Part shown: in pieces, positions 1-64,000 of the stretch
Layout: every line of letters begins with the position of its first letter
How positions within the stretch are numbered: the stretch's first letter is position 1
Assembly: GCA_032622095.1 (NCBI GenBank)
Contig: CP136064.1
Location: 5,199,512-5,263,511, forward strand
Source of the DNA: Siphonodentalium dalli
Lineage: Eukaryota > Mollusca > Scaphopoda > Gadilida > Siphonodentaliidae
DNA: 64,000 nucleotides
Reading direction: 5' to 3'
The notes under the pieces: generated by a model
The model's input: the letters and a program-made list of their open reading frames with translations, nothing else
The model's database searches: none
Told to the model about the DNA's origin: nothing
Translations under genes and position numbers: made by a program

Positions 1-2855
1 TTATCTGAACATTTCCTATGGGATAACTACTCATCAATGATGTTTTAGTATAGAAAGGGTTAAACTTATTATCTGAACATTTCCTATGGGATAACTACTC
101 ATCAATGATGTTTTAGTATAGAGAGGGTTAAACTTATCATCTGAACATTTCCTATGGGATAACTACTCATCAATGAGTATTTAGTATAGAAAGGGTTAAA
201 CTTATCATCTGAACATTTCCTATGGGATAACTACTGGTCAATGAGTATTTAGTATAGAAAGGGTTAAACTTATTATCTTAACATTTCCTATGGGATAACG
301 ACTCATCAATGATGATTTAGTATATAAAGGGTTAAACTTATTATCTGAACATTTCCTATGGGATAACTACTCATCAATGATGCTTTGGTATAGAAAGGGT
401 TAAACTTATTATCTGAACATTTCATATGGGATAACTTACTGGTCAATGAGTATTTAGTATAGAAAGGGTTAAACTTATCATCTGAACATTTCCTATGGGA
501 TAACTACTCATCAATGATGCTTTAGTATAGAAAGGGTTAAACTTACTATCTGAATATTTCCTATGGGATAAGTACTCATCAATGATGTTTTAGTATAGAA
601 AGGGTTAAACTTATTATCTGAACATTTCCTATGGGATAACTACTCATCAATGATGTTTTAGTATAGAAAGGGTTAAACTTATTATCTGAACATTTCCTAT
701 GGGATAACTACTCATCAATGATGTTTTAGTATAGAGAGGGTTAAACTTATTATCTGAACATTTCCTATGGGATAACTTACTGGTCAATGAGTATTTAGTA
801 TAGAAAGGGTTAAACTTATCATCTGAACATTTCCTATGGGATAACTACTCATCAATGATGCTTTAGTATAGAACGGGTTAAACTTACTATCTGAATATTT
901 CCTATGGGATAACTACTGGTCAATGAGTATTTAGTATAGAAAGGGTTAAACTTATTATCTCTGAACATTCATTATGGGATAATATCTACTCATAAATGAT
1001 GCTTTAGAATAGAAAGGGTTGAACTTATTATCTGAACATTTCCTATGCAATAACTACTCGTCAATGATTCTTTAGTATAGAAAGGGTTAAACTTATTATC
1101 TGAACATTCCCTATGGGATAACTATACTCATCAATGATGCTTTTGTATAGAAAGGGTTAAACTTATTATCTGAACATTTCCTATGGGATAACTACTCATC
1201 AATGATGCTTTAGTATAGAAAGGGTTAAACTTATTATCTGAACATTCCCTATGGGATAACTATACTCATCAATGATGCTTTTGTATAGAAAGGGTTAAAC
1301 TTATTATCTGAACATTTCCTATGGGATAACTACTCATCAATGATGCTTTAGTATAGAAAGGGTTGAACTTATTATCTGAACATTCCCTATGGGATAACTA
1401 TACTCATCAATGATGCTTTTGTATAGAAAGGGTTAAACTTATTATCTGAACATTTCCTATGGGATATTTTTTACTACTCATCAATGATGCTTTAGTATAG
1501 AAAGGGTTAAACGTATTATCTGAACATTTCATATAGTGTAATAAATACACATGAATGATGCCTTTGTATAGAACGGGTTGAACTTATTATCTGAACATTT
1601 CCTATGGGATAACTACTCACCAATGATGCTTTAGTATAGAAAGGGTTAAACTTATTATCTGAATATTTCCTATGGGATAACTACTCATCAATGATGCTTT
1701 AGTATAGAAAGGGTTAAACTTATTATGTGAATATTTCCTATGGGATAACTACTCATCAATGATGCTTTAGTATAGAGAGGGTTAAACTTATTATCTGAAC
1801 ATTTCGTATGGGATAACTACTCATCAATGATGCTTTAGTATAGAAAGGGTTAAACTTATTATCTGAATATTTCCTATGGGATAACTACTCATCAATGATG
1901 CTTTAGTATAGAAAGGGTTAAACTTATTATGTGAACATTTCCTATGGGATAACTACTCATCAATGATGCTTTAGTATAGAAAGGGTTAAACTTATTATCT
2001 GAATATTTCCTATGGGATAACTACTCATCAATGATGCTTTAGTATAGAGAGGGTTAAACTTAGTATCTGAAAATTTCCTATGGATTAACTATTCATCAAT
2101 GACGCTTTAGTATAGCCAGAGTTAAACTTATTCTCTGAACATTACCTATGGGGTAACTCCTCACCAATGATGCTTTAGTATAGAAAGGGTTAAACTTATT
2201 ATCTGAACATTTCCTATGGGATAAGTACTCATCAATGACGATTTAGTACAGAAAGGGTTAATAAGGTAACTACTCATCAATGACGCTTTAGTATAGAAAG
2301 GGTTAAACTATTATCTGAACATTTCCTATGGGATAACTACTCATCAATGATGCTTTAGTATAGAGAGGGTTAAACTTATTATCTGAACATTTGCTATGGG
2401 GTAACTACTCATCAATGATGCTTTAGTATAGAAAGGGTTAAACTTATTATCTGAACATTTCGTTTGGAATAACTACTCATCAATGATGCTTTAGTATAGA
2501 GAGGGTTAAACTTATTATCTGAACATTTCCTATGGGATAACTACTCGTCAATAATGCTTTAGTATAGAAAGGGTTAAACTTATTATCTGAACATTTCGTT
2601 TGGAATAACTACTCATCAATGATGCTTTAGTATAGAGAGGATTAAACTTATCATCTGAACATTTCGTATGGAATAACTACTCATCATTGATGCTTTAGTA
2701 TAGAGAGGGTTAAACTTATCATCTGAACATTTCCTATGGGATAACTACACATCAATGATACTTTAGTATAGAAAGGGTTAAACTTATTATGATATCTGAA
2801 CATTTCCTATGGAATAACAACTACTCATCAATGATGCTTTAGTATAGAAATGGTT
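1..2855. repeat. 68-bp satellite array (about 42 copies)
   Basis: Direct tandem repetition with period 68 bp: the word TTATCTGAAC recurs at 1, 69 and (as TCATCTGAAC) 137, and onward to about 2,855. Copies differ by point changes and 1-4 bp indels. Some variants recur in blocks, giving 138-bp dimers near 1,100-1,450 and about 342-bp pentamers near 430-980. The array touches the window edge, so its true length is unknown. Short frames inside it are not genes. Confidence 0.97.
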
Positions 2856-3387
2856 TGGAGGCTTGAAGATGATGTGCCACTTTATTAATCAATCAAAAAC
2901 AAAGTTCCATTTGTAAAAAAAATCACATGGCACAGCTTGACAAAAGGTTTTTGTTTTGGTAAGCTTTAGGCATTACAAGTGTTTGGTCAGAGATAAATTA
3001 ATCATGGAATATTGTGGTAGGGAGGTCAACCAATACTGTCAAAAAATGACAGACACCTTATTTCAAGGCGTGTCATTTCTAATCTCATGTCACCCTGAGA
3101 TGTATTTATGATGTTTTATAACAGCAGCCTTCTTTGTATGTATGTGGGTCCCTGAGTTCAGACCCCCTCATTATGTATATATAATCTTTGATGATTTATT
3201 GTTATTTATTCATTCTCCAACGACAGAACTGCTCCATATAACATGGTCCATTGTTCTAGGTACAGGCCACATGAATAAATATTTTTATTCAATATATGAT
3301 AATATGACCCATATTAATCTCGTATTTTTTAAGGTATTTCTTAATCTAAAACATGTGTGAAGAATTGTGGTCAACCCACAGCATGTG
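2856..3387. other. Intergenic stretch, no gene seen
   Basis: AT-rich sequence without a recognisable gene. A small hairpin at about 3,045-3,078 (AATGACAGACACC against GGCGTGTCATT) resembles the outer ends of MITE family G and may be an eroded end. The 72-codon frame at 3,142-3,360 has no recognisable feature and is probably chance. Confidence 0.5.
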
Positions 3388-3809
3388 CATGCCTGAATTT
3401 TGTATGCCTGTCATTTGCAGAATGAGGTCCCCAGAGGGTGAATTTAGTCATCCTATGGGGACCTCATTCTGCTTTGGCTTTCTCTGGAAAGTTTCTTTAT
3501 TATCAAATTTCTACAGAAACTTCTCATAGATTCCATTTCTTTTTTAGTTCAGTTTCTATATATGGCCAAATTGGCAGATAACACATTGCATAATCGTGGT
3601 TCCCAGTGGGTAGTGGCTGTACATCACAATATTCACCATTTGGGAACTTCACTCTGAGTCTATGTCTCCGGTAGCAGTTAAGGCCTAAGCAGAATGAGGA
3701 CCCAGAGGGTTAATTTGGTAATGCTAGCCAACTATGCGGGATAGCGTCACTAAATTCACCTTCTGGGGACCTCATTCTGCAAATGACAGGCACACTAAAC
3801 TCAGGCTTG
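3388..3809. mobile_element. MITE family G, near full length
   Basis: The left end reads roughly CATGCCTGAATTTTG and the right end ACTAAACTCAGGCTTG, forming imperfect terminal inverted repeats. Inside each end sits a palindrome starting GCAGAATGAGGTCCCC and closing GGGGACCTCATTCTGC (3,418-3,476 and 3,690-3,780). The left palindrome has lost its centre. A 7-bp GCATGTG occurs on both flanks but is offset by one base, so the target duplication is uncertain. The body matches the element at 13,017-13,468 in inverse orientation. Confidence 0.8.
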
Positions 3810-5320
3810 TGCATGTGCTGGGTGGAGAAACTGTCCCTGACAGATCACTGCTTCTGGTAACAAGTTGATTCTTGTGATAACTGTAACCATGAGCTTTATA
3901 TACAGGCTTTGATTGAATATAGAACAATACTAGTATTTCTGTCGGATTCAGACATCTATTAGTCTTGAGTTTGATATTTCCAGATTGATTTAACTGGGAT
4001 TATATTAACCTTAAAACCAAGCTCCCTTGTTCTACCTGGACCTTCTTTTTCTCCGAATGGACACTATATACTGTGATTTATACAATAAGTCGAAATTTGT
4101 AATCTCGAACATTTACGCTTTATACCACAAGTCATATTCGTAATCTAGAATGTCCATGGCCCCAAATGTATGCACAATGAGCTCCCCAACTAACAGAGAA
4201 AGTGTTCTCTGCTTCACCTGTTTTATGGTGCCCACATTCATAGTGAGCAATGGGGGATGCCGCAGTGTCCGGGGCCCACAAAAAAGGTACCCTGCCTTGC
4301 TCACCGGAAGCTGTATTATGCTAATGATGAACAGATAGTCTGCCGTAGGAGCAGTTTTAGCCAGTCAAAAGTAAAAAGGCAGAAGTAAAAGATAAAATTA
4401 TAGAGCACCCTGGAAGTCAGTCAAATATCTTTTAATTATCAATATTGTATTTAGGTTGAATTATTTGTTACTATTGTTATGTAACAATCATAGTATTCAC
4501 TATGGTTATAATTGAATGCATTTATAAAAAGTTAATTAAAATTGTCGTAGGTAATTATAAAAAATTGTTAGTATGCATACCTTTAAATTATAACCAAAGT
4601 TGGTCAACAAGCCTATATATAGGTAGAAGTAAAGTCAATAATATGTTGTAGGTATAATAATGAGGTATTTGGTTTTAGTTTATACACAAAGTATAGTCTG
4701 ATAATAATGACTACTTATGGGCACCATAAAACAACTGAGAGAAAGTGTTCTCAGAGCTTCACCTGCCCACAAGACTAAATATGTGCACATGCTCTGTAAA
4801 AAAAAGACCCATTACAAAGTCCAGATGCTTTGTGTGACCCAGATATGTGAGGAAAGGGGGATGCCCGATGGCACATGAGTCCAGGACCAGATGTACCATT
4901 TCTTGCCCACCAGAAGCTGACATAAGCTACATGTAATAACAGGCAGAGCACCCTGCTGTAAAGACAGATTCAGTCAGAAAGTTGAAATAAAATAACCAAG
5001 AAAGCCAGTGATCTTTGCAGCCACCCTGTATTTATCAAAACGTGTTCTTTGTGAAAAAAAAGACCCTTTACAAAGGTCAGATGTACAACAAATCAACGAG
5101 ATTAATTTATAACAGCAGGTAATCACTGCCATGATATCGATCTTGGTTAAATTAACCTACATGTATGGAACCTGATATAACAAATATGTAAATAGATGTT
5201 CTTTGATGCTGGATGACAAGACAGTATTAAACTCTCATGGAGGAAATAAAACAGTTCTGTCTGGAGGCATCTTTGCATGACATTTAACAGTCCTCTATGG
5301 CAAACAGAAATGATGAAGAC
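3810..5320. other. Gene-free region with a diverged tandem pair
   Basis: Two related stretches, about 4,150-4,420 and 4,720-5,000, share in order GAGAAAGTGTTCTC, a GCTTCACCTG box, GGGGGATGCC, a CACCRGAAGCTG box and GAGCACCCTG. They look like an old duplicated repeat. Frames of 62-63 codons on both strands over the same bases (4,113-4,338) are mutual shadows and not convincing genes. Nothing else is recognised. Confidence 0.45.
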
Positions 5321-5393
5321 ATTTGCTGAAGCAAACTGGGCCAAGGCAAAGGGTTGCCGTAGCGGATTGCCAGAGACAAACAATCTGAATTAA
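5321..5393 (+). repeat. Fragment of the 459-bp-period dispersed repeat
   Basis: The segment GCTGAAGCAAACTGGGCCA followed by GGATTGCC and ending ATTAAGAG matches the right part of the duplicated unit at about 60,070-60,135 and 60,530-60,595. The TTAA at 5,390-5,393 is unoccupied here. The equivalent TTAA at 60,593 carries a type I MITE. Confidence 0.65.
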
Positions 5394-5423
5394 GAGTGCT
5401 GCATTTAATAGCTTTGACTGTGG

Positions 5424-5896
5424 TGTCATTTGTGACCCGCCATATCAAATCCAGTCGTAAGTCGGGATTTTTTTACCCTGTGCCAATGCATTCTCTTATA
5501 TATACGAGTCGACCATAGGTCATCTCGCATATATAAGAGAATGCATTGGCCTAACAATTTTTTACAATTTTAATAATTTTTTCTTGTATTCTTTAACAAT
5601 TTTATAATTTCACCCATACAGAGCCCCAGACAAACATGAGCAGACGACACTCTTCTATATGAATCTATATATGTGTGGGGCTCCCTGCAGGGTAATGGAT
5701 GTTTTTTTATTTTATGTCCTAAAAATTGTAAGAAACATTTATTTTAAAAAAATGATAAAAAATTGTTAGGCGAATGCATTCTCTTATATATGCGAGGTGA
5801 CCTATGGTCGACTCGCATATATAAGAGAATGCATTGGCACAGGGTAAAAAAATCCCGACTTAAAACTGGATTTGATATGGCGGGTGTCATTTGTGA
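5424..5896. mobile_element. MITE type III with 12-bp flanking direct repeat
   Basis: The element spans 5,436-5,884 with inverted ends beginning CCCGCCATATCAAATCCAGT and running inward through AAGTCGGGATTTTTTTACCC into a pair of palindromic cassettes starting CCAATGCATTCTCTTATATA (about 5,472-5,546 and 5,774-5,837). The 12 bp TGTCATTTGTGA directly repeats at 5,424-5,435 and 5,885-5,896. The internal cassettes are the same as in types I and II, but the outer termini are unrelated. The spacer at 5,560-5,760 contains an AT-rich inner inverted segment. Confidence 0.85.
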
Positions 5897-6002
5897 TTGC
5901 ATAGTGTAATCCAGGTCCAAGGAAATAACATCACCTTACTGTCCACAGTACACTGTGATAAGTTGGTGCAAATACACCTACACAAAGTCATCCCTCTCTC
6001 CT

Positions 6003-6415
6003 ATTTTATTCAGGGACCAGCCTAGGGTCAAAATATAGGGAGAAGTGACTTCTCCCTCTTGGAAAAATAAGGAGAAATGAGGGCTTACCAGGGAGAAGTG
6101 GAGCGTTAGTGCGACTATTTGTCGCTAGTAACTATTCATTAGAACTGATTGTTTTAGCTGTTATTATTGTCCACAATAGATTTTCTACATGGGTGAGGAT
6201 AAACTGGAAGTGTTAAGCTGAGCAGTAGATCATCCAGTCACCAATTCTTCAGGGAGATTAAAAATATAACTAAAAAAAATTTAATTTTTTTTTTTTAATT
6301 TTTTTTTTATTAGGGAGACATCCACTTCTCCCTGATGTCATTTCAGGGAGACTTGCGACCACACAGGGCGACTATTTCGCCCACGTCGCCCCCTAGGCTG
6401 GTCCCTGATTTTATT
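6003..6415. mobile_element. Non-autonomous hAT-type element (397 bp)
   Basis: The terminal inverted repeat CAGGGACCAGCCTAGGG (from 6,011) is matched by CCCTAGGCTGGTCCCTG ending at 6,407. An exact 8-bp direct repeat, ATTTTATT, flanks it (6,003-6,010 and 6,408-6,415). Eight-base target duplications and a CAGGG terminus are characteristic of the hAT superfamily. No transposase frame is present. The interior holds GGGAGAAGTGACTTCTCCCT-type short palindromes and an A/T homopolymer run. Confidence 0.9.
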
Positions 6416-6890
6416 CAGATATATATCTCCAGTGTTTTTTAACTTCTTGTGGGATACTTGCTGTCTAGCTCACTATTACCTTTCGCAACATCGTTATTCC
6501 AAATTCAACTGACAGATTTCATTTCATAGTTAAATCAAACAATGTATTTTTAAACCAGTGGGTTTCGATGGTAGGACGTGTATGGGTGTGTTCCGGTCTC
6601 TCATGAGGCCTGAATCCATTGGGGACCATAATGGAAATAAATTGTCGTAGGATTGTTTTCTTTTGCTATCCCCGATGGTTTTTTGGTCTCCTGTTAATGC
6701 AGGATAACTCCTTTACAACTACCACTTCAACTGTAGAAGTGACAGAGTACCACAAGTCAGATGAGATACAAAATGTCCCCTGAAGAATGTGGCAGGTTTG
6801 AAGGATCCCTATACTACAAACTGTAGGAGGAATTGATTGCACCAATATGAACAAAGTGAATATTCACTAAATATGTTGCACATCTTCAAT
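6416..6890. other. Gene-free stretch
   Basis: No recognisable repeat, RNA gene or convincing coding frame. The 62-codon minus-strand frame at 6,666-6,854 has no distinguishing feature. Confidence 0.4.
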
Positions 6891-7670
6891 GTGTCGAGAA
6901 AAGGGTAAATAACTCTAAAATAAAAAAACATAAAACATTTCTATGTCGAAAAATGGCAATAACTCCTCCAAAATGAATCTGACTGGACTCAAAATTGCAG
7001 ATACGTAGGTTAACCCTTTACCCAACAAACCGGCCAAAACAAGCTTCAACAGCCTAAAATATCTTCGGTCTGTCTCAATAACACCATACAAATATGGATA
7101 TCATTGGAACCGGTTCATTGACCACATTGTGATGGTTACAGTTATGCCCTGTGCCAATGCATTCTCTTATATATGCGAGTCGACCATAGGTCGCCTCGCA
7201 TATATAAGAGAATGCATTGGCCTAAAAAAAAAACACTTTTTACCATTTTTTTCTTACATTCTTTAACAATTTTATAATTTTTAATGTGTTAAGCCAATGC
7301 ATTCTCTTATATATGCGAGGCGACCTATGGTCGACTCGCATATATAAGAGAATGCATTGGCACAGGGCCCTTCTGTTGGGTAAAGGGTTAATCCCATGCT
7401 GGTTGAGATCTGTACCAAGGGAATACCGGTTGAGGGAATACCGGTTCGGACAAAGATGCGTCCCAGGATGTATGATTCATTGTCGAAAAAGGGCAATAAC
7501 TGAGTCCAACCGAACTCATAATCTGATGTGCGCAGGTCCCCATGCTGGTTGCTACATGTGCCAAGTTTTTAAATGACAGAATACAAGCTCGACAAAGTTC
7601 TGGATGGACGGACAGACAGACGGACGAGGGTCATTACTATGTTCCTCGGAGGTAATGTCAGGGGGACAAT
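6891..7670. repeat. Mollusc-style dispersed repeat, split by a type I MITE
   Basis: Contains the recurring phrases GTCGAAAAATGGCAATAACTC and, near 7,480, TCGAAAAAGGGCAATAACTG. The motif CCATGCTGGTTG appears at 7,395 and 7,540. The right end is a CGGACGGA-type tract (7,600-7,630). The same layout is seen at 13.7-14.5, 24.7-25.1 and 51.4-52.0 kb. The type I MITE at 7,010-7,391 interrupts it at a TTAA. Confidence 0.65.
7010..7391 (+). mobile_element. MITE type I (TTAA)
   Basis: TTAA at 7,010-7,013 and 7,388-7,391 bracket inverted ends CCCTTTACCCAACA and TGTTGGGTAAAGGG. Two palindromic cassettes (about 7,152-7,224 and 7,299-7,364) lie in opposite orientation around an AT-rich spacer. TTAA targets are typical of piggyBac- and Kolobok-mobilised MITEs; which transposase is responsible cannot be told. 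Frames of 71 and 96 codons across it are translations of the palindromes. Confidence 0.93.
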
Positions 7671-7762
7671 AAATCAATAAGAAGGCCCCACTGCTGAGGT
7701 ACAGTTGGTTATTTAGTGTTTGTGCTGGTTTGTGGTATTATTATTGGGCATATCATACATTA

Positions 7763-7907
7763 TACAGTAATTCCCTAAGTATAGACTTAGGGCATTACTG
7801 AGAGCTTTCCGATGAATGGCAACAAGCCATATTTCCGACAAAATCCTGAAAAGTTAACCATAATTATGCTGTGGTTAAGGAGTCGATTATTTAGAGCATT
7901 ACCCTAT
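7763..7907. mobile_element. Rearranged family P palindromic MITE
   Basis: Begins with a small palindrome (TACAGTAATTCCC with GGGCATTACTG) that joins two outer ends directly. Half of a standard P element follows, from AGAGCTTTCCGATGAATGGC to GATTATTTAGAGCATTAC. The opposite half is missing, as if one arm was lost and an end duplicated. Confidence 0.75.
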
Positions 7908-8259
7908 ATTTGAGGGAGATATGAAGCCTTGATTTCCTGAATGTCTAACAGTATTGTTTTATTCTGCCCAGACATTCTCTTATCAATAATTGATGAAAGT
8001 GAATTAACATCCAGGGGAATAAAATTATTGATAGGGCTGCAGAATGCCTCCATACTGAAGGTCAAAGACCACAGTGAACAAAACACATCAGTCACTCATA
8101 ATTAACGCTTTGTGATGTGCACCAAGAGGGGCCAGATTGAAACTAACTCTAGACATGACTATGGCATTTTGCCAACATCGCTCCCTGGACTAACCTGAAT
8201 ATTTCAGGCAGGTTTATCTGATGTCAGATTGCTGAAACAAGTACATTACAGAATATCCT
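7908..8259. other. Gene-free stretch
   Basis: AT-rich, with no recognisable repeat or gene. The 63-codon minus frame at 7,904-8,095 shows no motif. Confidence 0.4.
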
Positions 8260-8653
8260 TTAATCCTTTACCCAACAAACCGGCCAAAACCGGCCAAATA
8301 AAGCTTCAACAGCCTAAAATATCTTCGGTCTGTCTCAATAGAACCATACAAATATGGATATCATTGGAACCGGCTCCTTGACCACATTGTGATAGTTACA
8401 GTTAGCCCTGTGCCAATGCAATAACTCTAAAATAGGACCATAGGTCGCCTCGCATATATAAGAGAATGCATTGGCCTAAAAAAAATCTTTTTTTAACACT
8501 TTTTACCATTTTTTCTTACATTCTTTAACAATTTTATAATTTTTAATGTGTTAAGCCAATGCATTCTCTTATATATGCGAGGCGACCTATGGTCGACTCG
8601 CATATATAAGAGAATGCATTGGCACAGGGCCCTTCTTTTGGTTAAAGGGTTAA
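8260..8653 (+). mobile_element. MITE type I, one cassette arm damaged
   Basis: TTAA at 8,260-8,263 and 8,650-8,653. The left terminus carries a C-to-T change (TTAATCCTTTACC). The GGCCAAAACCGGCC motif and right terminus are intact apart from small changes. The first cassette has lost its left arm: after CCAATGCA the sequence is ATAACTCTAAAATAG, then the right arm resumes at GACCATAGGTCGCC. The second cassette (8,555-8,624) is intact. Confidence 0.9.
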
Positions 8654-8699
8654 AAGACGAACACTTTCAATTCACCAAGAAACCATCGGTAACCAAGGA

Positions 8700-8805
8700 C
8701 ACATCATAAACACTCTTAGGTAAATTCACCCAGAGGAGTCGACTCACTCGAATGTTAATGCAAAAGAGGTCCCCAGAGCAGAGGGTGAATTTGACTAAAT
8801 TGTTA
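8700..8805. repeat. Degenerate family G fragment
   Basis: TAAATTCACCCAGAGGAG and, inverted, GAGGTCCCCAGAGCAGAGGG are eroded inner and outer portions of the family G palindrome in scrambled order. Confidence 0.45.
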
Positions 8806-8858
8806 ATTATAACACTGTGACAATGTAATCACTTGTAATTTACAAGTAATGCACTGGT

Positions 8859-9826
8859 CAGGGACCAGTCTAGAGGCCGACTTACAGTAATGTCCTAAAT
8901 AATCGACTCCTTAACCACAGAAGAATTATGGGAAATAAATTTTTCAGGATTTAGTCGGAAATATGGCTTGTTGCCATTCATTGGAAAGCCATATTTCCAA
9001 CTAATTCCTGAAAAATTTCCCATAATTCTGCTGTGCTTAAAGGGACATATATTTTGGGCATTACTGTAGGAGACATCTCCCTAAAATGTCCCTCTTCTCC
9101 CTATTTTTGTCCCAGGAAGAAGTGACTTCTCTCTCATACACAAGGGTTAGAGCACAAGAATTGTTCTTTACCAAAATCAATGGAGTCGAAGACGAGATTT
9201 ATTCTGGTAAAGAACTTTTCGCATGCTCTGACCGACTTAGAGCACAATTGATCCCACATAATGCAATCAACTGGAAATGTGCCGTTGAGCGTGTTTTGAC
9301 CACGACGCACAATCCGTGCGCTGGCCGCGATTGGATAAAATAGCCGGTTAGCCACACCTAACAACGTGATTAACATGAACTGATCGCCGTTGAATGTGAA
9401 TAGATATGTCCGAAACAACACGGACTGGTCCCACTTAGAAGCGCCCGTGTGATTTGTCTGTTATGAGTTGCGTGTGCCTAACAATGGGATAATCACTGAA
9501 CTATTCCTTCGCCAGCCTTGGGAATTGGTGTGCTTTACCAAAAATCAGGGAACGATTGCAACAATGGGATTGTGCTCTAATCATATACATGTACAAGTAT
9601 GCACATGTCCCAATGACATGTTTGAAGTATATCTATTGATTATAACGGTGTTGTTACTCACTATATTGGTTTTATAAATGGGCCCTTTGTATTGCGTAAT
9701 ACTTATTGGATCATAGAAGGGTAATTGAACTTAATCCATTGTTAATTCTTCCTGATAACAGTCCACTTCTCCCTAATAACTAAACAGTGACTCTCCCAAT
9801 TTGAAACCTCTAGGCTATAGTCCCTC
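8859..9826. mobile_element. Older hAT-like element with nested insertions
   Basis: The left end CAGGGACCAGTCTAGAGG (8,859) is the inverse of the right end CCTCTAGGCTATAGTCCCTC (to 9,826), and both resemble the termini of the 6,011-6,407 element. The last base and inner positions are mutated, and no exact 8-bp flank repeat is visible. A family P MITE (8,883-9,068) is nested near the left end. A second inverted pair, TTAGAGCACAA at 9,146 and TTGTGCTCTAA near 9,570, may mark another nested element. Overlapping 85- and 95-codon frames on opposite strands (9,086-9,421) have no recognised domain. Confidence 0.6.
8883..9068. mobile_element. MITE family P, nested copy
   Basis: TA-flanked palindrome from TACAGTAATGTCC to GGGCATTACTGTA. 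Its arms pair GTCGGAAATATGGCTTGTTG with the inverse. The central segment is shortened compared with the copy at 57,178. Confidence 0.85.
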
Positions 9827-9865
9827 AGGTACTGCTGATGAGGCCACGTACATGTATCATTTGGT

Positions 9866-10223
9866 TTAACCCTTTACCCAACAGAACGGCCCTGTGCCAA
9901 TGCATTCTCTTATATATGCGAGTCGACCATAGGTCGCCTCGCATATATAAGAGAATGCATTGGCTTAACACATTAAAAATTATAAAATTGTTAAAGAATG
10001 TAAGAAAAAATGGTAAAAAGTGTTTTTTTAGGCCTATGGTCGACTCGCATATATAAGAGAATGCATTGGCACAGGGCATAACTGTAACCATCACAATGTG
10101 GTCAATGAGCCGGTTCCAATGATATCCATATTTGTATGGTTTTATTGAGACAGACCCAAGATAATTTAGGCTGTTGCAGCTTTATTTGGCCATTTTTGGC
10201 CGGTTTGTTGGGTAAAGGGTTAA
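9866..10223 (-). mobile_element. MITE type I, reverse orientation, half cassette lost
   Basis: TTAA at 9,866-9,869 and 10,220-10,223 with standard inverted ends. The cassette at 9,895-9,965 is complete. The other one (about 10,030-10,074) retains only the arm CTATGGTCGACTCGCATATA onward, so exactly one hairpin arm is missing. Confidence 0.92.
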
Positions 10224-10259
10224 ATTAAGGAGTCTTTTACTAATCACTAGATATCATAT

Positions 10260-10345
10260 TCACAGTTAAAGTGATGTGAGACACTCTGGTAGGATAATCA
10301 AATAGAAATAGAGAACAATCTTGCTCAAAGTCTCATCGGCCCTAA
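10260..10345. repeat. Dispersed repeat, inverse of 12,440-12,520
   Basis: CACTCTGGTAGGATAATCAAATAG followed by a box ending CTTGCTCAAAG is nearly the reverse complement of the segment around 12,445-12,515 containing CTTTGAGCAAG and CCTACCAGAGTG. Family unknown. Confidence 0.6.
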
Positions 10346-10359
10346 ACCTACAAAATAAG

Positions 10360-10530
10360 TCTGTTAAAGAATATAAGAATAAATTATTAAAATTGTAAAA
10401 AAAATTTAGGCCAATGCATTCTCTTATATATGCAAGGCGACCTATGGTCGACTCGCATATATAAGAGAATGCATTGGCACAGGGTATATGGATTGATACA
10501 AAATTCGACCTGGCACTCAAAGGGTTAATT
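10360..10530 (-). mobile_element. Truncated type I-like element, single cassette
   Basis: One complete palindromic cassette (about 10,409-10,479) with the AT-rich inner spacer on its left (GTTAAAGAATATAAG) and GCACAGGGTATATGG on its right. AAAGGGTTAA at about 10,519-10,528 may be the original end. The remaining half is missing. Confidence 0.6.
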
Positions 10531-10645
10531 AAATGCAGTGTCCTTCGATAGTGGAATTGTTTTCATTAGTTTATCGTCGACAGTTGCGTCTTGAATCGAG
10601 AAGTAAATATTTACATCGAGAAGTATATTTACAATTGAGTACATG

Positions 10646-10843
10646 TACAGTAATGCCCTAAATAATCGACTCCTTAACCAAAGCAGAATTATGGGTAATT
10701 TTTCAGGATTTAGTCAGAAATATGGCTTGTTGCCATTCATCGGAAAGCTATCGGGGAGACAAGCCATATTTCCGACTAAATCCTGAAAAGTTACCCATAA
10801 TTCTGCTGTAGTTAAGAAGTCGATTACTTAGAGCATTACTGTA
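10646..10843. mobile_element. MITE family P
   Basis: Near-perfect palindrome, TACAGTAATGCCC to GAGCATTACTGTA, with a short centre near GGAAAGCTATCGGGGAG. The flanking dinucleotide is TA, as for Tc1/mariner-type targets. Confidence 0.9.
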
Positions 10844-11022
10844 TATGGGTCCTACAGTATAGTTAAGTTTCAACCCAATATACTCTCACCTATAAAATAA
10901 TTGTTTATAATTAACAATTTAATCAATTGCACAAACGTCTTTGCGAATCCTCAGTTGGTTCACAGCGACACAATCTATTTAAAATTAGCCAAATATACAT
11001 CTATATCATAAGAGAATGCATG

Positions 11023-11426
11023 TGTTCAGTCAGGGGCGCCGGAAGAGGGGCGCCGGAAGAGGGGGGGCAGAGGGGGCACCTGACCCCCCTGCCCTTGACC
11101 AAGGGGGGCGAGCGGGGGCAGGAAATGCCCTTTTTCTGGAGACAGAAAATGCTTTTTGTGTGTTTAATCTCGTGTTTTTATAGCAAAATGTGACTTTTTT
11201 GGTCCAAATACCACCAATTTCACAAGGAATATAATTTTTTTGTCAATTTTATCACAAAACGGCCATAAAAACTGACAAATACCATTAAAATAGGGATTTT
11301 TGTCACAATGAATTTGTGGTTATTTTCCCGAGTTTGCGGAGAAAATGCCCTTTTTTGCGGAAAAGTGCCCTTTTTGTAGGCTCTGCCCCCCTGCCCTTGG
11401 ATGCTTCCGGCGCCCCTGTGTTCAGT
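11023..11426. mobile_element. Non-autonomous hAT-type element (388 bp), GC-rich ends
   Basis: The inverted ends CAGGGGCGCCGGAAG (11,031) and TTCCGGCGCCCCTG (to 11,418) are flanked by an exact 8-bp repeat TGTTCAGT (11,023-11,030 and 11,419-11,426). The first 14 bp are locally duplicated (GGGGCGCCGGAAGA twice), and G-rich (left) and C-rich (right) runs lie just inside. The 88-codon frame at 10,927-11,193 runs through the left edge and is not a gene. The insertion interrupts a degraded type I cassette (ATAAGAGAATGCATG at its left). Confidence 0.92.
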
Positions 11427-11529
11427 GTTTAGTACTCTTAATTATAGCATGTTTGATGGATATCAACACAAACATATGGGGCACTGTGATGAAATCAATA
11501 GCAATCATGTAGAGTGATTGTGTTCGCAA

Positions 11530-12165
11530 TGTCACCTCGTTCATTCAATTCAACCTCCAGAATGTGAGGCAGTTAATATGTCACCTCGTTCATTCAATTC
11601 AACCTCCAGAATGTGAGGCAGTTAATATGTCACCTCGTTCATTCAATTCAACCTCCAGAATGTGAGGCAGTTAATATGTCACCTCGTTCATTCAATTCAA
11701 CCTCCAGAATGTGAGGCAGTTAATATGTCACCTCGTTCATTCAATTCAACCTCCAGAATGTGAGGCAGTTAATATGTCACCTCGTTCATTCAATTCAACC
11801 TCCAGAATGTGAGGCAGTTAATATGTCACCTCGTTCATTCAATTCAACCTCCAGAATGTGAGGCAGTTAATATGTCACCTCGTTCATTCAATTCAACCTC
11901 CAGAATGTGAGGCAGTTAATATGTCACCTCGTTCATTCAATTCAACCTCCAGAATGTGAGGCAGTTAATATGTCACCTCGTTCATTCAATTCAACCTCCA
12001 GAATGTGAGGCAGTTAATATGTCACCTCGTTCATTCAATTCAAACTCCAGAATGTGAGGCAGTTAATATGTCACCTCGTGCATAAAATTCAACCTCCAGA
12101 ATGTGAGGCAGTTAATATGTCACCTCGTTCATTCAAATCAAACTCCAGAATGTGAGGCAGTTAAT
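11530..12165. repeat. 49-bp satellite array (about 13 copies)
   Basis: Exact period 49 bp: GTCACCTCGTTCATTC at 11,531, 11,580 and 11,678 (two periods). The first ten or so units are identical. Substitutions (AAACTCCAG, GTGCATAAAATTC) occur only in the last three, at the right edge. Confidence 0.97.
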
Positions 12166-13016
12166 TTCAAGACATATTATGGACGTGTGCAGGTGAATGA
12201 AACTGATAAGTTAGTATTCAGGCACAATGACAGCTGGAGGAATGTTTCATTCCACTAACATAGTGGCAAATCTCTAACAAAATGACCGTCCCACTCCATA
12301 GATGTAAATGTATAGAATTACCTCGATTCGGGATGCAACTATTGGCGATAAAGTAACGAAAATGATTTTGCCACCGATAGTCACTGCATTCAATTAATAT
12401 ATAATAATGACTGTCAATTTTGAAATGATATATTTGTGAAAATAACTACTTTGAGCAAGATTATTCTCCATATCTATTTGATCACCCTACCAGAGTGAAT
12501 CACATAACTTTAAGTTCTAGTAACAGAGATATCTCTGATAAAATTCCAGCCAATATTGATATAGGTTATTAGTTTTTATGAAAAAAAAATAGATTGTTGT
12601 TGTAACTCGAAGTCTGGAACCCTGAATGGTTTAAACATATTTATTTGCTCATACATACAAGGTACATATTAAAAAAAGCAAAGAGGATTGGAGGACAAGT
12701 GCTAAACCCTGAATACATCTTTAAATATCTTCTAAATATATTGTACTCACATATCAAATGCACAACAAATGCACAACAGAGATGAAATGTCCAGACTGTG
12801 ATGGAGTAACAGAGATATCGGTGATAAAATTCCTCATGTGACCCGAGCAAATAACCAAGTCCCAGGGATCACGGCATGAATAAATATCACGGAAGTGGAG
12901 AGCCGTGGAGAGACGTGGAGAGCCGTGTTATCAAAGGTATGAGTTTAATCAAGGAAATCTGTGTATTGTTTGCACAGTGTATTTGAGACAATAGAATATC
13001 AACATTGATCCCCTAC
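12166..13016. other. Gene-free stretch with dispersed repeat pieces
   Basis: Includes an inverted copy (about 12,440-12,520) of 10,260-10,345. The pieces TAACTCGAAGTCTGGAA (12,603) and GAGCAAATAAC (12,845) recur in order at 14,738 and 14,800. A short GTGGAGAGCC/GTGGAGAGAC tandem lies near 12,895-12,925. No gene is seen; the 69-codon minus frame at 12,641-12,850 has no motif. Confidence 0.5.
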
Positions 13017-13468
13017 CAAGCCTGAGTTTAGTGTGCCTGTCATTTTCAGAATGAGGTCCCCAGAGGGTGAATTTAGTGATGCTATCCCGCACAGTGTGCT
13101 AGTGTCACCAAAGTCACCCTCTGGGGACCTCATTATGCTTAGGCATTATCTGCTATGGGAGACATAGATTCAGATTGAAGTTTTCTCAAATGGTGAATAT
13201 TGTGATGTACACAGATTGGGAACCTTGATTATGCAATGTGTTGTCTGCCAATTTGGGGATACAGAGAAACTAAACAAGAAAAAGAATCCAAGTTTCTACA
13301 GAAACTTGACAATAAAGAAACTTTCCAGAGAAGATGAGGCCTTAAAGTAGAATGAGGTCCCCAGAGGGTGAATTTAGTGATGCTAGCCCACTATACAAGA
13401 TAGCGTCACTAAATTCACCCTCTGGAGACCTCATTCTGCAAATGACAGGCACACTACACTCAGGCTTG
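13017..13468. mobile_element. MITE family G, best full-length copy (452 bp)
   Basis: The outer inverted ends CAAGCCTGAGTTTAGTGTGC and (right) CACTCAGGCTTG continue inward through CTGTCATTT.CAG into a palindrome at each end: 13,048-13,138 and 13,348-13,440. Each palindrome runs from GAATGAGGTCCCCAGAGGG to its own inverse, so each terminus can fold alone and the two termini can also pair. The unique core (13,140-13,345) includes GAAACTTTCCAGAGAA. No exact target duplication is obvious. Confidence 0.88.
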
Positions 13469-13588
13469 CTGGCCACTGCATTCATGGCTGTATGGCTGTA
13501 GGGGTCTTAATAATCGGGAACAGGATATACAAGCAAATACAAGGCTTTAAAAAATTAAAGGAATCTCAAACATGCCTCAAATAATTGA

Positions 13589-13672
13589 GGACTGCAGGGT
13601 GTGGACTGTGTGGTGTGGACTGTGTGGTGTGGACTGCAGGGTGTGGACTGTGTGGTGTGGACTGCAGGGTGT
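13589..13672. repeat. 14-bp minisatellite (6 copies)
   Basis: GGACTGCAGGGTGT and GGACTGTGTGGTGT types alternate in the order A B B A B A, exactly 14 bp each. Confidence 0.95.
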
Positions 13673-13719
13673 GCGAATGGATTTATATGTGAAATACAAT
13701 TTAATAAAATTCAGAAAAA

Positions 13720-14514
13720 ACTAGAGGTGTGACTGTCCCAATGGGACTACGGATACCCCCCTTTTTTAAAAATACTAAGATGTTTGACATGTCAGTAAAC
13801 ATTTAGTTAAAATAATAAAATAACAGTTCCCATTGCAGGTGTACAACCATAACCCTAATCTTAAACCTATTGACCGAAAATTGTAGGAATAAAAGCTTGG
13901 ACAAAATTATGTATGTTGCGAAAAAAATTCTAAGTCGAAAATGGGGAATAACTCCACACAAAAAATGTCGGACAGACGTCATAATTGCAGGTGCACAGGT
14001 TCCCATGGTACTAAATATCAGTGCCAAGATTAAAAAACATTGACCGAAAAATGTAGGAATAAAAGCTCGGACAAAATTATGCATGTTGCAAAAAAAGTTT
14101 CTAAGTTGAAAAAGGGGGATAACTCCACCAAAAAATGTCGGACAGATGTCATAATCGCAGATGCACAAGTTCCAATGGTACTAAATATCTGTGCCACGTT
14201 TTAAAAAAATTGACCAAAAAATGTAGGAATAAAAGCTCGGACAAAAGTATACATGCTGCGAAAAAATTTTAAGTCGAAAAAGGGGGGATAACTCCAAAAA
14301 AAAAAGTCCGACAGACGTCATAATCGCAGGTGCACAGGTTCCCATGGTGGTTGATGTCTGTGCCAAGTTACACGGAAATTGATCAAAAAACGACTGAGAA
14401 AAACTCCGGACAAATTTGTGTCCACGGACGGACGGACGACGGACGACGGACGACGGACGGACGGACAAGCTGACTCCAGTATACCCCCCCTAACTTCGTT
14501 GCGGGGGGTATAAT
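13720..14514 (+). repeat. Mollusc-style dispersed repeat with internal 170-bp tandem
   Basis: The left edge reads AACTAGAGGTGTGACTGTCC and GGATACCCCCC. The body repeats every 170 bp (AAAAGCTYGGACAAAA at 13,891, 14,061 and 14,231), each unit holding a TCGAAAAAGGGGGATAACTCC-like box and CAGGTGCACAGGTTCCCATGG. The right edge is a CGGACGGACGA tract, then a hairpin CCCCCC-TAACTTCGTTG-CGGGGGG and TATAATAA. The 95- and 121-codon minus frames across it arise from the tandem. The transposition class is not evident. Confidence 0.7.
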
Positions 14515-15007
14515 AAGCTTTAATCTAAAGGCCACCCTGAGGATCAATATGAAGTTCGGTGATTATAGGATGAGGGATGTAGCCTGTAGGGTGTGCCAAA
14601 GTAAATTGTTGACTGATGCACAAAAGGATGATGGATGCCAACCCATGACATACTCGAAGTTGAGCTAAAAATCATAACATTCTGGCAAATATTGCCATTA
14701 AATATAAGAAATTAATTGTTACAAAAAATCTGATGTTGAACGGTAACTCGAAGTCTGGAAACCTGAATATTTTTTATCATGATAAAATTTGTCATAAGAC
14801 ATGAGCAAATAACTGAGTTCTGACTATTCATCCATGGTTTGCATGCAAGACTTGAATAATGAGGTCCCCAGAGAGCAAATTTATTAATGCTATCCCACAC
14901 TATTTCAATTTTTGATTGTTTGGGTCGATTTCTGATAAATCAGGGACTGGATATAGAAACAAATACTATTACAAGGCTGTACAAAATACAAGCTTATATG
15001 ATGCAGG
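14515..15007. other. Gene-free stretch with eroded repeats
   Basis: Contains TAACTCGAAGTCTGGAA and GAGCAAATAAC pieces also present at 12.6-12.9 kb, and a half family G palindrome at about 14,861-14,900 (GAGGTCCCCAGAGAGC). No gene is seen. Confidence 0.5.
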
Positions 15008-15235
15008 TACAGTAATGCTCTAAATAATCGACTCCATAACCACAGCAGAATAATGGGTAATTTTTCAGGATTTAGTTGGAAATATGGCTTGTTGCCATTC
15101 ATCGGAAAGCTCTCAGTGAGCTCTCAGTGAGAGCTTTCCGATGAATGGCAACAAGCCATATTTCCGACTAAATCCTGAAAAGTTACCCATAATTCTGCTG
15201 TGGTTAAGGAGTTGATTATTTAGAGCATTACTGTA
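15008..15235. mobile_element. MITE family P, flanked by 15-bp direct repeat
   Basis: Palindrome from TACAGTAATGCTC to GAGCATTACTGTA with a duplicated centre (GAGCTCTCAGTGAGAGC). Both flanks carry TATATGATGCAGGTA, on the left ending at 15,009 and on the right from 15,234. That is longer than the TA expected for this family. Confidence 0.92.
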
Positions 15236-15257
15236 TATGATGCAGGTATGAGGCCAT

Positions 15258-15355
15258 GCAGAATGAGGTCCCCAAATGTTGAATTTGGTAACGCTAGCCC
15301 GCTGTGCGGGGTAGCGTCACTAAATACACCCTCTGGGGACCTCATTTTGCAAATG
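15258..15355. mobile_element. Solo family G palindrome
   Basis: A single GCAGAATGAGGTCCCC ... GGGGACCTCATTTTGC palindrome, without the outer GCCTGAGTTTAG ends or a second palindrome. Confidence 0.8.
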
Positions 15356-15364
15356 CTGCTTGCA

Positions 15365-16395
15365 TCAATATAAGGTCTGATTCTTTCTGTATATGTGTGG
15401 ATTTAGAACAATTCATCTAATCTCACAGGAATCACTTACCGCTCAATAACAGAATAGAATCATAACAATAAACTCAGCCCTTGAACCAGATCCCATTGGG
15501 GTCGTGGCCCTTTCTGTATATGTGTGGATTCAGAGCGACTCATCTATTTAAAGGGGATCAGTGTGTTCACTGTCAGGAATGAAATACATGTGCAGCTCTA
15601 TAATAGTATAGAATCATAGCATTAGACCCAGACCTTGAACCAGACCCCGGTTGGTTGGTGGCCCTTTCTGTATATGTGTGGATTCAGAGCGACTCATATA
15701 TATAAAGGGGATCAGTGTGTTCCCTGACATGAATGAAATACATGTGCAGCTCTATAATAGTGTAGAATCATAGCTTTAGATTCAGCCCTTGAACCAGACC
15801 ACGGTGGGTCGGTGGCCCTTTCTGTATACTAGTATGTGTCGAATCAGAGCGACTCATCTATATAAAGGGGATCAGTGTGTTCAGTCAGGAATGAAATACA
15901 TGTGCAGCTCTATAATAGTGTAGAATCATAGCTTTAGATTCAGCCCTTGAACCAGACCACGGTGGGTCGGTGGCCCTTTCTGTATATGTGTGGATTCAGA
16001 GCGACTCATCTATATAAAGGGGATCAGTGTGTTCCCTGACATGAATGAAATACAGTTCTATAAGTAGAATAGCATTAGTTTCAGCCGTTTAACTATAATT
16101 TGGGCAGAAATGTGCAAAATACTGTAATTTGCTACAATTTTCTCCATGAAATACCATTCAATTTGCCTGAAATTTACCCAAATTCGATCCAAAATATCTC
16201 CAATTTGCCTCAAAATTGCCCAAATTTTTAGTTTTCAAAAACAAATTTGGGGGGTTGCTGCCCTCCCAGCCACCCCTGGCCCATGAGGTTATGATTCAGA
16301 GCGAATCATCTATGTAAAGGGGGTCAGTGAGTTCCCATTCAGGAATGATGTACCACTCTATTACAGTATGGAATCATAGCATTAGCTGGCATTAG
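15365..16395 (+). repeat. Tandem array, about 154-158-bp unit, interrupted
   Basis: CCCTTTCTGTATATG recurs at 15,508, 15,662, 15,816 and 15,974. Each unit carries GATTCAGAGCGACTCATC, AAAGGGGATCAGTG and AGAATCATAGC boxes. A diverged unit precedes the series (from 15,365) and another follows (16,290-16,395). An unrelated insert lies at about 16,085-16,265, with repeated AATTTGCC/AAATTTGCCTGAAATTT phrases. Confidence 0.9.
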
Positions 16396-16570
16396 GCTAA
16401 ATGGAGGCTGTCAGCTCATATGTCATTAAAAACAGACGAACTCCAAATGAGGCTTACAATGAGATTATACCATACTACCATAAAACAAATGAAACATAAA
16501 GAAGACAGCTGGGAACATAAGAGTCGGTAGTGTATTTAATACCCCCATAACAGACTGACGTGGTGGCAAT

Positions 16571-16790
16571 ATGTAATGCCCTAAGTAATCGACTCCTTAA
16601 CCACATCAGAATTATGGGTAACTTTTCAGGATTTAGTCAGAAATATGGCTTGTTGCCATTCATCGGAAAGCTCTCGGGGAGAGCTTTCCGATGAATGGCA
16701 ACAAGCCATATTTCCGACTAAATCCTGAAAAGTTACCCTGGTGATAATTCTGCTGTGGTTAAGGAGTCGATTACTTAGGGCATTACTGTA
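16571..16790. mobile_element. MITE family P
   Basis: Long palindrome with centre GGAAAGCTCTCGGGGAGAGC. The left tip lacks the CAG trinucleotide (ATATGTAATGCCC) while the right is standard (GGGCATTACTGTA). A 10-bp insertion near 16,737-16,746 disturbs one arm. Confidence 0.9.
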
Positions 16791-17196
16791 TGTCAGGTCT
16801 CCTCGACTTCCTCCAGGGACCCGCTGTCAATTGGAAATTCTTAATTTATGTAAGGAACAATCTGCGGCCTAATGGACCGTTTCTGTGATGACAATTGCAG
16901 ATGCTGGCGATGGATTTTTTTTATGAAATGTCATTTTAAAACAATTCGCGCTAAATCCCCGCGAGAATAATAACTGAGTAAACTACTTCCATAGATCGTG
17001 CCTTAAATTGGATTTTGGTTTTTCTTCATTTCTTATTAACCCATCAAAACTGAAGCCACCAAACCTCTTCGAGAAATACGCAGCATGTGTTCAGGACAGA
17101 GTAGTAATATAATGATGATTGAATAATAATTATCTGCACCAGGTCAGACAGGGATGATATGGAGCCATGGATACAGCATGAACCCTTTGTTTACTG
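16791..17196. other. Gene-free stretch
   Basis: No repeat or gene recognised. The right part (from about 17,190) joins sequence shared with 22,851-23,085. Confidence 0.4.
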
Positions 17197-17211
17197 AATA
17201 TGTCCTGATGA

Positions 17212-17636
17212 TTTAACAGGGTTCCCACTAATTACTGCTATCCAAATTTAAGCACTATTCAAGCACTTTTCATGGACCTCAGTGATAAATTTCAAGGACA
17301 ATTATAGTTGACCATTATATTTTGGCACTATCCTAAAATAGCCTGCAAACATTCTTCCCATATTAGAATTTGTTTTCTTATAATATTGAGAGAAAAAAAC
17401 AGTGTAAGGATTAAATTCTATGAAAATGCGACTCAACGAAAATTATCAGATACATTTTTCATAAGGATTTGAGAGAAATTATTGTTAAAAAATACTCAAT
17501 TTGACTAAATTCAAGCACTTATCAAAGGTGATGGGTGAAAATCAAGTACTATTCAAGGAATAAAATGAATTTAAGCACTTTTCAAGGAATGGTCTGATAT
17601 TCAAGTACTTTTCAAGAGCGTGGGAACCCTGTTTAA
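17212..17636. mobile_element. TIR element CAGGGTTCCCAC with 5-bp TTTAA duplication
   Basis: The element at 17,217-17,631 (415 bp) starts CAGGGTTCCCAC and ends GTGGGAACCCTG. TTTAA flanks it on both sides (17,212-17,216 and 17,632-17,636). The paralogous site at 22,864-22,876 reads GATGA-TTGAA-TATT with no insertion, so the duplication is five bases. The interior repeats AAGCACTTTTCAAGGA-type phrases near both ends. The termini look hAT-like, but a 5-bp duplication is not the hAT norm, so the superfamily is left open. Confidence 0.88.
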
Positions 17637-17820
17637 TATTAGTTCTGCCTCAATCCACAGTTGAACATATTTTATGCATCAAAATCCTGATAATAAAGAA
17701 ACTTTCCAGAGAAAATGAGGCCTAAGAAGAATGAGGTCCCCAGAGGGTGAGTTTAGTGATGCTAGACCGCTATGCAGGATAGCATACTAAATTCACCCCC
17801 TGGGGACCTCATTCTGCTTT
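17637..17820. mobile_element. Family G right half (shared flank with 22.9 kb)
   Basis: AATAAAGAAACTTTCCAGAG, then GAATGAGGTCCCCAGAGGG and its inverse. It corresponds to the right part of the 13,017-13,468 element but lacks the terminal CAAATGACAGGC. The same arrangement continues to the full right end at 22,917-23,085. Confidence 0.8.
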
Positions 17821-18097
17821 TATGTGTAAGCAATATTTGCTAAGTGGGTGTCTGACCAGGTAACACGTTGTCCGAGACGTAGTGAACACCAAACCTGGCA
17901 CACCAGAATGACAAAAACAAGTCAAAGTGAGATGCCGGCAGGTAGACCAGAGGCCTTTTGGAAAAGTCAAATGAGGATAAGAGCAAAAAACGGCTTAAAA
18001 CATATTTGTCAAAAGAATCGTTCACGCAATACTGCTGGACACAAAACACACAGGCTATGTTGCAATGTCTCCTCTACACACACTATGCTTGGCAATA
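17821..18097. other. Gene-free stretch with opposed frames
   Basis: Frames of 105 codons (+, 17,848-18,165) and 69 codons (-, 17,840-18,049) overlap. Neither shows a recognisable domain or signal. Base composition is slightly less AT-rich than the surroundings. Confidence 0.3.
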
Positions 18098-18405
18098 TTT
18101 TAAGTTCCCGTCCAGATGACTCAGTAAGTAAGGCACATGGTACTAAATGGAGGGGACCTCGATGACCCAGTCAGCAAGGCGCACGAACTCCCACGCGGAA
18201 ACCCCGATGTCCCAGTCATCAACGTGTATGACCCTCTTACGGGTTGGATCCCGGTGCCTCAACCGGTAAGGTGCGTGGTATTCTCATGGAAGGACCCGGG
18301 TGATATAATTAGTAAGTCATATACAATATTATGGAGGGGACCCCGGTATCCAATATTACTACGGAGGCGGCCCCGGTGCTTCAACCAGCAAGGCACATGG
18401 CCATA
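18098..18405 (+). repeat. Degenerate GC-rich minisatellite, about 46-bp unit
   Basis: About seven diverged units share GGAGGGGACC-like, CGGTGCCTCAACC/GATGACCCAGTCAGC and AAGGCRCATGG boxes (AAGGCACATGG at 18,132 and 18,390; AAGGCGCACG at 18,176; AAGGTGCGTGG at 18,268). The 89-codon frame at 18,137-18,406 is a by-product of the repetition. Confidence 0.6.
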
Positions 18406-19452
18406 AACCTTAAATTCTTATCTGGTACCCAACATAAATCAGTTTGTGGTGTATCTATGACACAAAGTTTTGTCAGCCACCAAGTAATGTAATTATATAT
18501 ATATTTATAATATCAAATAACATATATGTAGTGGGGTTGTATATAGTCCAAAGCAACCCCGAAACTCAACACTAGGATGTGATACTAACATAAGATAATA
18601 AATTGTTTGTATATTATATTAATAAATGTGTTAAAGTCTATACATATTATAATAATGCCATATAGGCAGTGTGCTTGTTAAAAATAATAACAGGTAGTAA
18701 AGTTCCTCAAAGTAGTAACAGGTAGTAAAGTTCCTCAAAGTAGTAACAGGTAGACTAGTTTATAGAATTTATAGTTAATAAGTGATGGAAAAGTCTAGTT
18801 TATAACTATGCCCTTGTTGTTATCGGGTGGTATCTGAATCCAACGAGATCGCATCGCGCGTATAAATTCCTACATTTTAAATATTTCCGCGCTATCATAT
18901 ATGCGAATCTACATATTAAATATCGGTATACACAAATTATGGCATCCAGGTGAGACATAAAAATCTTCTGCGGAAAACAGACGAACACGGACGGACGGGC
19001 GGACTGAACAAACGGCAGACACGGAATGTCGGCCACAAAACGTTATCCGACATTATATTAAATATGTATTAGCGACTTTTATGTGTCAAGGAGTTGATTG
19101 TATGCGCGACTGGAGCTGGACCGTTGGAGTCCGCAATATTTATAACAACCAACGCTATCCAAATACATGCACACGCACGTGTTTATATGCTTGACACCTG
19201 GGGTCCGGAGCCCCCGTCTTTGTATAAATATGTAAACCATAATATTTATATACTTATTAAAAGATACCAACACTGAAAATTTTAAATTATCGAATTATCC
19301 ACACTATCGTGACAGGTTATTACGTTTACTTGATCAAGTGAGGTCCCGTTGTTTGATCATCGGCAACCATAAGTCCGTATTAAAATAAATAATAAATAAA
19401 CAAATCCTCATGCAACACAGCAGCCCCGGGTCAAAGGCCAAACATGCAGCAA
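18406..19452. other. Gene-free stretch with a 28-bp tandem
   Basis: A 28-bp direct repeat (AACAGGTAGTAAAGTTCCTC at 18,689 and 18,717, partial at 18,745) is the only clear structure. Elsewhere it is AT-rich with TATATATA runs. Frames of 60-76 codons at 18.8-19.3 kb overlap on opposite strands and lack motifs. Confidence 0.5.
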
Positions 19453-20787
19453 GCATCCACCAGTGTTCACGCTGTCGGTAGCCAAATTAGCCAATGGCTA
19501 ATCTTTTTCGAATTTGGCTAATAAAAATTTCATTTGGCTAAACTTTTGGCTAAACTTTTTTTACCCCAAATGTAGACTGAAAGCATGGAGTCAGAAAGCT
19601 AATTAATAAAAGCGCTCAATAGATCGACATTCAAGACGAAGTTAGGTGACGAAAGTATTTCATTATTTTCGTACTTATGAAATATCGTTCCGTAACAAAT
19701 TAGTGTACAGTAAATATATTTTTATTTCCAAATCTAACATAAATTTTGGCAAGTTGGTTTTCAATTCTGTGATATGAACGATCTAGTCCGAAAATATCGA
19801 AACTGGGAATATATTGCCGACTGTACAAAGAGAAACCCGATCGCGGACAGTACAAAGGGAAATCCGATCGACAACTCTATCAACCAAGCGATCACACAGT
19901 GATATGCAATCATCTTTAGTTTTCACAAGACGGACATTCAAAGACGCATGGACATTAAACCGACCGTGGTTGAATCATGACAATGTGAAGAAAGCAATAT
20001 TTTGTAAAGTGTGCATTGACGCTGGTATATAAGCAATTTGTTCGTAACAGGCTGTTTTAATCTGGAGAAAGATTACGTCACTGCACGAAACAGCAAAAGG
20101 TTATTATTTTACATTTAATCCCCTAATCCCCCATTGTCTGTCTGGTCACTCACGGGACTCCCGCACAATGCATGTTTATGATGACATTGTATTTATGACG
20201 GTCGAGGTTTATGAGCACCAAGTGTAAGACAATAGCTTAATCAGCCAAATGTGAATCACGACAGATATTTTGTGGCTATTTGTCGTCAATACCGATACAG
20301 TCAAAATAATATGCATGCTTTTATGACAGATTGTAATTTGATAATGGCGTAACAATATTAAGTTATTAGTTTCCAGATGTCACTTAGATATTTTCGCAAG
20401 GATAAATATTTAATGATTTAAAACAAAATATTGATATAAAACAAACAAAAACAAAATTAAGAAGGACAATCCCGGGTTATCCCCCCCCCCCCAATCACTC
20501 TTTCACATAAAGATTAATAAATTTTTAATAAATGATATATATAAAAATACTTCTAGTTCATAAAAATTATTTAAATTATTGTGTATTTTACCTGTGTCTG
20601 TTAGATTTTACGTTTTAGTCATCAATTGTGAACCGACCAGAAAACGATGATTTAATTTGGCCAAATTTGTTTTTAATTTGGCCAAAAAACATTTGGCTAA
20701 AGTTTTTTTCATTTGGCTATTAAAATTTTCATTTGGCTAAAGTTTTGGCTAAAGTTTTTTTCGGTCCAGCGTGAACACTGGCATCCA
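19453..20787 (+). mobile_element. hAT element (1,319 bp), internally deleted
   Basis: The ends CAGTGTTCACGCTG (19,461) and CAGCGTGAACACTG (to 20,779) are exact inverses. Both flanks carry GCATCCAC (19,453-19,460; 20,780-20,787), an exact 8-bp target duplication. Subterminal TTTGGCTAAA repeats occur near both ends. A transposase N-terminal remnant (19,814-20,032) survives, but no catalytic region is visible, so the element is probably a deletion derivative. Confidence 0.95.
19814..20032 (+). pseudogene. hAT transposase N-terminal zinc-finger remnant
   Basis: Open frame of 72 codons inside the hAT element at 19,461-20,779. Residues about 41-72 read FKDAW...RPWLNHDNVKKAIFCKVC, matching the general pattern of TTF-type zinc fingers that open many hAT transposases (a W-L-x-x-D core, then a K-x-x-x-F-C-x-x-C cysteine pair). 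In this family the finger binds the subterminal repeats. Here the frame stops just after the C-x-x-C pair, and no dimerisation or catalytic part follows within the element. It is probably a relic, though a spliced continuation cannot be excluded. The N-terminal 40 residues, with two near-identical TVQRE phrases, are not recognised. Confidence 0.6.
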
Positions 20788-21885
20788 CACATCCCACGAC
20801 AACATGTCCATCTTAGTTCTTACACTTGTCATGATAATTGATAAATAGGGCTGTTGTTAGTAAGTAATTCAATTACAAACCTATACATATGACATGGTGA
20901 ACGATCTTTACTTAGAGTATATAACAGTTACGTATATATATGGTACATCCATACGTTAAATGGTTTGTTGGTTAACGGGTCCTGTTTCTAAAGTGGTGTT
21001 GACATGTGGAACTATGTAAACATGTCATATTTACTGTATTTGAGTGTTTATTTTTTTAGTGTTTATTTTTTGACTTATCGTACTAGCTTGATAACACAGA
21101 AGGAATCAATTGTTTGGAAAATGTTTACTAAGTCCGTTCCGAAATCATATTTTTGTACCGAAAGTTGGTCCTATAAAAAAATGTTTGGCCACAGCAGCTC
21201 ATCAGGTACACCTCTGGTCTATAACAGATATAAAGCAATCTGTTATTTCATATATGGTTTCGGGAGTTAAGTGCACGACCTTATGGACAGACCAGTTCTC
21301 CCGTACAGACCAAGTCCTTGGCCTGTACGCTGAAAGCCAGAAAATTGCCTGCTGATTCCTTCAATATCGAACTAGTATGAACTGCCAAAGGTATTTTATC
21401 ACGCGCGATGGTAACAGTGCACTGTAAAATCGCGACGGTATTATTGTCCGAACACATAATATATTTATAAACTGTGTTGATAGTTTATGGGTGGTCTAAC
21501 CACAAATTTGCGCAAAGTAAAACCGTGTTTTGTACGGTAAAAACCCCACCAAAACAAAACGTAGTATAAATTAACATTAGTTTACCTGTAATCAGAAAAT
21601 AAACACATGTATTAACCTCCATGTAGTTTTCCCGTTCGTCAGTACATGTGAATGATTTAAGAACACATATCCTCTATCCGCGAAGGAGCCTAAAGTGCAC
21701 AGCCTACCCGGGCCTAATTCCTGCCAGTATGAAGCGCAGACGTTATGAGAAACGTCATGATTCACGAGCTCCGGTGTGACGTATACCCGCCCGTGACGTC
21801 ACACGTCAGGTGCGTGTAAGACAACTTAAAGGGATACATATTGAACGTGTGTCGCCCATAACAAAATAAATTTGTATTATATAAT
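20788..21885. other. Gene-free region, relatively CpG-rich in part
   Basis: No repeat family is recognised. Overlapping frames of 81-88 codons at 21,004-21,355 lack motifs. A cluster of ACGT motifs lies at 21,732-21,815 and is listed separately. Confidence 0.4.
21732..21815. promoter_or_regulatory. Cluster of ACGT / CRE-like motifs
   Basis: Within 84 bp there are AGACGTTATG, AAACGTCATG, GTGACGTATA, GTGACGTCAC and ACACGTCAGG, the fourth containing a perfect TGACGTCA cAMP-response-type palindrome. Such clusters occur in animal promoters bound by bZIP factors. No adjacent gene is identified here, so a regulatory role is only a possibility. Confidence 0.3.
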
Positions 21886-22610
21886 CAACTGTACAGTTGG
21901 GATGTGGATATTATATAAGTATTCCAAGAATAATTTGGGTGAATTATGATTTCGAGTTGCGGCCATTCCCTTAGGTTAGTTTAAGCTCTGTTAAAGAGCG
22001 TTGTTACTTGAGCATGTGCATGATTGAACCAACCCATTAAGGAGTGTCTATAAATTTGTAAAAATATATCGTAATTGGGTACCAAAATGGCTATGTACAT
22101 CGCGAAATTAATTATTACACCAACGAGGCGCGTTCACGTGATGGTATGGAAATCATAAGCGGGAAGTTCCATTTATAAATAATATCTTGAAAACATATTT
22201 GGTGTAAATGTTATGCATCACGACTGTACTGTCGTGATTAAGGTTTCGATCACTTGTACTGTTGGGATGTGTATATTATATAATAATTCCAAGATTAATT
22301 TTAGTGAAATGATTCCGACTTTTGGCCATCATTCCCTTAGGTTAGTGTAGCTCATTTAAAGAGCGTTGTTCCTTGAGATGTGCGTGATTGGCACCACACA
22401 ATTAAGGAGTGTTCATAAATTTGTATGATTATAGTAAATGGGTACCAGGTTTTCTGTGTCCACTGCGAAATTAATGATTATAACAACAGGGCGCGTTCAC
22501 GTGGTGGTATGGGAATCATAAGGGGGAGTTGTGTTTATAGATAATATCGTGAAGGCACCATGTGTAAATATTATGCATAGCGACTTTACTGTCGTGGTTA
22601 AGGTTGTGAA
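21886..22610 (+). repeat. Two tandem copies of a 365-bp unit
   Basis: GTTGGGATGTG at 21,896 and 22,261 sets the period. Both units then carry, in order, TCCCTTAGGTTAGT, AAAGAGCGTTGTT, TTAAGGAGTGT, GCGAAATTAAT, GCGCGTTCACGTG and TATGCAT..CGACT.TACTGTCGTG. They differ at many single bases, so the duplication is old. The TACTGTCGTGATT box can fold with ATCACGACTGTA. Confidence 0.9.
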
Positions 22611-22807
22611 AAGGGTGTGGTACTCCATTGTATGCATGAGTCCTGTACCAAGTGATTTAATTGGATGAATCTTACTGGTTACCAATCATTCTCATTACTA
22701 TTATTGACTATTACAGAGCGTTATACAAGTGATTTATTAATAATAATATTGTCATGCAAGTGTATACAGAGACCATGTATTACACACCCATCAGCAAAGC
22801 ACAAACG

Positions 22808-22850
22808 AGAATGCATTGACACAGGGCCCTTCTGTTGGGTAAAGGGTTAA
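22808..22850 (+). mobile_element. Right terminal fragment of a type I MITE
   Basis: GAGAATGCATTG, CACAGGGCCCTTCTG and TTGGGTAAAGGGTTAA in order, with no left part of the element nearby. The next base starts sequence shared with 17.2 kb. Confidence 0.8.
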
Positions 22851-23085
22851 TGAATATGTCCTGATGATTGAATATTAGTTCAGCCTCAATCCACAGTTGA
22901 ACATATTTTATGCATCAAAATCCTGATAATAAAGAAACTTTCCAGAGAAAATGAGGCCTAAGAAAAAGAATGAGGTCCCCAGAGGGTGAGTTTAGTGATG
23001 CTAGACCGCTATGCAGGATAGCATACTAAATTCACCCTCTGGGGACCTCATTCTGCAAATGACAGGCACACTAAACTTAGGCTTG
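22851..23085. mobile_element. Family G right part plus shared flank; insertion-free paralogue of 17.2 kb
   Basis: Parallels 17,196-17,820 without the 415-bp TIR insertion (site at 22,868-22,872). It ends with the complete family G right terminus CTGCAAATGACAGGCAC...AGGCTTG. Confidence 0.85.
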
Positions 23086-23330
23086 ATGCTGACTGAAAAA
23101 GAGAGCTTCAAAGTTGAAAGTAGCAATAATTATATAGAAACTGAACAGAAAAGAAAAAGTATCTAAAAACAGTGTTAATTTGAGACTATGGATACTTCCC
23201 AGAAGATGAGGCCTAAGCAGATTGAGGTCCCCAGAGGGTAAATTTTGTGATGCTAGCATGCTGAAGTAGCTCATCACTAAATTCACCCTCTGTGGACCTC
23301 ACTTCTGCAAATGTCAGACACACTAAATCC
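23086..23330. mobile_element. Diverged family G half element
   Basis: Core sequence with AGATGAGGCCTAAGCAG, then GAGGTCCCCAGAGGGTAAAT and its inverse (about 23,212-23,310), and the right terminus AAATGTCAGACACACTAAAT. More diverged than the neighbouring copy. Confidence 0.75.
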
Positions 23331-23371
23331 AGGTGTGGTTTATATGATGTACCGGAAGGTTCCATCCAGAG

Positions 23372-23783
23372 GAGAGACATTTCGCAAAATCATGAATACG
23401 ATTACGGATATAGAAAATATCCTGCCAGTATACGGCCAAAATTTGATCTTTACACATGGGAGTTATTACATGTACATGTATGTGGGACGAAATATACCCC
23501 ACTCAGTTTAATTATGTGCAGATGTGTCAAGGATGTTCCACCAGTCCTGCTTGGGGATGCTCTAACATTATCCGTGTGGTGTATAACACACGGATAAGAA
23601 CATGGGATCTTAAAGAGACATACATTACTTTTTCCATCAACTATATGTGTAACTGAATATAGTTGGGCATATGCCGTCTCACCAATTAACCATCATAGGT
23701 AAATTGTGATGGTACGTGTCCACCTTGCTATACGACAATATATCCTATCCGTAATCGTAATAGTGATTTTGCGAAAGGTCTCT
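23372..23783. repeat. Inverted repeat pair with internal hairpin
   Basis: Arms of about 40 bp (23,372-23,412 and 23,745-23,783) share TTTCGCAAAATCA and ACGATTACGGATA in inverse orientation. Between them a perfect 11-bp stem, TTATCCGTGTG / CACACGGATAA (23,568-23,578 and 23,587-23,597), closes an 8-base loop. The 66-101-codon frames here overlap one another and lack motifs. Confidence 0.7.
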
Positions 23784-24118
23784 ATTAGCTCAGAAGTGAA
23801 GAGCTCATCTACAGTTTAGCTAAACCCATTAGATCTCGAGTGTTTAGTTGATCCAAAATGGATAGTGTCACTGGCCTGTCAGAGTGATTCTAAGCATTAA
23901 CCAGATATACAGCATTGAAAACAGGTGCATAACAACCTTATAATTGGCCATCTTACATCATACAATGCACTTATACACAATCTCCCCCAACCACTCATGG
24001 AAAATAAATCATCCCAATTGTTAGGCCCTTAAAATAGCTCACACACAAGAGAACCAAGGACAAAAGTGTACTTTTCCTGATCTAATCATTAGAGCTCTAT
24101 TATAAAGAGGCACAGAAA
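23784..24118. other. Gene-free stretch
   Basis: No recognisable repeat or gene. Confidence 0.4.
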
Positions 24119-24335
24119 ACAAGAGGTACCTTCTGTTTCACCAGGGATGCTGGTATACCCCCAGGAAAGCAAATTTAAAGAGGGGCAAGACGGAACCCAA
24201 TTTTAAAACAAGAGGTTGCACCACAGGTACTGGCACACTAGTACCCCCAGGGTGCCAAATTTAAAGAGGGGCAGGACAGAACCCAAATTAAAAACAAGAG
24301 GTTGCACCACAGGTACTGGCACATACCCCCAAGGA
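24119..24335 (+). repeat. Tandem repeat of 86-89 bp (2.5 copies)
   Basis: ACAAGAGGT at 24,119, 24,208 and 24,294, each followed by CACCAGGGATGCTGG or CACCACAGGTACTGGCAC and TACCCCCA, then AAATTTAAAGAGGGGCA. The AACAAGAGGT start resembles the left edge of the mollusc-style repeat at 13.7 kb. The last unit is cut by a truncated P element. Confidence 0.88.
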
Positions 24336-24449
24336 AATGGCTTGTTGCCATTCATCGGAAAGCAACAAGCCATATTTCCGACTAAATCCTGAAAAATTAC
24401 CCATAATTCTGCTGTGGTCAAGGAGTCGATTATTTAGGGCATTACTGTA
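24335..24449. mobile_element. Truncated family P MITE
   Basis: Only AAATGGCTTGTTGCCATTC survives of the left arm. The right arm is complete to GGGCATTACTGTA at 24,449. Confidence 0.8.
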
Positions 24450-24654
24450 TTTATAGGTCTAGTTTAAGTTCATTTTGGTTTTCATTATTATAGAGTATAC
24501 TGTTACATGTACATGTATGTACTATTATAGACAAATGTACATGTATATTAAATACATCATGGACGAAGATAATCCCTGAATAACTCTATAGTCTACATGT
24601 ATGTTGTCCAAAAGTGCTAAATTACAAGTGCACCGCTGGGCGGAGGTATATAAC

Positions 24655-25093
24655 GCCCCTGACTGTACATTAAGTCGAAAAAGGGTCATAACTCTCACAA
24701 AAATTATCCGATTGAACCGAAATTTTACCTTGACCAATATTGCGATATTGGTAATACACAAAAAAACGGGTTTTGCAAATAAACAATCCAAAATCAAGTT
24801 ATCATCTGGAAACCAAAAAAAGTAGCAGAAAACCTGAATTTTCTAAGTCCAAAAAGGGGCGTAACTCTGGAAAAAATGGGCGGACGAAACCAAGGCTATG
24901 GGGAAATCTTGTCCCCCCGGCTGGTCTATTGGCATACCAAAGATCAACTGAATTGAATTAGCGAAACCAAAGTTATGAGTTGAAACGTTTGTACGGACGG
25001 AAGGACGGACGGACGGAAGGATGGACGGAAGGACGGACGGAGGGCTCCACTATATACCCCCAAATCTCCATCGGAGATCGGGGGCATAATAAG
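24655..25093 (+). repeat. Mollusc-style dispersed repeat (copy A)
   Basis: AAGTCGAAAAAGGGTCATAAC, a second AAGTCCAAAAAGGGGCGTAAC box at 24,846, AAATCTTGTCCCCCCGGCTGG, a CGGACGGA tract (24,990-25,040) and a terminal stem TACCCCCAAATCTCC / GGAGATCGGGGGCATAATAA. Copy B has one extra internal unit. Confidence 0.75.
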
Positions 25094-25983
25094 TCTGATT
25101 CTGAGCAACATCTAATATACTTGCAAATTGCTTGTATATCTTTGTGGGTCGTTTTGCAAACAAAGTTTTGAGTTGCTCAAATTAACATGAAGAACCTGGT
25201 AGGCAAGATACCAAGTTTTTTTGAATAGGATATCATGTTGGCGCCCATGTTTCGCTCAAGAAAGAAAGAAGTGCTCCACGTTGCATGTTGCACATTTTCT
25301 ATCCCCACGATCAATTTTCAGTCTTTTGTATCTGTCAGTTTCGACAGCCAATCTATGAGCTCTAATTCTCATCATAGTCAAGTATTGAGTATCAGACAGA
25401 ACATGTGCTAAGATATGTCAATCAAAGAAAGCACATTCTCACTTTTGATTACTTCAAGTGTTCATAAAAAAAACTGCACATAGATTCTTTACTTTGACTA
25501 TGATAGCTTCCTAACAGACAGGGGAGGCCCAGTATTATACTCAGATTTAAAACAGCCCCCATCATTACACAGGGTTTTTTACCCCCACCTCTCAAGATGT
25601 ATTATCATGTTACTAATAGACTTAACCCCAGCTTCATCAATGGATTCTTACATTCAGTTATAAAAATTATACATTGGAATAGTCTATTCTTCATTTGTAG
25701 GGATGTTCGGTCAACAGACAGAGATGCATTATATTAAAAGAGGCTGTTTATTGCACTTATTATCTAGTTGGGTTTTTTCCCCAAAAAAACCTAATGGTTT
25801 CATTCGAGTGATAGCACTCATCAAGTAGCAATTTACCATAGCACACGCACTGCTTTATTTACTGGGGAAAATACACCATTATAATAGATAAACTTTGCAC
25901 ACATTTTCGAAAGCAACACTTCATGGTTTCAAGGGAATCAATCTGTCTAATTAAATCAAAATGAATATGCCATGGTATGTGAA
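25094..25983. other. Gene-free stretch of copy A
   Basis: No gene or named repeat is seen. A TCATAGTCAAGTA / TACTTTGACTATGA inverted pair (about 25,372 and 25,488) surrounds roughly 100 bp. Confidence 0.45.
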
Positions 25984-26383
25984 TTAACCCTTTACCCAAC
26001 AGAACGGCCCTGTGCCAATGCATTCTCTTATATATGCGAGTCGACCATAGGTCGCCTCGCATATATAAGAGAATGCATTGGCTTAACACATTAAAAATTA
26101 TAAAATTGTTAAAGAATGTAAGAAAAAATGGTAAAAAGTGTTAAAAAAAGATTTTATTTAGGCCAATGCATTCTCTTATATATGCGAGGCGACCTATGGT
26201 CGACTCGCATATATAAGAGAATGCATTGGCACAGGGTATAACTGTAACTATCACAATGTGGTCAAGGAGCCGGTTCCAATGATATCCATATTTGTATGGT
26301 TCTATTGAGACAGACCGAAGATATTTTAGGCTGTTGAAGCTTTATTTGGCCGGTTTTGGCCGGTTTGTTGGGTAAAGGGTTAA
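25984..26383 (-). mobile_element. MITE type I (copy A)
   Basis: TTAA at 25,984-25,987 and 26,380-26,383, with both cassettes complete (26,012-26,084; 26,160-26,230). The flanks repeat a TTAAATCAAAATGAATATG-led stretch of about 33 bp directly on both sides, beyond the TTAA. The matching element in copy B is at 52,927-53,326. Confidence 0.95.
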
Positions 26384-26691
26384 ATCAAAATGAATATGAC
26401 ATGTTATGTGAACTAACAAACCAACGAATGTACGTGTACTGTATAAATCCTAATATTAATAATCTTTTAATTAAATTTTTCTGCCAAAATAAAAATTGTA
26501 TCCCCAAGCACTCCCAGAAGCCTCTATCCCACTGTCCTACTCCCAGGGGTTTATGCTACTCCCAGCGATTAGTCATTTTTTCTTTTATGGGGTGGGGGGA
26601 AACTATTATTGCGCATGCGGCAATAGTAAAATATCATAAATAAATGTGATCCATTTACCTTATTTAGTTGTTTTTGGTAGCCTTGAGCTTA
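26384..26691. other. Gene-free stretch of copy A
   Basis: The 95-codon frame at 26,356-26,643 begins inside the type I MITE and has no motif. It remains open in copy B with a different C-terminus. A TATTATTGCGCATGCGGCAATAGTA hairpin lies at about 26,603-26,627. Confidence 0.4.
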
Positions 26692-26825
26692 ATTGTAACC
26701 CTTTCATGATGGGAGCTGCGCTGGTGCAGCATTAAAGATCCAGTGCATTCTCTTATATATGTGAGGTTTTATATGGTAGATTCGCTTACAAGGTCAAGGT
26801 AAATACTGTTAGGCCAATGCATTAA
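26692..26825 (+). mobile_element. Degraded type II MITE, left half
   Basis: TAACCCTTTCATGATGGGAG, GCTGCGCTGGTGCAGC and CAGTGCATTCTCTTATATA, then a decayed cassette and ACAAGGTCAAGGTAAATA. The right end is missing. Copy B counterpart at 53,639-53,770. Confidence 0.75.
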
Positions 26826-26888
26826 GTATAGTTTGTATCTGACAGTAAATCAAAATGTTCTCTGGAAATCTATGATAAATGTATCAGT

Positions 26889-27003
26889 ATATATCCCCTT
26901 ATGTACCCAGTATATATCCCTTATATACATATATCCTCTTATGTACCCAGTATATACATGTATTCTCTAATGTACCAGTATATATCCCCTAATGTACCCA
27001 CCA
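26889..27003. repeat. Degenerate tandem, about 20-25-bp unit
   Basis: AGTATATATCCCCTTATGTACCC-type units repeat five or six times with indels. Copy B (about 53,833-53,948) differs by an extra ACATGT. Confidence 0.75.
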
Positions 27004-27263
27004 ATCTGTCTATAAACTAAAACTCAGGGCTGCTATCTGATGTAAGGGTAATATACCCCAATGTGGTGTACCACTCAGTATGACATGCCAAATAATTTTA
27101 GTGTGTATACATACACACTGCAGTTGTGGCTGAGTTAAATATTGAAAGCAGATAAACTGGTAAAATGGTTAGGTTGTATATTGGTAGTATTTTCTTGTAC
27201 CAGACATTCGGCCATAACATGATGTTAGTTTTAACAGTGGAAGAAAGCAAGACTGGATATATA

Positions 27264-27525
27264 TATAGTGTATCTGACATTTCAGAATGAGGTCCCCAGA
27301 GGGTGAATTTTGTGACGCTGTCCTGCACAGCAGGCTAGCATCACCAAATTCACCATCTAGGGACCTCATTAGGCCTCAACTGCTATGGGAGACCTAGGAT
27401 CAGATTGAAGTTCCCCAGTTGAAGTTGGTGATGTTCACACATTAGTCACCTCAATTATGCATGTTATCTTCTGCAAATTAGGGAATATAGTAACAGAACA
27501 GAAGGAAAAAGAAACTAAAAACAAT
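27264..27525. mobile_element. Family G left palindrome plus core (copy A)
   Basis: TCTGACATTTCAGAATGAGGTCCCC and its palindrome partner (27,284-27,371), then the core seen at 13,140-13,290 (CTGCTATGGGAGACCTAGG, TATGCATGTTATCTTCTGC). It ends before the right palindrome. Confidence 0.8.
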
Positions 27526-27585
27526 GTTAAAGGTGGATTATCTCTTTGTAAACATGTGCTATATAGCTACCGGGGTATAAAATAT

Positions 27586-28344
27586 TTTATTACACACTTA
27601 GACGTGATTTATAAGGATTTCTTGGTGAGTTAAAAGTGATAATGTCACACCTGTGAATTACGTCACCGGTGAGAGCACGCGATTTTGGACAGTTCCGCTC
27701 TAAGCCGGAACTATTTTCACTTTCTGCGGCTCAAACATGGTTGAAGTTGAACAGAATCGAACTGCTAACGATGATGCAGAAGCAGTTAATAAACTGGTAA
27801 AATGAAGAAGAATCTTACCTATTATCGACTCCGATGATTCGGACGATGTCATATATATTCTAATTTCCAGTCAAATGAACTATGAACAATTCCATGTGAA
27901 CAATAAATTTATCCAGTTCCTAGCAGAATTTCCACATGTTGCTCTTCGAGAGTTTGTTTACGTCGATGATTAAAATATCGTCACTTCGAAACTTATCTTT
28001 CTACTTTTAGCACGATTTCCAAACATTTCCTGTATGAACCAACATTATTTACACACACCATCAGAATCTTCACAATATCCCGTTCCAAGTGCCATGCTTG
28101 TTCGGTCAGAATAAACACAATTTTTACAGAAAATTTCCAAAACTTTAAAAAATGAATCGCATAAAATTATGAGGTCAATCGGTATCGTTACGTCACAATT
28201 ATTTAAATTATGTGTCCGTCCGCGTAACTGCACGCGCAACTGTACGTTGGGGTTCAAAATGGGAGAATCAGCTGATCTGGGCTTATTTTGTCACATCTTC
28301 TCTTTAGAATTAGCAACTTTTAGTGGTTGAAAGTGTGTAATAAA
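27586..28344 (+). mobile_element. Possible TIR element carrying a gene fragment (copy A)
   Basis: TTTATTACACACTT (27,586-27,599) is the exact inverse of AAGTGTGTAATAAA (28,331-28,344). The enclosed 759 bp are less AT-rich at both ends and include an interrupted 79-codon frame at 27,737-27,973. No target duplication is obvious, so element status is tentative. The alternative is an ordinary 5' gene region with a chance inverted pair. Confidence 0.45.
27737..27973 (+). pseudogene. 79-codon frame with one internal TGA (copy A)
   Basis: An ATG in favourable context (AAACATGG) opens a frame reading MVEVEQNRTANDDAEAVNKL. The frame hits TGA at codon 23 (27,803-27,805) and then continues in phase for 55 codons (with IIDSDDSDDV and FPHVALREFVYVDD) to TAA at 27,971. 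Acidic DSDDSDD clusters are common in nuclear proteins, but the family is not recognised. GGTAAAATG just before the TGA could be a splice donor, and TTATCTTTCTACTTTTAG at about 27,992-28,009 resembles an acceptor, so a first-exon fragment is possible. Copy B keeps the same frame and TGA. I judge it a decayed or partial gene. Confidence 0.4.
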
Positions 28345-28365
28345 CAGAATAATCAATTGGTTTCG

Positions 28366-28680
28366 ATGATTACATAACCAATCATTAGACACTGATTACA
28401 TAACCACTCATTAGATGCTGATTACATAACCACCCTTTAGACACAGATTACATAACCACTCATTTAGACTCCGATTACATAACCACTCATTTATACGCTG
28501 ATTAGATAACCACTCATTAGATGCTGATTACACAAACGCTCATTAGACAGTGATTACATTGAATGGACATGGTAAGCTGCATAACCACTCATTAGACGCC
28601 AATTACATAACCACCCAATAGACCGAGATTACATTAAAATTAAATGGACATGGTACACTGCATAACCACTCATTAGATTA
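28366..28680. repeat. Degenerate tandem of about 26 bp (copy A)
   Basis: Repeated GATTACATAACCACTCATT with variable GACGC tails, interspersed with two ATTAAATGGACATGG segments. Confidence 0.85.
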
Positions 28681-28721
28681 TATTAAATGGACATGGCTTG
28701 TTACAACCCCAGAATTATGTA

Positions 28722-28850
28722 TACATTACACGCCCCCGTATACCTACATTACACGCCCCCGTATACCTACATTACACGCCCCCGTATACCTACATTACAC
28801 GCCCCCGTATACCTACATTACACGCCCCCGTATACCTACATTACACGCCC
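28722..28850 (+). repeat. 23-bp minisatellite, about six units (copy A)
   Basis: TACATTACACGCCCCCGTA followed by TACC, exact period 23 bp. The 79-codon frame at 28,698-28,937 merely translates this array. Confidence 0.95.
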
Positions 28851-29431
28851 CTTGTAATAAGGCGACGACCTTGGCTCATTATTATTAAATTGGTACATCA
28901 CTCACTCGGGTTTTACCAGGCCCGGCTCCCCTCGTGAATTATGTCACATAATCATCGAAACCAATTGATTACTCTCTATATATCTGAGTCGAAGACTCCT
29001 GTACGGAAATGCTTCTATCGATTAATATTAATTTTATTTCAAATATTTTCTGGTCTAAAAATGTATGGTTGTTTAGCTAACGAACAATAGTGGTTAATGT
29101 TAAAAGAGACCAGAAATTTTATTGTGTAATTTTGTCACAAATAAACGTTGATTATACTCATTATCGCTTATAACTATGGAATAAAACAATACAACCAATC
29201 AATCTGGGACATTTGACGTTCGGTACATAGCCATATGAAGAGCCAAGTGCTATCTATCACTATATGGTATCACCCGAATGGTCTGTTCTAAAAACAGACA
29301 AATAAACGGGCCCAATAAAATATTTGAAATAAAATCAATATTAATTGATAGAAGCCTTTCCGGACAGGGTTCTTTAGTTCATATTTATTATTTTATACCC
29401 ACGCAACTATTTCAAATTTGTTATTTGTTAT

Positions 29432-29938
29432 TTAACCCTTTACCCAACAAACCGGCCAAAACCGGCCAAATAAAGCTTCAACAGTCTGAGTTTAGTGTAC
29501 CAGAATAATGGGCTAGCGTCACTAAATTCACCCTCTGGGGACCTCATTCTACAAATGACAGTCACTCTAAACTCAGGCTTGTAGAGGTCATAACATTTGT
29601 TTTTCTCTTAATCTGGTTGTTTAAATACAAATATGGATATCATTGGAACCGGCTCCTTGACCACATTGTGATAGTTACAGTTATGCCCTGTGCCAATGCA
29701 TTCTCTTATATATGCGAGTCGACCATAGGTCGCCTCGCATATATAAGAGAATGCATTGGCCTAAAAAAAATCTTTTTTTAACACTTTTTACCATTTTTTC
29801 TTACATTCTTTAACAATTTTATAATTTTTAATGTGTTAAGCCAATGCATTCTCTTATATATGCGAGGCGACCTATGGTCGACTCGCATATATAAGAGAAT
29901 GCATTGGCACAGGGCCGTTCTGTTGGGTAAAGGGTTAT
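29432..29938 (+). mobile_element. MITE type I with captured foreign segment (copy A)
   Basis: Standard left end from TTAA (29,432-29,435). The right TTAA is mutated to TTAT. About 29,487-29,622 replaces roughly 38 bp of the usual left subterminal region and is the reverse complement of about 60,115-60,250, including a family G part and the TTTTTCTCTTAATCTGG stretch. Two cassettes follow normally. Copy B (56,365-56,871) has the same capture with an intact TTAA. Confidence 0.92.
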
Positions 29939-30262
29939 AGAGATAATCCATCTTTAAAGGGGTACACTAAATGAGGCCATCAATGAGACCATCTCTCAAG
30001 TCATAAATTCATTTTCATTATAATTACCATGTTCTTTATAATCGTTCATAGAGCACATGACTGTATTTTGCACTAATCCATGGCTCAAATTCATTCATTT
30101 GTTGCATATATTATGTTGAGTGCAAAAGGATATGGTCCAATAATTGGCAGGAATTAGTGTACATTCCCCATTTAATTTGCAAAATAACGTAAGTTTTAAA
30201 AAAGATTGTGTACCTCTCTAGCGCTTTTAGATGATGAGGGAGTGTGCACAATACATGTACCG
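29939..30262. other. Gene-free stretch of copy A
   Basis: No recognised repeat. It ends at ACATGTACCGTATG, the site occupied by a P element in copy B. Confidence 0.5.
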
Positions 30263-30447
30263 TATGTGTAAGAAGATTAAGAAGAGAAGACAATACATGT
30301 ATGTGTAAGAAGATTAAGAAGAGAAGACAATACATGTATGTGTAAGAAGATTAAGAAGAGAAGACAATACATGTATGTGTAAGAAGATTAAGAAGAGAAG
30401 ACAATACATGTATGTGTAAGAAGATTAAGAAGAGAAGACAATACATG
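30263..30447 (+). repeat. 37-bp minisatellite, five units (copy A only)
   Basis: TATGTGTAAGAAGATTAAGA at 30,263, 30,300, 30,337, 30,374 and 30,411, essentially identical. Copy B has a single unit (from about 57,394). The 74-codon minus frame here is an artefact. Confidence 0.97.
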
Positions 30448-30639
30448 AAGCATGCGTGTCTGTAGATATTGATTTTTCTGTAACCCAGGGTCACATCTTT
30501 CTGGCTCCCTTGATGAATATTATTTTATCCTGACAAATTAATTGATTGTTTTCTTGGAGTGATGGGTGGAAAACGATGACATTTCCATCCATCAATTTTA
30601 CTTTAGTTTGCATGACATCTGAACGTTTGGGGGTATTCA

Positions 30640-30895
30640 TTATCTCTTTCATGATGGGAGCTGCGCTGGTGCAGCATTAAAGATCCTGTGCCAGTGCATT
30701 CTCTTATATATGCAAGGCTCCCACAAGGAGACTTGCAAATATAAGAGAATGCACTGGCTTACAAGGCCAAGGTAAATATTATTGGGCCAATGTGTATATG
30801 CAAGACTCCCTATGGGAGACTCACATATATAAGAGAATGCATAGGCACAGGGTTTTCAAAAATATTTCAGGAAGCTTCAGTCATGGAAGGGTTAA
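30640..30895 (+). mobile_element. MITE type II (copy A)
   Basis: Left end TTATCTCTTTCATGATGGG (TTAA and CCC eroded), right end GTCATGGAAGGGTTAA. Two cassettes have the type II variant CCAGTGCATTCTCTTATATA / TATAAGAGAATGCACTGG and a shortened second left arm. A GCTGCGCTGGTGCAGC hairpin sits near the left end. Confidence 0.85.
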
Positions 30896-30934
30896 CCATC
30901 AACATGTTTGTATGTATGTTATGAATGCCCATGG

Positions 30935-31001
30935 CCCATACGGACCCTGCCTCATACGGACCACCTGCTGATACGGACCCTGGCTTATATGGAGCCTGGC
31001 T
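30935..31001 (-). repeat. Inverse cluster of the 17-bp minisatellite (copy A)
   Basis: CATACGGACCCTGCCTCATA, CGGACCACC and ATACGGACCCTGGCTTATAT are the reverse complement of the GGTCCRTATRAGCC array at 31,301-31,408. Confidence 0.8.
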
Positions 31002-31300
31002 ATTACGAAACATCAATTAAAATATACATTTTACACATATACATTTTTTTATATTTGTCTTTATTTAAATAAATTAAAATACTGACAACATACATTTATA
31101 CATGTACATGTATATGTACAGAAGCCAATATTTTGATATTATAAATTCTAGTAGTTGGACATTAGAACCTCAAGATTGTGCCATTGAGAAATGATTTATT
31201 ATATTGACACCTGGGTGACAGGAATTTAGAACTGGAAAGTCAAAATTCAAGCGTCAGTTTAGAAAAGTAAAATATAAATAAAATTGCATATTTTAATTGA

Positions 31301-31408
31301 GGTCCATATAAGCCAGGGTCCGTATGAGCCGGAGGTCCATATAAGCCAGGGTCCATATGAGCCGGTGGTCCGTATGAGCCAGGGTCCGTATGAGCGAGGG
31401 TCCGTATC
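31301..31408 (+). repeat. 16-17-bp minisatellite, seven units (copy A)
   Basis: GGTCC starts at about 31,301, 31,317, 31,334, 31,350, 31,367, 31,383 and 31,399, with alternating ATATAAGCC and GTATGAGCC bodies. Copy B has about nine units. Confidence 0.93.
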
Positions 31409-31731
31409 AATACGATGCATACAATGTGTTATAGACTCGAAAAGTGCTCGACCGATCCGACTCAAATTTGGTATGTACATGTAGGCCTACTTACTAGTAG
31501 ATCCCAGGAACAATATGGGCGGGTCCAATTTCATGTGCGACTGTGTCCTTGACCTTGACCTCGCTCATATAGGCATGTTTCTGGACCTATCAAACAAAAG
31601 TTTTTTTCTTTCTCCTAATACTTTTCAACGTTGTTCACTCAGTATTGTTCAACGTTGTCACTTTGAACTAGTAGTTCAATCTCTCATTGAAATCCCTAAT
31701 AGCCCGGACGATGTCGGGCACATCAGCTAGT
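31409..31731 (+). mobile_element. Possible Helitron-like 3' region (copy A)
   Basis: The segment ends with a short hairpin GCCCG...CGGGC (31,702-31,719), then ACATCAGCTAG followed by T. A hairpin about ten bases before a CTRR end with a T after it is the classic Helitron 3' signature. A convincing TC 5' terminus is not found. The body carries CTTGACCTTGACCTCGC and GACTCAAATTTGGTA. Function is inferred from the end only. Confidence 0.4.
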
Positions 31732-31768
31732 AACATATAACATGTAACATCAGTTGATAGGTAAAATA

Positions 31769-31922
31769 TAGTAATGCCCTAAATAATCGACTACTTAACC
31801 ACATCAGAATTATGGGTAAGTTTTCAGGATTTTGTCGGAAATATGGCTTGTTGCGCGCCATTCATTGGAAATCTCTCAATTTTGCTGTGGTTAAAGAGTC
31901 GATTATTTAGGGCATTACTGTT
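31769..31922. mobile_element. MITE family P, centre deleted (copy A)
   Basis: Outer arms TAGTAATGCCCTAAATAATC and GATTATTTAGGGCATTACTG are present. The centre and much of the right inner arm are missing (join at GGAAATCTCTCAATTTTGC). Confidence 0.82.
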
Positions 31923-32400
31923 AAACCATAAGGCCAAAATTAATAAATTGTTTGTTTGTCCACACCCCTACCCAAAAATTTTCAGGTGGGTAGGTATTTA
32001 GGGATTTTTTTTTTTGCAAGGTGGAATGGCATACTAAGGGTCCCCTCCGTGGTGCAGGCCGAGGGGATCAATATTAATAAATAGTAAGGGATTAATTTGA
32101 TAACAAATTAAAAATTTAATAGTTGGAAAAACACAACAAGAACAATAAATAATTATGCTGTTCAGTCACAGTTGCTGGAGTTTCTGACCGAAAATGAGCT
32201 TCTCAGACAACATACCACTACTTAAAAACAAAAACAAAAACTATTTTTTTTAAATTTAAAAAAAATTATTTATTTTTTTTAGCGATCTGAATAAAAGAAT
32301 TTCCAGTCGGGTGTTAAAATCGAGTCGGTCGGGGCGAGGACAAACAAATACCTTTTTAATTATGGCCTAAGTAACCACCATGTGTGCTCTGTGTAACAGG
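31923..32400. other. Gene-free stretch of copy A
   Basis: AT-rich, with T and A homopolymer runs. It contains GGTGGGTAGGTATTTAGGG and AATTTCCAGTCGGGTG, which look like parts of a dispersed repeat, but nothing definite. Copy B matches closely except for a shortened A-run. Confidence 0.4.
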
Positions 32401-32690
32401 CCTGAGAATAAGGTGCTGTCATTTGCAGAATGAGGTCCCCAGAGGGTGAATTTAGTGACGCTACCCCACACAGCGTGCTAGCATCACTAAATTCACCCTC
32501 TGGGGACCTCATTCTGTTTAGACCTCATCTTCTCTGGAAAGTTTCCTTATTATCAAATTTCTATAGAAACTCCTTCACATATATTAAATTTCTTTTTTAG
32601 TTTAGTTTCTCTATATCCCCAGATTGGCAGGTGGCACATTGCATAATCAAGGTTCCCAATGGGTGTACATCACATATTCACCTATTTGTA
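32401..32690. mobile_element. Family G left palindrome plus core (copy A)
   Basis: TGTCATTTGCAGAATGAGGTC and the full palindrome (32,426-32,516), then the core in the opposite orientation to 13 kb (CTCTGGAAAGTTTCC, TTGCATAATCAAGGTTCCCA). Confidence 0.82.
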
Positions 32691-32786
32691 CCCAATGTAA
32701 CCTACAGTAATGTACCCTGGGATTTCTAAGAAGATTGTCAGTAAAATAATAGCTACTTTGAGCAATAAACATATAACTGAATGACA

Positions 32787-33612
32787 ATCATATTCCACCA
32801 GTACAAAACCTTGGAACTTTTTGAAGTTTTGACAGGGAACCTAACAAAGACAACAAATAATGCAGGGAATAGATTTCTTAGTTATTCTCTGTTCTTAATT
32901 ATGTACTTCACTGTAGGCGAAGGGCCCAACTCGAAATTTCATAATTTAACCCTTTACCCAACAAACCGGCCAAAACCGGCCAAATAAAGCTTCAACAGCC
33001 TAAAATATCTTCGGTCTGTCTCAATAGAACCATACAAATATGGATATCATTGGAACCGGCTCCTTGACCACATTGTGATAGTTACAGTTATGCCCTGTGC
33101 CAATGCATTCTCTTATATATGCGAGTCGACCATAGGTCGCCTCGCATATATAAGAGAATGCATTGGCCTAAAAAAAACTTTTTTTAACACTTTGTACCAT
33201 TTTTTCTTACATTCTTTAACAATTTTATAATTTTTAATGTGTTCGGCCAATGCATTCTCTTATATATGCGAGGCGACCTATGGTCGACTCGCATATATAA
33301 GAGAATGCATTGGCACAGGGCCCTTCTGTTGGGTAAAGGGTTAAGTGAATTTATGAGCAATTTTGCCTTGAGTCGCTTACAATTATGGAATTTATCCTGG
33401 GTAATTCATTTGGTGTTTATTGTGATATTGGCTCACAAAATTCAGAGAAAAACATGCAATTTCGAGTTGGGACCTTCACCTACAGTGAAGCACATTATTA
33501 AGGAACAGATAACAACTTAGAAATATATTCCCCACATTTTTTTTTCTCGACTTTATAAGGTTCCCTGTCAAAACTTCAAAAAGTTCCAAGGTTTTGTACT
33601 GGTGGAATATGA
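32787..33612. repeat. Foldback structure around a type I MITE (copy A only)
   Basis: Inverted arms of about 160 bp (32,787-32,945 and 33,449-33,612). The outermost 53 bp are almost identical (ATCATATTCCACCAGTACAA start), and the inner parts differ at scattered bases and indels. The loop contains the type I MITE. Copy B keeps only the last part of the right arm. Confidence 0.9.
32946..33344 (+). mobile_element. MITE type I inside the foldback
   Basis: TTAA at 32,946-32,949 and 33,341-33,344, standard ends and both cassettes (33,097-33,167; 33,245-33,314). The frame at 33,239-33,520 is a palindrome translation. Confidence 0.94.
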
Positions 33613-33650
33613 TCTCTAAGGGCATTAGCCAGAGTAGAGATTCATGGCAA

Positions 33651-35548
33651 GTTTGTATATAAAATGGTGTATGTATATCCAACCGAAAGCCAATGACTGG
33701 CGGTAGCGCATGTTCCAAGGTGCCCGACACTATGTATGCTATGAATTTGGAAAGTCACTTTAAGCTAGTGTTTCGTGTCAATTTTTGTTCGCCGACACTC
33801 GTCAGGGGGAGGCGATTTAATTAGATAAGTTGACATTTTATATGTCTGTTAACATGTATTCCATGTGTATATAGTTTTTTGCCCCGTCATGTGGGATTGT
33901 TGGATTTGCAATTTTCATGCAATCATTCTGTTAACATGTATTCCATGTGTATATAGTTTTTTCCCGTCCTGGGATTGTTGGATTTGCAATTTTCATGCAA
34001 TCATTCTGTTAACATGTATTCCATGTGTATATAGTTTTTTCCCGTCATGGGATTGTTGGATTTGCAATGTTCATGCAATCATTCTGTTGGATGGTTTGTA
34101 GTTTCAGCCTCTCAGCATTCGCTGCCGATGTGAAGACTGCATGTTTCCGATATTTTGAGATGTGTATAGTATATAGCCAGCACGTGGCAGTTCAGCCGTC
34201 AATCACGCTTTAAGGCGTGTACAATGGCTTTAGTGCCCAGTCGAGTCAAGCTAACATACGTTGGTTAGGTCACGTGACGATATATGCCACATATGTGGTG
34301 TGAAATTGATACCTCTGATGTTGCGATAAGGAATTAATCACTTCTTTAATGTCTTATTTGACTCGCCGTTAATCTTAGTCTGACATATTTCTGACTGTAG
34401 CGTCAAGAATGAATAGATTACCATTAATTGGCACATATGTTTTCAGTCAAGTCTCTATCCAAGGTTTTTGGATTTCGAAGTTTGGCCAAGTTTAAATAAT
34501 GCCAAAACATATTTAGGTATATGTGACTTCTTCGGGTTGCATATTTTATGCAGTCTGCATATTGCATGCATTATATGTGGATATTCTTGGTGGAATCCAT
34601 CGGATTCAGTTTAAATTTGCATATTATATGCCATCTGTATGTTAATACCATATTAGCGAAAGAGCGTAACATCCACCACTCATCCCAAAGATATGGGTTG
34701 AAATAAATGGTAAATGCCAGTAGGCCCCCGCATGTGTGCAAATCCAGTCAAGATAGAGCATAGAATCAAATTGGATTGTCCAACTGAACTAGTGGGCTAT
34801 AGGTTCTTGCTGGCATGCCAGAACATGATACCAATTACGAATTTATCATTCTATAGGTAACAGTGGGTTCTAAATATCACATGCATCGCTTATGGATGAG
34901 AATTAATTCATGAGTATTGTCCAGACATCATCGATCATCTACACATCTAGGTGCACCCATTAATTTGGGATATTAATGTGTATAGCTATAGTGATAATAT
35001 AGTTGTATATTTAGCGTGTATTATTTGCTATAATGTACCATTGCAAGTTTGTGACCAGAGCGTGTACACGTGGTGTAATATGCACAATTGTAGTGCGCCC
35101 GTTAAGTGGGGTATTGTATATGTATAGCTATATCAATGATATAGCATTGTTACTGGAAACTACCGTTTCGGTATAGTTTATTCGATTAGTCCATCCTAAC
35201 ACCAAGGCTGGCGCAAATCCGATGATAAGCGGGTCCTTGAAATGTCATGTGTAAATCTAGCGTGTATCGTTAGTTGTAAAAGCAATACAGCATTATGAGT
35301 TAATGCCCCGAGTGAATACTCGTGGTGGTATATACACAATTGTAGTGTGCCCATTTAGGGATATTTGTTTAAGTATAGTTATTATAGCTATAATAAAGCA
35401 ATGTAGATGTCCATGAATTTTATAGTGACTTATCCAAGCATATTCGGATCACCTCAAAACAGCAACGTCGCCACACAGTCGAAGCAGTCAGGATCCCTGG
35501 TAGTTAAACCAGTTATTCAACAGGATTACTATCACCGAGGAATGTCAA
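33651..35548 (+). repeat. Monomer L1 (1,898 bp)
   Basis: First full unit. It follows copy A directly, after TTCATGGCA. Bases about 33,846-34,083 hold three near-identical subunits, CTGTTAACATGTATTCCATG..., of 82, 78 and 78 bp. Frames of 62 and 78 codons arise from them. Confidence 0.95.
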
Positions 35549-37446
35549 GTTTGTATATAAAATGGTGTATGTATATCCAACCGAAAGCCAATGACTGGCG
35601 GTAGCGCATGTTCCAAGGTGCCCGACACTATGTATGCTATGAATTTGGAAAGTCACTTTAAGCTAGTGTTTCGTGTCAATTTTTGTTCGCCGACACTCGT
35701 CAGGGGGAGGCGATTTAATTAGATAAGTTGACATTTTATATGTCTGTTAACATGTATTCCATGTGTATATAGTTTTTTGCCCCGTCATGTGGGATTGTTG
35801 GATTTGCAATTTTCATGCAATCATTCTGTTAACATGTATTCCATGTGTATATAGTTTTTTCCCGTCCTGGGATTGTTGGATTTGCAATTTTCATGCAATC
35901 ATTCTGTTAACATGTATTCCATGTGTATATAGTTTTTTCCCGTCATGGGATTGTTGGATTTGCAATGTTCATGCAATCATTCTGTTGGATGGTTTGTAGT
36001 TTCAGCCTCTCAGCATTCGCTGCCGATGTGAAGACTGCATGTTTCCGATATTTTGAGATGTGTATAGTATATAGCCAGCACGTGGCAGTTCAGCCGTCAA
36101 TCACGCTTTAAGGCGTGTACAATGGCTTTAGTGCCCAGTCGAGTCAAGCTAACATACGTTGGTTAGGTCACGTGACGATATATGCCACATATGTGGTGTG
36201 AAATTGATACCTCTGATGTTGCGATAAGGAATTAATCACTTCTTTAATGTCTTATTTGACTCGCCGTTAATCTTAGTCTGACATATTTCTGACTGTAGCG
36301 TCAAGAATGAATAGATTACCATTAATTGGCACATATGTTTTCAGTCAAGTCTCTATCCAAGGTTTTTGGATTTCGAAGTTTGGCCAAGTTTAAATAATGC
36401 CAAAACATATTTAGGTATATGTGACTTCTTCGGGTTGCATATTTTATGCAGTCTGCATATTGCATGCATTATATGTGGATATTCTTGGTGGAATCCATCG
36501 GATTCAGTTTAAATTTGCATATTATATGCCATCTGTATGTTAATACCATATTAGCGAAAGAGCGTAACATCCACCACTCATCCCAAAGATATGGGTTGAA
36601 ATAAATGGTAAATGCCAGTAGGCCCCCGCATGTGTGCAAATCCAGTCAAGATAGAGCATAGAATCAAATTGGATTGTCCAACTGAACTAGTGGGCTATAG
36701 GTTCTTGCTGGCATGCCAGAACATGATACCAATTACGAATTTATCATTCTATAGGTAACAGTGGGTTCTAAATATCACATGCATCGCTTATGGATGAGAA
36801 TTAATTCATGAGTATTGTCCAGACATCATCGATCATCTACACATCTAGGTGCACCCATTAATTTGGGATATTAATGTGTATAGCTATAGTGATAATATAG
36901 TTGTATATTTAGCGTGTATTATTTGCTATAATGTACCATTGCAAGTTTGTGACCAGAGCGTGTACACGTGGTGTAATATGCACAATTGTAGTGCGCCCGT
37001 TAAGTGGGGTATTGTATATGTATAGCTATATCAATGATATAGCATTGTTACTGGAAACTACCGTTTCGGTATAGTTTATTCGATTAGTCCATCCTAACAC
37101 CAAGGCTGGCGCAAATCCGATGATAAGCGGGTCCTTGAAATGTCATGTGTAAATCTAGCGTGTATCGTTAGTTGTAAAAGCAATACAGCATTATGAGTTA
37201 ATGCCCCGAGTGAATACTCGTGGTGGTATATACACAATTGTAGTGTGCCCATTTAGGGATATTTGTTTAAGTATAGTTATTATAGCTATAATAAAGCAAT
37301 GTAGATGTCCATGAATTTTATAGTGACTTATCCAAGCATATTCGGATCACCTCAAAACAGCAACGTCGCCACACAGTCGAAGCAGTCAGGATCCCTGGTA
37401 GTTAAACCAGTTATTCAACAGGATTACTATCACCGAGGAATGTCAA
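35549..37446 (+). repeat. Monomer L2 (1,898 bp)
   Basis: Full unit, no obvious difference from L1. The 65-codon frame at 35,407-35,604 spans the L1/L2 junction, so it exists only where monomers are tandem. Confidence 0.95.
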
Positions 37447-38095
37447 GTTTGTATATAAAATGGTGTATGTATATCCAACCGAAAGCCAATGACTGGCGGT
37501 AGCGCATGTTCCAAGGTGCCCGACACTATGTATGCTATGAATTTGGAAAGTCACTTTAAGCTAGTGTTTCGTGTCAATTTTTGTTCGCCGACACTCGTCA
37601 GGGGGAGGCGATTTAATTAGATAAGTTGACATTTTATATGTCTGTTAACATGTATTCCATGTGTATATAGTTTTTTGCCCCGTCATGTGGGATTGTTGGA
37701 TTTGCAATTTTCATGCAATCATTCTGTTAACATGTATTCCATGTGTATATAGTTTTTTCCCGTCCTGGGATTGTTGGATTTGCAATTTTCATGCAATCAT
37801 TCTGTTAACATGTATTCCATGTGTATATAGTTTTTTCCCGTCATGGGATTGTTGGATTTGCAATGTTCATGCAATCATTCTGTTGGATGGTTTGTAGTTT
37901 CAGCCTCTCAGCATTCGCTGCCGATGTGAAGACTGCATGTTTCCGATATTTTGAGATGTGTATAGTATATAGCCAGCACGTGGCAGTTCAGCCGTCAATC
38001 ACGCTTTAAGGCGTGTACAATGGCTTTAGTGCCCAGTCGAGTCAAGCTAACATACGTTGGTTAGGTCACGTGACGATATATGCCACATATGTGGT
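37447..38095 (+). repeat. Monomer L3, truncated to 649 bp
   Basis: Stops at CCACATATGTGGT. The next monomer begins at base 1 (GTTTGTATATAA at 38,096). Confidence 0.95.
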
Positions 38096-39993
38096 GTTTG
38101 TATATAAAATGGTGTATGTATATCCAACCGAAAGCCAATGACTGGCGGTAGCGCATGTTCCAAGGTGCCCGACACTATGTATGCTATGAATTTGGAAAGT
38201 CACTTTAAGCTAGTGTTTCGTGTCAATTTTTGTTCGCCGACACTCGTCAGGGGGAGGCGATTTAATTAGATAAGTTGACATTTTATATGTCTGTTAACAT
38301 GTATTCCATGTGTATATAGTTTTTTGCCCCGTCATGTGGGATTGTTGGATTTGCAATTTTCATGCAATCATTCTGTTAACATGTATTCCATGTGTATATA
38401 GTTTTTTCCCGTCCTGGGATTGTTGGATTTGCAATTTTCATGCAATCATTCTGTTAACATGTATTCCATGTGTATATAGTTTTTTCCCGTCATGGGATTG
38501 TTGGATTTGCAATGTTCATGCAATCATTCTGTTGGATGGTTTGTAGTTTCAGCCTCTCAGCATTCGCTGCCGATGTGAAGACTGCATGTTTCCGATATTT
38601 TGAGATGTGTATAGTATATAGCCAGCACGTGGCAGTTCAGCCGTCAATCACGCTTTAAGGCGTGTACAATGGCTTTAGTGCCCAGTCGAGTCAAGCTAAC
38701 ATACGTTGGTTAGGTCACGTGACGATATATGCCACATATGTGGTGTGAAATTGATACCTCTGATGTTGCGATAAGGAATTAATCACTTCTTTAATGTCTT
38801 ATTTGACTCGCCGTTAATCTTAGTCTGACATATTTCTGACTGTAGCGTCAAGAATGAATAGATTACCATTAATTGGCACATATGTTTTCAGTCAAGTCTC
38901 TATCCAAGGTTTTTGGATTTCGAAGTTTGGCCAAGTTTAAATAATGCCAAAACATATTTAGGTATATGTGACTTCTTCGGGTTGCATATTTTATGCAGTC
39001 TGCATATTGCATGCATTATATGTGGATATTCTTGGTGGAATCCATCGGATTCAGTTTAAATTTGCATATTATATGCCATCTGTATGTTAATACCATATTA
39101 GCGAAAGAGCGTAACATCCACCACTCATCCCAAAGATATGGGTTGAAATAAATGGTAAATGCCAGTAGGCCCCCGCATGTGTGCAAATCCAGTCAAGATA
39201 GAGCATAGAATCAAATTGGATTGTCCAACTGAACTAGTGGGCTATAGGTTCTTGCTGGCATGCCAGAACATGATACCAATTACGAATTTATCATTCTATA
39301 GGTAACAGTGGGTTCTAAATAGCACATGCATCGCTTATGGATGAGAATTAATTCATGAGTATTGTCCAGACATCATCGATCATCTACACATCTAGGTGCA
39401 CCCATTAATTTGGGATATTAATGTGTATAGCTATAGTGATAATATAGCTGTATATTTAGCGTGTATTATTTGCTATAATGTACCATTGCAAGTTTGTGAC
39501 CAGAGCGTGTACACGTGGTGTAATATGCACAATTGTAGTGCGCCCGTTAAGTGGGGTATTGTATATGTATAGCTATATCAATGATATAGCATTGTTACTG
39601 GAAACTACCGTTTCGGTATAGTTTATTCGATTAGTCCATCCTAACACCAAGGCTGGCGCAAATCCGATGATAAGCGGGTCCTTGAAATGTCATGTGTAAA
39701 TCTAGCGTGTATCGTTAGTTGTAAAAGCAATACAGCATTATGAGTTAATGCCCCGAGTGAATACTCGTGGTGGTATATACACAATTGTAGTGTGCCCATT
39801 TAGGGATATTTGTTTAAGTATAGTTATTATAGCTATAATAAAGCAATGTAGATGTCCATGAATTTTATAGTGACTTATCCAAGCATATTCGGATCACCTC
39901 AAAACAGCAACGTCGCCACACAGTCGAAGCAGTCAGGATCCCTGGTAGTTAAACCAGTTATTCAACAGGATTACTATCACCGAGGAATGTCAA
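38096..39993 (+). repeat. Monomer L4 (1,898 bp), variant block
   Basis: Carries AAATAGCAC (instead of AAATATCAC) near 39,318 and ATATAGCTG (instead of ATATAGTTG) near 39,445. Confidence 0.95.
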
Positions 39994-41891
39994 GTTTGTA
40001 TATAAAATGGTGTATGTATATCCAACCGAAAGCCAATGACTGGCGGTAGCGCATGTTCCAAGGTGCCCGACACTATGTATGCTATGAATTTGGAAAGTCA
40101 CTTTAAGCTAGTGTTTCGTGTCAATTTTTGTTCGCCGACACTCGTCAGGGGGAGGCGATTTAATTAGATAAGTTGACATTTTATATGTCTGTTAACATGT
40201 ATTCCATGTGTATATAGTTTTTTGCCCCGTCATGTGGGATTGTTGGATTTGCAATTTTCATGCAATCATTCTGTTAACATGTATTCCATGTGTATATAGT
40301 TTTTTCCCGTCCTGGGATTGTTGGATTTGCAATTTTCATGCAATCATTCTGTTAACATGTATTCCATGTGTATATAGTTTTTTCCCGTCATGGGATTGTT
40401 GGATTTGCAATGTTCATGCAATCATTCTGTTGGATGGTTTGTAGTTTCAGCCTCTCAGCATTCGCTGCCGATGTGAAGACTGCATGTTTCCGATATTTTG
40501 AGATGTGTATAGTATATAGCCAGCACGTGGCAGTTCAGCCGTCAATCACGCTTTAAGGCGTGTACAATGGCTTTAGTGCCCAGTCGAGTCAAGCTAACAT
40601 ACGTTGGTTAGGTCACGTGACGATATATGCCACATATGTGGTGTGAAATTGATACCTCTGATGTTGCGATAAGGAATTAATCACTTCTTTAATGTCTTAT
40701 TTGACTCGCCGTTAATCTTAGTCTGACATATTTCTGACTGTAGCTTCAAGAATGAATAGATTACCATTAATTGGCACATATGTTTTCAGTCAAGTCTCTA
40801 TCCAAGGTTTTTGGATTTCGAAGTTTGGCCAAGTTTAAATAATGCCAAAACATATTTAGGTATATGTGACTTCTTCGGGTTGCATATTTTATGCAGTCTG
40901 CATATTGCATGCATTATATGTGGATATTCTTGGTGGAATCCATCGGATTCAGTTTAAATTTGCATATTATATGCCATCTGTATGTTAATACCATATTAGC
41001 GAAAGAGCGTAACATCCACCACTCATCCCAAAGATATGGGTTGAAATAAATGGTAAATGCCAGTAGGCCCCCGCATGTGTGCAAATCCAGTCAAGATAGA
41101 GCATAGAATCAAATTGGATTGTCCAACTGAACTAGTGGGCTATAGGTTCTTGCTGGCATGCCAGAACATGATACCAATTACGAATTTATCATTCTATAGG
41201 TAACAGTGGGTTCTAAATAGCACATGCATCGCTTATGGATGAGAATTAATTCATGAGTATTGTCCAGACATCATCGATCATCTACACATCTAGGTGCACC
41301 CATTAATTTGGGATATTAATGTGTATAGCTATAGTGATAATATAGCTGTATATTTAGCGTGTATTATTTGCTATAATGTACCATTGCAAGTTTGTGACCA
41401 GAGCGTGTACACGTGGTGTAATATGCACAATTGTAGTGCGCCCGTTAAGTGGGGTATTGTATATGTATAGCTATATCAATGATATAGCATTGTTACTGGA
41501 AACTACCGTTTCGGTATAGTTTATTCGATTAGTCCATCCTAACACCAAGGCTGGCGCAAATCCGATGATAAGCGGGTCCTTGAAATGTCATGTGTAAATC
41601 TAGCGTGTATCGTTAGTTGTAAAAGCAATACAGCATTATGAGTTAATGCCCCGAGTGAATACTCGTGGTGGTATATACACAATTGTAGTGTGCCCATTTA
41701 GGGATATTTGTTTAAGTATAGTTATTATAGCTATAATAAAGCAATGTAGATGTCCATGAATTTTATAGTGACTTATCCAAGCATATTCGGATCACCTCAA
41801 AACAGCAACGTCGCCACACAGTCGAAGCAGTCAGGATCCCTGGTAGTTAAACCAGTTATTCAACAGGATTACTATCACCGAGGAATGTCAA
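39994..41891 (+). repeat. Monomer L5 (1,898 bp), variant block
   Basis: Shares both L4 variants and has a private TAGCTTCAAG (usual TAGCGTCAAG) near 40,742. Confidence 0.95.
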
Positions 41892-42786
41892 GTTTGTATA
41901 TAAAATGGTGTATGTATATCCAACCGAAAGCCAATGACTGGCGGTAGTGCATGTTCCAAGGTGCCCGACACTATGTATGCTATGAATTTGGAAAGTCACT
42001 TTAAGCTAGTGTTTCGTGTCAATTTTTGTTCGCCGACACTCGTCAGGGGGAGGCGATTTAATTAGATAAGTTGACATTTTATATGTCTGTTAACATGTAT
42101 TCCATGTGTATATAGTTTTTTGCCCCGTCATGTGGGATTGTTGGATTTGCAATTTTCATGCAATCATTCTGTTAACATGTATTCCATGTGTATATAGTTT
42201 TTTCCCGTCCTGGGATTGTTGGATTTGCAATTTTCATGCAATCATTCTGTTAACATGTATTCCATGTGTATATAGTTTTTTCCCGTCATGGGATTGTTGG
42301 ATTTGCAATGTTCATGCAATCATTCTGTTGGATGGTTTGTAGTTTCAGCCTCTCAGCATTCGCTGCCGATGTGAAGACTGCATGTTTCCGATATTTTGAG
42401 ATGTGTATAGTATATAGCCAGCACGTGGCAGTTCAGCCGTCAATCACGCTTTAAGGCGTGTACAATGGCTTTAGTGCCCAGTCGAGTCAAGCTAACATAC
42501 GTTGGTTATGTCACGTGACGATATATGCCACATATGTGGTGTGAAATTGATACCTCTGATGTTGCGATAAGGAATTAATCACTTCTTTAATGTCTTATTT
42601 GACTCGCCGTTAATCTTAGTCTGACATATTTCTGACTGTAGCGTCAAGAATGAATAGATTACCATTAATTGGCACATATGTTTTCAGTCAAGTCTCTATC
42701 CAAGGTTTTTGGATTTCGAAGTTTGGCCAAGTTTAAATAATGCCAAAACATATTTAGGTATATGTGACTTCTTCGGGTTGCATATT
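41892..42786 (+). repeat. Monomer L6, truncated at the array centre
   Basis: About 895 bp, ending in CTTCGGGTTGCATATTTG. Private changes are GTAGTGCATG near 41,947 and GGTTATGTCACG near 42,507. Confidence 0.93.
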
Positions 42787-43113
42787 TGTTGCGGGTTTGT
42801 ATATAAAATGGTGTATGTATATCCAACCGAAAGCCAATGACTGGCGGTAGCGGGTTGGATATACATACTGGTTGCATATTTGTATATAAAATGGTGTATG
42901 TACTGCATATACTGGTTGCATATACATACGGGTTGCATATTTGTTGCGGGTTTGTATATAAAATGGTGTATGTATATCCAACCGAAAGCCAATGACTGGC
43001 GGTTGCGGGTTGGATATACATACACCATTTTATATACAACCTTGGAACATGCGCTACCGCCAGTCATTGGCTTTCGGTTGGATATACATACACCATTTTA
43101 TATACATACCAGG
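42787..43113. repeat. Array centre: shuffled inverted monomer starts
   Basis: Several short copies of the monomer's first 20-60 bp (at 42,795, about 42,880 and about 42,953 in +; about 43,010-43,042 and 43,078-43,110 in -) alternate with GGTTGCATATTTG and GGTTGGATATACATAC. A hairpin with a stem of about 33 bp surrounds GAAAGCCAATGACTGGCGG. The 123-124-codon minus frames and the 91-codon plus frame here are translations of this repetition. Confidence 0.92.
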
Positions 43114-44959
43114 GATCCTGACTGCTTCGACTGTGTGGCGACGTTGCTGTTTTGAGGTGATCCGAATATGCTTGGATAAGTCACTATAAAATTCATGGAC
43201 ATCTACATTGCTTTATTATAGCTATAATAACTATACTTAAACAAATATCCCTAAATGGGCACACTACAATTGTGTATATACCACCACGAGTATTCACTCG
43301 GGGCATTAACTCATAATGCTGTATTGCTTTTACAACTAACGATACACGCTAGATTTACACATGACATTTCAAGGACCCGCTTATCATCGGATTTGCGCCA
43401 GCCTTGGTGTTAGGATGGACTAATCGAATAAACTATACCGAAACGGTAGTTTCCAGTAACAATGCTATATCATTGATATAGCTATACATATACAATACCC
43501 CACTTAACGGGCGCACTACAATTGTGCATATTACACCACGTGTACACGCTCTGGTCACAAACTTGCAATGGTACATTATAGCAAATAATACACGCTAAAT
43601 ATACAACTATATTATCACTATAGCTATACACATTAATATCCCAAATTAATGGGTGCACCTAGATGTGTAGATGATCGATGATGTCTGGACAATACTCATG
43701 AATTAATTCTCATCCATAAGCGATGCATGTGATATTTAGAACCCACTGTTACCTATAGAATGATAAATTCGTAATTGGTATCATGTTCTGGCATGCCAGC
43801 AAGAACCTATAGCCCACTAGTTCAGTTGGACAATCCAATTTGATTCTATGCTCTATCTTGACTGGATTTGCACACATGCGGGGGCCTACTGGCATTTACC
43901 ATTTATTTCAACCCATATCTTTGGGATGAGTGGTGGATGTTACGCTCTTTCGCTAATATGGTATTAACATACAGATGGCATATAATATGCAAATTTAAAC
44001 TGAATCCGATGGATTCCACCAAGAATATCCACATATAATGCATGCAATATGCAGACTGCATAAAATATGCAACCCGAAGAAGTCACATATACCTAAATAT
44101 GTTTTGGCATTATTTAAACTTGGCCAAACTTCGAAATCCAAAAACCTTGGATAGAGACTTGACTGAAAACATATGTGCCAATTAATGGTAATCTATTCAT
44201 TCTTGACGCTACAGTCAGAAATATGTCAGACTAAGATTAACGGCGAGTCAAATAAGACATTAAAGAAGTGATTAATTCCTTATCGCAACATCAGAGGTAT
44301 CAATTTCACACCACATATGTGGCATATATCGTCACGTGACCTAACCAACGTATGTTAGCTTGACTCGACTGGGCACTAAAGCCATTGTACACGCCTTAAA
44401 GCGTGATTGACGGCTGAACTGCCACGTGCTGGCTATATACTATACACATCTCAAAATATCGGAAACATGCAGTCTTCACATCGGCAGCGAATGCTGAGAG
44501 GCTGAAACTACAAACCATCCAACAGAATGATTGCATGAACATTGCAAATCCAACAATCCCATGACGGGAAAAAACTATATACACATGGAATACATGTTAA
44601 CAGAATGATTGCATGAAAATTGCAAATCCAACAATCCCAGGACGGGAAAAAACTATATACACATGGAATACATGTTAACAGAATGATTGCATGAAAATTG
44701 CAAATCCAACAATCCCACATGACGGGGCAAAAAAACTATATACACATGGAATACATGTTAACAGACATATAAAATGTCAACTTATCTAATTAAATCGCCT
44801 CCCCCTGACGAGTGTCGGCGAACAAAAATTGACACGAAACACTAGCTTAAAGTGACTTTCCAAATTCATAGCATACATAGTGTCGGGCACCTTGGAACAT
44901 GCGCTACCGCCAGTCATTGGCTTTCGGTTGGATATACATACACCATTTTATATACAAAC
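43114..44959 (-). repeat. Monomer R1, slightly truncated
   Basis: Inverse unit lacking about 50 bp at the centre side (CATACCAGGGATCC join). One extra A near 44,707 breaks the 78-codon subunit frame. Carries the L1/L2-type bases at the L4/L5 diagnostic positions. Confidence 0.94.
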
Positions 44960-46857
44960 TTGACATTCCTCGGTGATAGTAATCCTGTTGAATAACTGGT
45001 TTAACTACCAGGGATCCTGACTGCTTCGACTGTGTGGCGACGTTGCTGTTTTGAGGTGATCCGAATATGCTTGGATAAGTCACTATAAAATTCATGGACA
45101 TCTACATTGCTTTATTATAGCTATAATAACTATACTTAAACAAATATCCCTAAATGGGCACACTACAATTGTGTATATACCACCACGAGTATTCACTCGG
45201 GGCATTAACTCATAATGCTGTATTGCTTTTACAACTAACGATACACGCTAGATTTACACATGACATTTCAAGGACCCGCTTATCATCGGATTTGCGCCAG
45301 CCTTGGTGTTAGGATGGACTAATCGAATAAACTATACCGAAACGGTAGTTTCCAGTAACAATGCTATATCATTGATATAGCTATACATATACAATACCCC
45401 ACTTAACGGGCGCACTACAATTGTGCATATTACACCACGTGTACACGCTCTGGTCACAAACTTGCAATGGTACATTATAGCAAATAATACACGCTAAATA
45501 TACAACTATATTATCACTATAGCTATACACATTAATATCCCAAATTAATGGGTGCACCTAGATGTGTAGATGATCGATGATGTCTGGACAATACTCATGA
45601 ATTAATTCTCATCCATAAGCGATGCATGTGATATTTAGAACCCACTGTTACCTATAGAATGATAAATTCGTAATTGGTATCATGTTCTGGCATGCCAGCA
45701 AGAACCTATAGCCCACTAGTTCAGTTGGACAATCCAATTTGATTCTATGCTCTATCTTGACTGGATTTGCACACATGCGGGGGCCTACTGGCATTTACCA
45801 TTTATTTCAACCCATATCTTTGGGATGAGTGGTGGATGTTACGCTCTTTCGCTAATATGGTATTAACATACAGATGGCATATAATATGCAAATTTAAACT
45901 GAATCCGATGGATTCCACCAAGAATATCCACATATAATGCATGCAATATGCAGACTGCATAAAATATGCAACCCGAAGAAGTCACATATACCTAAATATG
46001 TTTTGGCATTATTTAAACTTGGCCAAACTTCGAAATCCAAAAACCTTGGATAGAGACTTGACTGAAAACATATGTGCCAATTAATGGTAATCTATTCATT
46101 CTTGACGCTACAGTCAGAAATATGTCAGACTAAGATTAACGGCGAGTCAAATAAGACATTAAAGAAGTGATTAATTCCTTATCGCAACATCAGAGGTATC
46201 AATTTCACACCACATATGTGGCATATATCGTCACGTGACCTAACCAACGTATGTTAGCTTGACTCGACTGGGCACTAAAGCCATTGTACACGCCTTAAAG
46301 CGTGATTGACGGCTGAACTGCCACGTGCTGGCTATATACTATACACATCTCAAAATATCGGAAACATGCAGTCTTCACATCGGCAGCGAATGCTGAGAGG
46401 CTGAAACTACAAACCATCCAACAGAATGATTGCATGAACATTGCAAATCCAACAATCCCATGACGGGAAAAAACTATATACACATGGAATACATGTTAAC
46501 AGAATGATTGCATGAAAATTGCAAATCCAACAATCCCAGGACGGGAAAATACTATATACACATGGAATACATGTTAACAGAATGATTGCATGAAAATTGC
46601 AAATCCAACAATCCCACATGACGGGGCAAAAAACTATATACACATGGAATACATGTTAACAGACATATAAAATGTCAACTTATCTAATTAAATCGCCTCC
46701 CCCTGACGAGTGTCGGCGAACAAAAATTGACACGAAACACTAGCTTAAAGTGACTTTCCAAATTCATAGCATACATAGTGTCGGGCACCTTGAAACATGC
46801 GCTACCGCCAGTCATTGGCTTTCGGTTGGATATACATACACCATTTTATATACAAAC
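44960..46857 (-). repeat. Monomer R2 (1,898 bp)
   Basis: Full inverse unit. Private changes are GGGAAAATACTAT near 46,545 and CCTTGAAACATG near 46,792. Confidence 0.95.
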
Positions 46858-48756
46858 TTGACATTCCTCGGTGATAGTAATCCTGTTGAATAACTGGTTT
46901 AACTACCAGGGATCCTGACTGCTTCGACTGTGTGGCGACGTTGCTGTTTTGAGGTGATCCGAATATGCTTGGATAAGTCACTATAAAATTCATGGACATC
47001 TACATTGCTTTATTATAGCTATAATAACTATACTTAAACAAATATCCCTAAATGGGCACACTACAATTGTGTATATACCACCACGAGTATTCACTCGGGG
47101 CATTAACTCATAATGCTGTATTGCTTTTACAACTAACGATACACGCTAGATTTACACATGACATTTCAAGGACCCGCTTATCATCGGATTTGCGCCAGCC
47201 TTGGTGTTAGGATGGACTAATCGAATAAACTATACCGAAACGGTAGTTTCCAGTAACAATGCTATATCATTGATATAGCTATACATATACAATACCCCAC
47301 TTAACGGGCGCACTACAATTGTGCATATTACACCACGTGTACACGCTCTGGTCACAAACTTGCAATGGTACATTATAGCAAATAATACACGCTAAATATA
47401 CAACTATATTATCACTATAGCTATACACATTAATATCCCAAATTAATGGGTGCACCTAGATGTGTAGATGATCGATGATGTCTGGACAATACTCATGAAT
47501 TAATTCTCATCCATAAGCGATGCATGTGATATTTAGAACCCACTGTTACCTATAGAATGATAAATTCGTAATTGGTATCATGTTCTGGCATGCCAGCAAG
47601 AACCTATAGCCCACTAGTTCAGTTGGACAATCCAATTTGATTCTATGCTCTATCTTGACTGGATTTGCACACATGCGGGGGCCTACTGGCATTTACCATT
47701 TATTTCAACCCATATCTTTGGGATGAGTGGTGGATGTTACGCTCTTTCGCTAATATGGTATTAACATACAGATGGCATATAATATGCAAATTTAAACTGA
47801 ATCCGATGGATTCCACCAAGAATATCCACATATAATGCATGCAATATGCAGACTGCATAAAATATGCAACCCGAAGAAGTCACATATACCTAAATATGTT
47901 TTGGCATTATTTAAACTTGGCCAAACTTCGAAATCCAAAAACCTTGGATAGAGACTTGACTGAAAACATATGTGCCAATTAATGGTAATCTATTCATTCT
48001 TGACGCTACAGTCAGAAATATGTCAGACTAAGATTAACGGCGAGTCAAATAAGACATTAAAGAAGTGATTAATTCCTTATCGCAACATCAGAGGTATCAA
48101 TTTCACACCACATATGTGGCATATATCGTCACGTGACCTAACCAACGTATGTTAGCTTGACTCGACTGGGCACTAAAGCCATTGTACACGCCTTAAAGCG
48201 TGATTGACGGCTGAACTGCCACGTGCTGGCTATATACTATACACATCTCAAAATATCGGAAACATGCAGTCTTCACATCGGCAGCGAATGCTGAGAGGCT
48301 GAAACTACAAACCATCCAACAGAATGATTGCATGAACATTGCAAATCCAACAATCCCATGACGGGAAAAAACTATATACACATGGAATACATGTTAACAG
48401 AATGATTGCATGAAAATTGCAAATCCAACAATCCCAGGACGGGAAAAAACTATATACACATGGAATACATGTTAACAGAATGATTGCATGAAAATTGCAA
48501 ATCCAACAATCCCACATGACGGGGCAAAAAACTATATACACATGGAATACATGTTAACAGACATATAAAATGTCAACTTATCTAATTAAATCGCCTCCCC
48601 CTGACGAGTGTCGGCGAACAAAAATTGACACGAAACACTAGCTTAAAGTGACTTTCCAAATTCATAGCATACATAGTGTCGGGCACCTTGGAACATGCGC
48701 TACCCGCCAGTCATTGGCTTTCGGTTGGATATACATACACCATTTTATATACAAAC
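46858..48756 (-). repeat. Monomer R3 (1,899 bp)
   Basis: Full inverse unit with one extra C (GCTACCCGCCAG near 48,703). Confidence 0.95.
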
Positions 48757-50654
48757 TTGACATTCCTCGGTGATAGTAATCCTGTTGAATAACTGGTTTA
48801 ACTACCAGGGATCCTGACTGCTTCGACTGTGTGGCGACGTTGCTGTTTTGAGGTGATCCGAATATGCTTGGATAAGTCACTATAAAATTCATGGACATCT
48901 ACATTGCTTTATTATAGCTATAATAACTATACTTAAACAAATATCCCTAAATGGGCACACTACAATTGTGTATATACCACCACGAGTATTCACTCGGGGC
49001 ATTAACTCATAATGCTGTATTGCTTTTACAACTAACGATACACGCTAGATTTACACATGACATTTCAAGGACCCGCTTATCATCGGATTTGCGCCAGCCT
49101 TGGTGTTAGGATGGACTAATCGAATAAACTATACCGAAACGGTAGTTTCCAGTAACAATGCTATATCATTGATATAGCTATACATATACAATACCCCACT
49201 TAACGGGCGCACTACAATTGTGCATATTACACCACGTGTACACGCTCTGGTCACAAACTTGCAATGGTACATTATAGCAAATAATACACGCTAAATATAC
49301 AACTATATTATCACTATAGCTATACACATTAATATCCCAAATTAATGGGTGCACCTAGATGTGTAGATGATCGATGATGTCTGGACAATACTCATGAATT
49401 AATTCTCATCCATAAGCGATGCATGTGATATTTAGAACCCACTGTTACCTATAGAATGATAAATTCGTAATTGGTATCATGTTCTGGCATGCCAGCAAGA
49501 ACCTATAGCCCACTAGTTCAGTTGGACAATCCAATTTGATTCTATGCTCTATCTTGACTGGATTTGCACACATGCGGGGGCCTACTGGCATTTACCATTT
49601 ATTTCAACCCATATCTTTGGGATGAGTGGTGGATGTTACGCTCTTTCGCTAATATGGTATTAACATACAGATGGCATATAATATGCAAATTTAAACTGAA
49701 TCCGATGGATTCCACCAAGAATATCCACATATAATGCATGCAATATGCAGACTGCATAAAATATGCAACCCGAAGAAGTCACATATACCTAAATATGTTT
49801 TGGCATTATTTAAACTTGGCCAAACTTCGAAATCCAAAAACCTTGGATAGAGACTTGACTGAAAACATATGTGCCAATTAATGGTAATCTATTCATTCTT
49901 GACGCTACAGTCAGAAATATGTCAGACTAAGATTAACGGCGAGTCAAATAAGACATTAAAGAAGTGATTAATTCCTTATCGCAACATCAGAGGTATCAAT
50001 TTCACACCACATATGTGGCATATATCGTCACGTGACCTAACCAACGTATGTTAGCTTGACTCGACTGGGCACTAAAGCCATTGTACACGCCTTAAAGCGT
50101 GATTGACGGCTGAACTGCCACGTGCTGGCTATATACTATACACATCTCAAAATATCGGAAACATGCAGTCTTCACATCGGCAGCGAATGCTGAGAGGCTG
50201 AAACTACAAACCATCCAACAGAATGATTGCATGAACATTGCAAATCCAACAATCCCATGACGGGAAAAAACTATATACACATGGAATACATGTTAACAGA
50301 ATGATTGCATGAAAATTGCAAATCCAACAATCCCAGGACGGGAAAAAACTATATACACATGGAATACATGTTAACAGAATGATTGCATGAAAATTGCAAA
50401 TCCAACAATCCCACATGACGGGGCAAAAAACTATATACACATGGAATACATGTTAACAGACATATAAAATGTCAACTTATCTAATTAAATCGCCTCCCCC
50501 TGACGAGTGTCGGCGAACAAAAATTGACACGAAACACTAGCTTAAAGTGACTTTCCAAATTCATAGCATACATAGTGTCGGGCACCTTGGAACATGCGCT
50601 ACCGCCAGTCATTGGCTTTCGGTTGGATATACATACACCATTTTATATACAAAC
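48757..50654 (-). repeat. Monomer R4 (1,898 bp), outer right unit
   Basis: Full inverse unit. It ends on the complement of monomer base 1 (TATATACAAAC at 50,654), immediately before GCATGTTTC. Confidence 0.95.
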
Positions 50655-51269
50655 GCATGTTTCTTTTGATTTTTATCATACCATTTCAAGAGACCACGAG
50701 TCCTTCAACTTTGAATCATATCGTCGGCGTTTTGCCTGTCTTTCCGCAGAATCAGACATTTAAAAATTATAATGTATTGTCGCCAATTTACTGAGACATA
50801 TATAAATGACCATATATAGGGGTCTCTGTTTGTATACAATGCAGGAGCCGATTTCGACTTTAGTCCGAAATGCTTAAAGCTTGTTTGCAATCCAATATGA
50901 AAACAATCTGGCATAGTTAATATTAGTTTTATAACGCGAGGTTCATTCATCCTTTGTTTGTTAAAACATGTGGGTGACAAACCATTTGTTGCCAGACTAA
51001 TTACCCGCGGCACATTCAAATGGCAGCTACTCCAAGCTATCGTGTTATCATTGCGTAACAGCAGTGTCTGCACCGGCTGCTAAACAATCACACCCAGGTA
51101 GTCTCGCATATTCTCGCTTACCGCGTTATAATACAATGAAAACTAAAGTAACTTTTTATTATTTTTTGTTTGAGAAGATTGTTTCAAACCGTGAGATTAG
51201 GAGGTGTCGCCGTGACACCGTGAGATGCATGGTGAAAGCGGGAGTCTCACGGCGAATCCGTGAGAAGTA
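50655..51269. other. Single-copy-looking spacer between array and copy B
   Basis: Not matched elsewhere in the window. The minus frame at 50,705-51,073 (122 codons) is the longest frame outside a repeat but shows no domain, signal peptide or low-complexity bias I recognise. CCGTGAGA / TCTCACGG motifs in both orientations cluster at about 51,190-51,266. Confidence 0.5.
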
Positions 51270-51414
51270 ACAGGTCTGGTATGTACTATTATAGACAAAT
51301 GTATATTAAATACATCATGGACGAAGATAATCCCTGAATAACTCTATAGTCTACATGTATGTTGTCCAAAAGTGCTAAATTACAAGTGCACCGCTGGGCG
51401 GAGGTAATGCCCCC

Positions 51415-52036
51415 GACTGTACATTAAGTCGAAAAAGGGTCATAACTCGCACAAAAACTATCTGATTGAACCAAAATTTTACCTTGACCTGTATTGCGAT
51501 ATTGGTAATACACAAAAAAACGGGTTTTGCAAATAAACAATCCAAAATCAAGTTATCATCTGGAAACCAAAAAAAGTAGCAGAAAACCTGAATTTTCTAA
51601 GTCCAAAAAGGGGCGTAACTCTGGAAAAAATGGGCAAACGAAACCACGGCTATGGGGAAATCTTGTCCCCCCCCCCCCCCCCCCCCCCCCCCCGGCTGGT
51701 CTATTGGCATACGAAAGATCAACTGAATTGAATTAGCGAAACCAAAGTTATGAGTTGAAACGTTCGTATGCCACAGAAAACTGAATTTTCTAAGTCCAAA
51801 AAGGGGCGTAACTCTGGAAAAAATGGGCGGACGAAACCGCAGTTATGGGGAAATCTTGTCCCCCCCGGCTGGTCTATTAGCATACCAAAGATCAACTGAA
51901 TTGAGTTAGCGAAACCAAAGTTATGAGTTGAAACGTTCGTACGGACGGAAGGACGGACGGACGGAAGGACGGACGGATGGACGGAGGGCTCCACTATATA
52001 CCCCCAAATCTCCATCGGAGATCGGGGGCATAATAA
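51415..52036 (+). repeat. Mollusc-style dispersed repeat with extra unit (copy B)
   Basis: As at 24,655-25,093, but the GAATTTTCTAAGTCC..GGGGCGTAAC unit occurs twice (about 51,590 and 51,783). The first unit has a run of 27 C at 51,667-51,693. Ends with CGGACGGA tracts and the TACCCCCAAATCTCC stem. The 129-codon minus frame over it is an artefact. Confidence 0.8.
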
Positions 52037-52926
52037 GTCTGATTCTGAGCAACATCTAATATACTTGCAAATTGCTTGTATATCTGTGTGGGTCGTTTTG
52101 CAAAACAATGTTTTGAGTTGCTCAAATTAACATGAAGAACCTGGTAGGCAAGATACCAAATTTTTTGAATAGGATATCATGTTGGCGCCCATGTTTCGCT
52201 CAAGAAAGAAAGAAGTGCTCCATGTTGCATGTTGCACATTTTCTATCCCCACGATAAATTTTCAGTCTTTTGTATCTGTCAGTTTCGACAGCCAATCTAT
52301 GAGCTCTAATTCTCATCATAGTCAAGTATTGAGTATCAGACAGAACATGTGCTAAGATATGTCAATCAAAGAAAGCACATTCTCACTTTTGATTACTTCA
52401 AGTGTTCATAAAAAAACTGCACATAGATTCTTTACTTTGACTATGATAGCTTCCTAACAGACAGGGGAGGCCCAGTATTATACTCAGATTTAAAACAGCC
52501 CCCATCATTACACAGGGTTTTTTACCCCCACCTCTCAAGATGTGTTATCATGTTACTAATAGACTTAACCCCAGCTTCATCAATGGATTCTTACATTCAG
52601 TTATAAAAATTATACATTGGAATAGTCTATTCTTCATTTGTAGGGATGTTCGGTCAACAGACAGAGATGCATTATATTAAAAGAGGCTGTTTATTGCACT
52701 TATTATCTAGTTGGGTTTTTTCCCCAAAAAAACCTAATGGTTTCATTCGAGTGATAGCACTCATCAAGTAGCAATTTACCATAACACACGCACTGCTTTA
52801 TTTACTGGGGAAAATACACCATTATAATAGATAAACTTTGCACACATTTTCGAAAGCAACACTTCATGGTTTCAAGGGACACAAGCTGTCTAATTAAATC
52901 AAAATGAATATGCCATGGTATGTGAA
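52037..52926. other. Gene-free stretch of copy B
   Basis: Counterpart of 25,094-25,983. No gene is seen. Confidence 0.45.
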
Positions 52927-53326
52927 TTAACCCTTTACCCAACAGAACGGCCCTGTGCCAATGCATTCTCTTATATATGCGAGTTGACCATAGGTCGCCT
53001 CGCATATATAAGAGAATGCATTGGCTTAACACATTAAAAATTATAAAATTGTTAAAGAATGTAAGAAAAAATGGTAAAAAGTGTTAAAAAAATTTTTTAT
53101 TTAGGCCAATGCATTCTCTTCTATATGCGAGGCGACTTATGGTCGACTCGCATATATAAGAGAATGCATTGGCACAGGGTATAACTGTAACTATCACAAT
53201 GTGGTCAAGGAGCCGGTTCCAATGATATCCATATTTGTATGGTTCTATTGAGACAGACCGAAGATATTTTAGGCTGTTGAAGCTTTATTTGGCCGGTTTT
53301 GGCCGGTTTGTTGGGTAAAGGGTTAA
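52927..53326 (-). mobile_element. MITE type I (copy B)
   Basis: TTAA at 52,927-52,930 and 53,323-53,326. It differs from the copy A element by a few bases in the cassettes (GAGTTGACC, CTTCTATATGC, GGCGACTTATGG). The same roughly 33-bp direct flank repeat is present. Confidence 0.95.
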
Positions 53327-53638
53327 ATCAAAATGAATATGCCATGTTATGTGAACTAACAAACCAACGAATGTACGTGTACTGTATAAATCCTAATATT
53401 AATAATCTTTTAATTAAATTTTTCTGCCAAAATAAAAATTGTATCCCCAAGCACTCCCAGAAGCCTCTATCCCACTGTCCTACTCCCAGGGGTTTATGCT
53501 ACTCCCAGCGATTAGTCATTTTTTCTTTTATGGGGTGGGGGGATACTATTATTGCGCATGCGGCAATAGTAAAATATCATACCGTAAATAAATGTGATCC
53601 ATTTACCTTATTTAGTTGTTTTTGGTAGCCTTGAGCTT
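53327..53638. other. Gene-free stretch of copy B
   Basis: Counterpart of 26,384-26,691. The 109-codon frame starting at 53,299 inside the MITE is not credible: its C-terminus differs from copy A after a 4-bp insertion. Confidence 0.4.
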
Positions 53639-53770
53639 AATTGTAACCCTTTCATGATGGGAGCTGCGCTGGTGCCGCATTAAAATCCAGTGCATTCTCT
53701 TATATATGTGAGGTTTTATATGGTAGATTCGCTTACAAGGTCAAGGTAAATACTGTTAGGCCAATGCATT
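53639..53770 (+). mobile_element. Degraded type II MITE, left half (copy B)
   Basis: Same truncation as 26,692-26,825, with GGTGCCGCATTAAAATCC replacing GGTGCAGCATTAAAGATCC. Confidence 0.75.
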
Positions 53771-54221
53771 ATGTATAGTTTGTATCTGACAGTAAATCAA
53801 AATGTTCTCTGGAAATCTATGATAAATGTATCAGTATATATCCCCTTATGTACCCAGTATATATCCCTTATATACATATATCCTCTTATGTACCCAGTAT
53901 ATACATGTACATGTATTCTCTAATGTACCAGTATATATCCCCTAATGTACCCACCAATCTGTCTATAAACTAAAACTCAGAGCAGCTATCTGATGTAAGG
54001 GTAATATACCCCAATGTGGTGTACCACTCAGTATGACATGCCAAATAATTTTAGTGTGTATACATACACACTGCAGTTGTGGCTGAGTTAAATATTGAAA
54101 GCAGATAAACTGGTAAAATGGTTAGGTTGTATATTGGTAGTATTTTCTTGTACCAGACATTCGGCCATATCATGATGTTAGTTTTAACAGTGGAAGAAAG
54201 CAAGACTGGATATATATGTGT

Positions 54222-54450
54222 CTGACATTTCAGAATGAGGTCCCCAGAGGGTGAATTTCGTGACGCTGTCCTGCACAGCAGGCTAGCATCACCAAATTCA
54301 CCATCTAGGGACCTCATTAGGCCTCAACTGCTATGGGAGACCTAGGATCAGATTGAAGTTCCCCAGTTGAAGTTGGTGATGTTCACACATTAGTCACCTC
54401 AATTATGCATGTTATCTTCTGCAAATTAGGGAATATAGTAAGAGAAACTA
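54222..54450. mobile_element. Family G left palindrome plus core (copy B)
   Basis: Counterpart of 27,264-27,525, lacking ACAGAACAGAAGGAAAA-like core bases near the right side. Confidence 0.8.
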
Positions 54451-54518
54451 AAAACAATGTTAAAGGTGGAATATCTCTTTGTAAACATGTGCTATATAGC
54501 TACCGGGGTATAAAATAT

Positions 54519-55277
54519 TTTATTACACACTTAGACGTGATTTATAAGGATTTCTTGGTGAGTTAAAAGTGATAATGTCACACCTGTGAATTACGTCACC
54601 GGTGAGAGCACGCGATTTTGGACAGTTCCGCTCTAAGCCGGAACTATTTTCACTTTCTGTGGCTCAAACATGGTTGAAGTTGAACAGAATCGAACTGCTA
54701 ACGATGATGCAGAAGCAGTTAATAAACTGGTAAAATGAAGAAGAATCTTACCTATTATCGACTCCGATGATTCGGACGATGTCATATATATTCTAATTTC
54801 CAGTCAAATGAACTATGAACAATTCCATGTGAACAATAAATTTATCCAGTTCCTAGCAGAATTTCCACATGTTGCTCTTCAAGAGTTTGTTTACGTCGAT
54901 GATTAAAATATCGTCACTTCGAAACTTATCTTTCTACTTTTAGCACGATTTCCAAACATTTCCTGTATGAACCAACATTATTTACACACACCATCAGAAT
55001 CTTCACAATATCCCGTTCCAAGTGCCATGCTTGTTCGGTCAGAATAAACCCAATTTTTACAGAAAATTTCCGAAACTTAAAAAAATGAATCGCATAAAAT
55101 TATGAGGTCAATCGGTATCGTTACGTCACAATTATTTAAATTATGTGTCTGTCCGCGTAACTGCACGCGCAACTGTATGTTGGGGTTCAAAATGGGAGAA
55201 TCAGCTGATCTGGGCTTATTTTGTCACATCTTCTGTTTAGAATTAGCAACTTTTAGTGGTTGAAAGTGTGTAATAAA
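54519..55277 (+). mobile_element. Possible TIR element carrying a gene fragment (copy B)
   Basis: Counterpart of 27,586-28,344 with the same 14-bp inverted ends (TTTATTACACACTT at 54,519; AAGTGTGTAATAAA to 55,277). Confidence 0.45.
54670..54906 (+). pseudogene. 79-codon frame with one internal TGA (copy B)
   Basis: Same length, frame and TGA at codon 23 as copy A. One visible replacement changes R to Q in the VALREFVY segment (CTTCAAGAG for CTTCGAGAG). The shared TGA therefore predates the duplication, and no frameshift has accumulated since. Family not recognised. Confidence 0.4.
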
Positions 55278-55282
55278 CAGAA

Positions 55283-55904
55283 TAATCAATTGGTTTCGAT
55301 GATTACATAACCAATCATTAGACGCTGATTACATAACCACTCATTAGACGCTGATTACATAACCACCCTTTAGACGCCGATTACATAACCACTCATTTAG
55401 ACTCCGATTACATAACCACTCATTTATACGCCGATTAGATAACCACTCATTAGATGCCGATTACACAAACGCTCATTAGACAGTGATTACATTGAATGGA
55501 CATGGTAAGCTGCATAACCACTCATTAGACGCCAATTACATAACCACCCAATAGACCGAGATTACATTAAAATTAAATGGACATGGTACACTGCATAACC
55601 ACTCATTAGATTATATTAAATGGACATGGCTTGTTACAACCCCAGAATTATGTATACATTACACGCCCCCGTATACCTACATTACACGCCCCCGTATACC
55701 TACATTACACGCCCCCGTATACCTACATTACACGCCCCCGTATACCTACATTACACGCCCCCGTATACCTACATTACACGCCCCTTGTAATAAGGCGACG
55801 ACCTTGGCTCATTATTATTAAATTGGTACATCACTCACTCGGGTTTTACCAGGCCCGGCTCCCCTCGTGAATTATGTCACATAATCATCGAAACCAATTG
55901 ATTA
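55283..55904. mobile_element. Element with 23-bp TIRs and minisatellite body (copy B)
   Basis: Same perfect TIRs as copy A. The GATTACATAACC array (55,299-55,620) has more GACGC-type units, and the 23-bp array (about 55,655-55,785) has the same number of units. Confidence 0.7.
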
Positions 55905-56364
55905 CTCTCTATATATCTGAGTCGAAGACTCCTGTACGGAAATGCTTCTATCGATTAATATTAATTTTATTTCAAATATTTTCTGGTCTAAAAATGTATG
56001 GTTGTTTAGCTAACGAACAATAGTGGTTAATGTTAAAAGAGACCAGAAATTTTATTGTGTAATTTTGTCACAAATAAACGTTGATTATACTCATTATCGC
56101 TTATAACTATGGAATAAAACAATACAACCAATCAATCTGGGACATTTGACGTTCGGTACATAGCCATATGAAGAGCCAAGTGCTATCTATCACTATATGG
56201 TATCACCCGAATGGTCTGTTCTAAAAACAGACAAATAAACGGGCCCAATAAAATATTTGAAATAAAATCAATATTAATTGATAGAAGCCTTTCCGGACAG
56301 GGTTCTTTAGTTCATATTTATTATTTTATACCCACGCAACTATTTCAAATTTGTTATTTGTTAT

Positions 56365-56871
56365 TTAACCCTTTACCCAACAAACCGGCCAAAACCGGCC
56401 AAATAAAGCTTCAACAGTCTGAGTTTAGTGTACCAGAATAATGGGCTAGCGTCACTAAATTCACCCTCTGGGGACCTCATTCTACAAATGACAGTCACTC
56501 TAAACTCAGGCTTGTAGAGGTCATAACATTTGTTTTTCTCTTAATCTGGTTGTTTAAATACAAATATGGATATCATTGGAACCGGCTCCTTGACCACATT
56601 GTGATAGTTACAGTTATGCCCTGTGCCAATGCATTCTCTTATATATGCGAGTCGACCATAGGTCGCCTCGCATATATAAGAGAATGCATTGGCCTAAAAA
56701 AAATCTTTTTTTAACACTTTTTACCATTTTTTCTTACATTCTTTAACAATTTTATAATTTTTAATGTGTTAAGCCAATGCATTCTCTTATATATGCGAGG
56801 CGACCTATGGTCGACTCGCATATATAAGAGAATGCATTGGCACAGGGCCGTTCTGTTGGGTAAAGGGTTAA
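56365..56871 (+). mobile_element. MITE type I with captured segment (copy B)
   Basis: TTAA intact on both sides (56,365-56,368; 56,868-56,871). It carries the same inverse 60.1-kb segment (about 56,420-56,555) as copy A, so capture preceded the duplication. Confidence 0.93.
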
Positions 56872-57177
56872 TGAGATAATCCATCACTAAATGAGGCCAT
56901 CAATGAGACCATCTCTCAAGTCATAAATTCATTTTCATTATAATTACCATGTTCTTTATAATCGTTCATAGAGCACATGACTGTATTTTGCACTAATCCA
57001 TGGCTCAAATTCATTCATTTGTTGCATATATTATGTTGAGTGCAAAAGGATATGGTCCAATAATTGGCAGGAATTAGTGTACAGTCCCCATTTAATTTGC
57101 AAAATAACGTAAGTTTAAAAAAAGATTGTGTACCTCTCTAGCGCTTTTAGATGATGAGGGAGTGTGCACTATACATG
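56872..57177. other. Gene-free stretch of copy B
   Basis: Counterpart of 29,939-30,262. About a dozen bases (TTTAAAGGGGTA) present in A are missing near 56,885. Confidence 0.45.
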
Positions 57178-57395
57178 TACAGTAAATGCTCTAATTAATC
57201 GACCTCTTAACCAAAGCAGAATTATGGGTAACTTTTCAGGATTTAGTCGGAAATATGGCTTGTTGCCATTCATCGGAAAGCTCTCCCCGAGAGCTTTCCG
57301 ATGAATGGCAACAAGCCATATTTCCGACTAAATCCTGAAAAGTTACCCATAATTCTGCTTTGGTTAAGAGGTCGATTAATTAGAGCATTACTGTA
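57178..57395. mobile_element. MITE family P, intact (copy B only)
   Basis: A 218-bp near-perfect palindrome, TACAGTAAATGCTC to GAGCATTACTGTA, with centre GGAAAGCTCTCCCCGAGAGC. Copy A lacks it: ACATGTACCGTATGTGTAAG stands at the equivalent site. Confidence 0.96.
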
Positions 57396-57622
57396 TGTGT
57401 AAGAAGATTAAGAAGAGAAGACAATACATGAAGCATGCGTGTCTGTAGATATTGATTTTTCTGTAACCCAGGGTCACATCTTTCCGGCTCCCTTGATGAA
57501 TATTATTTTATCCTGACAAATTAATTGATTGTTTTCTTGGAGTGATGGGTGGAAAACGATGACATTTCCATCCATCAATTTTACTTTAGTTTGCATGACA
57601 TCTGAACGTTTGGGGGTATTCA

Positions 57623-57878
57623 TTATCTCTTTCATGATGGGAGCTGCGCTGGTGCAGCATTAAAGATCCTGTGCCAGTGCATTCTCTTATATATGCAAGG
57701 CTCCCACAAGGATCCTTGCAAATATAAGAGAATGCACTGGCTTACAAGGCCAAGGTAAATATTATTGGGCCAATGTGTATATGCAAGACTCCCTATGGGA
57801 GACTCACATATATAAGAGAATGCATTGGCACAGGGTTTTCGAAAATATTTCAGGAAGCTTCAGTCATGGAAGGGTTAA
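57623..57878 (+). mobile_element. MITE type II (copy B)
   Basis: Counterpart of 30,640-30,895. The first cassette centre reads CACAAGGATCCTTGC, making it more symmetric than copy A. Confidence 0.85.
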
Positions 57879-57917
57879 CCATCAACATGTTTGTATGTAT
57901 GTTATGAATGCCCATGG

Positions 57918-57985
57918 CCCATACGGACCCTGCCTCATACGGACCACCTGCTGATACGGACCCTGGCTTATATGGAGCCTGGCTA
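57918..57985 (-). repeat. Inverse cluster of the 17-bp minisatellite (copy B)
   Basis: Same inverse CATACGGACC units as at 30,935-31,001. Confidence 0.8.
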
Positions 57986-58285
57986 TTACGAAACGTCAAT
58001 TAAAATATACATTTTACACATATACATTTTTTTTATATTTGTCTTTATTTAAATAAATTAAAATACTGACAACATACATTTATACATGTACATGTATATG
58101 TACAGAAGCCAATATTTTGATATTATAAATTCTAGTATTTGGACATTAGAACCTCAAGATTGTGCCATTGAGAAATGATTTATTATATTGACACCTGGGG
58201 TGACAGGAATTTAGAACTGTAAAGTCAAAATTCAAGTGTCAGTTTAGAAAAGTAAAATATAAATAAAATTGCATATTTTAATTGA

Positions 58286-58432
58286 GGTCCATATAAGCCG
58301 GAGGTCCATATAAGCCAGGGTCCGTATGAGCCGGAGGTCCATATAAGCCAGGGTCCATATGAGCCGGTGGTCCGTATGAGCCAGGGTCCGTATGAGCCAG
58401 GGTCCGTAAGAGCCAGGGTCCGTATCAGATGC
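58286..58432 (+). repeat. 16-17-bp minisatellite, about nine units (copy B)
   Basis: GGTCCRTATRAGCC units, two more than copy A. Minus frames of 64 and 89 codons across it are artefacts. Confidence 0.93.
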
Positions 58433-58745
58433 ATACAATGTGTTATAGACTCGAAAAGTGCTCGACCGATCCGACTCAAATTTGGTATGTACATGTAGGC
58501 CTACTTACTAGTAGATCCCAGGAACAATATGGGCGGGTCCAATTTCATGTGCGACTGTGTCCTTGACCTTGACCTCGCTCATATAGGCATGTTTCTGGAC
58601 CAATCGAACAAAAGTTTTTTTCTTTCTCCTAATACTTTTCAATGTTGTTCACTCAGTATTGTTCAACGTTGTCACTTTGAACTAGTAGATCAATCTCTCA
58701 TTGAAATCCCTAATAGCCCGGACGATGTCGGGCACATCAGCTAGT
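58433..58745 (+). mobile_element. Possible Helitron-like 3' region (copy B)
   Basis: Same GCCCG...CGGGC hairpin and CAGCTAG|T end as copy A (CTAG at 58,741-58,744). The 71-codon frame at 58,529-58,744 is also open in A but ends inside the hairpin/CTAG terminus, so it is unlikely to be a gene. Confidence 0.4.
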
Positions 58746-58796
58746 AACATATACATGTAAATATGTCCCATGTAACATCAGTTGATAGGTAAAATA

Positions 58797-58946
58797 TAGT
58801 AATGCCCTAAATAATCGACTACTTAACCACATCATAATTATGGGTAATTTTTCAGGATTTTGTCAGAAATATGGCTTGTTGCCATTCATTGGAAATCTCT
58901 CAATTTTGCTGTGGTTAAAGAGTCGATTATTTAGGGCATTACTGTT
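58797..58946. mobile_element. MITE family P, centre deleted (copy B)
   Basis: Same internal deletion as 31,769-31,922. Copy A additionally has GCGC between TTGTTG and CCATTCATTGG. Confidence 0.82.
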
Positions 58947-59412
58947 AAACCATAAGGCCAAAATTAATAAATTGTTTGTTTGTCCACACACCCTACCCAA
59001 AATTTTTCAGGGTGGGTAGGTATTTAGGGATTTTTTTTTTTTTTGCAAGGTGGAATGGCATACTAAGGGTCCCCTCCGTGGTGCAGGCCGAGGGGATCAA
59101 TATTAATAAATAGTAAGGGATTAATTTGATAACAAATTAAAAATTTAATAGTTGGAAAAACACAACAAGAACAATAAATAATTATGCTGTTCAGTCACAG
59201 TTGCTGGAGTTTCTGACCGAAAATGAGCTTCTCAGACAACATACCACTACTTAAAAAAAAAAAAAAAAAAAATCTGAATAAAAGAATTTCCAGTCGGGTG
59301 TTAAAATCGAGTCGGTCGGGGCGAGGACAAACAAATACCTTTTTAATTATGGCCTAAGTAACCACCATGTGTGCTCTGTGTAACAGGCCTGAGAATAAGG
59401 TGCCTGTCATTT
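58947..59412. other. Gene-free stretch of copy B
   Basis: Counterpart of 31,923-32,400. An A-run at about 59,254-59,272 replaces a longer A/T-rich segment (AAAAACAAAAACAAAAAC) of copy A. Confidence 0.4.
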
Positions 59413-59690
59413 GCAGACTGAGGTCCCCAGAGGGTGAATTTAGTGACGCTACCCCACACAGCGTGCTAGCATCACTAAATTCACCCTCTGGGGACCTCAT
59501 TCTATTTAGACCTCATCTTCTATAATATCAAATTTCTATAGAAACTCCTTCACATATATTAAATTTCTTTTTTAGTTTAGTTTCTCTATATCCCCAGATT
59601 GGCAGGTGGCACATTGCATAATCAAGGTTCCCAATGGGTGTACATCACATATTCACCTATTTGTACCCAATTTAACCTACAGTAATGTAC
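59413..59690. mobile_element. Family G left palindrome plus core (copy B)
   Basis: Counterpart of 32,401-32,690, missing about 15 bp of core (TCTGGAAAGTTTCCTTAT region) near 59,521. Confidence 0.82.
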
Positions 59691-59800
59691 CCTGGGAAGG
59701 TTTTGTACTCGTGGAATATGATCTCTAAGGGCATTAGCCAGAGTAGAGATTCATGGCATGATCTACCATATATGGGAGCTCATGGACAGATGATAACACA

Positions 59801-60592
59801 TCTGCTCACGACAATTACCGGCATGTAAATAATCACGTTTCCACTTGATTTACGGGGCATGATGATCTGTGAAATTCAGCAGTCAATTGTTATCGTTAGT
59901 GGCATTGATTTTGTACAAGCTAGATTAACTCGCGTGTAAAAAACAGGTAATTTAGAGAAACGGTAGTTTTAGATTGATTGAAGATCATGTATCTAGCTGA
60001 CAAATACGACCTCTTCAGCCCTCATAATTGGCTACGGTAATCAACAATACTGAAGCATTTAATAGCTGAAGCAAACTGGGCCATGGTGAAGGATTGTCAT
60101 AGTGGATTGCCGAAGCCAAACAACCAGATTAAGAGAAGAAAAAAATGTTATGACCTCTACAAGCCTGAGTTTAGAGTGACTGTCATTTGTAGAATGAGGT
60201 CCCCAGAGGGTGAATTTAGTGACGCTAGCCCATTATTCTGGTACACTAAACTCAGGCCTGCTGCTCACGACAATTACTGGTATATAAATAATCACGTTTC
60301 TACTTGATTTATGGGGCATGCCGATCTGTGAAATTCAACAATCTTCAGTTCAAATTTTATCATTAGCGGCATTGATTTTGTACAAGCTAGATTAACTTGA
60401 TTCTAAAAAACAGGTCATTTAGAGAAACGGTAGTTTTAGATTGATTGAAGATCTTGTATCTAGCTGACAAATACGACCTCTTCAGCCCTCATAATTGGCT
60501 ACGACAATCAGCAATACTGAAGCCATTAGCTGAAGCAAACTGGGCCATGGTGAAGGATTGTCATAGTGGATTGCCGAAGCCAAATAACCTGA
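59801..60592 (+). repeat. Direct duplication, 459-bp offset, about 330-bp unit
   Basis: CTCACGACAATTAC at 59,805 and 60,264 starts two matching units that run through GATTTTGTACAAGCTAGATT, GAAACGGTAGTTTTAGATTG, TAGCTGACAAATACGACCTC and GCTGAAGCAAACTGGGCCAT. A family G element separates them. The first unit continues with an empty TTAA (60,129-60,132). The second has the type I MITE inserted there. Confidence 0.93.
60161..60262. mobile_element. Compact family G element
   Basis: The outer end AAGCCTGAGTTTAGAGTG and a partial palindrome (GAATGAGGTCCCCAGAGGG to CTAGCCCATTATTC) lead directly to ACACTAAACTCAGGCCTG. The second palindrome and core are missing. Confidence 0.78.
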
Positions 60593-60992
60593 TTAACCCT
60601 TTACCCAACAGAAGGGCCCTGTGCCAATGCATTCTCTTATATATGCGAGTCGACCATAGGTCGCCTCGCATATATAAGAGAATGCATTGGCTTAACACAT
60701 TAAAAATTATAAAATTGTTAAAGAATGTAAGAAAAAATGGTAAAAAGTGTTAAAAAAAGATTTTTTTTAGGCCAATGCATTCTCTTATATATGCGAGGCG
60801 ACCTATGGTCGACTCGCATATATAAGAGAATGCATTGGCACAGGGCATAACTGTAACTATCACAATGTGATCAAGGAGCCGGTTCCAATGATATCCATAT
60901 TTGTATGGTTCTATTGAGACAGACCGAAGATATTTTAGGCTGTTGAAGCTTTATTTGGCTGGTTTTGGCCGTTTTGTTGGGTAAAGGGTTAA
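60593..60992 (-). mobile_element. MITE type I with paralogous empty site
   Basis: TTAA at 60,593-60,596 and 60,989-60,992, two complete cassettes (60,620-60,690; 60,768-60,839). The paralogous empty site 459-465 bp upstream (CCAGATTAAGAGAAG) shows a clean insertion with TTAA duplication. Confidence 0.96.
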
Positions 60993-61282
60993 GAGAAAAA
61001 AAAATGTTTATGCCATTTATGAAACATGAAATTTAGGCTGATCCTGCAGGGAGGTACTCAATCACTTGAATATCCTAAAAATGGTCGAGCGCTTTCGATA
61101 ACAGTTTATCTTCATAAGGACCAGGATGACATGGGTAGATGTGAATTTTGTCTCTCCTTTTATACTCTAGGTTGATTGAGAATGGTCAATGTGTAGATGT
61201 CAGGGGGTTATGGACACAGAAGAGGTCTCCGGTTTGAGTGCGAGAATATTGCAGGTACATTATCCCTTGGTGCCTGTTAGTC
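60993..61282. other. Gene-free stretch
   Basis: Starts with the continuation of the 459-bp unit (GAGAAAAAAAAATG). The rest is not recognised. Confidence 0.4.
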
Positions 61283-61463
61283 TACTCTCAGGTGCCTAAT
61301 AATCGTGATGGCCTAATAACAGTGATGGATGGTGATTTATGCTGAAAATAATAATAGTGATGGCAATTTCACTCAATGTCTCAATGCCAAATAATAGTGA
61401 TCATTGAGAATTTTCTCCAAAATTAATAATCGTGCTGACACTATTATTAGGCACCTGAGAGTA
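61283..61463. mobile_element. Small TA-flanked MITE (181 bp)
   Basis: The inverted ends TACTCTCAGGTGCCTAATAA (61,283) and TTATTAGGCACCTGAGAGTA (to 61,463) match. The interior repeats TAATAGTGATGG / TAATCGTG motifs. A TA at each tip suggests a Tc1/mariner-type target. Confidence 0.88.
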
Positions 61464-61706
61464 TGCAGTAGTTTGTGCCGGTACATTGTTGCTGCCCAAA
61501 CCATGTAGTTCAGTGCGGGTAGTTGTAGCGGGTATGTTGGATACAGTGCTACTAATAACGTGGTGTACGTGTCCATGAATTAAAGTACAAACAGCACTGG
61601 TATATGATTTATAACCTTGATCGCTAGATTTGGGGTTGCGGGTATGAAACATATGGTCGATCTCAAATTTCTTTGACCAATCAACATGAAATTAGCTTAT
61701 CCTCTT
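61464..61706. other. Gene-free stretch
   Basis: No recognised feature. The overlapping minus frames of 67 and 83 codons (61,373-61,652) start or end inside the MITE. Confidence 0.4.
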
Positions 61707-62014
61707 TTAACCCTTTCATGACGGGACCCGTGCTGGTGCAGCATTAAAGATTCTGTGCCAGTGCATTCTCTTATATATGCGAGCCTCCCATATGAGCATC
61801 GCATATATAAGAGAATGCACTGGCTTGAAAGGTCAAGGTTGTTTGGCCAATGTAATCTCTTACCGGTATATATGCGAGGCTCCCTATTATTGTTTGGCCA
61901 ATGTAATCTCTTAATATATGCGAGGCTCGCTATGAGAGACTCGCATATATAAGAGAATGCATTGGCATATGGTTTTCGCAAAATTTCAGGAACCTCCAGT
62001 CTTGGAAGAGTTAA
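61707..62014 (+). mobile_element. MITE type II, best ends
   Basis: TTAA at 61,707-61,710 and 62,011-62,014. Left end CCCTTTCATGACGGGACC, right end CCAGTCTTGGAAGAG. The first cassette is complete (CAGTGCATTCTC pair). The second left arm is partly duplicated (GTTTGGCCAATGTAATCTCT twice, about 61,850 and 61,895). Confidence 0.88.
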
Positions 62015-62145
62015 TAAATTGTTTATGGTTTATTCAACATACAAAGTTGCTCACAGACTGACATTCACAATTGCATCATCAATGCAGCCATGCCAGAAAT
62101 AAACAAACTCTCTGGTGTGGTTAAAATGACAATTTAAAAAAAAAA

Positions 62146-62313
62146 TAATATAAGGATTAACTGTCATGTGGACTGTTTTTATGGAGATGTAACCGTGAGG
62201 TAAGTGGACATAACTTGTGTAAAACCCGAAGGGTTTTACATACAAGTTATGACCACTTACCTCACGGTTACATCTCCATAAAAATGGTCCACATGACAGT
62301 TAATCCTTATATT
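62146..62313. repeat. Long near-perfect palindrome (about 168 bp)
   Basis: Arms from ATATAAGGATTAACTGTCAT through TTATGGAGATGTAACCGTGA and GGTAAGTGG to TTTTACA-type centres, closing on AAAACCCGAAGGGTTTT. Mismatches are few. It is probably a palindromic MITE of a family seen only once here. The 64-codon minus frame ending at 62,051 runs through its left arm. Confidence 0.93.
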
Positions 62314-62852
62314 TATATACATTTAGCGAAAAAGTCACTTTTGTAAATGTATTTAAATCGAAAAGTGTATCGTGACAAAAACAGCCCAAAATACCCAATA
62401 GCACCCTTGGCAAAAGTTAATAGGAACAATTTCTCTTCATATTGAAACCCGATGATGTATTAAGTCAATCCTGCGCGAGTCCAAATGCGCCCAAAACATT
62501 ACGCGTTCGTCTTTCCAAACCCAATGACGTATCGATTGTGTTATGAGCTTGGTGTTATAAGGCGTTGCGCATTCACCGAGAAATAACTGCAACTAGCCAC
62601 CGACCAATCAGAATGCTGGATTTAGTGATGACAACACTTAGTATGTAAATATATAAACATAACATGAAGCGAGCAATGTGCTGAGGTCTATTTGACCATG
62701 GTTAATCTCATGAATGCAGTCATGTACCTCAGGGGGGTGGGGTCGATTAATAGAGCATAGCTGTAGGTTCCTGGCCTGGGTCTGACGTCCTACTGGTTTT
62801 AATCTAACTAATAAAAGATGATGCTGAAAGATGAAAAGTAAACTTAGAGTAC
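62314..62852. other. Gene-free stretch
   Basis: Contains TCGAAAAGTGTATCGTGAC and several CpG-containing words (GCGCCCAAAACATTACGCG) near 62,480-62,600, but no recognised gene or repeat. Confidence 0.4.
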
Positions 62853-63069
62853 AACAGTTATGCCCTAAATAATCGACTCCCTAACCACAGCAGAACTATG
62901 AGTAATTTTTCAGGATTTAGTCGGAAATATGGCTTGTTGCCATTCATCGGAAAGCTCTCAGTGAGTGCTTTCCGATGAATGGCAACAAGCCATATTCCCG
63001 ACTAAATCCTGAAAAGTTACCCATAATTCTTCTGCGGTTAAGGAGTCGATTATTTAGGGCATTACTGTA
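62853..63069. mobile_element. MITE family P
   Basis: Palindrome with left tip ACAACAGTTATGCCC (slightly degraded), right tip GGGCATTACTGTA and centre GGAAAGCTCTCAGTGAGTGC. Two bases separate it from the target duplication of the hAT element to the right. Confidence 0.9.
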
Positions 63070-63071
63070 GT

Positions 63072-63879
63072 CTATCAACTAGGGCTGCAACGATTCACAG
63101 CGATTTCGGTGAATCGCGATGTTTACCGGCGGTGCGATACGCGGTTCGTTTCGTAATTATTCCGGTATGTTTTCGATCCGCATTTTTGTCGCCCAAGCTC
63201 TCTGAGGGGACACTTTTCATTGGCAATGATTCCGTATTTTCCTTTTCTGTTAACCAATCAAAATTGTTCTTCCGCTATCGCGAGGGTCTGTTATATATAT
63301 TTGACATTTAAAATCAATAACAAATTAACATGTCGAAAGTATCGCATGATAAAGTTCTCAGCTGGTCGGAGACGGGCCTGGCGGGGTAACTCGAAAAATT
63401 GTCAGGGCGCTGGCGAAGTTTAAATCGCCGGTGTGGAAGCACTTTGGGTTTCGTGCATTCAATTTGAAAGTCTGATGCCCTAAAGCAGTTTGTTTTCAGT
63501 TAATTTTCAATTCATTGGAACATAAATGAATTATCCTCAAACAGAAATCATGACAGACGCAAAAACTAAAGGTTACTCAGAAGGATAACTCAAAACATGT
63601 GCACCCTTCAGCACTTTTTTTTGTGAGAGTGATCCCTTCAGCCTTAGGAATCTTTGATTGCCAAATAACTGTACAGGGTGCCGAGATGGTATAACTCCAG
63701 TACATAATGGCTGAATAATAGTATACATAATGGCTATTAATGCAACAGAACAATCAAAAGTTGTAAACTAGTTCAATTTTCAGTCTGGAATGTATCGCGA
63801 TACGTATTGTATCGTTGCAAAAAATCGTGATACGTATCAAATCGTGAGGTGGGCGTATCGTTGCAGCCCTACTATCAAC
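63072..63879 (+). mobile_element. hAT element (792 bp) with BED-finger relic
   Basis: The ends TAGGGCTGCAACGAT (63,080) and ATCGTTGCAGCCCTA (to 63,871) are flanked by an exact 8-bp CTATCAAC (63,072-63,079; 63,872-63,879). Subterminal ATCGCGATGTTT- and ATCGCGATACGT-type boxes lie near both ends. A TAGGGCTGCAAC terminus with 8-bp duplication fits hAT. The catalytic part is missing. Confidence 0.95.
63383..63475 (+). pseudogene. hAT transposase BED zinc-finger remnant
   Basis: One frame reads ...KIVRALAKFKSPVWKHFGF... (about 63,395-63,457), then RAFNLKV and a stop at 63,473. The S-x-V-W-x-H-F-G core is the signature that opens BED zinc fingers of hAT transposases and ZBED-like proteins, which bind element ends. 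The cysteine pair and histidines that should follow are absent: the sequence changes character after FGF. An ATG-led frame just upstream (63,330, MSKVSHDKVLSW) is in a different phase, so a frameshift separates the likely start. It is a deletion relic within the element and cannot make an active transposase. Confidence 0.6.
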
Positions 63880-64000
63880 ATAGAGTGTATTAGTCTACTA
63901 ACCTGGAGTGGTGTCTATTCAGTGAGGTTTGTGCTAACAGTCAATGGGATGCAGTCATCACAATACAAGTACTGGTGTAATGGTGGTATTATGGGTAAAA
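63880..64000. other. Window end, no feature seen
   Basis: Short AT-rich remainder. Confidence 0.4.

What the first reader, a model, noticed from the sequence alone, without database searches (positions are those of the whole stretch)
33651..50654. 17-kb opposed array of a 1,898-bp unit whose two outer ends are the same monomer base
Seen: the block begins on GTTTGTATATAAAATGG at 33,651 and ends on its exact complement at 50,654. Satellite arrays normally end at arbitrary phase. Phase-locked, inverted outer ends are what a mobile unit, or an amplicon made from a unit with a defined terminus, would leave. The near-identity of about nine units implies recent amplification or strong homogenisation. 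Inference: this may be an undescribed macrosatellite-forming mobile element or a giant foldback.
Basis: partly seen in the sequence, partly recalled or inferred. Interest (0 to 1): 0.87.

Follow-up and report, generated by a model that had tools for sequence, protein, structure and literature searches.

The report
Ribozyme retroelement builds opposed 1.9-kb arrays
A mollusc-like animal carries a 1.9-kb non-coding repeat, apparently a selfish RNA with its own cutting ribozyme, whose arrays look like records of reverse transcription that starts at one base, runs round the unit several times and stops almost anywhere.

Summary
In detail: 33651-50654 is two opposed arrays of an almost invariant 1,898-bp non-coding unit, with unit base 1 at both outer ends. 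Decomposition gives a rule: blocks begin at base 1, run up to four full turns, and stop at an arbitrary base. It also holds in further arrays of the same genome: over 12 loci, window included, 28 of 31 block starts fall in 10 of 1,898 positions, while 33 stops scatter from 25 to 1852. 4 of 13 loci are opposed. Read on the other strand, blocks have a fixed 3' end and 5' truncation, like reverse transcripts. On that strand each complete unit carries a type I hammerhead-like motif; two loci on different contigs have blocks that stop at its predicted cut (base 75), and 5 of 33 stops lie at 70-76. Best reading: an unusually large animal retrozyme, copied by Penelope-type reverse transcription with one internal start and priming from both target strands. 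Ribozyme activity, RNA, partner enzyme and long reads are untested; Rfam does not call the ribozyme. Host: mollusc-like. New variant of a known kind.

The parts
33651..38095 (-). Block L1: starts at unit base 1 (33651), two full turns, stops at base 649-651. Strand given is the inferred RNA sense.
38096..42787 (-). Block L2: new start at base 1-3, two full turns, stops at base 896; its complete units carry the common 1227G and 1353C.
42788..43106 (.). Scrambled central joint: mini-blocks 1-58, 2-25, 1-54 (left chain) and 4-70, 3-34 (right chain), with two copies of the filler GTTGCGG.
43107..50654 (+). Block R: starts at unit base 1 (50654), runs leftwards three full turns, stops at base 1852. 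Shares the private 1227T and 1353T with L1.
33723..33808 (-). Type I hammerhead-like motif in the first unit (unit bases 158-73); predicted cut between unit bases 76 and 75 (window 33726/33725).
   Evidence: not reported by Rfam; not the minimum-energy fold
50497..50582 (+). The same motif in the last unit; 10 copies of it in the window in all.
33845..34088 (.). Internal 78-bp tandem repeat, 3.1 copies, present in each complete unit of the window.
24515..33649 (.). Left flank: copy 1 of a direct segmental duplication; its homology to copy 2 ends at the array boundary.
50655..51278 (.). 624-bp filler between the array and duplication copy 2; no match elsewhere in the window, 20 kb upstream or 80 kb downstream.
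51279..59758 (.). Copy 2 of the duplication, without the array: the left empty-site comparison.

Best explanation
The unit is a non-autonomous retroelement of the retrozyme kind, 1,898 nt long and without a protein gene, that spreads as ribozyme-bearing RNA copied by a Penelope-type reverse transcriptase supplied in trans. SHOWN: blocks start at one base (unit base 1), run up to four full turns of the unit and stop at arbitrary bases; after a stop a new block often begins, again at base 1; some loci hold two chains facing each other with base 1 outward and a joint between; units of one array share private variants; each complete unit examined has a type I hammerhead-like motif, and some blocks stop at or within five bases of its predicted cut. 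INFERRED: the RNA is the strand that reads minus in L1 and L2; reverse transcription is primed by a cut target end, or by the 3' end of a finished cDNA, and begins at the same internal RNA site 75 nt downstream of the ribozyme cut; several turns come from circular or multimeric RNA; a stop at base 75 is run-off at the 5' end of self-cut RNA; opposed chains arise because both target strands prime, and the two cDNA ends are then joined by error-prone end joining.
For: 28 of 31 block starts over 12 loci within 10 of 1,898 positions; 33 stops spread from 25 to 1852. Chains restart at base 1 after arbitrary stops: window, L009, L011, L016, L039, L042. Opposed chains in 4 of 13 loci. Array-wide private variants in 5 arrays; mean difference 1.58 within arrays (36 pairs) against 6.30 between (416 pairs); window blocks L1 and R share variants absent from all 24 complete units elsewhere. 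Hammerhead pattern in 10 of 10 window units that span it and nowhere else in 64 kb; 0 hits in 24 Mb of simulated sequence, both strands. 5 of 33 stops at 70-76 (binomial 1.5e-7; 4 of 32 and 6e-6 with the L016 repeat counted once), two loci with stops at 74-75. Published precedent: a Penelope enzyme extends both target strands and starts internally, 85-92 nt downstream of its hammerhead cut by subtraction (PMC11167929); Penelope copies form partial tandems and head-to-head inverted repeats (PMC3846280).
Against: Rfam reports no hammerhead in the window at gathering scores, nor in 33500-37700 at E up to 10. Stem I has only three contiguous pairs, and the hammerhead fold (-10.2 kcal/mol) is not the minimum (-16.5). 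The motif pattern was written after seeing the motif, and the width 70-76 was chosen after seeing stops. Only 2 of 32 stops are at exactly 74-75 (p 5e-4). Three starts are elsewhere (19, 1104, 700). No target-site duplication in 9 loci; AT-rich target preference was not tested. No polymerase, RNA or Penelope partner was shown: the PF01541 search did not complete. Base-1 query use favours places with base 1 among L039-L042.
Confidence: 0.72

Rival explanations
1. Rolling-circle DNA: an extrachromosomal 1,898-bp DNA circle or a Helitron-like element is nicked at base 1, unrolled several times and inserted.
For: Fixed start, several turns, arbitrary stop and array-wide variants are also what rolling-circle DNA copying would give.
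Against: Neither unit end reads TC or CTRR and the second end is not fixed (the motifs are recalled). Stops near the hammerhead cut, restarts at base 1 on unrelated ends and base-1-outward opposed chains need extra assumptions.
Confidence: 0.14
2. Assembly fold or haplotype mis-join: the opposed arrangement is made by the assembler from head-to-tail arrays or two haplotypes.
For: The centre is scrambled, and the direct duplication on both sides (98% over 5.4 kb, 94% over 2.4 kb) could be two haplotypes laid end to end. No reads were examined.
Against: The flanks are not mirrored. Blocks L1 and L2 differ in variants. Opposed joints recur at L018, L039 and L042 with different break points. The start rule holds in one-way arrays too.
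Confidence: 0.07
3. Ordinary macrosatellite shaped by unequal crossing-over, with array-wide variants from concerted evolution and inversions added later.
For: Near-identical head-to-tail units and array-specific variants.
Against: Array edges are phase-locked on one side at unrelated loci, and breaks inside arrays restart at the same base.
Confidence: 0.04
4. DNA transposon of the foldback kind, with the opposed arrays as giant terminal inverted repeats.
For: Identical, inverted outer ends in the window, L018 and L042.
Against: 9 of 13 loci show no opposed chain in the stretch fetched; no target-site duplication in 9 loci; one end arbitrary.
Confidence: 0.03

Closest known systems
Metazoan non-LTR retrozymes with type I hammerheads (PMC7229834: abstract, Discussion and passages read)
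   Same: Non-coding tandem repeats of low GC with a type I hammerhead-like motif per unit, in dispersed arrays; the paper proposes tandem cDNA made from circular RNA and names Penelope-like elements as strong candidate helpers.
   Different: Unit 1,898 bp against 150-450 bp there (RNAs of about 170-400 nt; the Discussion speaks of circles from 150 to over 1000 nt). Fixed start, chained blocks, opposed chains and stops at the predicted cut were not in the parts I read.
Penelope-like elements (PMC11167929, parts 1-2 of 4; PMC3846280, passages)
   Same: Tandem and 5'-truncated copies, head-to-head inverted repeats, insertions with or without target duplication, a hammerhead upstream of the reverse-transcription start (85-92 nt by subtraction; 75 nt here), and priming from both strands in vitro.
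   Different: No reverse transcriptase or endonuclease gene in the unit. Penelope hammerheads are described as minimal, lacking helix III (PMC7761336, passages); here stem III has six pairs.
Helentron-borne satellite-like repeats of oyster (PMC7492417, search listing only)
   Same: Dispersed satellite-like arrays in a mollusc genome carried by a mobile element.
   Different: Those repeats are carried by Helentron elements; here the whole unit is repeated and only one end is fixed.
Delta-virus-like circular RNAs with hammerheads in animals (PMC7936874, search listing only)
   Same: Circular RNA with a hammerhead; genome size near 1.7 kb is recalled, not looked up.
   Different: The unit has no long reading frame and sits in nuclear arrays.

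Membership tests
Metazoan retrozyme | Type I hammerhead motif in each repeat unit | tested here: inconclusive
   Core and stems II and III present in each complete unit by count and core kept in two diverged copies; Rfam silent; no cleavage assay; loop-loop contacts not tested
Metazoan retrozyme | Tandem repeats in multiple dispersed copies | tested here: met
   13 loci on contigs C3, C4, C6, C8 and C9
Metazoan retrozyme | Low GC (below 50%) | tested here: met
   36.7-39.7% in 1-kb bins inside the array
Metazoan retrozyme | Unit of about 150-450 bp | tested here: not met
   1,898 bp
Metazoan retrozyme | Expressed as linear and circular RNA | not testable with these tools
   no reads available
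Penelope-like element | ORF with reverse transcriptase and usually GIY-YIG endonuclease | tested here: not met
   No ORF of 150 aa or more in the window; longest stop-to-stop frame inside the unit listed is 82 aa
Penelope-like element | Tandem plus head-to-head inverted copies with 5' truncation | tested here: met
   Opposed chains in 4 of 13 loci; fixed 3' end, variable 5' end
Penelope-like element | Internal reverse-transcription start downstream of a hammerhead | tested here: inconclusive
   Start 75 nt downstream of the predicted cut; biochemistry not tested
Penelope-like element | Partner element in the same genome | not tested
   PF01541 searches did not complete
Helitron or Helentron | Two defined ends (5' TC, 3' CTRR hairpin; recalled) | tested here: not met
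   Only one end is defined; unit reads GTTTG...TGTCAA
TIR or foldback DNA transposon | Inverted termini in every copy and a target-site duplication | tested here: not met
   4 of 13 loci opposed; no duplication in 9 loci
Ordinary satellite | Arrays end at arbitrary phase on both sides | tested here: not met
   28 of 31 block starts at base 1 within 10 positions

The most novel reading that the evidence does not exclude
An animal RNA replicon of 1.9 kb, several times larger than the retrozyme units in the papers I read, whose genomic arrays record single reverse-transcription events base by base: one internal start site whatever the primer, several turns round a circular or multimeric RNA, re-priming from the finished cDNA end, both target strands used at once, and run-off at the ribozyme cut. 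It would be genomic evidence for the link between retrozymes and Penelope-type integration that has been proposed as a hypothesis, and a way to make a macrosatellite with inverted arms in one step.
Probability: 0.5. Interest if true: 0.82.

Novelty: new variant of a known kind. Interest (0 to 1): 0.7.

Why it matters
How animal retrozymes get back into DNA is open; the 2020 paper names Penelope-like elements as strong candidates on indirect grounds (PMC7229834, Discussion). Here near-identical arrays preserve start, stop and restart points, so initiation site, processivity, template switching and in vivo ribozyme cutting could be read from an assembly and tested with reads. It also suggests how a tandem, even opposed, satellite-like array can arise at once by reverse transcription rather than slowly by unequal exchange.

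Tried and rejected
Rfam over the window at gathering scores: 0 matches. Rfam over 33500-37700 at E up to 10: six sub-threshold matches to three unrelated families, no hammerhead. tRNA scan: none. Coding search: no ORF of 150 aa or more, longest frame inside the unit 82 aa. Rod-like RNA: circular minimum energy of the minus strand -463 against -409 +/- 20 in 12 simulations (z -2.8), 56% of bases paired; the plus strand is lower still at -537, so folding energy does not point to the RNA strand I infer. Right empty site: the 624-bp flank was sought over the window, 20 kb upstream and 80 kb downstream without success. Target duplications: nine loci, none at the joints. A first alignment of units mixed in over-extended partial units; its list is noisy and was replaced by the 31 complete units. 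Genome-wide counts of stops at base 75 and of all unit starts, and the search for a GIY-YIG partner, did not complete.

Papers: PMC7229834 abstract, Discussion and passages; PMC11167929 parts 1-2 of 4; PMC3846280 and PMC7761336 passages; all others search listings only. PMC4209133 is not held.
Full report
WHAT IS THERE. The window is animal DNA. A stretch 10-20 kb to its left (L028) holds a protein-tyrosine sulfotransferase frame. Of 2,992 matches the best 120 were listed; the first named one is a lancelet (57% identity) and the other named ones among the first 25 rows are molluscs at 65-72%. The genome held is 2.23 Gb in 9 contigs and the window is C4:5199512-5263511. The block 33651-50654 consists of a 1,898-bp unit, forward on the left and reverse on the right, with base 1 at both outer ends. 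The unit has no long reading frame, an internal 78-bp repeat, and only chance-level similarity to the rest of the window.

THE RULE. Decomposing the block (window part) gives chains rather than one array. From the left: base 1 to two turns plus 649-651; base 1-3 to two turns plus 896; then mini-blocks 1-58, 2-25 and 1-54. From the right: base 1 to three turns plus 1852; then 4-70; then 3-34. Each of these starts within a few bases of base 1. The chains meet between 42788 and 43106 in a scrambled joint that also holds a 16-bp piece starting at base 19 and two identical filler runs; it looks like error-prone end joining (inference).

THE RULE ELSEWHERE. I fetched 12 further loci from the same genome: L009, L010, L011 with L012, L013, L014, L015, L016 with L017, L018, L039, L040, L041 and L042. 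L040 and L041 were fetched in part and L039 has both edges inside the array. They come from the best-scored candidates (8 of 579, 40 of 585), so decayed fragments are under-sampled, and one search used bases 1-195 as query. After removing overlaps, 28 of 31 block starts lie at -5..+4 of the circle (0 = base 1898). The exceptions are the 16-bp piece in the window (19), a 104-bp piece in L010 (1104) and a 57-bp fragment in L042 (700). The 33 stops run from 25 to 1852. One end is fixed and the other arbitrary. Opposed chains with base 1 outward occur in the window, L018 and L042. L039 has the head-to-head joint; its outer ends lie outside the fetched stretch, and a forward base-1 start not preceded by A lies to its left at C4:70384126. 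That makes 4 of 13 loci.

WHO COPIED WHOM. Among 31 complete units, private variants are shared by all complete units of an array: six in L016, three in L014, two in L011, two in L015, one in L010. The mean difference is 1.58 within arrays on one strand (36 pairs) against 6.30 between arrays (416 pairs). In the window the five complete units of L1 and R share 1227T and 1353T, absent from all 24 complete units elsewhere, while the two of L2 have the common 1227G and 1353C. The two outer, opposed blocks therefore come from one template type and L2 from another. In L018 the forward and the reverse complete unit share no private variant. In L011 a variant at 1878 alternates (units 2 and 4 of 4), as a two-unit circle would give; with four units this is only a hint. 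Array-wide variants would also result if a homogeneous source array were transcribed as one long RNA, so they do not by themselves prove a circle.

THE RIBOZYME. On the minus strand of forward units lies CCC-CTGACGA-GTGTC...GACAC-GAAA-CACTA...TAGTGTC-GGG: a type I hammerhead arrangement with stem II of five pairs (seven with G-U), stem III of six and stem I of three contiguous pairs. The pattern matches the 10 window units that span it and nothing else in 64 kb; counts in the fetched loci equal the number of units that span it. It has no match in 24 Mb of simulated sequence, both strands, with the caveat that I wrote the pattern after seeing the motif. Two diverged copies keep the core and the stem III pairs; changes fall in loops, beside stem I, and as one extra base in stem II. 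Against it: Rfam does not report it, and the motif is not the minimum-energy fold (-10.2 against -16.5 kcal/mol).

A LINK BETWEEN THE TWO. The predicted cut leaves a 5' end at unit base 75. Two blocks of L016 stop at exactly 75, each followed by one extra T and a new base 1; they may be one event duplicated. In L039, on another contig, a block stops at 74-75 and is followed at once by a new start, and a second block stops at 72. Overall 5 of 33 stops lie in 70-76 (binomial 1.5e-7; 4 of 32 and 6e-6 counting L016 once; exactly 74-75, 2 of 32 and 5e-4), 14 of 33 are at 75 or less, and none lies in 76-114. The width was chosen after seeing the stops, and the short pieces cluster in complex joints, so the 14 are weaker evidence than the 5.

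MECHANISM. A fixed 3' end, 5' truncation and restarts at the same base on unrelated ends fit reverse transcription that starts at one internal RNA site. The published Penelope-like enzyme of the anole cleaves and extends both target strands and starts 111-118 into the ORF, with the hammerhead cut at 26 (PMC11167929, parts 1-2 of 4): 85-92 nt downstream of the cut by subtraction; here it is 75. In that system the ribozyme was not needed for insertion in vitro. Penelope copies show direct plus head-to-head inverted repeats, with or without target duplications (PMC3846280, passages). Priming by both strands would explain opposed arrays with base 1 outward. Several turns need circular or multimeric RNA; stops at 75 argue that at least some templates were linear and self-cut. 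The published retrozyme model proposes tandem cDNA from circular RNA and names Penelope-like elements as strong candidates (PMC7229834, Discussion).

CONTEXT OF THE WINDOW COPY. A direct duplication flanks the array: 24515-33649 against 51279-59758, 98% over 5.4 kb, 94% over 2.4 kb and 91% over 0.5 kb, with an insertion of about 0.87 kb in copy 1. Its homology ends at the left array boundary, and copy 2 continues without the array. Between the array and copy 2 lie 624 bp not found in the window, 20 kb upstream or 80 kb downstream. Either the insertion was repaired with a tandem duplication, or an older duplication or two haplotypes laid end to end are involved; I cannot tell, though the divergence of the copies favours the latter pair.

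FILING. It is not a Penelope-like element (no enzyme gene), it fails the size range of animal retrozymes, and it lacks Helitron and TIR-transposon ends. It works like a retrozyme integrated by Penelope-type chemistry. I file it as a new variant of a known kind. Ribozyme activity, RNA, the partner and long-read support remain untested.

Noticed in passing
window 24515-33649 and 51279-59758: Direct segmental duplication (91-98% over its pieces) whose junction holds the array plus a 624-bp filler of unknown origin; possibly two haplotypes laid end to end.
   Followed up: partly
window 1-2855: 68-bp satellite array running off the left edge of the window.
   Followed up: no
window 11529-12165: 49-bp tandem repeat, 13 copies at 98% match.
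   Followed up: no
window 7010-7394, 8259-8654, 9866-10228, 25983-26385, 32944-33344, 52926-53330, 60592-60992: Family of about 400-bp elements with inverted ends and internal palindromes, MITE-like, at about 85-98% identity to each other.
   Followed up: no
window 32723-33587: Insertion of about 0.87 kb in duplication copy 1, absent from copy 2, with inverted arms (32787-32942 against 33613-33454) around one of the MITE-like elements.
   Followed up: partly
L011:594-8185: Variant at unit base 1878 alternates over four units (A, G, A, G), as copying of a two-unit circle would give; could be chance.
   Followed up: no
L011:9544-9745 and L042:487-1442: Diverged subfamily of the unit that keeps the hammerhead core, showing more than one wave of activity.
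   Followed up: partly
L022:2898-3950 (+), on C4 about 32 kb right of the window: 351-residue open frame with a weak Pfam match to Pox_A32 (E 5e-6), perhaps a remnant of a large DNA transposon or virus.
   Followed up: no
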